In this document: in pieces, positions 1-64,000 of the stretch
Position numbering within the stretch: position 1 is the stretch's first letter
Layout: every line of letters begins with the position of its first letter
From: Physcomitrium patens
Lineage: Eukaryota > Streptophyta > Bryopsida > Funariales > Funariaceae
DNA length: 64,000 bases
Direction: 5' to 3'
NCBI RefSeq assembly: GCF_000002425.4
Contig: NC_037258.1
Coordinates: 2,215,964 to 2,279,963 of the forward strand
The notes under the pieces: generated by a model
Seen by the model: the letters and a program-made list of their open reading frames with translations, nothing else
What the model was told of the DNA's origin: nothing
The model's database searches: none
Program-made: the position numbers and the translations under genes

Positions 1-797
1 TGACTCTGCGTGATTGCCCACTCACAATAGTTTATGAAATAGAAATAATGTAATAATATTTTATAAAATTTAGATCAACTAACTTCATAATGTTGATTAC
101 TTCTTTAAAAAGAATTAAAAAAAAATTCTAAATAATTATATTAGTTGCTCCAAATTTTTATTGCTAAACATATCTTAGATTTTATATGCATTCTTTGATT
201 GTGCTAATGATGAACAAATATTCCTATTAGATATATCTTTTAATATATATATGTTTTAAAATCTACTTATAAATTTATTATAAAAAAAAACTGTTTCTTA
301 GATCATAATGACTTATAATCTTGACATTCTAAATATTATTAATGCAATATTCTATACATCCTTGCGTGATTTGTCAATTAATTATTTTTTAAATATTTAA
401 TAGTAGTATGGTGCATACTAAATTTAAGTTGTAATTTATAATCCTCAAAGTGCCTAACTTTGGTAAATAATAACTACATCTCATGTAATAAACTAATAAG
501 TGTAATATGACACTTAATTGGATGGCACCTTAGCAAAAGGTGCGCACATCATGTTAAATTTTTAGTAGATGTTTTAATCTTATATTACTATTTAAACTAT
601 GTGTAGATTAATAATTTATATTAAATATATATAAATAGTAATAATTTTAAATATTACACCTCAACTATAATACTAGATGCAACACAATTTCAAAAAAATA
701 ATAGAAAATTAGATTCTAATCTCTTAAACCAAAGTCAATTTTGAAGCAAAAATACGAATCTTCTTATAAATCTATATAAGCTTTAATATGCTATAAA
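1..797. other. AT-rich stretch, no gene seen
   Basis: This stretch is strongly AT-rich, with stops in all frames and no recognisable gene, RNA or transposon protein. It flanks the LTR that begins at about 798. Confidence 0.6.
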
Positions 798-1361
798 TAT
801 TAAAGATAAGAACTTAATAAAGGCAAATAAAGATATGAGAATTTTTTCAAGAAAAGATAACAAAATAGAAATAAGAAAGTATATATATTCAAAAAAAACT
901 AGAATGGCTATTGTCAAAAGACAAGAAAATTAAAGATCCTTGAAACTAGATTAAAAGCAAGAAAAGAATTGACAAGAGTGAAAAATATTTTACTTTTGCC
1001 TCCATACATATTATCTAATTAAGAGCTATATGGTACTATTCTATAAGACTTCTAATACATGTTCAATTTGCAAAACATGTTCAATTTGCAAAACATGTAT
1101 CTTAACTTGTAAGGCAAATTTTCTATATGTGCATCATAAGGTTAGCTTGTACCATAAGCTACCAATACATATAATACATGGTAAAGTTTTTAGCCAAATC
1201 TTCAACCTATCAATTATCTTTAAATATGCAAACAAGTAAAATTGCATCTATATAGCTTTTAGGAAGTTTTTTTTATAAAATATTATAAAATTAAGCTATT
1301 TTTATGTACTTCTATCTATTTGTATTATCTAGGTAATTATTGAAATAAATATGTATGTTTA
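798..1361 (-). repeat. 3' LTR of chromovirus A
   Basis: About 564 bp that match, as reverse complement, the LTRs of elements C and F (shared blocks around the 'atgtggcccacatgt', 'tagctcttagtta' and 'cactcttgtcaatt' segments). On the minus strand it starts with TGT near 1361 and ends in TTAATA near 798. It contains AATTGACAAGAGT on the plus strand (967-979), the same 13 bases found just after the 5' LTR of element C. An 18-bp unit is tandemly duplicated at 1058-1093. Boundaries are by alignment to sister copies and good to a few bases. Confidence 0.7.
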
Positions 1362-2430
1362 AAACATTATTTTTTCTTCTAGAAACAAGTTCCATAAAGA
1401 GCAGTAATCACATGTTGATGAAGTTCAATATGTAACAAATTATATTTGCTACATACTCTGATCTTTACTTCCTTTGAATCTAATAAATAGGTTCTCTCAG
1501 CCACCAATAATATCCTATTTTAGGAAAAAAAGACAACTTTGTTATTTGATCATTATTGATGCCTTTGTAACTTCCTTTAAATAAAACATATGTAATACTA
1601 TCACGAGTTATTTCTACTGCCAATAAAATCACCAAACATTAAAAGCTCATCCTAAAGTCATGATACCAAACATATTTTATCTTCCCATTTATCCAAAAAA
1701 GAGCATATTGTTCTTAAGTGTCTTTGTCTTTATTATGTCATCTTAAAGACTGTGACAATTATAATATTTTGTCCAATAAGTTAATAAACTATAGCTCTTA
1801 AGTTGAATCTACTTGTTGTTGGTTCTCCATCTTGTTAATGCCATTAATACAAAAAAATCAAAATAAAAGATAAAAGATGGGATACAATCTTCATTGAACA
1901 TCCTTGCTTTTATAGCAAAGATTTGCTTGACTCTTCATCTTGGTTTTAAAGATGTTGTTGATAAAAAGTATTTACAAGATTCTTTGTTAGCTCCCATGTA
2001 CATTCACTAATATTATATCTACTCCAATAAATAAGCTATTTCAATCTAAGTTATTAATACCTTAACTCTAAGATTTCTTCTACCTCAAAATTTTGATTAT
2101 TATTTACATTTATAAGAAGTAGTGGCATTTGTCTTTATTCTAAAATATTCACTATCATATATGGCTCAAAAAAAGAGATGTGAAATCAATGATGGATCTT
2201 CATAGACTTTGATAGATGTAATTTATAAGCAATTGGATTGATTTATTCATAAATAAAAAATGATCAAAGTTTATGATAATCTAACTTATTACAAAGACAA
2301 ATAGTCTTGATATTATAATAAAATAATTATAGATTATTGTTAAAATAAAATTAAGGTTATTTTTTATAATAAGCATCTACATTGGTCTTTTGTTATTCTT
2401 GAGCTTCTTTTAATTGTTTCTTCATTATTG
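1362..2430 (-). mobile_element. Ty3 chromovirus A, 3' internal part (integrase end and chromodomain, decayed)
   Basis: This reads parallel to the better-preserved chromovirus F (46126-47725). The minus strand between about 2040 and 2200 gives a broken version of the integrase C-terminus and chromodomain: pieces resembling HISFFEPY, then an acidic stretch leading to FEVEEILE. Many stops and frame changes make it a pseudogene. It stops abruptly at 2430, where the LTR of element B begins. The missing rest of the element resumes at 20796, so A is one element split by an 18-kb insertion. Confidence 0.7.
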
Positions 2431-2623
2431 TATCCACCTTGAATCTCTATAGAATTGGATATATATCCTAAAAGTCAATATCCTCAAAGCTTAGACAATC
2501 TATCTAGGATAACAACCTCTTATTTTAAATATATTAGCATTATATTCTTACTTTCTTACAAGAAAAACTAATTTCCTTCCAAATAACTATAATGTACTTA
2601 AATTAAGTGCATTATGACACTTA
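2431..2623 (-). repeat. 3' LTR of element B
   Basis: About 193 bp, alignable with gaps to 20586-20795: shared blocks include 'tcaaagctta', 'atatattagcattatat' and 'acttaaattaagtgca'-like text. The purine-rich minus-strand tract next to it fits the polypurine tract that primes plus-strand DNA synthesis in LTR elements. Confidence 0.6.
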
Positions 2624-2699
2624 CTTCCTCCAAACCTATATATATTTTAATAATATAAAAGAATTAGACTACAATATCTCTATCATCAAAATTAAAGTT

Positions 2700-3240
2700 A
2701 TTATCAACCATATTATTTTTGAATCACTGATCAAAATGTTGAAGCACAAAAGCTTCTAAATCTTCTATATAATTCATTCCATTGTATTTCTTAAAGATTT
2801 TAATTTACTTTCTTGCAATTCTAATCTTTAATGGTATACCATCCAATTCTTAAAGAAAATAAGTTGCATTATCATGTACTTCAACTATCATATAGGAATC
2901 AAATCATTGCCATGGAAACTTAAAAAGAGTATAATGTTGGTGTACCAAACTACTATCATAAAGTAAAACTCAATCACCCTCTTTAATTAACTTAGGTGCT
3001 AATTAATAAGTTTTTATCAAACCTCTCTTTGTTGTTTAAACTTGCAGCCTTAAGCCTCTCCATAGCAACTTGATGATCCTTTCACAATCTCCTTAATTGA
3101 TAAATTTGAAGCTCTCATAATCTCTCCTTGTCAATGCCATCATATTTCAAAAGCATGTCTAAAAACTTTTCTTTTTCTAGCTTGGTCAAAAAGTCACCCT
3201 CTTTAATCTTTAATTTGCCCAAAGACTCTTTGATAAACTT
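2700..3240 (-). pseudogene. Ty3-type integrase C-terminal remnant of element B
   Basis: Read on the minus strand with frame changes, this gives the hallmark end of a Ty3 integrase: a GDWVLLYDS-like strand, then WFDSYMIVEVHDNATYF, then LDGIPLKIRI. This is the pattern of the region that follows the catalytic core in many plant Ty3 elements (the xGDxVLLYDS, GPYxVxxxxDNGxxxL block). It lies directly upstream, in minus orientation, of the polypurine tract and 3' LTR of B, as expected for a pol 3' end. Several stops and frameshifts interrupt it. Confidence 0.6.
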
Positions 3241-6176
3241 ATAATTAATTCATTTTGACTCCTTCAATCTCGACTTTATATTGACTTGTTTGATATGCTC
3301 CTTGGTATCTTGAAGCAATTGAGTTGCCATAGGCTTCACCTTCTTGGCCATGGTCTTATATTCAATATACATCATAACTTCTTACAATACCACATAAACA
3401 TTAATTATTCTAAGTTTCCTTGAATATCCTAAATTTTTTTCATATAATTACCTTAAATGAAGCTCTATATTAATATTAGCTCTACTTTCATCTATATGTA
3501 AAGTCAATTCTTCTAAAACCTTCATATAATCATATCAAATTCTATTTTTTTAATAACATTCAAAATGCACTCATTACTTAAAATCACATCCAATTTTTTA
3601 ATATATTTTTTTTTTATATATTTCTTCATCCAATCTCAATACATATGATCCAAATCTCCAATCTTTTGAAATTCCAAAATCTCCAAAGTTATCACATCTA
3701 AAAACCCACATTTTAAGCTATTTATATTCAAGAATATATAGATAGAAGACTCACTTGCATCCTTGTACCTCCATACTATACGGATATTCCTTATAAATTT
3801 GAAAAATACTCATTGGTCTTCAAAGAAGCTTTTTTCAATTGGTCTCTATTTTATTCATGATCCAGTCTCATCATGAAAAATTGCACTAGCTTTTACTATC
3901 ATAGTTTTTAATCTTTGTATGATGAGAGCCATCATCTAAAACCTTAGTCTCCATCTTCATAGCCATGATGTAAGGTTGTTCTAAATTCATTGGATTAGTA
4001 GCGAAATTTTGTACAAAGAAGTTTTTTTCTACCTCCATATCCTCAATTCTTGTCTTAAATATTAAACATGTCTCATACAAATCACGTCATCAATTGTTGA
4101 CTACCTTCAATATCCATCTATGATTAATATCAATGAATCACTTACTCATGTCATAAATCCTTTTTAATACAATATTGATCTCTAATTCATAATCAAGAAG
4201 TGCTAAGTTATTCTCTTTGAAGTCTCTAAGTCTTATTTGAGCCTCTATCGTAGTCCTATCCTAAAAAAGATGTATAAATTGAACATTCATCTTCTTATCT
4301 TCAAACTTCTTATGAAAAACATAATTATATATATTTATCTTACTTATTTCTATTCCATACTCTACTTCTTTGTCTTTTTGTGTTCTTTCTTGATCTTTGT
4401 TTCTATCATGACTTTAAGTAGTTACCTCTTTCTTTTTAAGTGGCATCTCCTCAAACATAGATACATAAAGCTGATAGAAGACTTGTCCTATCTTTTGGTC
4501 ATATTCTTTGATCAAGTAGAACTAAAATGGCTTTATTATAATTGCTTCCACCATAATTTACCTCTTCATCTTGATAACATCAATAATAAGCTCATAAAAG
4601 TCTTTCTTTGCTATGTCAAGTACCTTCTTTAAGGTGAATTCAATTTTTGAATCAAGAATCCTTTCTTTAAAATTTTCTTCATATCAATGGAGCTTTCAAT
4701 ATCCAATTGAAGCTTATATGAAGGGCCTTTATCTTTAGGCTTATTTGAATCTTCCTTCTCTTTGTTTTTTATTCTACCTTCTTAAGCTCTAACTCCACTT
4801 CTTTATTGAAATGAAAATATTATTTGAGCTTATGGATAGTAAGGTCCTTCTTGTCTTTCAGTAGACTTCTTAATTCTTGGTAGCCTCTCCTTATTAGAAG
4901 GCTCAATCACATCTTCTTGAAAGGATTTAGTACACTTTTCTTCCACAATAGCATCTTTGTCTTCTAAATCCTTACAGCCATTTAAGAATGCTTTGATGCT
5001 AGTACATTCCAACTTATTGTCTTCCTTATGGCTTTTGTCCTTTTAAACATAGTATCACTTGATAGTCTCAAGATAGCCACCATATTCTTAATTTCTACCT
5101 CAATAAAATAAGACTTAGCTTCTTTTGCATGCAATCTATTTTTTCTTCTTACAAAGTCTTCTATAAGCTTCTTCATATCTCTTCTTCCAAAATTGAGCTC
5201 CAAAAATTTCTTATAGTGGTGAGTTTCACTCTATATTCTTTAAACAAGATAACTCTTTTTTCAAGTCTTCATCATAGTTGAAGCAATCTTTCCTCTAATA
5301 TTCAGGACTATTACGATACATGCACTTCTTAATAAATTTCTTTGATCCCTCCAATGCATACAAAGAGATAGCTCTTTGGATCTTCTTTGATTTACTTATT
5401 TTTACTTTCAATTCTTTCATGTATTTAAGAAACTCCTCAAAGATATCTTCAGAGAGAGTCTTACATGTCTCTTAGATTGGAGTAGATGTCACTAAACTTA
5501 ATGGAGTGATTGGCATCATAGGTACTAGAGCTTTATGCTTCAAAGTCTCTCTTCTTACCTTCACTTATTATTACTTGGTCATCAATAGTATCACATCCTC
5601 TACTCTCTTCTAATCATTAATTAAACCTTACTTAGAAGACTTATCATTTAAGAACATAAAGAATAAATTCTTTAATGCTTCATTTTCTACTTACAAAAAG
5701 AACTCGATTTTTCTTGCATCTAATAATTTTTTTTCTAAAGATGAGAGTTGAAAGAATTTTCTCTCAAAATCCCTAAGCAACTTGTTGAAGAGCTATATAC
5801 TTCCTTGGTTGTTTCTCAACCTACTCTAAAAATGACTTCTCGATGACTCTATTAAAATCTTCATCTCTCAATCTTTCCTCAAACTTATTCCAAGCCTCTA
5901 AATTTTTCTATATAAATATATATATATATTTTTTTAGATTCAAAAATACATGTAAATTCAAAATTAAGAATTTAACAAGATTCAAGAACTTAATGTTTAT
6001 CCATCTCTCCTACATGTGCTCAAAAAAACTTTATGATATTTCTCCCATAAAACCTCTTATGGTTATTGATCATGCCTTGCAATTCTTTTGTTAACTTTTT
6101 TTTGACTTGCTTGTATCTTGTGTTATTTTTCTATAAATACATTCAAATCCAAGAACAAATCATTGGCATTTTCTTC
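3241..6176 (-). other. Interior of element B: degenerate, Lys/Glu-rich minus-strand reading
   Basis: Short open stretches on the minus strand (for example 4982-5203 and 4830-5012, and a broken one across 4237-4632) encode strongly charged Lys/Glu-rich peptides. I do not recognise a reverse transcriptase or Gag motif here. They could be decayed gag-like coding sequence of element B or unrelated filler. The plus-strand open frame at 4237-4632 looks like the antisense of this charged reading. Confidence 0.35.
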
Positions 6177-6181
6177 CCTAA

Positions 6182-6635
6182 TATCATAGACATATACATA
6201 TAAGTCAATAATTACTTGAATAAATAGATAGAAGTAAGTAGAAGTAGGTCAAAATAAGTTAATTCTATAATATCTTCTATAGAAGCTTCCTACAAGCTTT
6301 ATAGATACTGCTTTGACTTTATAAGTATCTATAATTGATTTTTTAGGTTAAAAAAGTAATCAACAAGTTAGCCATGTGCCACACATGTTGCTAGCTTGAA
6401 GACCAAGCTAATTATGTGGCCCACATGTAGAAAAACTTGCCTTATAAGTCAAAGCATGTGTCATACAAATTCAACACATATTGGAGGTCCTATAAATCAT
6501 CACCACATAGCTCTTAGTTAGATAGTATATATAGAGATAAGAGTGAAGCCCTCTTCACTCTTGTCAATTTCTTTCTTGCTTCTAGTCTAATTTCAAGAGT
6601 ATCAAGTTTTCTTGTCTTTTGACAATAAGCATTCT

Positions 6636-6687
<52 letters not shown>

Positions 6688-6774
6688 CGTACTTTCTTAT
6701 TCCTATTTTTTAACCCTTTCTTGGATACGGATTTCATTGATTTAGGCATCATCTTTTAGTTCTTATCCTTGATA
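6182..6774 (+). repeat. 5' LTR of chromovirus C
   Basis: 593 bp beginning TATCATAGACA and ending CTTGATA. The end is fixed by the 3' LTR, which ends TTTGATA followed by the target duplication. It contains a TATATATA box (6526-6533), a perfect 10-bp hairpin (6539-6562) and a 44-base poly-T run (6638-6681) that is only a few bases long in the 3' LTR. The LTR ends in TA rather than the usual CA. Confidence 0.8.
6526..6533 (+). promoter_or_regulatory. TATA box of the chromovirus C LTR
   Basis: TATATATA lies in the middle of the LTR. About 31 bp downstream is a pyrimidine-purine step (C6556/A6557), a reasonable transcription start. The 3' LTR keeps a related box near 17129. Confidence 0.5.
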
Positions 6775-6787
6775 AATTGACAAGAGT
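6775..6787 (+). promoter_or_regulatory. Putative self-primer binding site of chromovirus C
   Basis: AATTGACAAGAGT starts at the first base after the 5' LTR. Its exact reverse complement ACTCTTGTCAATT is at 6557-6569 in the same LTR, at the predicted 5' end of the transcript. In the sister element F the corresponding 13 bases after the 5' LTR (minus strand, 52071 downwards) match this site at 10 of 13 positions. No TGG-starting tRNA complement abuts the LTR. Self-priming through such pairing is established for Tf1 of fission yeast; its use here is inference. Confidence 0.6.
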
Positions 6788-6980
6788 ACACTTATAATAT
6801 CAGAGCTTTGTTTTGATTTAATTAATAGTGGATTATCCCTTTCTCATCATAAGACATAAGCATATTAGAAGTTGTAGATTGCTCTCTTCTAATTTGATGT
6901 TATTCTTAGTATTTTCTTTGTCCTCAAGTCTTTTCTTGTACTTGTCTTGAGTAGTATTAGATATTTTTTTTACTGTTATT

Positions 6981-7910
6981 ATGGTAGACCTTATTGAAAT
7001 GAAGAATGCAATGGCACAAATGCAAGAACAATTGAGTGAATTGATGCTTGTGATGCATCAACTTAGTTTACGACTACAAGGATCAACAAGAATGAGAAGA
7101 AGTGAGGATATAGAGATGATTAGAGTTGCTTCAACATATGCACCAAATCATGTCACTCCACCCATGATGGAATATTGTTTAAGTATTAGAGAACCAAGAG
7201 TTGCTTTGTCCAATAAGTTTGATGGTACAAGATCTAAATTTTAAGGATTTATCAATCAAATACAACTTGTGATTGAACTTCAACCTCAATGCTATCCAAT
7301 TTCTAAGTTCACAAATTAGATTCATTGGTACACTTCTTTCAAGTTTAGTATTATTATGGTTTTCATCTTTTCTTGAATGACAAGATCCAATATTGGATAA
7401 TTTGGAGGCATTTTTGACAAAATTTTGGTCCATGTATGGAGAACATGATACAACTTGTATTGTAACTAATAAGATCTATATTTTGTGATAAGGCAATCGA
7501 TCTATAATGTTATAAGCTTCATAGCTTTGATAACTTGCAACTGATATTAAGTGGGATGATACTATAGTTCTCAGCTAATTTTTCTATGGATTACAATATG
7601 AAGTAAAGAAATTGATGCTCAACTTATCTGATCTTCAAATATTGAGTCAAGTAATTGACTTTGTTGTGAAGTGCCACAATCGACTTTTTGAATTTTGATT
7701 TGAGAGTCGCATAAGTAAGCCTCAATATTACTACAATTCAATGGCAACACCAACATCTCTTCAACACATACATTCAAAAGTAGAGGATATGCAAATTGAT
7801 GTGATACGTTTTAAACCACTTACCAAATAAGAAAAAACTCGTTATTATCAAGAAGGATTGTGCTTATATTGTGGAGAATCTAAACATATTATTCAACATT
7901 ATCCAAAGAA
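6981..7910 (+). pseudogene. gag pseudogene of chromovirus C
   Basis: A start MVDLIEMKNAMAQMQEQL opens an 87-codon frame (6981-7244). After that, stops and frame changes interrupt Gag-like text up to a zinc knuckle at 7861-7902 that reads C-L-Y-C-G-E-S-K-H-I-I-Q-H-Y. The last cysteine of the expected CX2CX4HX4C is a tyrosine (TAT where TGT is expected, a G-to-A change). The order and the match to elements A and F support the call. No functional Gag is possible. Confidence 0.7.
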
Positions 7911-7994
7911 GCAAAAAAATCACAAAATGAGGAGCACATCTCTCAAAGAAGACAATGTATTGGAAAACAAATTTTTTCAGCTACAATAAGGACT

Positions 7995-8350
7995 GTGCGA
8001 CTGAAATCTTATACAAATTTTAATGAAGGTCCTATCCTCTCTTCAAAATCCTCTCCTTGTTTTATAATAGATATGCGTTTAGGACCTAATAATTATAAAG
8101 CCTCTGCCTTCATAGATTCAAGAGCCTCAGCTTATTTCTTAGACGTAGAATTTTTAAAAATCATAAAATACTGTTAATACGAAAAACCAAACTTGTTCAT
8201 GTAGAAGTTATAAATAATCGTCCATTGTCTTCTGGAGATATTATTCATGAAACACTTCCTATAGATGTAGCAATAAATGGTCATAATAGTTGCGTAATCT
8301 TTAATATAATTAGATTTCTTTCTAATTTAGTCATTTTAGGTTTATCATGA
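7995..8350 (+). pseudogene. Retropepsin remnant of chromovirus C
   Basis: The frame at 7995-8177 contains AFIDSRASAYFLD. This is the Ty3 aspartic protease active-site region, normally D-S-G-A; here the glycine codon reads arginine. Downstream text to about 8350, including a VILGLSW-like strand read with one stop, continues the protease fold. It sits between the zinc knuckle and reverse transcriptase as expected. Confidence 0.6.
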
Positions 8351-8715
8351 TTAGAAAAGTATAATCCTTACATAGATTGGATTTTTTGTATCCTTGATTT
8401 TTCTAAAAGCATAATTAAGAGTGAAATTAATCCAATAGAAAGTCATAAGTTTAATGCAATTAAACATATGTTTGTAGGTACAAGAACTTTTTTGCATGCT
8501 GCAAAAGAAGGATCACCTTGTATCATTTATCCCATACCTATTTCTACTGATGTGAAGACTTCAAGTGGCATTTCCAGCCAATATCATGAATTTCAAGATA
8601 TATTTGAGAAAAAGAATGTAAATACTCTTCAAAAACATCGTTCCTATAATTGTTCAATGGACCTTAAAGAAAGAGTACAACCACCATTTGGACCAACCTA
8701 TAGTTTATCATAAAA

Positions 8716-9464
8716 TGAATTGGTTGAATTCAAGGAACATATTAAAAAGAATCTAGCAAAGAATTTCATGTCATTTCAAATCACTAGTAGGAGCTCCAAT
8801 CTTATTTATGAAAAAAAAAGATATGTCATTGTAGATGTGTATTGATTATCAAGGACTCAATAAGATTACCATCAAGAATAGGTACCTTCTACCTTTGATA
8901 TTTGGACTTTTCAATCAATTGAATCAAGCAAAGATCTATACAAAAATAGACCTATGAGAAGCATACAATCTAGTACGCATTGAAAAAGGAGATGAATGGA
9001 AGACTGCGTTTCAAACTAGGTATGGATATTTTGAATACAACGTCATATCTTTTGGACTCATAAATGGACTGACAGCTTTTCAACATCTAATGAATGATAT
9101 TTTTTTAGAGTTTTTAGATAATTTTGTTATTTGTTATCTAGACGACATCTTGATCTATTCTAAGAACACAAATAAATATGAACTTCATGTTTGTCATGTA
9201 TTTTAATAATTAAGAGATGCGAAACTCTATGCCAAAATAGAAAAGTATATAGTCCATACTACTCAAGTCGACTTCTCAAGATACATCATTTCAAATGATG
9301 AACTTATGATGGATTCTAAGAAAGTTCAAACAATTATAGATTAAAAGATTCTAAAATTGGTAAAAGATGTCTAATACTTTTTGAACTTTACCAACTATTA
9401 TCAGATCTTCATCAAAGACTTTTCTCGAGTTGCAGCTCCACTTACACATTTGAATTACAAAGAT
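8716..9464 (+). pseudogene. Reverse transcriptase of chromovirus C, 5' part
   Basis: Ty3 RT blocks are recognisable across several frames: a degenerate VDYRxLN region near 8840, a FGL/F region near 9050, and the catalytic [11 protein letters not shown] at 9135-9167. Numerous stops and frameshifts are present. The copia element D interrupts it at 9469, and the pol text resumes at 14689. Confidence 0.75.
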
Positions 9465-9469
9465 AAAAC

Positions 9470-9828
9470 TGTTGGAGTAAAAGATAAAGATGTTGAGATA
9501 AATAGGTAATAGTAAAAGTAAAATAAGTTATCTTATAGAGAATATTCTCTTAGGTAAGTTGCTAATGGTCAAAGGCAACTAAGGACTAAGTGGCAGCTAG
9601 GATCTCGACAGACGGCTAGGTTTAGAGTCTCGAGAGGCGGTTAAGTTTAGGGACTCGAGTGGCGGCTAGTTATAGATGAATGTGGATGAAGTCTATACAT
9701 ATTAGATGTAAACTCTGATTATAAGTAATGGGTGTTGGAAGTAAGAGTCATCTCATTCCACACTTCTCTTATGTGCAACCTTGCTGATTTCTACTTACTT
9801 GTGTTATGCTTATAGTATTTCTTCAATA
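9470..9828 (+). repeat. 5' LTR of copia element D
   Basis: 359 bp, TGTTG at the start and CAATA at the end, identical in length to the 3' copy. Both copies end in TA. A short tandem repeat with a ~25-bp period built on 'cggctaggtttag...ctcgag' lies at about 9591-9666. Confidence 0.92.
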
Positions 9829-9842
9829 GGTTATGGGCCCAC
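9829..9842 (+). promoter_or_regulatory. Primer binding site of D: matches the initiator tRNA-Met anticodon arm
   Basis: GGTTATGGGCCCAC starts right after the 5' LTR. It is the reverse complement of the plant initiator tRNA-Met anticodon stem-loop (GTGGGCCCATAACC), not of the tRNA 3' end. Drosophila copia and yeast Ty5 are known to prime from such an internal cut of initiator tRNA-Met, so a half-tRNA primer is likely here. Confidence 0.8.
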
Positions 9843-10311
9843 TCACTCTCTGTTGTGCTATTCAAGTAAGTTGAAGTCATTTTCTCTTTGTTGCTTTTGT
9901 GTGGATTATATCTTATGGTATTTGTTGATGTTAGGTTTGTTGGTATAAAGAGGCTATTGGTATTAAACTTATACATCGCTAACATTGCTTTTTGGGTTCT
10001 TATCTCTTTGCTTTGTGAGATTAAGACTTTGTAGAAAGACCTTGATAGTGTCTTTTGAGTTGGTGAAGTTTCTTCATTATCCTTGAGTGTTTTGATGAGA
10101 AAGTGATTAAGACGAGTGATTGTGAGTTCCATGAGGGTGCAATTACTTGTAGAAAGCTTCACAAGTTGAATTGAAAGTGTTTTCAGTGAGATACCACTCT
10201 TTTGTTTATAACAGGGCATTCTGAGATTCTGCTAGTACAAACTTCGTTTGGTGACTTTAAGCTTTTAGAGACTCCTTCTCTCAATATTTTTTGATACACT
10301 CCTCCTTAGAC

Positions 10312-11040
10312 ATGGCTTCTAGTGAGGGTGAAGATTTGAGAGTGATTGAGAAGTTTAGAGGCAACAATTTCTACCATTGGAAGGTCAAAATGGAGCTTTT
10401 GTTGGCGTCTTTGGACCTTTGGGACATTGTAGATGAGAGTGAAGACCCTCCAAGCATAGATGCAAGCCCTAAGGACCACAAGGACTTCAAAAGACGTGAA
10501 AAGAAGGCTTTTGGCATGATTGCCATCAATTTGGATGAAGCCAACTTTTCTCACATTATCCATTGCAAAGGACCAACGGAAGCATGGAAGACACTTTGCA
10601 ACATATATGAGAGCAAAAACTTGTCCAACATCCTCTTCACAAGAAGGAAATTCTTCACTTGTAAGATGGAAGAAGGTGAAGACCTCATGGCACATGTTAA
10701 TAAGGTAAAGGCTCTTGCAAATCAACTCGCAATTATTGACAAGCCTTTAGAGGATGGTGATATTGTCATGACTCTCCTCATGAGTCTTCCCGAGTCCTAC
10801 AACTACCTCATTGTGGCATTGGAGTCTTTGAGGTTGAAAGAGCTTACAATGGACTATGTGACATCAAGACTTGCACATGAAGTAACTAAAAGGAAAGAGA
10901 AGGAGCATCAAAGTGAAGATTCAACTCTCTTCTCAAGACAAGGCAAAGGTACCTATTCCAACCAACGTAAAAATGTGAGAAGCAATGCAAGAACTTGCTT
11001 CATTTGTAGAAACCGGGTCATTTTGCACGAAATTGCTACA
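10312..11040 (+). pseudogene. Copia gag of element D (UBN2-type), frameshifted at the zinc knuckle
   Basis: The frame opens MASSEGEDLRVIEKFRGNNF and continues with FYHWKVKMELLLASLDLWD, the typical start of copia Gag (DUF4219/UBN2 family), which coats the element RNA. An alpha-helical, charged Gag body follows. The zinc knuckle starts C-F-I-C-R near 11000, then a one-base loss shifts the frame. In the shifted frame it continues PGHFARNC, completing CX2CX4HX4C. About 230 codons precede the break, a normal length for copia Gag. Confidence 0.85.
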
Positions 11041-11250
11041 AGGCCAAGAAAGAAAATAGAGAAAATGCTAACAATGCATGTGATGAAGTTGGTGGAGATG
11101 ATTATGCATTCATGGCAAATGAAGGCACGTCTATGGCTGCCATGTCCAAATGGATCATTGATTCAGGTGCTACCAAGCACATGACTCCATACAAGTGTTC
11201 ATTTGACACTTATGAGACTATTCCAACAACAAAAGTATGATTAGGAGATA
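11041..11250 (+). pseudogene. Copia protease of element D
   Basis: In the frame that continues the zinc knuckle, WIIDSGATKHMT (11149-11184) is the aspartic protease active site (D-S-G) of copia elements, which cuts the Gag-Pol precursor. A TGA at 11238-11240 sits where a tryptophan is usual (V-W-L-G-D). The conserved LHVPKMKKNLLSVSKL block that ends the protease region follows at about 11337. Confidence 0.8.
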
Positions 11251-11255
11251 ATGGC

Positions 11256-12780
11256 ATGATGCAAGCCATTGGAATTGGCTCCATTGTGGTGGAGATTGTT
11301 GTGAAGAATCAAATGAAGAAGATCAGATTGAAGGAAGTGTTACATGTGCCAAAGATGAAGAAAAACCTTCTTTCGGTGAGTAAACTTGTTTCTCATGGTT
11401 ATAAGGTGCAATTTGATATGAATGGATGCTTTGTGAAGACAATGGATGGAGATAATGTTTTGAAAGGCTTTAGAGATGGCAATCTTTACTTCATCAATTG
11501 TAAGAAGGTGAATGGAGTTGAAGTGGCGGCATTTGCTGAATTTCCACAAGATCAAGACAAGTTTGGCATTTGCCATCGACGCCTTGGTCATTTGAACGCC
11601 AAAAGTATGAAGGAGCTCCAATCCATGGTTGGTGGCTTAGATCTTGGTCAATCATGTACAAATCTTACTTGTGAAAGTTGTATTCAAGGCAAACAACAAA
11701 GAGCCTCATTTCCAAGTAGAGTTGCAACACGTGCAACCAAATTGTTGGAGATTGTGCATTCTGATGTTTGAGGACCTATGAGGACACCATCAATGGCAGG
11801 ATCAAGGTACTTTGTTACATTTATTGATGACTTTTCAAAGAAGGTGTGGATTTTCATCCTTAAATCCAAGAGTGAATGCTTTTCAAAGTTTAAGGAATTT
11901 AAGGCACTTGTGGAGAAGCAATGTGAGTGCAAGATTAAGATGTTGCGTACACACCATGGAGGTGAGTATTTGTCAAAGCATTTTGATGAGTATTTGAAGA
12001 TTCATGGTATTGCAAGATAAACTTCCACTCCCTATACTCCACAACAAAATGGAGTTGCTGAAAGAGCAAATCGAACTATTGTGGAGATGGCAAGGACTAT
12101 GATTCATGCTCAAAACCTTGGGCATGAATTTTGGGCGGAAGCTATGGTGAATGCAGTGTATACAAGGAATAGGTGTCCTACAAATGCACTTACATCAATG
12201 ACTCCACAAGAAGCTTGGAATGGGAGGAAACCTTGTGTTTCACACATGAGGACTTTTGGATGCATTACTTATGCAAAGGTACCAGATTGTATGCGATCCA
12301 AATTTGATGCAAAAGGTACAAAATGTGTGTTTCTTGGATATTGTGAAGGTACCAAGGCATATAGGCTAATGTGTTTGGATACCAAGAAGATCATCAAAAG
12401 GTGTGATGTTGAATTTATGGAGCATAAAAGTGCTTGTGAGCACTTGGAAATGTGTCCAAGTGAGAGTAATGGTGTGTTTGTGGACACATCTTCAATTTCA
12501 GCAACAAAAGAAGAAGAAGAAGAAGAAGATGAAGACAATGAAGATAGTGGAGATTTGAATCAACATGAAGAACCAAAGAAGATGAAGAAGAAGAAGAAGA
12601 AAGTGTATACAATTGGTATGACAAACAATGAAGAAGTTGAAGATGATGATGATGATGAGGAATACCAACCTTTGAGTGAGAAGAGACAAGGTTCAAAAGA
12701 AAAGAAGGTTGGAGAGCATCAAGATGAATCTTCTTCAAATGATAGAAGATATCCTACAAGAGAAAGAAAACAACGTGGTG
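11256..12780 (+). pseudogene. Copia integrase of element D
   Basis: The zinc-binding HHCC part is at about 11571-11696 (H-RRLGHLN and C-ESCIQGK). The catalytic core follows: first Asp in HSDV (11758-11768), then RTHHGGEY at about 11946, where the second catalytic Asp is expected but His is read, and the Glu in QQNGVAERANRT (12046 onwards). Stops at 11769 (TGA) and 12018 (TAA) break it. A C-terminal GKKP-like WNGRKPCVSHMRTFGC block (12218 onwards) is present. The linker to RT has runs of Glu, Lys and Asp (12508-12660), then the PTRERKQR motif and two consecutive TAG codons (12783-12788). Confidence 0.85.
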
Positions 12781-12788
12781 AATAGTAG

Positions 12789-13890
12789 AAGGACCACATC
12801 TTTCCTCAAGTAAGTGAAGAACATGCAAATATTGCACTCTTTGCTGATCCATTGAATATATGTGATGCTATGAAGTCTACGAATGCGTTGAAGTGGGAGG
12901 AGGCTATGGAAGAAGAGTACAAATCTCTCATGAGCAATGAAACATGGGAATTGACTCAACTTCCACCAAATCGATTTCCACCAAATTGGTTGTAAGTGGG
13001 TGTTTAGAACCAAGAGGGATGCAATGGGTGATATTGTGAGATATAAGGCAAGGTTAGTTGCCAAAGGATACTCACAAGTTGCTGGTATTGATTTCAATGA
13101 GACATTTGCTCCCATGGCTAAGTTCACTACCATTAGAACCATTGTGGCAATTGGGGCAGCAATGGACTTAGAGATGCATCAAATGGATGTGAAGACGGCT
13201 TTCTTGAATAAAGAGTTGAAAGAAGACATCTACATGGATCAACCTCAAGGATTTGTAGAAGAAGGCAAGCAATATCTTGTTTGTAAGTTGAAGAAATCCT
13301 TGTATGGACTCAAGCAATCTCCAAGGGCATGGTATCAAAGAATTGACACATTCTTTATTAATGAGGGATTCCAAAGAAGTGAGGCTGACCATTCTATGTA
13401 TGTGATACAATCAAAAGAGTTCTTGATGATTGTTATTCTTTATGTAGATGATTTAATCATCTTAACCAATACTCTAAAGATGATAGAATGGTTGAAGGTA
13501 AAGTTAGAAAAGGAATATGAGATGAGTGATTTGGGAGAGTTTCACTATTGCTTAGGAGTGGAATTTACAAGAAATCGTGCTAACAAGACCATCACAATGA
13601 GCCAAAGGAAGTACATTGAAGGAGTGTTGAAACGATTCAACATAGAGGATTGCAAGCCTATTGGAACACCTTTGGAGTCCAATTTGAAGTTGATGAAGCT
13701 CACGGATGAAGAGTTTGTACAAGTTGAAGGCCAAATGTAAGGTGTTCGATACAAGGCAGCAGTTGGGTCATTCATGTATGCAATGATTGGCACAAGGGTG
13801 GATCTTGCTTATGCGGTGAGTGTCGTAAGTCAACACATGTCAAAAGCAGGACCACTTCATTAGGCAACCATCAAGAGGATCATGAGGCGG
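12789..13890 (+). pseudogene. Copia reverse transcriptase of element D
   Basis: Text begins around ALKWEEAMEEEYKSLMSNETWEL and is frameshifted near 12990 next to a repeated 'ccaccaaat'. A clean 246-codon frame (13000-13740) follows with YKARLVAKGYSQ, QMDVKTAFLN, KSLYGLKQSPRAWY and the catalytic YVDDLII (about 13441). TAA at 13738 and TAG at 13861 replace codons usually Gln and Trp. Family relatives make cDNA from the element RNA; this copy cannot make a full protein. Confidence 0.9.
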
Positions 13891-14313
13891 TCAACAACGG
13901 GCTATGTATTCTTTGTTGGAGTGGGAGCAATTTCATGGAATTGCAAGAGGCAACCCACAATTGTAAGGTCCACAATGGAGGCGGAGTACATGGCAGCAAG
14001 CCATGGTGCAATGGAAGCAACATAGTTAAGGCAAGTTTTGGAGGACATTAGACTTGTACAATTGGAAGCAACTCTATTGAATTGTGACAATCAAGGATGC
14101 CTTGCTTTTGCAAAGAATCCAAAGCATCATTCAAGAACCAAGCACATTGACATTCAACATCACTTTATAAGAGAGAAGATTGAAATGGGAGTGATTGACT
14201 TGAAGTATTGTGCAACAGAAGATATGCTTGCTGATTTGTTAACAAAGGCATTGATAAAAGATAGACATCATATGTTGACAAAGGTATTAGGTTTGAAGGG
14301 CTTTGACAATTAG
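13891..14313 (+). pseudogene. Copia RNase H of element D, with internal deletion
   Basis: The text passes from [10 protein letters not shown] straight to RSTTGYVFF. In copia relatives about 35 residues lie between them, including the Y-L-K-G-T strand and the CDADWAGD block with the first catalytic Asp. The rest is preserved: [50 protein letters not shown] and DMLADLLTKAL, ending FDN at 14313. A TAG at 14023 replaces a conserved Trp. It runs to within about 10 bp of the 3' LTR. Confidence 0.85.
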
Positions 14314-14324
14314 CAAAGTAGGAG

Positions 14325-14683
14325 TGTTGAGGTAAAAGATAAAGATGTTGAGATAAATAGATAATAGTAAAAGTAGAATAAGTTATCTTGTAGAGAATAT
14401 TTTCTTAGGTAAGTTGCTAATGGTCAAAGGCAACTAAGGACTAAGTGGTGGCTAGGGTCTCAATAGACGGCTAGGTTTAGAGTCTCGAGAGGCGGTTAAG
14501 TTTAGGGTCTCGAGTAGCGACTAGTTATAGATGAATGTGGATGAAGTCTATACATATTAGATGTAAACTCTGATTATAAGTAATGGATGTTGGAAGTAAG
14601 AGTCATCTCATTCCACACTTCTCTTATGTGCAACCTTGTTGATTTCTACTTACTTGTGTTATGCTTATAGTATTTCTTCAATA
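14325..14683 (+). repeat. 3' LTR of copia element D
   Basis: 359 bp starting TGTTGAGG and ending CAATA, preceded by a purine-rich tract (14312-14324, aaagtaggag core) and followed by the aaaac target duplication. Confidence 0.92.
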
Positions 14684-14688
14684 AAAAC

Positions 14689-15110
14689 TTGAGTAGAGCA
14701 AAGAAGTTGAAGCTTCTTTTGAAACTTTGAAGTCAGCCTTTATTTCTATACTAATCTTATATTGTATTAAATTTTTTAAGGTATTTTTTATGCAAACAAA
14801 TGCATTAGACTTTGCTTTAGATGTCATATTATCACAAATAGGAACAGATGATAAACTTCACCTAATAGCTTTTTATTCTAAAATTTTTTCAATAGCCAAG
14901 ATTAATTATAAAATCCACAATAAAGAACTTCTTGTAATTGTGGATTCATTTCAAGAATAGTGTCATCATCTAGAAGGCGCTTCTAATTCAGTCACTATAT
15001 ATACAGATCATAAGAATCTCGAGTACTTTATGTTAGTACATATTTTAAATTATTGCCAAGCCTGTTGGATCATGTCTTTATGAAGATTTGATTTCAAGAT
15101 CACGTATCAA
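14689..15110 (+). pseudogene. RNase H of chromovirus C (resumes after D)
   Basis: Immediately after the duplication the Ty3 polyprotein text resumes: MQTNALDFALDVILSQ then HLIAFYSKIFSIAKINYKIH NKELL. This is the Ty3 RNase H pattern (D-A-S-x-x-A-x-G-x-V-L-S, Y-x-x-S-x-x-x-x-x-A-x-x-N-Y, E-L-L-A-I-V). The open frame is 14727-14960, then it breaks. Confidence 0.75.
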
Positions 15111-15419
15111 CTTGGAAAACAATAAGATTTGTGAGTTGTCCTTTCTAAACGTTCTTATCTTGCATCAAAAGAAGGAAATGTATCTTTTGATCAGCAAAGA
15201 AAAATTCTTTTGAAGCCAGAGCATTTTCATCATCAAGAAAAGAAATCAACATTGGCTGTTGATTCGATCCTTGTGAAACAAATCCAATCAAGTATATCTT
15301 CTGATCTTCTTATTTACAATATCAAGAATCTTTCTTCTAAGTCCTAAAACATTTCTAAATTTGAGTTCAAAAATAACCTACTCTATTTTGAAGGTCGATT
15401 ATATGTTCCAAAATGATAA

Positions 15420-16160
15420 GCATAATTACATGTTCTTCAAGCACATCATGACTTTCTAGTAGTAGGACATTTTAGATACAACAAGATGTTTGTTCAAGGT
15501 CAAAAACTCCTCATCATTGATCTTACAGACTTCTTCAACCATTACCTATTCTAGAACAACAATGGTCTTCTGTTTTTATGGATTTTATCACGAATCTTCT
15601 AATCTCAAGTTCTTATGATTCTATATTCATGATAGTAGATTATTTTATCAAGATGGCATATTTTGTACTATATATAAAATCTATCACATGTGAAAAAATA
15701 ACTAATTTCTTTCTTGATAACATCTATCGCTATCATGGATTACCTAAGGATATTATATCCCATTGGAGAACTTAATTTGTATTAAGATTTTGGTGGACTC
15801 TTTTCAAGATTCTAAAAATGGATATAAAACTATATTTTATATTCCATCCTCAAATTGATGGACAAATGGAGTATATTAATCAAGTCTTGGAATAGTATTT
15901 AATATATACCATTAATTATGAACAAGATGATTGGACAATTTTTTTGCCATTGGCAGAGTTTGCTTATAATAACATAGTACATTCTTCTACAAAATAAACA
16001 CCTTTCTTTGTCAATTATGGTTAACATCTACAACTTGATACTTTTGACTTTTCAAAAGCTGATAATCTTGTAGCAGAAGATTTGACAAATCATTTATCAA
16101 AGCTACATGCAACAATAAAGCCACAGTTAAAAGAAGCTCAAGAAGAATAAAAAATTAATG
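15420..16160 (+). pseudogene. Integrase core of chromovirus C
   Basis: The best frame (15578-15775) reads MDFITNLLISSSYDSIFMIV, YFIKMAYFV and IYRYHGLPKDIIS. This corresponds to the Ty3 integrase core with its first catalytic Asp (MDFIT) and the HGLPxxIxSDR strand; the SDR is mutated to SHW. Degenerate zinc-binding text lies upstream, and a QTLEQYLI-like helix lies downstream in other frames. Confidence 0.7.
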
Positions 16161-16620
16161 CGGATGTCTATCGAAAGGAACAACTATCATTCTACATGGG
16201 TGACAAGGTATAGTTATTTTGTCGCAATATTAAGACTATTTGTCTTTATGACAAGTTGGACTATCATAGGGTTGAAATATTTTCTATTTTTATACATATC
16301 AATCCAATTGCATATCGTTTATACCTACTGGAGTCAATGAAAACCCATCTAGTATTCCACATGTCTCTTCGTGAATCATATAAGATAATAGATATACCAA
16401 AAAGAAGACAAACTCCACCTCCTCCTATAGAAGTGGACAATAATAAAGAGTTCGAAGTGGAAGAAGTCCCAGATTCAAGGCGATGCCAAAATAAATTAAA
16501 ATAACTTGTCTATTAGTACAAATATGATATTAGTGAATGCACATGGAAGCCAATAAAGAATCTTCCAAATGTAACAAAGGCAATAGAGGCTTTTCATTGA
16601 TGACATCCATCAAAATCAAG
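16161..16620 (+). pseudogene. Integrase C-terminus and chromodomain of chromovirus C
   Basis: 16256-16504 reads YRLYLLESMKTHLVFHMSL, then P-P-P-P-I-E-V-D and EFEVEEVPDSRR, the linker and start of a chromodomain, and ends in a stop. After the stop the text YDISECTWKPIKNLPNV continues the chromodomain aromatic cage region. Chromodomains on integrases guide insertion to particular chromatin in related elements. Confidence 0.8.
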
Positions 16621-16791
16621 ATTAAAACCTTTCGTATAAAAAAAATAAGATCTAGGCAAGATAACATTCTACTTTCAATCATTGTTTGTAGCTTCTTTGT
16701 AGTTGTGATGCTAAGGAGATGGAAAATCAATAACCAGTAGATTCGACTAAAGAGCCTTCATTTGTTGACCTATCAGATGAGACATTGTAAT

Positions 16792-17347
16792 TATCACAAC
16801 CTTTAAGATGATGCAATAATTACCCATATAAATAAATAAAAGTAAGTAGAAGTAAGTAAAAGTAAGTTGATTCTATAATATCTTCTATAGAAGCTTTTTA
16901 GAAGCTTAATAGATGATGCTTTGACTTTATAAGTATCTATAATTGATATTTTGGATTAGAAAAGTGGTCAACAAATTGGCCATGTGCCACACATGTTGTT
17001 AACTTGAAGACCAAGCTAACTATGTGGCTCACATGTAGAAAAACTTGCCTTATAAGTCAAGGCATGTATCCTGTAAAGTCAACACATATTGGAGGTCCTA
17101 TATAACATCACCACATAGCTCTTAGTTAGATAGTATATAGAGAGACAAGAGTAAAGCCCTCTTCACTCTTATCAACTCTTTTCTTACTTCTAGTCTAGTT
17201 TCAAGAGTCTCAAGCTTCTTTATCTTTTCACAATAAGCTATTCTAGTTTTTTTTAATATACATACTTCCTTATTTCTATTTTTTTACTCTTTCTTTAACA
17301 CGGATTTTATTGATTTATGCATCATCTTTTAGTTTATGTCTTTGATA
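16792..17347 (+). repeat. 3' LTR of chromovirus C
   Basis: About 556 bp beginning TATCACAACC and ending TTTGATA, followed by the cctaa target duplication. It is clearly diverged from the 5' copy, more than the LTR pair of D, consistent with C being older than D. Confidence 0.75.
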
Positions 17348-17352
17348 CCTAA

Positions 17353-17850
17353 TGCCACTTGTATCAATCTTTTTAAAATCATCTATCATCTTCAAACGTC
17401 ATAAATCTTTTTTATATATTTTTAAACTCTTGAATTCTTTCTCATATTCAAAGCTTGTATCTTAGCTCTATAATTCTATTATATTCTATTTGTACTCCCA
17501 ATTTTCCTCATAAATACTCTCAGTAGAAGTACCAAATTTATGTCAAGAATAAAAGCTTCATCAAAAAAACATAGGATCCTTGATTGTAAATGGATTATTA
17601 AAAAGTACAATATTTTTTCAAATGAATTCAAATATAAAAAGATAATCCAAAGGCTGAATAAAATTATTAGATTAATTCCTTTTTTGTGCCAAGATGCAAC
17701 CAAATCCTAACTCTAAACTCAAATCCAAACCTCTTCTCACTAAAATATCTATAGCTCACTTATTGCTAGTCTACTCTAGGTAAAGTTTAGCTCATAGAAT
17801 CTAATTTAAGTTACAAACTTTAAAATATTAGAGTTAATAAATAAATTTTA
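17353..17850 (-). other. Interior of element B beyond element C
   Basis: AT-rich text between the end of C and the tandem array. No gene or protein motif was recognised. Confidence 0.4.
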
Positions 17851-17859
17851 AAGAAAATA

Positions 17860-20540
17860 AGAGCCAAATGAAGGAAAAAATTGACTACTTTATATAATTG
17901 AAGCCCTCAAAATCCTTGTCTATAAATTTATATAGACCTCTTTTATAATAGATTTTTTTATTGTGTACTAAGGCTTATTAGAAAACAAACAATAAGATCT
18001 ATTTTTTTTTCAAAATCTCAAAACAAAAAGATAAAGACGTAATAAATGGCATAAAAAAACTTGAACTAGTCTTGAATCTTATTGCCCAAAAATTCTAATG
18101 ACCTCCCTACTACAAATTTTCATAGATTTTTCTTGTCACAACTTCTTTTCTTGAGTACTAAAGCTTGTTAGAAAGCTAAAAATAAGATCAATATTTTTTT
18201 TAAATCTCAAAAATAAAGATGAAGATATAATAAATGGCATCAAAAAATTTAAACGAGTCTTGAATCTTACAACTCAAAAATTCCAATATCTTTCTTCTTT
18301 CAAATTTACATAGATCTTCCTTGTCACAATTCTTTTTCTTGTATAGAAAAACCTTTTAAGAAATCTCACAACAAGCTCTAATTTCTTTCAATATTTCAAA
18401 ATAAAAAGATGAAGATGTAGTAAATGGCATGAAAAAACTCAAATTGGTCTTGACTCTTGCTGCTTAAAAATTCTAGCGACTTTACTCCTATAAATTCATA
18501 TAGATCTTTCTTTTCATAGCTCTTTTTTTTACATGCTAAGATTCTATAGAAAGCTGAAAATAAGATCTAGCTTTATTCAAAATTTTAAAAATAGAAATGA
18601 AGATGGATTAAATGGCATAGAAAAACCTAAAATAATCTTAAATCTTGCTTCTTAAAAATTCCAATGACTCCTCTCCCATATATTCACATAGATCTTTTTT
18701 TTCACAATTCATTTTCTTGCATACTAAGCCTTATTGGAAAGTTAAAAATAAATTCTAACTTCTTTTACAATTTCAGTTAGAAAAGATAAAAATCCAACAA
18801 ATGACATGAAAAAATCTGAACTAGACTTGAATCTTGCAGCTCAAAAATTCTAGCCACCTCCCTTCTACAAATTCATATATATATATATATATATCCTTTA
18901 TTATAGTTATTTTTTCATATACTAATGCTTTTTGGAAAGCTTACAAAAAGATCAAGCTTTCTACAAAATCTCAATATAAAAATAAAAATAAAAATGTAAT
19001 GAATGGTATGAAAAAAGCCAAACCAGACTTGAATCTTATTGCTCAAAAATTCCAACTACTCTCCTACAAATTCATATAGATCTTCCTTATCACAATCTCT
19101 TTTTTTGTATGTTAAAAATTATTAAAAATTTAAAAATAAGATCTGGCTTCATTCAAATTTTCAAAACAAAAAAATAAAGATGTAATAAATGCCATAGAAA
19201 AATCCAAATCAGTCTTGAATCTCATTCTTCAAAAGTTCCAATGACCTTAACACAACCTCTTTTTTTGTATGCTAAAACTTATCAAAAATTTTAAAATAAG
19301 ATCTGGCTTCTTTCAAAATTTCAAAAAAAATAAAATAAAGATGTAATGAATGCCATAGAAAAATCCAAATCAGTCTTGAATCTCATTCTTCAAAAGCTCC
19401 AATGACTTGCTTTCCACAAATTTGTATAGATCTTCTTTGTCACAACTCCCTTTCTTGTGTACTAAAGCTTATTTAAAAGTTAACAATAAGTTCAAGTTTT
19501 TTTTAAATTTCAACATAAAATGATGAAAATGCATAAAATGGCATGAAATAACTTAAACTAGACTTGAATCTTGCAACTCAAAAATTCTAGCCACTCCCCT
19601 CCTACAAATTTACAAAGATCTCATTTATGACAATTTTTTTTTATTTACTAAAGCTTATTAAAAAGCTAACAACAATATGTAGATTTCTTCAAAATCTCAA
19701 TATAAAATGATGAAGATGTAATAAATGGCATGGAAAAACCTAAACTAAACTTAAACCTTGCAACTCAAAAATTCTAATATTCCCCTTCTTATAAATTTCG
19801 ATAGATCTCTTTCATCACAACTTTTTTTTACATGCTAAGCCTTTTTAAAAAGCTCACATCAAGCTCTAGCTTCCCCCAAAATTTCAAAAAAAAATGAAGA
19901 TATAGTAAATGGCATGGAAAAACTCGAATCAATCTTGAATTTCACTGTTAGAAAATTCCTACAACTTTATTCTTACAAATTTACATAGATCTGTTTTCTC
20001 ACATCTCTTTTTCTTGCGTGCTAAGGCTTTTTGGAAAGCTTATAATAAGATCTAGATTTTTTCAAAATCTCTCAATAAAAAGATGAAAATACAGTAAATG
20101 ACATAAAAAAACCTAAATTAGTCTTGAATCTCATAGCTCAAAAATTCTAGTGACTCTCTTCTTACAAAGTCATATAGATCTTTATTATCATAGCTTATTT
20201 TTTTACATACTAAATTTTATTAGAAATTTAACATAAAGCTATAGTTTCATTCAAAATTTCAAAATAAAAAGATGAAAAAGTAATAAATGATATGAAAAAA
20301 TCCAAACCAGTCTTGAAACTTATTCTTCAAAAATTTGCATAGATCTTCCTCTTCATATTTTTTTTTTCTTACATACTAAGGCTTATTATAAAGCTAACAA
20401 TAAATTCTAACTTTCTTCAAATTTTCATCATAAAAAAATCAAAAGATAATAAATGGCATCAAAAAATCCAAACTAGTCTTGAATCTCATTGTCCAAAAAT
20501 TCTAGTGATTTCTTCTCTCCCCTACATCACACTAGCTCCA
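17860..20540. repeat. Tandem array of a ~187-bp unit inside element B
   Basis: A unit with the landmarks 'tcttgaatct', 'ctcaaaaattc', 'tacaaattcatatagatctt', 'tactaaagcttatta' and 'aaatggcatgaaaaaa' recurs head to tail. The first landmark appears near 18071, 18258, 18449, 18637, 18826, 19027, 19213, 19375, 19562, 19749, 19932, 20122, 20310 and 20476. Spacing is mostly 183-190 bp, with two short units (161 and 166) and one long unit (201, carrying a (TA)n run). Copies are diverged. The array ends just before the putative primer site and 5' LTR of element B. Confidence 0.85.
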
Positions 20541-20585
20541 AGAAGCCTACTTGATGCCAAAATTTGTACCTTAATCTTCTTCCAA

Positions 20586-20795
20586 TATCTGCCTTAAATT
20601 CTTATAGAGTTAGGTATGTATTCTAAAAGGCAATACCTTCAAAGCTTAAATAATTTGTCTAAGACTATAATCTCCTACTTTAAATCCTATTCAAATTTGT
20701 AAATATATTAGCATTATATCCCTCCTTTCTACAAGTAAAATTAATTGACCTCTAAATAACTTTGATGCACTTAAATTGAATGCACCACAACACCA
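20586..20795 (-). repeat. 5' LTR of element B
   Basis: About 210 bp, partner of 2431-2623. In minus orientation it runs TGGTGTTG to AGATA, followed by TTGGAAGAAGATTAAGG (20569-20585), which sits where a primer site should be. I could not match that site to a tRNA. Confidence 0.55.
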
Positions 20796-23700
20796 TATTA
20801 TTATAAGAAAATTTTATTTATAGTAAAAGAATTGTCCAATTATCTTGTTAATAGTTGATGGTATACCTTAAATATTATTTCAAAACTTAATATATGCACT
20901 CCATTTATCTATCAATTTGAAGATAAAAAGCTAAAATGAATTTTATGTCTAGCTTCAAAATCTTTAAGAAAGATACTCCAAAATCTTGATACAAATTGAG
21001 TCCCTCCATCCAATATAATATCTTTGGATAATCATGATAGTGATAGATGTTGCTAAAGAAAAAGCTTAGCTATTTATTTACTTATAATACATTTTTTACA
21101 TAGTAAAAAACATGCCATTTAGGTGAAATAATCTAATATCATGAATATAAAATTATAAAAATATAAGACTAAAATATTTGTGATAAAATCCATAGATATA
21201 AAAGTCCATGACTATTTTAGAGTATGTAGTGGCTGAAAAAATCCACAAGATTGATGACAAGGAGTTTTCAATTTAGAATATATATTATATGATTTTATAA
21301 AGTCTTTAATTGCCTTCCACATTTGAAACCACAAAAAATATTTAGACATTAATTTTAAAGTCTTGCTGTATCAAAAATATTATGCTATTAAAAAGTCGTG
21401 ATAAGCTTAAAAGATACATAATTGTGCTTTATCTTTTAGAATATATAAGCATCTTTTAAAATAGAGTAGATTTTTTTTAAAGTAAAACTTAGAAATATTA
21501 TAAGATATTCAAGAATTATTTTTAATATCACAAATATAAGAATTAGAAGACACACTTACTAAATTTACTTAATAAAAGTTGAATCAATACTTAGTATTGA
21601 TTTCATTGTTCAAAGTTGAAAATACTTTAGCTTTAAAAGAATGATCTATTGTTGATCAAAAGTTACATTTCATTCTTTTGGTACAAGATAAGATCATTTA
21701 AAAAAGGTATTTAATAATTTTTTTTTTTTTTTTTTTTTTTTTTTCTTTTGTCGATAAGTGATCTTAAATTCAAATCTTAACAAGGACATGCTCTGATAAG
21801 CTTGGCCATAATTTAAAACATATACTAACATGAAGTACTTAAGATTCTTTTGATTTGTATATATAGTGATTAGATTAAAAGTTCTTTCTTAATAATGATG
21901 CCATTCTTGAAATGAATTCATAATTACAAGAAGTTCTTTGTTATAGATCTTATAGTTGATTTTGACTACTAAAAGTTTTTTAAATAAAAAATTACTAGTT
22001 GAAGTTTGTCATTTGTTCCTATTTGTAACAATATTGTATGTAAAGCAACGTTTCATGCATTTTTTTCTATAAAAAATAGCTTAGAAAAATTGATGCAATA
22101 TAAGATTAGTACAAAAATAAAAGTTATCTTTAAAGTTTCAAATTTTGCTTTCGTTTCTTGATTCTATTCAAAGTTGTCTTTGTAAGTCAAATATATAAAT
22201 AAAATTGTGACTATAGAAAATTTCTTGATAGAGATTTAATAGTAATTGGCAAATCCTAAAAAATATTGAACACCTCTTATTATTTTTGAGATCTTCTAAA
22301 CCATAATGGTTTAATTTTTTTTTAGAATTCATCATGAATCCATCATTTGAAATGATATATCCTAAAAAATTGACTTGAGTAGTATGAAATACATACTTTT
22401 TTATTGTAGCATTGAATCTTAGTTTTTTTAACATACAACAAATATAAGATTCATATTCTTCTATATTCTTAGAATAGATTAAGATGTCACCTAAATAACA
22501 AATAACAAAATTTTTCAAAAATTATCAAAAGACATTATTTATTAAATGTTGAAAATTTATTGGTGCATTTGTGAGTCTAAAAGGCATAACATTGTATTTA
22601 AAATATCCATACTTTGTTTAAAATGTCGTCTTCTTTTATCTCTTTTTTAAATGTATACTTGATTATATGTTCTTTATAGATCTATTTTTTTATAGATCTT
22701 TGTTAATTTGATTGATCAAAAAGTCTTGATATCAAAGGTAAAAGATACCTATTCTTGATAAAAATCTTGTTGAGGCCTTGATAATCAATAAAAATTTATA
22801 ATAATTTATCTTTTTTCGTTACAAACAAGATTGAAGTTTTTATTGGAGATTTGGAATAGATTGGTCTAAATGGTAGTTGGTCTAAATGTTAGTTGAACTT
22901 TCTCTTAAAGATCACTTGAATAGTTATAGAAACTATGTTTTAAAAGTGCATCTACATTCTTCTTCTTAAATACATCTTGAAAATCTTGGTATTGGCTTAG
23001 AATACTATTTGAAGACTTTCTGCTATACTATTTCAAGGCCTCAACAAGACTTTAGAAACATGTATGGCATAATTAACATAAGGTGATCTTTCTTTTATAG
23101 TATGTAAGAAAGTTCTTGTACTTAAAAATATATATTTTATTGTATTAGACTTCTAACTTTTTACTTGATTGACAAAAATCTCAATTATACTCTAGAAAAA
23201 ATTAAAACCATGAAAAATCCAATCTATTCAAAGATTATAGTTTTTAGTAATGATAAATCTAAAAATAATTAGATTAAATAAATATCTAATTATTTTAAAT
23301 ATTGCAAAGCTACTATGACCATTATTTGTTACTTTTATAGGAAAGATTTTATGTGTAACATCTCCAGAAGATAACAAATGATCATCTTTTATTTCTATAT
23401 GAACAGATTTAATTTTCTTTATTAAAAATAAAATATATTTTTTAACACATTTTTCATCTAAAAAATAAACTAAGGCTCTAAAATCTAATAAATCAAAGGC
23501 TTTGTAATATTTAGATCCTAAACTAATATCTAGTATGAAACAATAAGAGTATTTTGAAAAGACTTCTATTAAGTATTATATAAGATTCTAATTGTATTAT
23601 TTCTATTATAGGTAGATTTTTTTTTAATATATTATCTTCTTTAATAGCTATATTTCTCATTTTGTGGTTGATTTATTTTTTTAGATATTGTTGAGCATTG

Positions 23701-24721
23701 AGCTTAGGTTCTCCACAATATAAGCACAATCCTTCTTGTCAATGATAAGTCTTTTCTTGCTTAGTAAGAGGTTTGAAATATATCATATTAATTTATATAT
23801 ATTCTACTTCCAAATATATGTATTAAAAAGACATTAGTATTGCCATTAAATTATAAAACATTGATGCATATTTGTATGACTCTTTTATGAAAATTCAAAT
23901 AATTGATTATATTACTTCATAGCAAAGTCAATTACTTGACTTAATGTTTATAGATCAATTAAGTGAAGCATCAATTTTTTATTTTATATTCTAATTCATA
24001 AAGAAATTGGCTAATAGGTGCAACATCATCCTATTTGATATCAGTCGCAAGTTGTTGAAATTGTGAAACATATTATATTATGAATCAATTATTTTCTTAC
24101 AAAATATGAATCTTGTGAATTGCAATACAAATTGCTTTATATTCTTCATATGTAAATTAAAAAAATTGCCAAAAAAGCCTCCAAATTATCCAAAATTGAA
24201 TCATATTGTTCTAAAAAAGATAAAAACTATAATAATGTACAACCTAAAAGAAGTGTTCCAATAAACCTGACTTGTGATTATAGAATTGAATAGCTTTAGA
24301 GTTGAAGTTCAATCATCAGTTATACTTGATTGATAAATCCTCAAAACTTGGATCTTATGCCATTAAACTTCTTTAGCATGGCAACTTTTGATTCTTTAAT
24401 ACTTGAACAATGTTCCATCATAGAAGAAGTAGTATGATTTGGTACAAATATTGAAGCAGCTCAAATCTTTTCTTAATCTTTACTTCCTATCAATCTTATT
24501 GGTTCTTGTATAAATAAATTGAGTTGATTTATTCCAAGCATTAATTTGTTTAATTTTTCTTGCATTTGTGCCATTGTACTCTTCATCTTAACAAGCCTTG
24601 TCATAATAACAATAAAAAAAAATATCTAATATTGCTCAAATCAAGTAGAAAAAAGGACTTAAGAACAAAAAAAGTACTAAGAATAATATTTCTTTAGAAG
24701 AAGGTAATCTGCCACTTCTAA
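20796..24721 (-). mobile_element. Ty3 chromovirus A, 5' internal part (integrase to gag, decayed)
   Basis: It continues the element of 798-2430. On the minus strand, going down from 24604: gag (start near 24604, MTRLVKMKSTMAQMQEKLN-like), a zinc knuckle near 23715-23760 (CLYCGEP), protease near 23230-23520, RT at about 22150-22900, then RNase H and integrase text down to 20800. The only sizeable frame is RT (22168-22518), reading [12 protein letters not shown]: the catalytic YLDD is YLGD. The 5' LTR is not joined; the assembly gap starts at 24722. Confidence 0.75.
22168..22518 (-). pseudogene. Reverse transcriptase fragment of chromovirus A
   Basis: A 116-codon open stretch with [19 protein letters not shown] and FLGYIISNDGFMM, both standard Ty3 RT blocks around and after the catalytic loop. 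One of the two catalytic aspartates is glycine (YLGD), so even this piece would be inactive. Confidence 0.8.
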
Positions 24722-24821
24722 NNNNNNNNNNNNNNNNNNNNNNNNNNNNNNNNNNNNNNNNNNNNNNNNNNNNNNNNNNNNNNNNNNNNNNNNNNNNNNN
24801 NNNNNNNNNNNNNNNNNNNNN
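24722..24821. other. Assembly gap (100 N)
   Basis: Exactly 100 unknown bases, the usual placeholder for a gap of unknown size. The 5' leader and possibly the 5' LTR of chromovirus A would be expected here. Confidence 0.98.
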
Positions 24822-25325
24822 TTAATAATATATTAAATTCAATATACAAGAGTATTAGAAATTAAATTTTTAAGTCTTTAAATAAATCTCTCTATAGTTT
24901 CAAAATCCAAAGTAATCTTAAAACAACCCTAATTTTGTAAAGCTTTTATAAAATTAATACAAAATTAAATCATTCAAAATCAATATTCAAAGACCTTTTA
25001 CAAGTTTTTTTCTCAAATCCCACTCTTCGATCAACTAAAGAATCCTAGAATTGCCTAAGGTGTGCAATTTTATTTCTTGGAATTTGATTTTGACCTTAGT
25101 TCAAAATTGATCCTGTTCAAGTATCAATTCAAAATTTCTTAAGATTATCATTCACAAATGATAGTTTATAGATATATTTATACACACACATATATACATA
25201 TACATATATATATATATATATATATAAATATACATATATATATATATATACAAGAAAAAAAATTGATGAAAACAAATAAATAAGTGAGATTTATTTTTTA
25301 AAAAAATAATAATAAATAAATATAT

Positions 25326-25377
<52 letters not shown>

Positions 25378-25518
25378 ATATTATTCAAGAAATAAAATTG
25401 ATTATATATATATATATATCTATATATATGTATATTAAATAAATATATTATAATATAAATAACTTGATTATATAATCAATATGTATAATATGAATAATAT
25501 AAATAACTTGAATAATAT

Positions 25519-25590
<72 letters not shown>

Positions 25591-25600
25591 TTATCAATAT
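24822..25600. repeat. AT-rich stretch with long (TA)n microsatellites
   Basis: Long runs of TA occur at about 25206-25247, 25330-25375 and 25519-25588, the last about 70 bp. No gene was seen. Reading frames through the TA runs give meaningless Tyr/Ile repeats. Confidence 0.8.
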
Positions 25601-25619
25601 GTTAAGAATAAAAATTTAA

Positions 25620-26127
25620 TGGAAGTAAATAAATAAGAGAGACGTTTTTAAATTAAAATAACATAATAGAAATATGAAGATATGTATATTCAAAAAGCAA
25701 ATTAAAATGACAATTGCTAAAAGATAAAAAAATTAGAGATCCTTAAAATTAGACTAAAAAGAAGAAAAAATTTGATAAAAATGAAGAAGGCTTTACTCTT
25801 GTTTCTATATATACTATCTAATTGCTAGATATGTATCTTAACTTTTAAAATAAGTTTTTTATACTTGTGCCACATAATTAGTTTTTACCACAAGCTACCA
25901 ATACATATGACATATTGCTAACTTATTTGATAATTATTCAACTTACTAATTATCTTTAGATGTATATAAAGATAAAATTGCATCTATAAAGCTTTTAAAA
26001 AGCTTTTTTATAAGATATTATCAAATTAATCAAATTTTACCTACTTATATCTATTCATATTATCTAAGTAACTATTGGAATAAATAAATAAATATATATA
26101 TATATATATATATATATCCATAATGAT
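25620..26127 (-). repeat. Orphan LTR of the A/C/F chromovirus family
   Basis: It matches the family LTR as reverse complement over its length, including the 'gaagaaggctttactcttg', 'gccacataattag' and 'aagatattatcaaatta' blocks, and ends near a (TA)n run at 26092-26117. It is either the displaced 5' LTR of chromovirus A or a solo LTR. The distance to the gag start across the gap is too long for an undisturbed 5' LTR. Confidence 0.6.
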
Positions 26128-27450
26128 ATTAAATAATCTATATAAAATTTGATCTACCAAAAACTAATATATAACAATAGTTTTTAATGGAACTTTTTAG
26201 ACTAAAGAGTTGATGTTATATAGGATATAATATTGTTTTTAAAAAAAATTAAAAATATAAAATTTTGATCATTAATAATTATCTGATAATACAATGTTAT
26301 TTTTATTATTTTCTAGCATCATAATTTCTATACAAAATAAAACCTTTTATATCAATTGTATCTATGAAAAACTTATATACAACTAATATATTAATACATT
26401 ATTGCATTTGAGACATCAATTATTAAAAAATATTAAAAATTAAAAATTAAAAATTACAAAATACTCTTGCTTCATAAAATGCTTAAAGATCTGTTTAATT
26501 ATTTCAAGCATATAAATTAACATATCAATTCAATCACTCATTAAATCACATCAATTTATATTAATATTTATATATGTATTCAAATAAGACTAATATTTAA
26601 TATAAACTTGTAAGCACCAAAATAACATTTATTGTGCACTACAATGACATCAAGTGCATTGCAATGTCCACAAATCTTAAGAAAAAATAAAAAATAATGG
26701 CACAAGACTTCTTAATTGACTACCATTGTCATGTGTACAACTCAAATGATACTAATATGAGATTGTAGAATATCAAATTTCATTCAATTGTTGTTATTAA
26801 GATTCAGGACAATAAACATCAAATCACAATAGTAATAATTGAACTAGATGAGCACAAATTAAGATATCATGCAACACAACTAAAAGATGAGAATGTGAAG
26901 GATTAGTAAGTATAAAATAAATCAATCAAGTACCTTATTAAATACACTTACAAAAAAACTTTGATAGAAATAAGAGAAATATAAAACAATTAACAATATA
27001 TTATATAGGAAAGGGACTATTTTTTATTCTTAGTATCAATATAAAACCTTATTTTTAATGTTAACTTGCAAAAAGGCTATATTAGACTTTTAGTATCTCT
27101 AATTTTTTTGGCTTTCATTTTTTTTTAACTTTTTCATTTTTTTGATTGTATTATTTTTCTTAGTTGAGAGACACCTAAATTTTTTAAAGACCACCCAATA
27201 TTTGGTTGCTTAATACTAAATTATCTATGAAATATCAAAATACTAATTAAAACACTTTCACATCAATGTACAAAGATACAATAAAATTTGTCAAGGCATA
27301 GGCCATGGAGTTGTATAGCTCATATCTAAAAGAAATGCAGTTATCTATTTGAATTCTCAATTTTGGATCATGAAATTTGGTTTGAATATTGGGGTTGAAT
27401 TTTGTTGTTTAGTATGAGATGATTGGTGCACAGCTTTTAAAGAAAAACTC
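26128..27450. other. AT-rich intergenic stretch
   Basis: No gene, RNA or transposon protein was recognised. Confidence 0.5.
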
Positions 27451-27657
27451 ACTAAACTATTTTGGAATTAAAAATAAAAACTGATACTTTAACTGATACT
27501 TTCTTAAGTGCAGGAAAGTAGAAAGAATAAGTGAGGTAGGTCTATAGAATAACCTGGCAAGAGCCATTGATATTGCCAAGATGGTTTTAGCATTTGCCAT
27601 GTTGAAAGCTTTATGGCTAAGCTTAGAGGTTAGGAGGTTCAGAGGTTCCATTTGGAA

Positions 27658-28185
27658 TTAAGGTTTCGTATGGACAGTTGCAACAACACCAGAATGTGTA
27701 ACTGTCAGCGCCAAAATTCTTTTTCCAAGCATTAGATTGGAAATTGTAATGCTTTTTGTGTCGGTTGAAACCGAAGAGCCATAACCAAATTTAACTCTCA
27801 GCCTCCTTCCATTCACGAGGTGAAAGGTTACAAATACTGGATATGGCTCTTCACCTCCAATAGACACACAACTGCCGTCCTTCATTTTCTCGCATATCCA
27901 TCGCCATTGGTGCCCCACATTGCGTATATCAATACCTGTGTTGGCGATCCGACGAATTCCAGCTGCAGCCAGGGATAGAGATCCTGTCGTAGATGTGAAG
28001 GGGGGTGCATACCGCAAGGCTTGCGTGTTTGCACAGCAACCTTTTCTGGCCTGTGAAGCGATGAGCAGCCTTAGGAATGACAACAGCAGCAGCGAAGGTG
28101 AAATGCCGTGCCCCGAAACGAAACCGAAGTTTAGGCCTTTGAACTGCGATGATGAGGACAAGAAAAAGTTCCCCGTAAGAATCAC
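27658..28185 (-). CDS. Possible hypothetical protein, antisense to the first peroxiredoxin exon
   Basis: A 175-codon frame in GC-balanced sequence, beginning MILTGNFFLSSSSQFKG. Residues about 31-43 are leucine-rich (LLLLSFLRLLIAS), which could be a targeting or membrane segment. The C-terminal half alternates hydrophobic and polar residues (YPVFVTFHLVNGRRLRVKFG), as in a beta-rich domain. I do not recognise the family. A further minus-strand frame (27457-27651) begins six bases past its stop and could be part of the same locus. The frame overlaps exon 1 of the peroxiredoxin model (28061-28174) on the other strand, so both cannot be coding unless they truly overlap. It may also be chance in 5' sequence. 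Confidence 0.3.
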   Translation of the reverse strand: MILTGNFFLSSSSQFKGLNFGFVSGHGISPSLLLLSFLRLLIASQARKGCCANTQALRYAPPFTSTTGSLSLAAAGIRRIANTGIDIRNVGHQWRWICEKMKDGSCVSIGGEEPYPVFVTFHLVNGRRLRVKFGYGSSVSTDTKSITISNLMLGKRILALTVTHSGVVATVHTKP

Positions 28186-29350
28186 ATACTGCTCAACATT
28201 CTCAACATTAATTCCTGGTCATTGAATGCCATCAGCTCCGTTCATCAGCAATCTCTCAAACTGCCAAATCCATATCCCCTCCACCCCACTCTCCGCAACC
28301 CAATCCCAGAACTAGAACTCATTCTGTCCCATGAGCCTCAACCCTGAGGAACAAGTCTTTGCCCGCAGTATGTGGAAGTTTGCGGTCCCGACAAGTCCTC
28401 TCGAAGATTTGCCTTAGGGACCAGAGCAAGCTTCGCCGTGGATCGCTTCAACAAGAAGCTTGTGGACGCCGTGAAACCCGTCGTATGCGTGGAGGCTTTC
28501 AAGGAGGGAGAAGACCCCATCGAGTTCGGGCCCGACGCTCCCCTCATGTCCATGTGCACCTGGAATCTACGCGTTGTTCAAGAAGGTGCGCCTATCTTCC
28601 CATGCTTTCACCCTTTCCACAAACCCAACTTATGCCATGCTTTTCTCCCCACCTTTCTCGCACTTGTAGCTCGTCCATGACTTCGTTTATCGGCGGTCAT
28701 AGCCCCCTTTCAGCCCATCGGGGTGGGCGACAAGATCCCCAACGGTGAGCTCACATACCTCGACGGCTGCGGCAAATTGCAAACTCACCTTATCTACGAC
28801 CTCGTGAGGGAAAAAAGGGTGGTGTTCTTCGGTGTCCCTGGAGCATTCACCCCAACATGCAGTTTAAAGCACGTTCCTGGATTCATCGAGCGCGCCGCAG
28901 AGATTTTAGACAGAGGGATCAACGAGATCGTCTGCATCACAGGTACGTCTCCACGCCTAGCAAGTACAGCTCATGGCGATTAAGCCACGCACAGCCGTAT
29001 GGAAATCGCATCTAAGATGGCGAGCTTTGAGTTTGTGTGCGTGTTTTGGTGGGCGAGGGTGCGCAGTGAACGATCCATTCGTGGTGAAGGAGTGGGAGAA
29101 GACGTACCCTGAGAACAAGCACGTCAGGTTTCTGTGCGACGGTTCGGCGATCTGGACGAAGAAGATCGGGCTGGAGCTGGACTTGTATGATCGAGGCATG
29201 GGGGTGCGATCTCGCAGGTACAGCTTGATGATTTGCGACACCGTTGTCCGCATTGCCAACATCGAAGAGGGCGGAGGCTTGGAGACGTCGACTGCGAGTC
29301 GCATGCTGAAGGACTTGAACACCGGCAAGGACATGGTGTTGCCTCCCTGA
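28061..29350 (+). CDS. Type II peroxiredoxin with a 111-residue N-terminal extension
   Basis: Thiol peroxidase of the Prx5/type II family, which reduces H2O2 and alkyl hydroperoxides using thioredoxin or glutaredoxin. Model: exons 28061-28174, 28369-28585, 28703-28942 and 29067-29350, all with GT-AG introns and consistent phases, giving 284 residues. The catalytic domain starts at about residue 112 (PIGVGDKIPNGEL). VPGAFTPTCS holds the peroxidatic Cys163, and Cys188 (EIVCIT) is 25 residues on, the type II resolving position. GMGVRSRRY and an IEEGGG strand complete the fold. Residues 1-111 (exons 1-2) are acidic and well ordered, for example RRFALGTRASFAVDRF and EGEDPIEFGPDAPL. They do not look like a transit peptide, and I do not recognise them. 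The last two exons are very secure; exons 1-2 and the start are inferred. Confidence 0.8.
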
Positions 29351-31335
29351 ATGGGCTTGTTCCCCTTCTTCCATTGTCCCATATTGTCCTGTGTATGAAA
29401 TGAATTTAGGTCTTCGTATTGAAACATCTTAATACGAGGCTTTGGTGTGTGTTGCAAGTGATGCTTGTTGTGGAGATCCATTTCGAAGGTTGTGGGTTCA
29501 ACGACTAATTTCAACCTTTCCAAAAGCTAATAGGTTACTAGTATGAGTAATCATGGTAGAGTGTAAATATTAAATGTGTTGATTCTCATTCTTTTTTTCT
29601 TTTTTTTTCCCTTTTTCTTTTTTGAATGCAAGTGCATTAGAGAGATTCTTTGTGGTGTAGTGTGGTTGTTAAATCAATATTGCTTTAAAAAAGAAAATGG
29701 GATCATACATTATTTCTCCTTGAAGGTCTTAATGTTATTGTAGTCAGAAAATAGGAGAAGATATATATCTTGAGAACAATCCCCTTTGACTTGAATGTAA
29801 AAGTTTAATATCTTATCTAATGAATGGTGGATTGAAGTCACACATGTGTTTACTTTTCTTTTTTCTTTTATATGATATCAATTTAAAATCATTATAAATC
29901 TTGCTTCACCTTCAATTTTTTTTAATTGAAAAAGTACTATACATGATAGTGAATTATTTGAATTTTCTACTAATGATTAAAAATATAAAATATATTAAAA
30001 TAAAATAAAATATTTTAAGTATTCAATATTATGAATATTCTTTAATTATAAATAATTATAATTATTTATATTCATATTTAATTAAAATAATATTATTTTT
30101 ATTATTTTTTATTAATACAAAAAAAATCTTTTGTAGAATAGAATTTATCATATATTATTTATTTGTACTATATATTATTTTTTTGTACTATATATTATTA
30201 CTATTACTAATTATTAGATATATGTAAAAAAATTAAAAAATTTAAACTACTCTAAATTTAATATATCTGTAAAAAATAATAATAATAATAAATAAAATAC
30301 AATATCTTCGTTTAACTTAAAGATATGTGAATTAAAAAAATAATTGTTAAAATTTAAGATTCTTTAATGATTTCTAAACCAAATCTAAATTAAGTTTAAA
30401 AAATAAATATTTAGGTTAGAAATAGACCAAAATTTTAATAGATTAAAGATAGTAATGCAATAATTTGGTTGAATTGGTTTTAAGATATCTAATTGATTTG
30501 AAAAAGACTAAAGTTCATTAACTAATAGTTTCTTATGAATTTTCATATAATGTCAAGCATTATGAATGAGTATTAAATTTTTTAATAAAAAATATCTTTA
30601 TTTGTCTTCTTATCTTTTATTTTTTTAATATAATTATCTTTATTAAATTTATGTGAATAATATGTATGACTTATAGTTGAAATTTATATAATATATTTTT
30701 AGCAAACTATTTATCTCTTTAATGATTTATCTAACTCGTTTTTAAATTATGCATTTCCTTTAAAAATTATTGTCACAAATTTGATAGATAAAATAACTTT
30801 TATTTTGGGTGTCAACCTACAAAAATAACACTTTGTAGAAATCTTAAATGTAATATCATAAATCCAAATAGTACAACAAATTGTCAAAACTTTTTTTTTA
30901 ATGTGAGAATTAAATTCTACTTTTAAATATAAAATACATAATTTCATTAATCTTTTCTACAAACCTATTGGTAATAAGATTATAAAATTTAGTAGTCTTG
31001 AATTTGATAACTAAACACTTTTTTCATGTATAGACTAAATGACTAAAATATTATCTTTTTTATAAAAATTTAAAATTTAAAAATCAATAATTCTAATACA
31101 TTTCTAAAAAATATTTATTATTCTCTAAAAATAATCTAGTAATAATCTTTTCTAAAATCATAATTATCTAATTTTGAGCATTTTATAAAGATTAATTTTT
31201 TCAATAAAAATACATTAAAAATCCTTCTTAGTATTGAAAAAATGAAATTATTGCTGCCACCACAATCCACTACCAACTTGATTTATTTTTTTAATTTTCT
31301 TCATATTAAAATTAATGATTTTTTAAATAATTTTA

Positions 31336-31375
<40 letters not shown>

Positions 31376-34300
31376 TTAAAATATATTAAAATATAAAAAA
31401 TACAAGGATATTTTTGATATTTCAACATATTTTAGGAATACATCTGATATTTTATTTTACTTTTAAATTATTTTTTTAATTTTGAGTTATGTAAAATTAA
31501 TTATATTTTAAACATATAAATAATTAAAAATATAATAATTATCTATAAAAAATGAATAATACTAATATTTTATTCAATATTACAAATAATGTAGGTGGCA
31601 TGTGAAAGATAGCAAATTGTAGTGGAAATATCAAAGAACATAGTTGCTTATGGTAGATGGCAAATTGTGGTACTAACAAGAATTGTGGTGGCATTAATAA
31701 TATCAAACAAAAATCCTCATTAAATCAAAATTTTATCATTAAATTTTTTCAAATTTTACCCTTTGGTAATGGAAATAGGTACTTTAATGTAAAATTAGCA
31801 AATAAATTATATTTTTTTTCCTACCTATGTCTTTTTTTAATAAAATAATTTAAATTAAAATATTGATTCTATTTAATTATAAATATTTTTGGATGAATTT
31901 ATATTTTTTATAAATACCGAATTTTTAAAGATTGGAAGACTTTTTATATATGTTTTTAAAAAGTTTTCAAATAAATATATATATGTATTGGTATTTATGC
32001 ATTGATTCTAAAAAAACTCATAATTTTTAATTTAGCAAGTATTGTATACATGAAGACAATTCTTTAATTATGCTTTAAATTCCAAGAATAGCTCTTACTT
32101 TACAATTTATGATAGTAAAGATTATATTTTGCAATTGCATCAATTTGTTTTTGGATTTTCGAAATATAACATATTGACATTATAATTGTAATTATCCTTA
32201 GTTTTTAAAAACATATCATAGTATTTATTTTTTAGTTAATATTATTTATGCATTATTAAGAGATTATAAGAGTTTTTTTAAAAAAATTTGTCAAATAATC
32301 ACCTTAACTATTGTATATGCTAAAATTATATATAAAACTATTCACAAAAAAATTTAATAAGGTTCAAAATCTTATTTATTAATCTTAAAAAAATTATATA
32401 TATGTAAAATTAGTTTTAAATTAATCTTATGAAGTGATCTTTATTTATTGGTATTTATTATATTTATTTTCAAGTGTCTATATTTGAAAAAAAAAAATTC
32501 TCAATTTTTGTCACAAAAAAAGAAAGAATATATTTTTTATGTAATATTATTTAATTCTTATGACCGACATAAATTTTGATTTTTTTTTGTTATTTATGGC
32601 ATCGATATAACTTATTTAAATTTTTTATTTGGCCCAAAAAAATTAGCAATTGTAAAATTTTAATTTTTTTGAAGAATATCTATATACTTTAGACTTATTT
32701 AGAATAATTATTTTTATTGGCTTAACATCAAGAAGAAATTAAATTTTATAAATTTCTAAATTTATTCTATTTAAATCCTTTTAATTGAATGTGAAGATTA
32801 TATTATAATAATTTTTATTTGTTTCTTAAAAATATTTGAAATTATGGATAATTTTAGTTTAATAAACCTAAGCCAAATTTTAATATACTTTCTTTTAACT
32901 TTATGTATAAATTTGAACTTTTGTCAATTTGGTATTTTTTAATATTTAAATTCCTTTCATTCTAAATTTTTTTTGACATGTAATTTCTATAGTGTCCATA
33001 TTTCTTATAACTACAGGAATCCATTTAAGTTATAACTGTATAATTATTTTAATTATGTATTTGGAATTTATCAACATTCACTTTTTAATTCTTGGATAAT
33101 GTTTTTCTTTTTTCTTCTATATTTGATAGCATTTCTATTTTTTTAATCTCTTTTCAGCTTGTAGTTTATCTCAAACTCTTATTTAATTCATAAATAATCC
33201 CTTGTTAAGTGTTAATATAAACTTATCATTTATTATTTTTCTCCTCTAATTTCTAAGGTAATTATCAAATTTCTAATTTATTTATATTTATTTTTAAAGC
33301 TCTAATATTAATTCAATAATGTAATATTTTATAGCATAGGTTTTATTCTTGAATAAATAGGATTATTTGCCACATATTCTAAGAATTCTAAAAAATATTG
33401 CTAAAAACATTTGTGTATTTTATTTTTGTATCCATTCATCATCTTTGAACCTTCTTGCTTTGTTTGACTTAAATTACAAGTTAAATGTTTTATAAGCAAA
33501 TTTTACTAAACTGAAAAATGGATACAATGCAGACCATTTACCATAATATTTTTCACTTATATAGCTTGTTATTAAACCATTACAATAATGTTCATTATAA
33601 AAATAATAATATTTTATATAATGCAATCTTTTCTACATTCTTTTAAAAAATATTTTAGATCTTTAATTTTATATTTTTATTAATATTAATGGTTTGTTTA
33701 TCTACTTACTTTTATAAGTTTTTATAATTATGAAAACTAAATATTTACTAATTGATCCATATATTACTTATTTTATAATATTTAGTACTATCTCTTATAG
33801 ATTTCAATTTTCTAATTGTTAAATTAATGATACAATCTCATTTTATCTTTATCTAATACTTCTTGTAAATTTTTTATAAGATTTAATCTTTCTTGTACTT
33901 TAAAAAAGTATAAATTTTTGCATTCTTCTTATATCATTGTAGTAGTTATTAAAAACTCTCACATGTATAATAAGATTTGAATTACTAATATCCTACATTT
34001 TCTTCAACCAAATTTTTGCAATGTAAAGTTTCACCTTTAAAGCCTTTAATTCTTGGAAGTTCTTCAAGGTAGATTCTAAGATTTTTATTTAAAAAATCAT
34101 CATTAATTTTTATGATTTTTTGATACAATGAATGATTTAAAATTGTATCTTATATAAATATATGTAATTTCATGTTGATTTCAATATATTTTAATTACAT
34201 TGGTATAAGAATATGAAGTAGAATTAATTTCAGAATATAGTTTAATTCATAATATGTTATTTAATTTTTTAGTGATTTTTTATTTTCAATTTACAAATTT

Positions 34301-35129
34301 ATTAATATAGCAACACCGTGTATTGTTTTATTTTATTTATTCTATTTCAATGTCATATCATATTACTCGATAAAATATGCATTTCACTTTGAATTTTATA
34401 ACTAATTTTTTTACTTGAAAAAAAATATATTATGATGAAATACTGAAGTACATAAAAATATATATTATGTTTTTTATACACTACATTTAAAATCTCATAC
34501 ATCGAATATTTAGAAATCTCCATGTTATGAAAAAGATATGAAGAGTTTTAAAATGATGCACAAGACTTGTATTGTCTTGAAAAGTAAAATAAACTAAATG
34601 GTATACTATACTATGTAAAGTAACTATACTAATAAAAATAAATTATTTCCAATATAATATATTGTTAAGAACGTTCTGATTTATTAAAAGCACCATATCT
34701 AGAGTACTATGAGTTCAATAAATTGAGGATTCACCATATTGCTGACACTACCAAGTATTTTTTTTCTATACAAATTTAAAGTATAAATATCTTGTTAATC
34801 TTTAAACAATATGTATGAATGTGAAATTGGAAGGATTGATAACATACAACATATATTAAGACTTAGTTGTGGCATCAATAATAATTGCAATTCTACAATT
34901 TTATTTTTTTAATTAAATATGATGGTCTTTTTAAAATTACAATACTATATCTTCTATTTTTCAATATAAATTTTATACAGATTTTACAAACTATTATGAA
35001 ATTTTTATATTACAAACATCATTTGATTTATTGAAGTATTAATCAAGTGTGAAAAATAATGTATTTTTTTATGTGGAATAAGAATTTCATAGTTAATTCT
35101 ATTTCTGTTCTACAGACATATATATACCT

Positions 35130-35166
<37 letters not shown>

Positions 35167-35506
35167 ATACCTTACTTAAAATAGTGAATATTCATGTTGT
35201 AAAAAAATCGACAGATTTTATTAATAATTCTATTGAAGATTTAGATTTTTCATTAGTTTGAGCATATAAAATTTGAATACCTTTAAATATATATATATAT
35301 ATATATAATGATTATTAGTTTAACTTAAGTGAAAAAAACAAAAATATTTATATGTTGTATAAAGAACAAAACAAAACATAAACGAACAAGTATTACCTTT
35401 AGGTCCAATGAAAACAATGACAACCTTGTGGTTTGGTAAGAATAGACATATCATACAATGGCACACACATATAAATGAATGTGCTTGAGAAATCAAATTT
35501 AATCAT

Positions 35507-35545
<39 letters not shown>

Positions 35546-37458
35546 CATACACATATCCCCACAATCATAAGGGACATGAACCCCAAATCCCAAAGCACAA
35601 ATTTTAAATCACAAACCTAAAAACTCCAAACAGTGAACCAAAATATTACATTTTACATCCAAAATCTCAAAAACCTTAAAAGTAAAACACAAACCTTCCA
35701 ACTTGAATCTCAAAACCCAAAACTCCGATTTCCAGATCTAAAATCCTGATTTGTGAATGTCAAAACCGGAACATTAATACTCCACAATGTGAACCCCAAA
35801 ACCCTAAAATGGTATGCAGCCCAGGATTAAGCTGCCCAGGATCCTCTGGAGCAATGGGGGAGTGGAAACTTTAACCCTAAAGTCCAAAATTAAAAGGTGT
35901 GCAAAGATTTGAAAGATGGAGGCAAAAGGCTGCTGGAGCCCCTTTTCAAGGCCCACACTGTGGGTTGAGTCCACACCCCAAGTCCAAAGTCCAAAGCCAT
36001 GTCCATTGCTTTTGTTGACTCAATAGTCCTGTTCACCTTCACCATCAATATAATAAAACGTACATTTGTCCTCAATATTTTCCTCTCTTCATTTACTCTG
36101 CAAAAAGTTTTAAATATGGGTCAATACATTGCAATAAATTCTTCTTCATGGGTATGTGAACTTATCAGATCCAAATCCAAAAAGCCCACATAAAAATAAA
36201 AATAAACATTTGAAAATTATTTGTCTGATTTGTGCCAACTTTGTTTTTTGAAAACTGTATGGGTGTATGTTTTGGATTTTTTTTAGGAATTTCATTGTGG
36301 TGGACAAAGAGTCTTTGTGTAGCATGTAGAGATGATGAGAAGAATTGTTTTAATTGAATTAGATTGGCCTACATTTTATGTACATATATTCATATATTAT
36401 TAATCAAGTGCTTTTATTGTGAGTTGTTTTAGTTCATTCAATTATTTTTATAGTTATATATGCCTATTTTTTTGCAAAATAAACAAGAAAAAATAAAAAT
36501 CTCCTCATATGTTTTCTTAAAGAAATTAAATTTTTGTTATGTTTAACTAAAGATTTTTATCTTTTAATGTTGTGACTGTTTTTAGTAACTAAGAAATCCT
36601 TTTAACAACACTTAAGTATATCTTTCAATTTAATTTTAATAATTTATTTTATTTTTAAAGTCACAAAGAATCAGTGAACAGTCATTTCTAAAAATAATTT
36701 AAAAAATGTTTGAATTTTTACAGAAGTGTTTGCTGTTTTATAAATCTATCTGAAATGAGATCTGTAAGAGGATTAATACAAAAACTAGATTTAAGTACTT
36801 TACATAAGAAAATATATTTTAAACTTATACAAGCAAAAATACATACATACATACATATTATTTTAACAATGAAAATACAATTTTAAGAGAACATTATCCA
36901 CCATGATTTAGGGTATGTCTGAATTTGTTATATTCCACATATTTCGTCACCAACCGAATAAATAGTACACACAAAAAAATAATTTGAAAGTAGAACAGTT
37001 ACAACACTCACGTGCAGCTACGTGGTTGATTCTTCTCATTGACGCAGCATCGCCCTTCAGAACAATCTATTTTACATTGATTGCTGGTTCATGAATGTTC
37101 ATGTTTTAGTCAACTATGCACTTCTACACTGTTATCAACCACAACAACTTTCCACAAAACTTTGTTCAACCATTGCTTCACGATTGTAAATATATATATA
37201 TATATATATATATACAAACAAAGTGTTAATATCAGCTCAATTTTTGCTACCACCACCACAATTTACCATCGCATGCCACAATTGTTTTTGATATTGTCAC
37301 TGTTACTACAACTTAGTAGATACTAAAGATATTAACAGAATTGTCGAATGAGCGGTAGTAGCAAAAACTGTTGTGACAGTAGTAATACCCTATAAATTCA
37401 CAAAAATATGATTATTCCATAAGCTGAAATATGTTTCGTATGTACTCGTCTATTTGTT

Positions 37459-37510
<52 letters not shown>

Positions 37511-37850
37511 CATGAGGAAGCTTCAAGTGTGCAACATGTGATGGATGAACTGTTGCGGTGAGATAATGGCATGAAAGACCAGTACGACAAATGGTCCTGC
37601 TGCGACAGACAAGACAAGTCTAGAGAAGACGAGTGTAGCCCACTTCAAATGCGTCATTATCCGGCGTCGAAGAGTGTGTGTATCCAAGCCACAGGATCTA
37701 ACGAGAACCTTCCGGAGAGATGAGTCCCAGTTTCAACCTGACAGTGTCAATCGTGGTGATCCGGGTTGCACTGTGGTCAACACACTTGAAGGCAACAGAT
37801 GGCGCTGCGGCCTAGGGGAGAAAAACAATTTCTAACTTACTTGGTGCAGT
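29351..37850. other. AT-rich intergenic region with microsatellites
   Basis: The first ~200 bases are probably the 3' UTR of the peroxiredoxin gene. The rest is mostly very AT-rich, without recognisable genes. (TA)n runs are at 31338-31373, 35134-35162, 35287-35307, 35511-35540 and 37190-37214, and a (TA)n(GA)n compound run is at 37459-37507. A short region at about 35580-36000 is less AT-rich and has telomere-like motifs. No credible coding frame was found. Confidence 0.6.
37459..37507 (+). repeat. Compound (TA)n(GA)n microsatellite
   Basis: About 17 bp of TA repeats pass directly into about 32 bp of GA repeats. It lies 0.9 kb upstream of the DOMON/b561 start codon. Confidence 0.95.
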
Positions 37851-38393
37851 TACCTATCGGATTTCAGTCCTGATCGATTGGGCTTGACCCTTAGGACCAT
37901 GCCTAGAATTTCTAGATCCTGAGGGTGGGGTCCGCGGAGTCCAGCCTAGACTGTGGCGAGAGACAACCTATTCCTCTCTTCTTCGTCCATCGCCTTTTGT
38001 TGATTTCTGGCGAAAGCAGAGCTTTAATTTTCCCCTTCGTTCACGTCTTTGACACCAAGGTCGCTGTGTGTTGCGACTCCCTCCGACTTGGTGCGCTTCG
38101 CGTGTGCAGACTTTGGGGACCATTGCTCCAGACCGGGTCTAAGAATAGTATTTCTTACGGGCCCAATGAACTAGCCGTCATTGTTCACACGCATGATTTA
38201 GGTTGATTACGGGGTAATTCTAGTGATCGATGCCGGAAGCTACAAATACTGGTCGCAAGTCAGGATTCTGAGGAAGAGTGCACATAAAAGCGTAGTCTGG
38301 TTTATTCACAGTGTGTCTAGCTAACTCCGAGCTCAGATTGCTGGAGCTCAGTGAGCAGGTCGGACGTCACGGTAGAGAAATTGTGGTTGCATC

Positions 38394-39998
38394 ATGGACT
38401 CGCCAGGAGCAAGAATTGTTGTGTTTGTGTGTGTCATGGTTGCGCTCTTCGGGGTGGCCTTCTCCGCTCAGAGCTGCAATGTACTGTTGACCTCCAACAG
38501 ACAATTCACGGCATGTCAAACGATCCCAGAGGTTGGAGCTAACCTAGCATGGAGAATTCGAAACGATAGTAGCAACGCCATCGACTTTGCTTACTCCGGT
38601 GCGTAACATGTCAGACCACATGGAGGAAAACCAGATAAACTCATAGTGATGTTGGAGAAATTTTGTTTGATATTTAGCAAACTTCGGTGAGTTAACGAAT
38701 TTAAGTTGCTAATTGATGTCGTCGCACAGGTACGGCCCCAAGTGCCAGTGGATGGGTCGGCTGGGGCATCAACCCCGCGGGGGCAGGAATGGTGGGCACT
38801 CAGGCTTTGATCGCGTTTCAATCCACAACTGGCGCTGTCGTATATCAATATCCTGTCACTGGGGCGGTGAAAGGAGGACAGTCTCTCATACCAGGAGACC
38901 TCACCCTCAACTTCACAGACACTTCTGCCGTGGTTTCTGGTGCAGAAATGACGATCTTCTCCACACTGAACTTGAAAGCGGGTGATTCGATGAGTATGCA
39001 GTACGTCTGGGGTCAGGGACGCACCGTCGACCTGACCAACAATGCCGTAGGACCGCACTCAATTCCTATCTCTGGTGACGCTGCCGTCACTAACATCGAC
39101 TTGTTAACAGCCCAAGCGTCCACCGTCGAACTCCCCAACCAAAAACTCAAAAATGTACGCCATCAGTTCAATTATTTGCAATTCTTTTATTTTTATTTCG
39201 CAAACTGTCTAGTTGTCAAGAGCGAAACGATTGAGACGCAGGTGATTAGAATCTGACGCACTCGACGATTAAATTGCACAGAACCATGGCTTGATCAGTG
39301 CCGTGTCATGGGGCTTGCTGATGCCGCTGGGAGTGATGGCAGCCCGGTACTTGCGTCCCATTTCAGGCAGCAATCCAGCGTGGTTCTACACCCACATAGC
39401 ATTCCAATGCACGGGATACGTCTTGGGCGTGGTGTCCTGGGCGCTGGGATTGAAGCTTCACAACCTCAATGAGGGTGGCGCCGTTCCTTACAAGCATCGC
39501 AACATCGGCATTAGCATCTTCGCATTAGCCACTCTACAGGTGAAGCATTCAAACCTGAAGTAATTTCAATGGAATAGACGTCGAAGCGATAATCAGTTAC
39601 TCCTAAAGATTTATGAGAGCTCCATTTTAAGTTAAATTGGCTTCTCAGACATATTGTTCATTTTTCCACCGTTTCAGGTCCTTGCTCTGCTCCTGAGGCC
39701 CAAGCCGGACGCGAAGTACCGAAAGTATTGGAATATCTACCACCACACCGTCGGCTACGCCACCATCATCCTTATCATCATCAACATCTTCGAAGGGCTC
39801 GATTTGCTGCAGCCTGAGGACAAGTGGACAACGGCCTACGTCATTGTGTTGTGCGTTCTGGGCGGCATCAGTCTGATCATGGAGATCGTCATCTGGACCT
39901 TGTGGGTGAAGCAGCGAACCAAAAACAACAAGGACGGCATGCACGGCAGCCAAATGAAAGGAACCGGATCTTACAGGACCGGACAGGATGTCGTGTGA
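38394..39998 (+). CDS. Cytochrome b561 and DOMON domain-containing protein (CYBDOM)
   Basis: Membrane electron-transfer protein: an outer DOMON domain that binds heme, joined to a b561 core that moves electrons, usually from ascorbate, across the membrane. Exons 38394-38598, 38730-39154, 39282-39539 and 39678-39998 have GT-AG introns of 127-138 bp and consistent phases, giving 402 residues, the normal family length. Residues 1-25 form a signal peptide (VVFVCVMVALFGVAFSAQSC). DOMON spans about 45-170, including GWVGWGINPAGAGMVGTQAL. The b561 core is about 205-375 with five membrane helices. His212 (NHGLIS), His248 (FYTHIAF), His282 (YKHRNIG) and His318/319 (IYHHTVGY) are the heme ligand positions. 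The tail is basic and Gly-rich. Arabidopsis has about ten such proteins. The start is the first ATG of the frame; a weak TATA-like 'cataaaag' lies about 110 bp upstream. Confidence 0.95.
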
Positions 39999-42190
39999 GA
40001 TCAAACGATTTGCATCAACCAGTTGGGTGTGGAGAGTTGCACCAGTAGATGCAAACCGACCACCACCCTCAGGTCCCTTCAAATCCTGTGGACCTCGATC
40101 GCAACATTACCAACTCTTACACTAGGGCTGGAGTACGTTTCCTTTTTTCACGACCAGAAATTGAGGGTACTACAATTTCTTGTTCATAGCACTGTCGAGA
40201 CCAGCAATCTAGTCATTCGTAGCTTGTAAAGAATTGCGACCTGATTCTGTTTCGGCACGTCTGCTTCGTTTGCCTTGAAGCCGACATTTGTGAAGACGAT
40301 GCATTCGCCGGTTCTACAGAGAGTCATCCGTGAGCTTTCATGCCTCTACTTACTACCCCATAAAAGCATCACCGAGATAGAGCTATCCAACTTTTCTTCA
40401 GCAGACACATGAATAGCGACCGCTAACTCAACTAAATACCACCCACAGTTATCGTTTGGTTTGTGTGATTTTGCCGCTGCAGGCTCTGGTTGTTTTGATA
40501 AGCTTCGCCTTACCGGCCATTTTTGAATTGTATACCACATTGCTATGAAAATTTCACCCTTATAATTTTGTCTAATTTTCCCTATACCCCCACCTGGATT
40601 TCAGTTGCTGTACACTGTCACACTTGCACTGGTTCAAAATGTTATCCTTGGTGGGATAAGGTTAAGCTAAGAATGGAGTTATTTGAAAGACATGATTAAG
40701 TTAATTCGGTTTCATGTTTCTATGCAATTCTCCACAGAAGGATAAGTTTTTAGCATGGAAAGTGAAGTTTAATTTTTGTTTTTCAATGTGCTTGTAATGC
40801 TGGATGTACTTTATATTTAAGAATCTACAGTTTGAGATGAAATGTTTAGAAATAAATGATCGGGTCTGCTTCTGCTGAAGCACACCTAACTGCAATATTA
40901 CTGCCACAGAAGCAATTATGTACTGTGATGAACAAATTTAGTTGTTTAAGAACACACCAGTTTTATTGGGCATTATAAGAATTGTTGCAAACAGTAAAAT
41001 ATATATAGAATCAAAAGAAGTTTGATGCAGAATCTTTATAAACTTGATGCAGAATCTTGATGCAAAATAAAAATTTATCTAAAGAAGAAAAAAAAAGAAT
41101 AAAGAAAAACATTCTTATTTTCAAAAATTATTAAAAACACATTTTAGAAATAAATGGCTGTAGATGATACTCTAGTTATTGAGTTTTTTGAACAAATAAA
41201 ATGATGAATGAATTATGGAATTTATCAAAAAGATTATTGACAAACATATCTTTTTAATCAAATTACAATTTTTTCAATCCAAATATTAAAATTTTATGTA
41301 CAATATTAACTTATAAATAAATATAAATGATCTTTTTTTCTTTTTTTTGAAATACTGTTGCATGATTTTTTTGAAAATTGCTTTAATAAAATTAAGAAAA
41401 ATAATGAAAATATATTACAATCAAAAAAATGAATTTTGATTTAGAAATTTTATTTTGAAATGTAAAACAAATAGATTTTTCCTTAAATTATGCACATAAG
41501 ATGGGGAGATGGGATGTGAATAAGATTAAATAGGAATGAGATTGGATTGGAACAAGATGGAGATAGAGGGATGAGATTAGATGAGGAAGAATTAGAGATG
41601 GTGCGGAGACGAGGTGGAACAAGATTGAGTCAAGATAAGGTGGAGATAAGATAGAGTAGAATAGAGATAAGAAGAAGTTGGGTTGGGAATAAGAGACAAA
41701 GATTAAAAATAGAGCCAAAGATAGAGGACGGATATAGAATGAATTATGAGGTGGCAAGAGAGTATGGCATCAACAAAATTGGAATGTGACTTTAATAAAA
41801 TATGTGGAACAAAATTGGAATGTGGCTTTAAGAAAATATGCCTTGCTACCAACTACCATGCCTTATTATTTGCTTTAATCATCCATTATTACAGCCACCA
41901 TTAGCTGCTGCTACCGCAATCTAACACATACTATTATTTTTATGGAAAAAAAATAAATAATTTTTTTTAATATTTTTAATTTTAAGTTCAAAATTATCAT
42001 TTTATTTGGCTTTAAATTTTAAAGTACATTTTATTCAACCTTTTCTACTTAATCTTCTATTTTCTTTACAAATTTATTTATAATGGATCTTCAATATCTT
42101 CAACTGCCTCTACAATGGTTCCAATTATCACCACTATATCCCAAAATTTTTAAGCTCTTCTATTTTTTACTATTAGTTATTAATAAAAAT
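39999..42190. other. 3' UTR of the DOMON/b561 gene and intergenic DNA
   Basis: To about 40500 the sequence is GC-balanced, probably 3' UTR. It then becomes AT-rich. It holds a purine-rich tract (41488-41760) and a short tandem duplication of a ~35-bp unit, 'caaaattggaatgtg(a/g)cttta', at about 41774-41845. No gene was seen. Confidence 0.5.
41488..41760 (+). repeat. Purine-rich tract with GAGAT-like motifs
   Basis: About 270 bp in which the plus strand is almost free of C and low in pyrimidine runs, with recurring 'gagat', 'agatgg', 'gataaga' and 'gaataga' words. The 89-codon minus-strand frame across it (Ser/Leu/Pro-rich) is a by-product of the composition. Confidence 0.75.
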
Positions 42191-43519
42191 TATTATTTAC
42201 TATAGATAAAAATAGTTTAAATAAATATATTTAAAGAACAATTCTTAGATGTAATTCTTTTTAAAGAATCTCCTATTGTAAGTACTTCTATTTTTCTTGC
42301 TATCTATTGGAAAGCACTTCTTTTCCTTCATTGTCACCTTGTACCTGCATTATAACATCAATATTTGAAAATGGAAGATTCAACAAAGCTTTGGAAGAAT
42401 CTTAAATCTAGGTTTGATCATCAAAAGACCATTTTTCTTTTGCGTCTACATTATAATTGGACACATTTATGTATCTTAGATTTTTTAAATTTAAATGCTT
42501 TCAACACTAAAATATATTGTATTTTTTCATAACTATAGTTATATGGACAAAGCATCTTTGAAGAAAAAATGATTAAAAAAAATTAAATTTATATTTTCTT
42601 CTTGTATCTCTTGTGCTTGCACAATAATATAAGAACATGAAATTTCAGAGTCATCCTAATCTCATGTCCTATCTATTTCTTGTAGAGAAAAAAAATGAGA
42701 TATTCATGCATAATGCAGAAGCTTGTCTTTTTAGAACCATAGTTAGTAGAATCTCATGTACTTAATATTTTAAAGTCTAAGAAAAAATTAAACAAACGTA
42801 AAAAAGGTACTTATAAGCACTAGGGCAATCATGGTCATGATTATTTTTATCCATATAGAAAAAAAAAATCTACTACTGATTACAATAAATAATAAAAATC
42901 ATAGATGTATTCTTGCTAAATATATAGAATGATTGGACATTTAGTACATGCATGCTTTATTTCCAAATATTTTATTAAAATGCTCCAAGAAAATAAGAAA
43001 CTTTGAGTTGAGGCTTGTGAAGTTCATACCATGGATGTGTCCATGGTTTCAATTAAAGTTGATGATCTAGAGGCTTATATGAATGATAAAACCTCTAATA
43101 ATGAATCAAATGATGCATTCATTGATTTTGCAACAATACATACTATCTTCTAAGATAGATGGTTTTTTAATTAAAAAATCTTTAACTTGGAAAACTAGAA
43201 ATTTAATGATCATGATTGAAACAAATGTATTTTGTTTCCAAGAAGGAACATAGATGATAAAATTGCTTGCATGCTTCATCATAAAATATAAACATGTAGT
43301 CTTTGCATATTTAGTACCTCAAAATTTGATTAACTATCAAGATGTGCATGCCAATGGTTATCACCTCTCAACTACTATTCAAGATATGTAAGAGGTTTTG
43401 GTTCTTGCTTAAAATCATAAAGTTATTAAAAAAATCCTTTGTTGCAACAAATTATTTATACCAAATTGCAATCTGACCTCTCATTATATTTAATTTTATA
43501 TCATCTATCATAGAGAGTT

Positions 43520-44110
43520 GTATTTTTTTTTAACATGGACAATTAAATCAACAAAGATCTATATTATTTCAAAAGTTAACTTTATATATAACTAGACATA
43601 ATTTAAAATATGTAGATGTAGATTTTATAAAATTATGTTGTACATGTATACAAGGTAAGATGATTATTTGGCCTTCAATTTGAAACTCCCATAAGAATTA
43701 TCCATTCTTGAAAGGTCGTAGGTAATATTTGTTGTCCTATTAATCCAATATCTGGACTATTTTGTTATTTTTTTATCTTTATTGATGCATCAAATAAATA
43801 ATCACATGTTTTATTATTATCAACTCAAAAAATGGTGTTTTCCAATCTTATATCTATTCTTATTTATTTTTTAGTAAATTTTTCTAAGTATCCTATCAAA
43901 ACATTGCTTATAGACAATACAAAAGAATTTGCATCAAAATCTTTTAATGCCTATTGTATTGCAATAAGGATTCAGTTGACATATTTTGTTTCATATAAAC
44001 ATGCTCAAAATGGACTTGTAAAGTCATTTATAAAGTGTATTCAAGTCATTATTCAGCCACTCTTTCTTCAAGTAAATTTACTTGCATTTATGTGAGGTCA
44101 TGCAAATTTG
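43520..44110 (+). pseudogene. Copia integrase fragment of element E
   Basis: The frame 43832-44095 reads YPIKTLLIDNTKEFASKSF and then HAQNGLVKSFIKCIQ. This matches the copia integrase core: the second catalytic Asp in L-D-N-x-x-E-F and the Glu helix in H-x-Q-N-G-L-x-E-S, where the catalytic Glu is here Lys. Upstream text near 43520-43700 resembles the zinc-binding and first Asp region. Confidence 0.75.
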
Positions 44111-45594
44111 CATGCTATAATATTAATACAACTCCATCCTTCTTTTCTTGAAATTATTACACTACAAAAACTCATTTCAAGTCATATTTTTAATGTATCT
44201 CACCTACAAGTATTTGGTTGTTGTGCTTAGATCCCAATACTAGAATCTCAATGGCATATCATTAGAACTCATTAATTAGAGGATACATATGTTGGTTTTG
44301 ATTCATCAAGCATTATTCATATTGTTGATCCATCAATTGGCTCATTATTATGTACAAATTATCAAAATTGCCATTTTGAAGAGAATGTATTTTTATTTTT
44401 TTGAAGAGTATTTAATTAATAAAGAAATAGAATATTTGTATTTGGAACATAAGAAATATTTACAATGAATCCTAATCTTAAAACATCTTTGGTTGAAACT
44501 AAAGTTCTAAAATTTTGTATCTAAAATGGATTGCAAATAAAACACCTGATGGCTTCAATGATGCACCTCAGATTATAAAAATTCTCATTAATGAGGCTCA
44601 AAATGTATTTGCTCAAATTGCAATACTACTAACTAATATACCTTACAATACAATATCAAAAATTAAAAAGACTTGTTGATTAGATAAGTAATCACAAAAG
44701 AAGAAGGCTATAATATTTTCTAATTTTTGTATTATTTTTATAAAAGTTTCTACTAAATCTATAAGACCATTAATTAATGATGATATTTCCATGCAAATTA
44801 TATCTTCACCTTTTGTAATAAAAAATCTTTAAATTAGGAGAAATTAAACCAAGTTGAATACAAAATTATTTGTTCTATATTATACTATAAACAACATTTG
44901 AGATAGACCATCTATTACAATAAATGAATCATTTGCATGCATGATTTTAGAAGCTTTTTCTTACAAGAAAGAAGATCTTGAACCTCAAATCATCAAAAAA
45001 AGGATGTGTTGCTATGATTGGTTAAAATGAAAAAGTACCATCAAGGAAGAATATGCCTCTTTGCATAAGAGGAAAGTCTTAGGTCTAATTGTGGACACTC
45101 TTACATCTTAATTTGTAAGATATAAGATGATATTAGTATACAAGCAAGATGCTAAGGATTAGATAACCTGCTATAAAGCTTGTCTTCTTATTCAAGGATT
45201 TATCTAATGATTTAATATTGATTATGAATCCACATATACTTTTAATCATGGATTCAATTATATTGTGATATATTATTGGAATAGCAATTCATTCCACTCT
45301 TAAGATGCATCTCATAGATATAGATAATTGTGTATCTATAAAATTTTCTTGATACACATATTTATATGAAATTTCTACTTGATTTGAAAACATGAATTCC
45401 AAATAGACCTATTCTAAGATGATATCATGATATTAAATTATACATGGCCTTATATGGCCTACAACAATTTGGATGCATGTGGTATCAATGTCTCAAAGAT
45501 TACTTAATTATAGATAAATTTGTAAGTAATCTTTTAATTTCTTATTTGTTTATCAAATAAAATAAAATTAGTATTATGATCATTGCTATATATG

Positions 45595-46125
45595 TATCAA
45601 GAACATGAATCTCAAAGAAAAAAATCCTCAATATATTCTTGTATTATTCAAAAAAACTAAGAAATCATTAAAAAAAAAGATAGTATATTAAACTAGAATG
45701 GTTATTTCTTAAGACGAAAAAATTAGAATGTCTTGAAATAAGACTAAGGACTACAAAGGTATTGATAAGAGTGAAGAAGATTTCACTCTTGCTTCTATAT
45801 ATACTATCTAACTACAAGCTATGTAGCAATGTTCTATAGGACATCTAATACTTGTTAATTTTGCAAAAAATGTATCTTAACTTGCAAGGTAAGTTTTCTA
45901 TATGTACATCATAAAATTAATTTGTTTTTGTAAGATGCTAATATGTAATTAATGTTTTGATGAAGTTTCTAATCTAACAATCAACTTCAAACATGTTTAA
46001 AATCAACTGCGTCTATGAAGCTTCTAAAAATCTTTTTTAGAAGATATTATAAAATTAATTTATTTTTATTTATTTCTACCTAATTATATAGATAATTATT
46101 GAAGTAAATATATATGTCCATGATA
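45595..46125 (-). repeat. 3' LTR of chromovirus F
   Basis: 531 bp; on the minus strand it starts TATCATGG and ends CTTGATA, directly beside the atatg duplication. Confidence 0.8.
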
Positions 46126-46410
46126 TTATCCTCATTTCTGGAGAAGAGTTTCATAAGGAGCAATCTTCATATATTGAAAAAATCTAAGATGCAACAAATT
46201 GTATTTGTCATGTATTCTAATCATTGCTCTTTTTGAAGATAGATGATAGGTCCTCTCAACTATTGATAGTGTCCTATATTAAGCCAAAAAGACCACCCTA
46301 TTATTTGATCATTATTGAGGCCTTTATAACTCCCTTCAAATAAAACATTTGAAACATCATCAAGAATCATTCTTATCTCTAATAAAATTATCAAATATTA
46401 GAAGTATCTT

Positions 46411-46940
46411 TGTAACAAGGTATAGATAGGATATTTATATTATTTGCACTAAGAAACATGTAGGCAGAGTTGTTTTTGGAAAATTTCTAAAATTGAGATT
46501 AAGATGGTAGTTCATATAGAATCTACTATAGAACTTTTTAAAAAGCCCTAGGGTAGTTATCATAGTGGAATCCACCTCTAAAAACTTTTAAAAGGGTAGT
46601 TATTTTAGTAAGGTTTACTATTAAGAATATTCTAGAAAGTTCCAAGATAATTGAACAAAATATAAATAGGATTGGCTGAGGCCATTTGAGCCCTTAATTA
46701 AATATGGCTTCGGATGCTTTTTCTTAGTAAAGTTTAATTTTCTTGTTTCATTCTATTTGATTTTATTTGGTTCTACTTGGTTTTATTTTCTTCTACTCAC
46801 TATTGTCTTTAAGGTTCTATTCCGTTTAGTTATTTTCAGTTTTATTCTAATATGTTTGATCTTATATTGTATCAAGATCTTTATTATTTTGGACTTGATA
46901 AGGTTTTAGACCTTAAAAAATCTAGTCTTTTTTATTCTTT
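46411..46940 (+). repeat. Foreign LTR-like block inserted in chromovirus F
   Basis: About 530 bp absent from the aligned part of chromovirus A. It begins TGTAACAAGG, has a TATAAATAGG box (46661-46670) and, at 46867-46879, TTGTATCAAGATC, which resembles the usual initiator tRNA-Met primer site (TGGTATCAGAGC). It may be a 5' LTR plus leader of a truncated plus-strand element. A clean target duplication could not be found. Confidence 0.5.
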
Positions 46941-47244
46941 TAAGATTGTGATGGCAAACACATTGTATCTTATCATCTAATTGAGGGAAGACATGTCATT
47001 CATGATGATTTTCATGTCAATTATGTCATCTTGAAGATTGTGACAATTGCAATATTTTATTTGGTAAGTTAACAAATGATGGCTCTTAGGTTGATTATGT
47101 TGATTTTTGATTTTCCATCTCTTTAACACAACAAATACACAAAAACTAAAAACAAGGATAGAAGATAGAATGCTATCTTTTTTAGATCTTGTTTCTTTTG
47201 TAATGAAGATTTGTTATTTTTTAGCTTAATTTTGATGGATGTCA

Positions 47245-47688
47245 TTAATGAAAGGCCTTAATTCTCTTTGCTACATTTATAAGATTCTTTAATAGCTCCC
47301 ATGTATATTTACTAATATCATATCTATGCCAATGAACTAGATATTTCAACCTATTTTGGTGCAATCTTAAATTTAAGACTTCTTCTACCTTTAATTCTTG
47401 ATTATTATCCACTTCTATAAGAGAAAGTGGCATTTTTCTTTTTTTTGAGATACTCACTGTCTCATATGGCTCAAAAAGAGACATGTAGAATATAAGATGG
47501 ATATTCATAGATTCTAATAGATATAATTGATAAGCAATATAATTGACTTGTTTTGTAATAAAAAAAAGGTCTAAACCTACAATAGTCCAACTTGTCACAA
47601 TGATAAGTAATCTTGATATTATGATAGAATAATCATATCTTGTCATTCGTGTTAAATTATGGTTGTTCCTTGCGATAGGCATCCACAT
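47245..47688 (-). pseudogene. Integrase C-terminus with chromodomain of chromovirus F
   Basis: The longest open frame of the element (147 codons). Its first third is the degraded GDKVWLFRQNI / W-T-I-V-G-L-D region of the integrase tail, then AYQLYLLESMNIHLIFYMSL and EPY. After an acidic I-E-V-D-N-N-Q linker comes a full-length chromodomain: VEEVLNLRLHQNRLKYLVHW, then YDISKYTWELLKNLINV. The aromatic and W-E positions of the fold are present. Family chromodomains bind modified histones and steer integration. It is cut off from any functional pol. Confidence 0.85.
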
Positions 47689-49914
47689 TGATCTTTTGTT
47701 ATTCTTGAGCTTCTTTTAATTATACCTTCATTATTATAAGTAGATTTGATAAATGATTTTTTAAATCTTCTGCTATAGGATTATCAACTTTGGAATGGCC
47801 AAAAATACCAAGTCTTAGATGATAACCATAATTGGCAAAAAAAGGTGTTTATTAAGTAGAAGAATATATTGAATTATTGTATGCAAACTCTGCCAATGTT
47901 AAAAGAATTGTTCAATCATTTTGATGGTAATTAATGGTATACCTCAAATATTGCTTTAGATTTTGATTCATCCATTTTATTTGTCCATAAATTCAAAGAT
48001 AAAAAGTTAATAAAATATTTATATCTATCTTTAAAAACTTAAAAAAGATTCTCTAAAATCTTGATATAAATTGAATCTTTTCTATTCAATATAATATCCT
48101 TGAATAATCCATAATAGCAATAGATATTGTTAAAAAAAAACTTTGTTATTTCTTTACTTGTGATATATTTTTTATATAGTAGAAAATGTGGCATCTTAAT
48201 AAAAAAAAATCTATTATTATAAATATAAAATCATACAAATTTGAGATTGAAAGATCTATGATAAAGTTCATAGAAGCAAAAGACTATGATTATTCTCAAA
48301 TAGATAATGGCTAAAAAAGTTGATAAGGTCAATGATAAGGAATTTTGGATCTTGAAAAAAATATCACATGATTATACAAAATCTTTGACTACCTTTTACA
48401 TTTGAAGCTATGAAAAAATTTTAAATATTAGATTCAATATCTTGTTATATCCAAAATATCTGGTTGTTAGAAAATCATCACAAGCTTAATGAAGATGTAA
48501 TCATTCTTTGTCTTTTAGAATATATAATCATCCTTCAAAGTAGAGTAGATTATTCTTAGAAATATCATAAGATTTAAAAAAATTATTCTTGAACTTTAAC
48601 TTGAAAGTATCATAAGACTTAAAAAAATTATTCTTGATATCATGAATAAGAAGATCAAAAGATATATTTGATTGAATTTGCTTAACAAAGGGTGAATAAA
48701 TAATCAATGTTAATTTTATTGCTTAAAGATGAAAATGCTATGACTTAAAGAAAATCATTCTTTATTGATTATGAGTTGTATTTTTTTCTTTTGGTATAAG
48801 ATAAGAATGTTTAGAAATGATAAGTGATAAATTTTATTATTTTTTGGATCTATATGTGATCTTGTAATCAAATCTTAATAAAAACATACTCCAACAAGCT
48901 TGGCAATGATTCAAAATACATGCCAATATAAAGTACTTCAAGTTCTTATGATCAATATATACAGTAATTAGACTAGAAGCACCTTCTAAATAATGATGTC
49001 ATTCTTAAAATAAATTTATAATTACAAAAAACTCTTTTTCATGGATATCATAGTTAAACTAGATTATTAAAAATTTCTTAGAATAAAAAGCTATCAAATA
49101 GAGTTTATCATCTACTTCTATTTGTGATAAAATAACATCTATAGTAAATTTTGATAAATTTTTTTCTATAAAGAACACTTTAAAAAAATCAATGCGATAC
49201 AAAATTGGTACAAAAATAAATTTTGTCTTTAAGGCTTCAAAAGATGTTTCAACTTCTTTGATCTAATGAAATTTGTCTTTACATATGAAATGTATAAGAA
49301 AAATTGCAACTTTAGAAAAGTTCTTAATAAAAATTTGATAATAATTAACAAATCTCAAAAAATATTACATATCTTTGACTATTTTTGGAACCTTCTAATT
49401 TATGATAGTCTCAACCTTCTTAGGATTCATCATTAATCTTTTGTTGGAAATAATATATCTCAAGAAATTAACTTAAGTAGTGTTGAATATACACTTTTCC
49501 ATCTTTACATATAATCTTACATCTTTAAGTTTTTATAATACATGATAAATATGAAATTCATATTCTTTTATATTCTTAGAGTAGATTAGAATGTTGTTTA
49601 AATAATAGACAAAAAAATCATCAAGAAACTCATAAAAGATATCATTTATGAGATGTTAAAAAGCAACTAGTGCATTCGTGAGTCCAAAAGGCATGATATT
49701 ATATTTGAAATGTCCATACCTAGTTCAAAAAGTAGTCTTCTACTCATCTCCTTTTTTGATGTGGACCAAGTTGTATGATCTTTATAGATCTATTTTTGTG
49801 TAGATCTTTATTTGATTGAGTTAGTCAAAAATTCCTAAAATCAAAGGTAGAAGATACCTATTCTTGATGGTAATCTTGTTAAGTAATTGATAGTTTACAT
49901 ATATCTACAAAGAT

Positions 49915-49958
<44 letters not shown>

Positions 49959-51175
49959 AGATACAAGCTCCTACTAGAGATTTCAAATTGTATATAAAGT
50001 TCTTAGCCAAGTTTTCATCAATATACTCTTTTAGTGCAACCAACTCATTTTATAATAAGCTATAGATTGATCCAAATGGTGGTTGAGTTCCTTCTTATAG
50101 ATCAATTGAATAATTGTAGGATTGATGCTTTGAAAGAATATCTATATTTTTTTTTCAAAGACATCATAGAAAACTTAATACTGGCTAGAAATATCAATTG
50201 ACGTCTTCTTACCATCAAAAATAGATGTAGCATATATAATAAAAGATGATACTTTGTTTACAGCATGCATGAAAGTTCTTACACCTATCAATAAGGATTT
50301 GAATGTATTAGGCTTATGTATTTCTACTTCACTATCAAAATTTTAGATTAAACTATAAGAAAAATTAAGGTTATAAGAAATGCAATCTATCTAAGGATTA
50401 TATTTTTTTAACCATGATAATCCTAAAATAACTAGATTGAAGGAAGATCTTATCACATTAAATATTACTATACTATTATAATCTTTAATTAGTAAATCTA
50501 AAGGAATAATCACATGAATAACATTTCTAAAAGACAACAAACAATCATCTATGACTTCTACATGTATAGGTTTAATTTTCTTAATTAAAGGTATTTCTTA
50601 TTTGTTGACAAAAAATTTATCTATAAAATAGGTTGAGGCTCCTAAATCTAACAATGCAAAGACTTTGTGATTTTTAAATCCTAAATACACATCTATTGTA
50701 AAACAAGGTGAAGGATCTCAAAAGAAAATAAGATCTTTATTAGGTGTTGCACATGATTTTAGCCGCACAATTTCTATTATAATTGAAAAAACTCGTTTTT
50801 CAACACATTGTTTTCTTTGCCAATTGTGCTTCTCATTTTGTGATTGTGTTACTTCTTTCAACAATATTGAGTAGTGCACTTAGCTTCTCCATAATATAAG
50901 CACAAATTCTCTTAATGATGTCAAGTTTTTTCTTACTCAATGAGGGATTTAAAACATATCGTATCAATTTGCATTAATTCTAGCCTTGATAAATAAGTTT
51001 CTAAAAACTTGAGAACTATCAATATTACTTAGCTTATTCCTCTCCAGCTAAGTCTTTGTTTTTGATGTCTTTCAAATAATTGATTGTCACATGCAATGGC
51101 TTGAGCAATAAATTATTTCAAAGATTTTACTTTTGGCATTGTTAATAATAAATCTTTGATATCCTTCAACTTATA

Positions 51176-51358
51176 TTAAAATTGATTAATAAGAATTTTA
51201 TCATTCCAATCCGTAACACAAGCAAGGTTTTGGAATTCAATAGCATGTATAGTAGCTAATTGTGATCCTTGTTGTAAAGTTAAGAGCTTAATCTTTGCTA
51301 CTCTTTTTTGATCATTCTTTCCAAATTTAGCCATAAATACTTCTAAGAATGAATTCAA
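51176..51358 (-). pseudogene. gag fragment of chromovirus F
   Basis: A 60-codon piece reading FLEVFMAKFGKNDQKRVAKI and LLTLQQGSQLATIHAIEFQ. This is the typical Ty3 Gag core (F-x-x-x-F-x-D-x-x, L-R-Q-G-S, Y-x-x-E-F-x-x-L-A) with normal order and spacing. Confidence 0.8.
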
Positions 51359-52380
51359 ATTATAAAAGAATTATAAAAAATATATATATATTAATGGTGC
51401 AAACATAAAAAAAATTTCACTTTTAGATAGAAGTGCATCTATGAATCCAACTTGAGTAAATCCATCAAGGTATTAGAATGAATTCAACATTAGATAGAGC
51501 TTCACTTATTGTAGAAATCTTCAAAATTTTGATCTTCTTCCATCAATCTTCTTGGGCATATTAATCATTGTCCTCGTTGTACTTGTAGAAGCAAAACTTC
51601 ATAGATTTGATTGTAGGTCTATCTACTTGCTTCTTTCAACTACACAATTTCTTGACATAGATTCTAAACTTCTTTCATAGGCATAGGATTAGTGTTTTGG
51701 TGATTCGTCCTTGTGATGTATGAAATTTCCACTCTAAGAATGTTGAGAAGTTCGTGAAGAATTACAATAGTTGAAATTTTTTTTTTTTTTTTCCACCAAG
51801 TATAGCATCCATAATTTTCTTTCTATTTTAAAAAACTTAATAAATCTACAAGTCAAATTAGATGAAGATATTTTGCAACCTCTAATATTGAATGAAAGTT
51901 TCTACAAAGAAGGATAATCCGCTTTCTTTGAGAAAAAAATTAATGTTACAAAATTAAACAGTTTATTTAAAGGTAGGTAATCTGCAACCTTTAAAATACA
52001 ACAATTGAAATAGGATAATCTACTCACTTTTAAATTAAGATAAGAACAATAAGTTAGAACTTTTATCAAATTATTAAGGACTTGAATCTCAAAGAAAGAA
52101 ATCCTCAATATATTCTTTTGTCACTCAAAAAGATCATAAAATGACTATAAAGGGTAGTATATTGAATTAGAATGGCTATTGCTAAAGACAAAAAGATTAG
52201 AAAGTCTTGAAAGAAGACTAAAAACTATAAAGGCATAGACAAGAGTGAAGAAGGCTTTATTCTTGCCTCTATATATAATATCTAACTAGAAGTTATGTTG
52301 CGATATTCTATACAACCTCCAAAATATATTGACTTTAGAAGATACATATCTTAACTTGCAAGGCAAGTTTTCTATGTATG

Positions 52381-53169
52381 TGTAGAATAGATATTAATTC
52401 GTTTTTGAAAGATATTGATAAAATATATTAATAGTCCATATACTAGGAAATTCAGGAGGATGGATGAGTGATTTAGTTATTAAAAGCGGTTAATTACAAA
52501 ATTACGGTTAGAATCTGGAGAATCAGGAGAAAGTATATAGGAGTTGTAGAAGTTAATTAAGGTGCCAGACTATGATAGTCATGAGCCGAGAGCCATCGTT
52601 GTGATAGTGTGAGCTAGAGTAAGCTTGGTGCTATCTCTTTTCTTTTGTTTGTTATTTTCTTTGAATAAGAAGATTGAGAGTTTCTAAATATTGTGAAGTG
52701 AATTATGGAATGGAAATATGATTGGTATTATTTGAAAAGAAGAAAGATTGAATGCTGAAATCTGATTGTAGTTCAGCAGAGAATGAGTCTGTGTTTGTGT
52801 GAAACACCATAATGTGAATGGTAGTTCTATGTGAAGAATTCCAGTGATTGGAATGAGGGTAACTGTATGTTGAAAGCTGTGAGGGCACAATATTATAATT
52901 GAAGATTATGAGGGTGAATATATTGGTGGAAATAGCAGTTATTGGTATGACTGAATTGTTGTAAGGAAGAGACCGATAAGATAAAGGAGGAGATTATAGT
53001 TTCCTTGTGTGTTCAGACATTGGAAATAGAGACGATAAATTCAGGAGGTAATTGATTGTGTGACCCTAACGTGAACGCTTAAGCAACTAGTCATTCCCCA
53101 TGTTCGAATCTCCCTATACATGTTTATTTTTGGAGGTTTCTTCTGAAATAAGTAAAACGAGCAATCACA
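52381..53169 (+). repeat. 5' LTR of element G
   Basis: 789 bp beginning TGTAGAATAG and ending AATCACA; it matches 57718-58508 almost throughout. Near its 3' end, GTTCGAATC (53102-53110) resembles a tRNA T-arm or Pol III B box. Confidence 0.92.
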
Positions 53170-53172
53170 TTT

Positions 53173-53190
53173 TGGCACCGCTGTCGAGGA
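53173..53190 (+). promoter_or_regulatory. Primer binding site of element G (tRNA-Asp type, mutated)
   Basis: TGGCACCGCTGTCGAGGA, three bases after the LTR, matches the plant tRNA-Asp complement TGGCGCCGTTGCCGGGGA at 14 of 18 positions. All four differences are transitions. Athila and Tat elements are known to use this primer. Confidence 0.7.
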
Positions 53191-53246
53191 GTGATAATAG
53201 CTTTGAATGTTAGGAATTAATTACCAAAAGTGTGAGAAAATTGGCA

Positions 53247-53726
53247 ATGGAAGACAATTTCAATAGTGTTTGAAGCAAGATTATGGTTAATAAGAACAAG
53301 AGCATTGCATCGAGGAAAATAAATCAGTTGAGAAAAAGACAGAGAAGAGCGCAAGGAAGAAACTTTCTTAGAAAGGAGCAAGAACGTAATCTTAAAAGGA
53401 AGCATCGACAGAATTAGATTAAACCATGGTTGCAAGTTTGTCGGCGCATCCGAACATATCAAGAACCAGAGAGACTATTAATTTTACAATCGTATGTACC
53501 GTTAGAAAAATTGCCAAGAACACTTGCGGAAAATTTTGTAAACATTCCAGTGGAAATCTTGAAGCCATTAACTGAAAGAGAAGGAGGCATAGAAGAATTT
53601 GGTACTCCATTTGGTATTTTTTCAGTAGGGGGTACCACTGAAACGAGCAATAGGGGCTCTTTAGATTGGCACAAATTGATCGCTAATAAAGATAACTATA
53701 TTGTATTTCAAAATCTGATGTTTTGA
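53247..53726 (+). pseudogene. Basic upstream ORF of element G (before gag)
   Basis: From ATG 53247 one frame of about 160 codons is interrupted only by TGA (53271) and TAG (53415). It encodes a strongly basic N-terminal half (many Arg and Lys, such as RKINQLRKRQRRAQGRNF) and a neutral to acidic C-terminal half (PLTEREGGIEEFGTPFG). I do not recognise it. Ogre and other Tat elements are known to carry an extra ORF of unknown function before gag, so this may be that ORF. Confidence 0.5.
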
Positions 53727-53855
53727 CCTACAATTCAACCAATAAAACTAATTGCGGAAAATAACAATAAATCGAGGAGCACTGAGAGTTGAGAAATTAA
53801 AATAAGGGAAAGCAGAGATTATTTTAAAACGGAGTTTAGCGGAACAAGAAATTCA

Positions 53856-55990
53856 ATGGCGTCAGGAGGACCAGCCGTTCCAATTGTAGTACAGATGGGT
53901 GTAGTGGGCGATTGAATAACAAGCGTCACGCCATTACCTACTTTTTGGGATTTGCCAGGTGCGGATCTAGATCAACATTTGTCTCAATTCTTGATGGCAT
54001 GTGTAGCCAATAATAGAAGAACAGAAGACATTTGGCTGAGATGGCTGCTAGCGATATTGAAAGACACAACGTTTGAGTGGTATAACTGCCAACCTCTGGG
54101 ACAATTTATCAATTAGGAGGCATTGAAAAATACATTTTTAGCCCATTTTTGATCAATTGGTTTTGAAGAACATCTTAGAGAAAAATTAATGAACAGTAGA
54201 ATGATACCAAGGAAAGCGGTACAGTCATATTATGGTCGTGTAGTAGATATACTTCGAAAATGGCCAAATAACCAAATGCTGAAATCATTTGTATTGTCCA
54301 TATTGATTAATGGACTACACCCACCAGAATTAAAGATGTTTGTAAAAGAGGCCCAATCAGCCACCATTGCATCATCTCTTGAGCGAGCAGAAGTATGGGA
54401 GGAATGTCACTATGACCAGAATGTAACAGTTGAAGCCATGATGATTCCATCTCAAGGAAGTTATCAAATGACAAATTGGAATGACGCATCGGAAAGTTAT
54501 CTGGGAAGGAATGATTATGGTACAATTCCATAGGGAATAGTGGATGCCGTTCGATTGCAAGCTGTACCACCATCATCATCACACCTGCATGTGCCTTATT
54601 TCGTGTATCAAAAACCAATACCTATGAAGGAAATGCCAAATGCATTGGTATCAAGGAATCCCAATGAGTCATTGCTGTTAACATTGACAAAAAAATGGAT
54701 GAATTGGCTGTGAATCTGGCCAAGGATAAAGAAAAAAGGCATAAATCAACCAATATGCATTCCAATGTCTAGTGCAGCAATTGTAAGGAGCAAAGTCATT
54801 TAATAATAGAATGTCTTTCACCACCCTAAATAACTGTACAACATACCTTTTGCAGGGGCAAGCATATTACCACCAACTGTTGGAATTTACGGAAGCAACA
54901 ACAACTCAGTAATCACATAATGACTCAACCAACTTCGTGGGATGTCAATCAAGTACAAATAAATAATAGGTTTGGTTGGAATGGAAATCGAGCAAATAAA
55001 CAAAACATGAATTATTCTAATTTCCTAAACTCTGAATTTCACTAAGAAGGTGTATCCAATACTCACGGATTGGCGATGAACCAACCAGGATACCATCAAT
55101 ATCCACCCATGATGAAGCCAATGCCAGACTCTACAGTAACAATGGATCAACAAGGATCTTTTACTCATCCGACATGGAACAGACCTAGCCATTATATACC
55201 AGTAGAGACACCCATTATCCCTGAAGGAGTTGGCAGGAGACCACTTTGTTGCTATCATTGCACACTAATTGGACATTATACGAGTGAATGTCCTAATCCA
55301 AGGGCCAATGATGACTATGCTCCAATATGTAGAAATTGTAAGTAGTCTGGTCACACTTATCAGGAGTGCAATGCGCCCTTTAATTATAATAACAGGGACT
55401 AGCAAATGCAAACAAGCCAACCGACGGAGGACAAAAGCCCTATTCAACGAGACTCACTAATACATCATGTCGAGGTGGTGAACGCAGTGCTTACCAGAGG
55501 CCAACAAAAAGTCAAAAATCCAATTCAGGACCTGGATGAATCAATCGCAAGAGAGCAAGTAGCGCCGTCCATGGGGCTAAACAAACCAATATCAATATTG
55601 GGACGTATTCCAATAATGAGACCTCAACAGACTGAGGAACCCAATTCGGTTCCACGTGCCAATTTTTCGGGACCATCAAGATCGATCCCAACTGACCAAG
55701 TACCAATACATGTACAGCCCAATAAAAGATCTTATGCATTAAATGAACCTTTAGTGGTAGAAAAGTTGGCAAAGTTACCAACGACAATCCCAATCGCCAA
55801 GAAAGAATTGCTGCCAAATAGAGTAAAATTGAAACCAATGAAATACAAAAGAGCATTGAGAATTACTCTTAATATGGAACCCTATGACATTCTGAAGGAT
55901 TTGGATGTTATTCAGCCTTCAATTATAATGAAGCAACTTTTGGCTGTAACATCGGAATGTCGATCTACATTGAATTCAGCGTTAATATGA
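53856..55990 (+). pseudogene. gag of element G with several CCHC zinc knuckles
   Basis: Starts MASGGPAVPIVVQMGVVGD. The Gag core is clear at 54189-54533 (YYGRVVDILRKWPNNQ, FVLSILINGLHPPELKMF). Zinc knuckles: CSNCKEQSHLIIEC near 54775, CCYHCTLIGHYTSEC near 55245, CRNCK-stop-SGHTYQEC near 55328, and a partial one near 54845. Stops at early positions (53919 TGA, 54114 TAG, 54150 TGA, 54531 TAG) are each one C-to-T or G-to-A change from a sense codon. A frameshift lies between 54540 and 55070. Confidence 0.75.
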
Positions 55991-56039
55991 CAAAGATCCC
56001 GCACTAAAAAAATTCATGAAGTTAGCTTAAACCCAGATC

Positions 56040-56344
56040 CGAGAGCACCAATAATCGATGTATCAATCGATGGCATTTTAATTCCAAGGGTACAAATCGA
56101 TGGTAGCTCCAATGTGAATTTAATGAACGTAGATACAATGGAGGACTTGGATCTAAAGCAATTGCTACCTACGACATTGGACTTACGAATGGCAGATCAT
56201 AGTCAGATAAAGCTAATGGGAATCTTATGCAATATTGCCATTGTAATCGCAGGATTGACATACAAAATCGATTATATTGTATTCCGATTACAGAGTTTTA
56301 CGTTATCGTATCCCATTTTATTGGACAGACCTTGGCTTTATTAA
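56040..56344 (+). pseudogene. Retropepsin of element G
   Basis: RVQIDGSSNVNLMNVDTMED lies where Tat/Athila proteases have a D-G-G/S-S-x-V-N active site. It is followed by LRMADHSQIKLMGILCNI and YPILLDRPWLY, the standard end of the protease before RT. Open from 56114 to 56344 in one frame. Confidence 0.7.
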
Positions 56345-56879
56345 GCCAAAGCTAAGAACGATTGGGGTCGAGGCACATTGACAATTGAAAAAGGTCGTGG
56401 TCAGATTATTTTACAGATGTACCCGATACAATATCATGGAGAATCTCAATTGCCAGAATGAGAATTTACATCGGACAACGAGAGTCAATCGATTGAGGCA
56501 GATGACGATGCTATAGGTTCACCGCAATTTGGGGTAAGACAAAACACTTCAACAACAAAGGCAGGAGTCTACCAATATAGAGGCCCCGGTGAATATTTAC
56601 TATATCAGGAAGATGCGACTAACTCGGATCATGCTATTGCCGAATGGATGAACAATTTTGCAGTCAATAGAGTCAGCACATTGGAACCAAATTTGGTTGG
56701 TTCCCATATGTCGGATAATATAAGATATTCAAATCAAGAGAAGATAATTAAATCAGAGGTTGTTGAAGACCCTGTGTGTCAATCTATTAACCTGGGCACC
56801 AACGAAACGCCACAGCTAATTAAAATATATGTCAGTATTATCAGTACAGAATTAGATGCTTGAAAATAATTTTTCATCC

Positions 56880-57235
56880 ATCACAAATCTATCTTTGCGT
56901 GGTCGTATGTGGATTTGAAAGGAATTCCAATTGATGTGTGTAAGCACCAGATTATTTTGGAGGAGGGTGTTACGCCAGTTCATCAAAGACAACACCGGTT
57001 TAATCCAAAATATTTCCTTTTAGTGAAAGAGGAATTGGATAAACTTCTTGACGTGGATTTTATTTATCCTGTTTTACATAGTGCATAGGTGTCGCCAATT
57101 GTGATGGTACCGAAGAAGAATGGAAAAATCAGGATATGTCAGGATTATCGGAAATTGAATGGGGCCACCAAGAAAGATTACTTTCCATTACCTTTCACGG
57201 ACAGTATGGGTAACATGTTGTCATTATCACCAGGT
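56880..57235 (+). pseudogene. Reverse transcriptase start of element G, truncated
   Basis: Text reads DLKGIPIDVCKHQIILEEG, RQHRFNPKYFLLVKEELDKL, a VSPIVMVPKKNGKIRICQDY block and FPLPF. These are RT fingers blocks of the Tat type. Right after, homology to RT ends; YxDD, RNase H and integrase are absent, so an internal deletion removed most of pol. A TAG at about 57087 replaces the usual Trp before VSPIV. Confidence 0.8.
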
Positions 57236-57378
57236 AATAAAAGAATAGGAGTGGGGCACTAGTTAAAGTCATTTTGTGGTGTTGTTTTGGGTTGGCTGGA
57301 ATGCCATTTTCTTGTATTTCTTGTGTTTTCGAGAGTAGTAGTTCCAGTTAAGAGTTAATAGTGAGGAGTCAGTTATAA

Positions 57379-57720
57379 GTGTCGATTGAAGATATTCCAG
57401 AATGGATGAATCAACAGCAACAACAATTAGAACTTTGGGATGTCCAGATCCTAAAATTGGAAGCTCAAGTCCGTAAACTGGGCGAGTACAATAAAGACCT
57501 TTTAGCTCAGTTGAAACAGGAGTCGATGGAAGGATTGGAGGAGGACGAAGATTTGTAGTTGGAACCGAAATCGGTGGAATCAATAATAGATACTGCGGCA
57601 ATTGATTAATTAGATAGGCTAGACGGATCGCAATTTTTGTGGAGATTTGTTAAATAATTTTTAGATAGGTATCAATTGAGTGTTTGCGAGGATGCTGCAC
57701 AAATAGGAGTGGAGCTATGT
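57379..57720 (+). other. Coiled-coil reading before the 3' LTR of element G
   Basis: One frame reads EDIPEWMNQQQQQLELWDVQ and LKLEAQVRKLGEYNKDLLAQ, a likely coiled coil, then an acidic segment with a TAG and more stops, running into the LTR. It may be the tail of pol or a separate 3' ORF. Unidentified. Confidence 0.4.
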
Positions 57721-58508
57721 AGAATAGATATTAATTCGTTTTTGAAAGATATTGATAAAATATATTAATAGTCTATATACTATGAAATTCAGGAGGATGG
57801 ATGAGTGATTTAGTTATTAAAAGCGGTTAATTACAGAATTACGGTTAGAATCTGGAGAATCAGGAGAAAGTATATAGGAGTTGTAGAAGTTAATTAACAT
57901 GCCAGACTATGATAGTCATGAGCCGAGGGCCATCGTTGTGATAGTGTGAGCCATGGTAAGCTTGGTGCTATCTCTTTTCTTTTGTTTGTTATTTTCTTTG
58001 AATAAGAGGATTGAGAGTTTCTAAATATTGTGAAGTGAATTATGGAATGGAAATGTGATTAGTATTATTTAAGAAGAAGAAAGATTGAATGCTGAAATCT
58101 GATTGTAGTTCAGCAAAGAGAATGAGTCTGTGTTTGTGTGAAACACCATAATATGAATGGCAGTTCTGTGTGAAGAATTCCAGTGATTGGAATGAGGGTA
58201 ATTGTGTGCTGAAAGCTGTGAGGGCACAGTATTACAATTGGAGATTATGAGGGTGAATATATTGGTGGAAATAGCAGTTATTGGTATGACCGAATTGTTG
58301 TAAGGAAGAGACCGATAAGATGAAGGAGGAGATTATAGTTTCCTTGTGTGTTCAGACATTGGAAATAGAGACGATAAATTCAGGAGGTAATTGATTGTAT
58401 GATCCTAACGTGAACGCTTAAGCAACTAGTCATTCCCCATGTTCGAATCCCCCTACACGGGTTTATTCTGGGAGGTTTCTTCCGGAATAAGTAAAATGAG
58501 CAATCACA
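57718..58508 (+). repeat. 3' LTR of element G
   Basis: 791 bp, partner of the 5' LTR, preceded by a purine-rich tract (aggagtggag) ending at 57717. Confidence 0.92.
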
Positions 58509-58738
58509 ATATGTGCTACATAATTAACTTATTCCGTAAGCTACTAATATGCAATTAACTTATTGAATAAATTTCTAACCTAACAATCAACTTCAAACAT
58601 ATTTAAAGTCAAAACTATATCTATAAGATTCTATGAAGCTTCTTTAAAAGTTATTATGAAATTAATCTATTTTTTATCTTTTTCTATCTAATTATATGGA
58701 TAATTATTGAAATAACTATGTATGTCCATGACAATATG

Positions 58739-59705
58739 TTGATGATGTTAATCCAATGGATACTAAATCTGCATGTGATAGAGCTACTAACCTATTTAAT
58801 CATAAGTTTGAGATGAAAATGCTAAGTAAAACAACTTTTTATATTGGTCTTCAAATTAGGCATCTCACAAATGGTAGCATTTTTGCCTACCAATTAACAT
58901 ATATTAGATGAATCTTGTAGAGATTTAATATAACTGATGCTTATTTATTGAAAACACCAATGGTTGGACGTGGTTGTGATGGTGATGATCCATATCATCC
59001 GTATGAAGAAGAATAAGAAATATTGATAGATCAATATCCATACCTTACAAAGATTGGAGCACTTTTATATTTAGCCACATCTACAAGACCAGATATTGTA
59101 TTTGCAATTAGTATTCTTGCAAGACATAGTGCACATCCAATACTACAACATTGGAATGGCATCAAACATTTATTATGTTATTTTAAAAGCATTGAAAACT
59201 TGGAATTATACTATACACAATGAACAGATCCAAAATTGGTTGGATATTGTAATTCAGGATATAAATCTAATATTGCAACACCTAAATTTAAAACAAGCTA
59301 TATATTTGTAAGACATAGAACTATAATATCATGGAAATCAATAAAACAAACTATAACTACAACTTCATCCAATTGTGCAAAAGTTATTGCCTTACATGAA
59401 GCATCTTGGGAATACATTTGGTTGTGATCAATTGATAAAATCATTCAAACCTGTAGACTTTCATATGATGATTCTCCAACTATCTTGTATGAAGACAATA
59501 GCGCTTGTGTTGCATAGATGCAAGTTGGTTTCATTAAAGGCGACAAGACAAAGCATATTGATCCAAAGTATTTTAATTACATCCTTTACTTGGTTACTGA
59601 TCAAACATTTAAGATCAAGAAAATTAAATCTGCAAATAATCTTGTTGTTCTCCTCACCAAAACTCTTCCTTTGTACAACCATCGTTGACTTATTTATGGC
59701 ATAGG
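58739..59705 (+). pseudogene. Reverse transcriptase end and RNase H of copia element E
   Basis: Read across frames: FEMKMLSKTTFYIGLQIRHL, then GALLYLATSTRPDIVFAISI and HWNGIKHLLCYF, all standard copia RT 3' blocks. RNase H follows with TIISWKSIKQT, ALHEASWEYIWL, ILYEDNSACV and TKHIDPKYF. The first RNase H catalytic Asp position reads Asn (VGYCNSGY). The frames are broken but almost collinear with the family. Confidence 0.85.
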
Positions 59706-59789
59706 CATATGGCAACTTGCTTTTTTTGAGCAAGAAAGTTAATGAACTCTTAAAATAATTATGACAAGCAAGGAAGAATATTAAAAACA

Positions 59790-60050
59790 TTAAATGTAGC
59801 TGATGCTCTCCACAATATATATTGTAGTTTACAATAAATAGTGCAACTACAATGTTTGGAATGTAGTGGGGAGAAATTGTTTATCTTCTCCCCTTCTCTT
59901 TGTATACAAAAAACAAGCACATCAATATATAGATAAGTAGCTATCTCTCCTTCTATACACTCATGTGTATGCACATTACTTCCAACTACTCTTGCCTCTC
60001 TCCAAACATTCTCAACACTATTTACATCTAAAGTTCAAAAAATGATGAAC
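59790..60050 (+). repeat. Probable 3' LTR of copia element E
   Basis: It follows the end of RNase H and has the look of a copia LTR: a short upstream region, 'gtagtggggagaaattg', then CT-rich 'ctatctctccttctatacact' text like that around copia transcription starts. There is no second copy to fix the boundaries. Confidence 0.4.
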
Positions 60051-60396
60051 CTCATATTTTAATCTAATCGCATTTACTAATTTCACCACCTCACCATTTG
60101 TAACCAGCTAGAACACAGGAACCATCAGCACCAGTTACAAAGGAACCTATACTGTCAGATGGCTTTCAAATCATACATGTACACACCCATATGCAAAAGA
60201 ATCACTGTTTCAAGGACGTTGAAAAACGCATCCAATATTGAGATTGAGAAGGCCAAAGGAGACCATCTACACATGTTGAAGAATTACTACAATAGAATGA
60301 AGTGATGTGGACACTGCAAGGTGCACACTTCTACCTAGAATTATGTGGTACCAGTACCCACAATGACAAAGGACCTGCCGAGTCCACAATGACTAC
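60051..60396 (-). other. 3' UTR and spacer downstream of glycyl-tRNA synthetase
   Basis: It lies between the probable LTR of element E and the GlyRS stop codon (TAG at 60397-60399). The right half is more GC-balanced and likely 3' UTR. No gene was seen. Confidence 0.4.
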
Positions 60397-63300
60397 CTAT
60401 AACTCAGCCTCAATTTCTGCCACTGTAACTAGCTTATACTTGGCTGCAACGTCCTCCCAAACAACCGTGCCATTGGAAAGATCCCGTACAACGTCAACAA
60501 CCTCAGCATCTGGAATCCTAACTTGCTGCTTCGAGTCTCTTTCTCGCACTGTGACACCTTCATCAAAATCAACGGTTATGGCGAATGGGATACCAACCTC
60601 ATCTGTTCTGGCGTATCTCTTCCCGATTGACCTGCCCGTAATGTCCAATTTGTTGGACACGCCTGCCCTGGTGAGACCGTTCGACATTGCCTTGGACTTA
60701 ACATTGAGGACTTCTCGCTGCATGAGTGGGAAGACAGTACACTTGATAGGAGCTACTATTGGAGGGAATCTGAATACACTGCTTACTTGCTCTCCAGGCA
60801 CAGCAGGCCGCAAGTAGAAGCAATGCTCGTACAAACAGTACATAATACGACCAATTCCGAATGACGGCTCAATCACAGATGGTGTGAAGTTCCGACCGTG
60901 CGTTTTCACAACTTTCTCTTCGATTGCTACCATTTCCTTCGTGAGCGTAAACTCTTGACCTGTCGAGCACACCTTGTATGTCGCTTTCTCCTTCTCTTCA
61001 AGTTTAGCTTTAAGAGCCAATGCCTCTTCCCTATTCATCGCCTGAGACAATCATGAGTTGGTTAATTACATAACTTCTAAAATTTTCACACCAGAAGCAT
61101 CAAGGCTAGCAATTTCAAAATGGTTTGTTTGGAGAGGAGGAAGCAACCAAGAACAAACAAAACCCCATGCCCCTTGCCATCCAACTATCAAAGATTAGGA
61201 TCAAATTACTGACCTCCAGAGATTCTGAAAGAATTTTCTGGTCCCTCCGGAATTCCTTACCCAACACCTTCTTGTTCGGTACGATTGTTAGTTGCTGCAA
61301 ACATGACGAGAAAATTTGAAAGTTCCACATATCAAGATCACATCCATACTGTAGAAGTTAGTGAGGTGACAGGTATCCTCTAAAACTTGATAATTAATCT
61401 CAACCAGATTACAAGCGCTGGCTCCATAAAATTGAAAGAAGTGAAAAAACATATGATGAGTCACGTACCACAACATCTTTCGGTTCAGCGAAAGACTCGT
61501 ACGCGGTAAGTTCTTGACCACTCTTTGCCTGGGCCCAACCAGAATGAGCAGATTGAATGAGGGAACCCAGAGAGTAAAGCCCAACAAGCTAATAATAGGG
61601 CGACCATCATCCCCAAAAAAGTATGACAAATTGAGCAAAAATTAAAACTTGAGGCACATACTGTATGAGCTTTGAGATCGTACGCAGATCGGTCTGCACA
61701 ACCAACACACTCGAACCAACCATAAGAGCATTCAATCTCAGCGTCCCAGCAGTCTTGGGCGTAGTGAGCCATTTCATTCGCAAGATGTTGGCGGAATCTC
61801 AAGCGTTTCTTGTCAATACCCAGCTTAGTCAGGAACAAGTAAGTCCTTGCAATGAAGTAGCCTAAGGTTTCATTATCTACGATACCCTGTGCATCAATCA
61901 CACGTTAGTGTTAGAACTGAAATCTTCGTAGGATCACGAAAACTACAAGAATAGGTGAAACAACCGAACGCTTGCCCGTGTTAACCGGAATGAAATGTTG
62001 ATTAACAAGTAACAACAAAATCTAAATGGACTGATAGCAGACAAGCCTAGAACTGTAAAAAATAAAAATAGACAACTTTAACCCAGATGAGGGCACAGGA
62101 AAAATCGCAGTAATTCCAACAATTTATGCTACTACTATGATTCATTACTTCAAACGATCAAAAGTAGTTGAAGAACCATTAAAATCCAACCCAAGAGGTC
62201 AGGATTCATCACCTGAGCTACAGCGTCACCGATCCGCATTTCGACATGGTCTCTAAGAGCCATTTGTTCAGCTCTTGGAAAGAGATAGACCACTAGATTC
62301 TCCACACTCTTAAACTTAGGGTGCGACTTGTCGTCTGGATTAACAAAATGTTCGATTTCTGCCATGGTAAATTCCCTTACCCGCATGGGGCCTTGTCGTG
62401 GGGCTATCTGAATTCCACATTACAGTATAAGGTTAGGATAGTCGAATACCCCTGCGTTATAAGTTCTCATGTACTTTCTATTAAATAGTGACATTAAACA
62501 CATTTCCTGAATGACCAAAAAAATTAATATGGTTAAATACAGATCATATAACTCTGCACCTCAAGTTACATTACTAACTTTTGTGGGATCCATCCTTCAT
62601 GAAAACCTTCATTCACGTCTAGGAAGGAAACAAGTAACCCTTTGGACTCACTAGCAGTCGAGCGCAGATTTCATAGAGGAGAAATGGTAAGGGGTAATTT
62701 ACACACAAGTGATACTGTCGGACCTTAATCACTGTACCAGGCCACCCTGGATCCTAACAGAAACAAAATATTGTTAAAAAAATTATCAAGAGCTCTGAGT
62801 AAAGCTTGAAACCTCGTTGCGGTACGCTGAACCAATCTGGGCTGCAGCGAAAGGCAGCTTATTACCACTTTCGTAGTACAAATCCCTGAAGTTCACAAAA
62901 ATGCCTTGTGCTGTCTCCGGCCTCATATAACTGTTGGACAGAAGACCCCACAGGTTTCAGTTTGCGAGCATTCAAGCTTCACGTAATGGACTCCAAAGGG
63001 AAGAAACCAAGGTTAGGACTCTTACCCATGTAGAGTGCCAGTCGGGCCAATTTGCGTGGAGAACATAAGATTGAAAGGATAAGGATCCGAAAGGTCGTTG
63101 CCGGACTCCGGTGCCTTAATGCTATACGCTTTGATTTTCTCGCCCAATTCCGGACCCGAGAATTCATCAAGCCCAGCAAGGTCGCTCTGCATCCGCAACT
63201 TCTGTTCGGGCGTCAATGGCTCGGCCACATTCTTCTTACTCTTCCTATCAGGCACCACTGCTTGAGGAGCAGCGGCCCTCTCAGCCACCAACCTTGCGTC

Positions 63301-63663
63301 ATCCTCAAGCGCCTTAGTGAGGAAATCCTTCAACAGGTGGTCGGCCCGGAAACAAGACCCCAGCTTCAGATCCTTCACCATCAAGTCGGTAAACTTATCC
63401 ACATGACCGGAGGCCTTCAAGACGACCTCAGGGGTGACGCAGGGGCAACGAATCTCCCACATATCTTCCTCCATTACGAAGTGCTGGCGCCACAAGTTCA
63501 GCACGTTCGTCTCGACCTGGCACCCCCATGGGCCATAGTCGTAAAACCCCGCCACACCGCCATAGATCTTGTAGCTCGGAATGTAGAACAACCTCCTCTC
63601 CAACGTATTCTTCACCAAAGTCTTGAACGCCTCCCTATTCATTGCGACATCTGTTGTAGCCAT
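60397..63663 (-). CDS. Glycyl-tRNA synthetase (class II, eukaryotic type)
   Basis: Joins glycine to tRNA-Gly with ATP. Seven exons, all with GT-AG introns and matching phases: 63026-63663, 62813-62930, 62213-62407, 61662-61886, 61469-61528, 61214-61294, 60397-61041; 653 residues. It runs collinear with Arabidopsis cytosolic/mitochondrial Gly[22 protein letters not shown] at the start, DYGPWG (about 42-47), [25 protein letters not shown] (214-224), [19 protein letters not shown] for motif 2, the [20 protein letters not shown] block, and motif 3 as [11 protein letters not shown] (498-508). The anticodon-binding domain ends with [18 protein letters not shown] and [11 protein letters not shown]. 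The N-terminal WHEP-like helices of Arabidopsis and animal enzymes are absent before Asn9. The ATG at 63661-63663 is the only one in frame; an AUG-less open leader precedes it. Confidence 0.96.
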
Positions 63664-63683
63664 CGCGTCCACCGCACCCACCA

Positions 63684-63692
63684 AAACCCTAA
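63684..63692 (+). promoter_or_regulatory. Telo-box in the glycyl-tRNA synthetase 5' leader
   Basis: AAACCCTAA, 21 bp upstream of the GlyRS ATG. Telo-boxes are common near starts of plant genes for translation components. Weak on its own. Confidence 0.4.
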
Positions 63693-63870
63693 AACCCACA
63701 ATCGGTCGAAGATTTGCCAATACAACCACAGCCCATACACTCAAGACGACACCCAGCTGCAGTGCATCTCCTCCTCGAGCTCTTCCAAGGATTAACAAAA
63801 TCAGGGTTTAAGATCAAAAAGCAGCGACCGACGAGGGGTCAGCAAAGGCGGAGCTCGCTGTGGCTCATCG

Positions 63871-64000
63871 ATGGCGCTGACATCGACGAGCTTGGCTGCC
63901 ACAATGTCCTTGACGCAAAAAGTCGAGGGAAAACAAAAAGTAACAAAGATGACCTAAAAGGTTGCTCTGGGACTTTTCGAGCGTTGCAACCTCGGGGGCG
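63871..64000 (+). CDS. Possible first exon of a divergent gene (partial)
   Basis: The plus strand opens with ATG at 63871: MALTSTSLAATMSLTQKVEG, a Ser/Thr/Ala-rich, acid-poor start like a plastid transit peptide. The frame stops after 28 codons, but possible donor sites (gtcgag, gtaaca) lie inside. The start is only about 200 bp from the GlyRS ATG on the opposite strand, so the two might share a promoter. The evidence is thin because the window ends. Confidence 0.2.

What the first reader, a model, noticed from the sequence alone, without database searches (positions are those of the whole stretch)
6557..6787. A plant chromovirus that appears to self-prime, as fission yeast Tf1 does
The 5' LTR end at 6774 is fixed by the 3' LTR end and the cctaa target duplication. 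The very next 13 bases (6775-6787, AATTGACAAGAGT) are an exact reverse complement of 6557-6569 in the LTR. That segment begins about 31 bp after the TATATATA box at a C/A step, where the transcript should start. A chance 13-base match placed both exactly after the LTR and at the predicted cap site is very unlikely. In Tf1 the first 11 bases of the RNA pair with the site after the LTR and prime cDNA synthesis. No TGG-type tRNA site abuts this LTR. The sister element F keeps 10 of 13 bases at the same place, and its 3' LTR pairs with that site at 10 of 13. The LTR of element A (967-979) has the same 13 bases. Self-priming is established in Tf1/sushi-type chromoviruses of fungi and vertebrates; I know of no established plant case.
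Basis: partly seen in the sequence, partly recalled or inferred. Interest (0 to 1): 0.9.

Follow-up and report, generated by a model that had tools for sequence, protein, structure and literature searches.

The report
Self-priming moss-type retrotransposon family
A very abundant jumping gene in what looks like a moss genome seems to start copying itself with the tip of its own RNA instead of a borrowed tRNA; this trick is known from yeast and has already been predicted for relatives in mosses and clubmosses.

Summary
The 13 bases after the 5' LTR (6775-6787) are an exact reverse complement of 6557-6569, which starts 31 nt after the TATA box. Genome-wide, a pattern with the first 11 nt and their complement at the right distance occurs at 3632 places (backwards control 0); the 13-nt version at 52. 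A copy with 531/531 identical LTR positions and a target duplication keeps the 11-nt pairing but not bases 12-13. So the conserved unit is an 11-nt self-primer and an 11-nt primer-binding site 2 nt after the LTR end. Target duplications fix that end in 6 of 15 scorable elements. In 54 of 54 junctions the best tRNA-Met-type site has 2 or more mismatches. The reverse transcriptase groups with frog and Tremellales sequences, not with 6 angiosperm rows (100/100). Best reading: a Tcn1-type (Tf1/sushi) chromovirus that self-primes, in a plant that is probably a moss. This is not a first: Neumann et al. 2019 already predicted self-priming for the majority of moss and clubmoss Tcn1 elements. New here are the size of the sample, the 11-nt boundary and the very young copy. 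RNA 5' ends, primer cleavage and covariation between families remain untested.

The parts
6182..6774 (+). 5' LTR of element E (reads TATCA...TGATA; several copies read TGTCA...TGACA)
   Evidence: TSD CCTAA at 6177-6181 and 17348-17352; offset 0; alignment
6526..6533 (+). TATA box (TATATATA)
   Evidence: TATATAT at the same ungapped spacing in 46 of 49 junctions with a found R site
6557..6567 (+). predicted RNA 5' end and 11-nt self-primer (ACTCTTGTCAA); 6568-6569 extend the match in this copy
6775..6776 (+). 2-nt spacer between LTR end and core PBS (AA here, GA in the L035 copy with identical LTRs)
6777..6787 (+). 11-nt primer-binding site TTGACAAGAGT, complementary to 6557-6567
6795..6806 (+). 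tRNA-Met-PBS-like string TAATATCAGAGC in the leader; lacks TGG; ATATCA[AG]AGC found in 26 of 54 junctions
6536..6565 (+). inverted repeat spanning the predicted cap site (GATAAGAGTGAAG-CCCT-CTTCACTCTTGTC)
   Evidence: read; left arm starts GACAAGAGT in 12 of 49 copies, near variants in most others
8958..9203 (+). reverse transcriptase fragment (RVT_1) of element E
9470..14683 (+). nested Ty1/copia element, not part of E (LTRs 9470-9828 and 14325-14683, TSD AAAAC)
14697..14957 (+). RNase H fragment of element E
16814..17347 (+). 3' LTR of element E, about the first 25 bases lost; R site 17165-17177 pairs with the PBS at 11 of 13
25587..25599 (-). post-LTR site of element F (TATTGATAAGAAT); its R site is 25770-25782
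52059..52071 (-). post-LTR site of element G (ATTTGATAAAAGT); R sites 52234-52246 and 45760-45772
47248..47715 (-). integrase C-terminal part of element G with chromodomain
   Evidence: Pfam Chromo 1.1e-08
967..979 (-). R site of element A, identical to that of E

Best explanation
Element E is an old, broken copy of a very abundant chromovirus of the Tcn1 (Tf1/sushi) type. Its RNA most likely starts at A6557. The first 11 nt (ACUCUUGUCAA) fold back onto TTGACAAGAGT, which begins 2 nt after the LTR end. By analogy with Tf1, the element's RNase H would cut after nt 11; the freed 3' end primes minus-strand DNA that copies the 2-nt spacer and then U5, and integrase later trims the 2 nt beyond the CA end. 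Shown: sequence complementarity, its position against TATA box and LTR end, recurrence at thousands of places including one copy with identical LTRs, and absence of an adjoining tRNA-Met-type site in the junctions examined. Inferred: transcript start, RNA pairing in the cell, cleavage, priming, end trimming.
For: The 13-mer occurs 2305 times in the 470-Mb genome, its backwards control 6 times. R core and PBS core with 122-182 nt between them occur at 3632 places, control 0. TSDs at offset 0 fix the LTR end in 6 of the 15 elements with both LTRs in reach. The element with 531/531 identical LTR positions (L035), a bystander not chosen for pairing, pairs at nt 1-11. Among 33 junctions not chosen for pairing and with a found R site, 14 have 11 of 11 Watson-Crick pairs, and 26 have 10 or 11 with G-U allowed (many of these were chosen by one of the two sites). 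The best tRNA-Met PBS match in the 60 nt after the LTR has 2 or more mismatches in 54 of 54. In the same window the nested copia has what I recognise (recall) as a half-tRNA-iMet site directly after its LTR. The RNA from 6557 folds with the primer-PBS duplex in the minimum-energy structure, z -4.27. The RT tree separates the family, 20 unnamed, 5 frog and 1 Tremellales rows from 6 angiosperm rows, 100/100.
Against: No RNA data. Within the family the U5 end and leader flanking the PBS are about as conserved as the PBS, so conservation alone does not single it out. The pairing was not shown to covary between distant families. The duplex is in the predicted optimum (9 or more of 13 pairs) in 30 of 46 copies: 16 of 16 chosen for exact pairing, only 14 of 30 others. 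Bases 12-13 are mismatched or wobble in the youngest copy. The extra Tf1 pretzel duplexes were inconclusive. Pattern counts include some false places: of the 15 loci, L023 is two facing LTRs, not an LTR-leader junction.
Confidence: 0.85

Rival explanations
1. The element is primed by initiator tRNA-Met at the leader string (C/T)AATATCAGAGC about 20 nt after the LTR, and the self-complementarity is incidental.
For: TATCAGAGC is a 9-nt complement of the tRNA-Met acceptor stem (recall); ATATCA[AG]AGC is present in 26 of 54 junctions; E matches TGGTATCAGAGC at 10 of 12.
Against: The TGG that pairs with tRNA CCA is missing (no junction of 54 under 2 mismatches). Priming there should leave about 20 extra bases on the 3' LTR; in the 6 elements with a TSD at offset 0 the LTR ends before the 13-mer. 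Element G lacks the string.
Confidence: 0.04
2. The post-LTR match reflects duplication of the LTR inverted repeat at the cap site, whose left arm resembles the PBS core, and has no role in priming.
For: The left arm starts GACAAGAGT in 12 of 49 copies and a near variant in most others; in E it reads GATAAGAGT.
Against: In E the match to the right arm is longer (13-14 nt, against 8 of 9 to the left arm) and begins at the predicted cap site; the copy sits exactly where a PBS must be, and the pattern recurs at thousands of places.
Confidence: 0.05
3. A fragment of another host RNA (such as an internally cut tRNA) that happens to read ACUCUUGUCAA at its 3' end is the primer.
For: Half-tRNA primers exist in plant copia lineages (PMC6317226, passage read); the nested copia here appears to have such a site (recall).
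Against: It would have to coincide by chance with the element's own predicted RNA 5' end. The host tRNA set was not searched.
Confidence: 0.04

Closest known systems
Plant Tcn1-clade chromoviruses (PMC6317226, Neumann et al. 2019; PMC2864245, 2010)
   Same: Non-seed-plant chromovirus, no adjoining tRNA PBS in most members, predicted self-priming, RT grouping with fungal and vertebrate Tf1/sushi elements.
   Different: No difference established; the PBS tables in their supplements could not be read. PMC2864245 found neither a tRNA PBS nor self-priming in SM-Tcn1 of Selaginella.
Tf1 of Schizosaccharomyces pombe
   Same: Primer is the RNA 5' end, complementary to a site downstream of the 5' LTR; 11-nt primer (the Tf1 length is from recall and the finding).
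   Different: Cleavage, priming and the pretzel structure are not shown here; whether Tf1 has a 2-nt spacer was not checked.
Tj1 of S. japonicus (PMC4600332, passages read)
   Same: PBS complementary to the mRNA 5' end; self-priming proposed.
   Different: Fungal element with transposition shown by assay.
TAR-lineage Ty1/copia elements of plants (Houba, Osr-1; PMC6317226)
   Same: Predicted self-priming in plants.
   Different: Copia superfamily; the present element is Ty3/gypsy with a chromodomain.
RLG1 of Physcomitrium patens (PMC7466625, passages read)
   Same: Very abundant gypsy family with a chromodomain integrase, probably recently active; 462.3 Mb assembled genome against 470.4 Mb here.
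   Different: Identity with RLG1 not tested; inference from abundance and genome size.

Membership tests
Tf1/sushi-type chromovirus (Tcn1 clade) | RT groups with fungal/vertebrate Tf1/sushi elements rather than seed-plant chromoviruses | tested here: met
   33-row tree, split from 6 angiosperm rows 100/100; 5 frog rows and 1 Tremellales row on the family's side (12 named and 20 unnamed of the 120 proteins listed). No named Tcn1, Tf1 or sushi reference was available.
Tf1/sushi-type chromovirus (Tcn1 clade) | Chromodomain at integrase C-terminus | tested here: met
   Pfam Chromo in element G and in many relatives listed
Tf1-like self-priming | Site just after the 5' LTR complementary to the predicted RNA 5' end | tested here: met
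Tf1-like self-priming | No tRNA-complementary site adjoining the 5' LTR | tested here: met
   tRNA-Met type: 54 of 54 junctions. Other tRNAs judged only by lack of TGG starting within 0-6 nt: 52 of 54; the other two (L059 and L071) read TTGGC where most read TTGAC.
Tf1-like self-priming | Transcript starts at the self-primer | not testable with these tools
   Only the 31-nt TATA spacing supports it
Tf1-like self-priming | RNase H cleavage after nt 11 frees the primer | not testable with these tools
   Loss of pairing at nt 12 fits but does not show it
Tf1-like self-priming | Three-duplex pretzel structure (PMC10085805, passages read) | tested here: inconclusive
   R-leader duplexes mean -16.5 against -13.2 kcal/mol for mononucleotide shuffles; R-U5 end -9.0 against -8.0 (46 copies)
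tRNA-Met-primed plant chromovirus (most seed-plant clades) | TGGTATCAGAGC-type site just after the LTR | tested here: not met
TAR Ty1/copia (self-primed) | Copia-type RT (RVT_2) | tested here: not met
   E has RVT_1; the RVT_2 hit belongs to the nested copia

The most novel reading that the evidence does not exclude
The family carries two priming devices: an 11-nt self-primer site 2 nt after the LTR, and about 20 nt after the LTR a 9-nt complement of initiator tRNA-Met, common among copies, that lacks TGG. This would be a relic or an auxiliary site from a switch between tRNA priming and self-priming, in a very abundant element of a plant genome.
Probability: 0.1. Interest if true: 0.65.

Novelty: new member of a known kind. 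Interest (0 to 1): 0.42.

Why it matters
Self-priming in plants rests on sequence prediction in the papers I could read (listings and the passages opened). A family with thousands of places, one copy with identical LTRs, in a probable moss genome makes it directly testable: one predicted RNA 5' end, one predicted primer length and one predicted strong-stop end. It also gives a precise claim, 11 nt plus a 2-nt spacer, to compare with Tf1.

Tried and rejected
A tRNA-Met site abutting the LTR was sought and rejected. An LTR end at about 6790, which would bring the tRNA-like string next to the LTR, was considered and rejected by the TSDs. Complementarity in F and G taken singly was tested and is not significant (one search used a wrong LTR end for F, corrected; one search was read one base out of register and replaced). 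F shows two paired changes (C-G to U-A at nt 2, G-C to A-U at nt 7) keeping 11 of 11 pairs with one wobble, but all are C-to-T-type decay and by my own reckoning chance is about one half, so it is not counted as covariation. Pretzel duplexes: inconclusive. A consensus structure over 46 leaders gave only a short version of the primer-PBS helix at -3.4 kcal/mol. Relatives in viral contigs: none confirmed. tRNA and Rfam scans of the window: none. A PDB search with a nested-copia ORF found nothing. A search for relatives of the DUF568 fragment gave 5 proteins, none with an organism name.

Full report
What is there. The window is a TE-rich piece of a 470.4-Mb genome (C6:2215964-2279963). Element E runs from its 5' LTR (6182-6774) to a 3' LTR that has lost about its first 25 bases and ends at 17347, between CCTAA duplications. 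It is interrupted by a nested copia element (9470-14683, TSD AAAAC). Relatives A, F and G lie on the minus strand. E's LTRs are 82% identical and G's 78% and 70% in two pieces; A and F were not dated.

The complementarity. 6775-6787 is the exact reverse complement of 6557-6569, 31 nt from the first T of TATATATA. None of 3000 shuffles of this LTR gave 13/13. Folded from 6557, the RNA pairs these strands in its minimum-energy and centroid structures (z -4.27).

Genome-wide. The 13-mer occurs 1152 + 1153 times, its backwards control 4 + 2. R site and post-LTR site both exact over 13 nt, at the right distance: 52 places, control 0. Reduced to the first 11 nt, with 122-182 nt between the two sites: 3632 places, control 0. 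These counts select for pairing and contain some false places: of the 15 loci that one search gave, 14 are LTR-leader junctions (13 printed, L021) and one, L023, is two facing LTRs. So I also looked at copies not so chosen.

Copies. I fetched 16 of the 52 exact places and 40 of the 100 13-mer places listed on contig C1 (places 9-48), and with the window and L001-L008 found 54 LTR-leader junctions: 16 chosen for pairing, 14 chosen by R site, 13 by PBS, 11 by neither (for L040-L079 the label is inferred from which site is exact). The offset search (up to 8 nt) favours a PBS-like reading, and at least two rows (L047, one of L059) are probably not true junctions; they stay in the counts. Among the 25 junctions whose PBS was not selected, positions pairing with nt 1, 3, 5, 6 and 8-11 agree in 22-24 of 25; nt 2, 4 and 7 in 16, 19 and 19 of 25 (18 of those 21 variants are transitions); nt 12 and 13 in 20 and 13. 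In the 19 with unselected R, nt 1-11 agree in 14-19 and nt 12 in 11. Jointly, in the 49 junctions with a found R site, nt 12 is T-A in 36, C-A in 11 and T-T in 2; nt 13 is T-A in 34, T-G in 12, G-A in 2 and T-T in 1. So bases 12-13 vary without following each other, and the pairing core is 11 nt. Over nt 1-11, 16 of 16 chosen for pairing and 14 of 33 others pair fully by Watson-Crick; with G-U, 26 of the 33 have 10 or 11 pairs. Flanking U5 and leader positions (11-24 of 25 and 12-24 of 25) are about as conserved as the PBS, so conservation is not in itself the argument; complementarity and place are.

Place. Of 22 junctions in long sequences, 15 had a 3' LTR in reach; 6 gave a 5-bp duplication exactly at the projected end (L024 CTGTA, L025 CATAA, L034 TCTTT, L035 AGAGA, L037 CTAGG, window E CCTAA), 2 gave off-register candidates that I do not count, and 7 gave none. 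By eye G has CATAT. The L035 copy has 531/531 identical LTR positions and was a bystander in a locus fetched for another copy; it pairs at nt 1-11, mismatches at 12 and wobbles at 13. In reverse transcription the LTR end is set by the primer's 3' end (established knowledge), so the PBS must begin within a few bases of it, and there lies TTGACAAGAGT, 2 nt downstream. The 2-nt gap fits integrase trimming beyond CA (inference).

tRNA alternatives. In 54 of 54 junctions the best match to TGGTATCAGAGC has 2-6 mismatches; ATATCA[AG]AGC is present in 26, about 20 nt after the LTR where read, without TGG. The nested copia shows GGTTATGGGCCC directly after its LTR, which I recognise by recall as a half-tRNA-iMet site, a PBS type that PMC6317226 assigns to Osser, Bryco and part of Gymco-II.

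RNA folding of 46 of the 54 junctions: 9 or more of 13 primer-PBS pairs in the optimum in 30 (16 of 16 chosen for pairing, 14 of 30 others). Tf1 needs two further duplexes (PMC10085805, passages read); here these were inconclusive.

Lineage. E has RVT_1 and RNase H fragments; G has a chromodomain. The open frame of the L035 copy resembles E (75% identity over an RT stretch). Its RT (residues 150-500) gave 8000 scored matches, of which 120 were listed; the named ones are frogs (53-63%), Tremellales sp. (65%), melon (49%) and Tanacetum (46-57%). In a tree of 33 rows (query, 12 named and 20 unnamed of the 120) the family, the unnamed rows, frogs and Tremellales fall together against the 6 angiosperm rows, 100/100. 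No named Tcn1, Tf1 or sushi element was available as reference.

Host. Not named. A DUF568 fragment at 38717-39253 (a plant family by recall), the copia PBS type, the Tcn1-like RT and the genome size (P. patens 462.3 Mb in PMC7466625) suggest a moss, perhaps Physcomitrium patens; its RLG1 would fit the abundance. This is inference; a search for chlorophyll-binding proteins did not complete.

Known or new. PMC6317226 (abstract and passages read) states that the majority of Tcn1-clade elements, found in moss and clubmoss, lack tRNA PBSs and are predicted to self-prime, that no other plant chromovirus group does, and that TAR copia elements are predicted to. PMC2864245 (passages) found neither in SM-Tcn1. 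The full-text searches (listings seen) showed me no experimental plant case; most subscription papers are not in that library. So this is a well-supported member of a predicted kind.

Noticed in passing
window 9470-14683: Nested Ty1/copia element (LTRs 9470-9828 and 14325-14683, TSD AAAAC) with GGTTATGGGCCC right after its 5' LTR, recognised by recall as a half initiator-tRNA-Met primer site.
   Followed up: partly
window 6795-6806 and the leaders of sister copies: String ATATCA[AG]AGC (contains most of a 9-nt tRNA-Met complement, without TGG) about 20 nt after the LTR in 26 of 54 junctions; relic PBS, auxiliary site or chance is unresolved.
   Followed up: partly
window 6536-6565: Inverted repeat with 13-nt arms and a 4-nt loop spanning the predicted cap site; its left arm resembles the PBS core (GATAAGAGT here, GACAAGAGT in 12 of 49 copies).
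   Followed up: partly
window 17920-20530: Tandem array with a period of about 188 bp shortly after element E.
   Followed up: no
window 52381-58508: The 5' LTR of element G is split by an insertion whose ends (52381-53169 and 57718-58508) are 95% identical.
   Followed up: no
window 38717-39253 and 60400-61050: Host-gene-like fragments: DUF568 (+ strand) and an HGTP_anticodon domain (- strand).
   Followed up: partly
window 6638-6681: Run of 44 T in E's 5' LTR, much shorter or absent in its 3' LTR and in the window's other copies.
   Followed up: no
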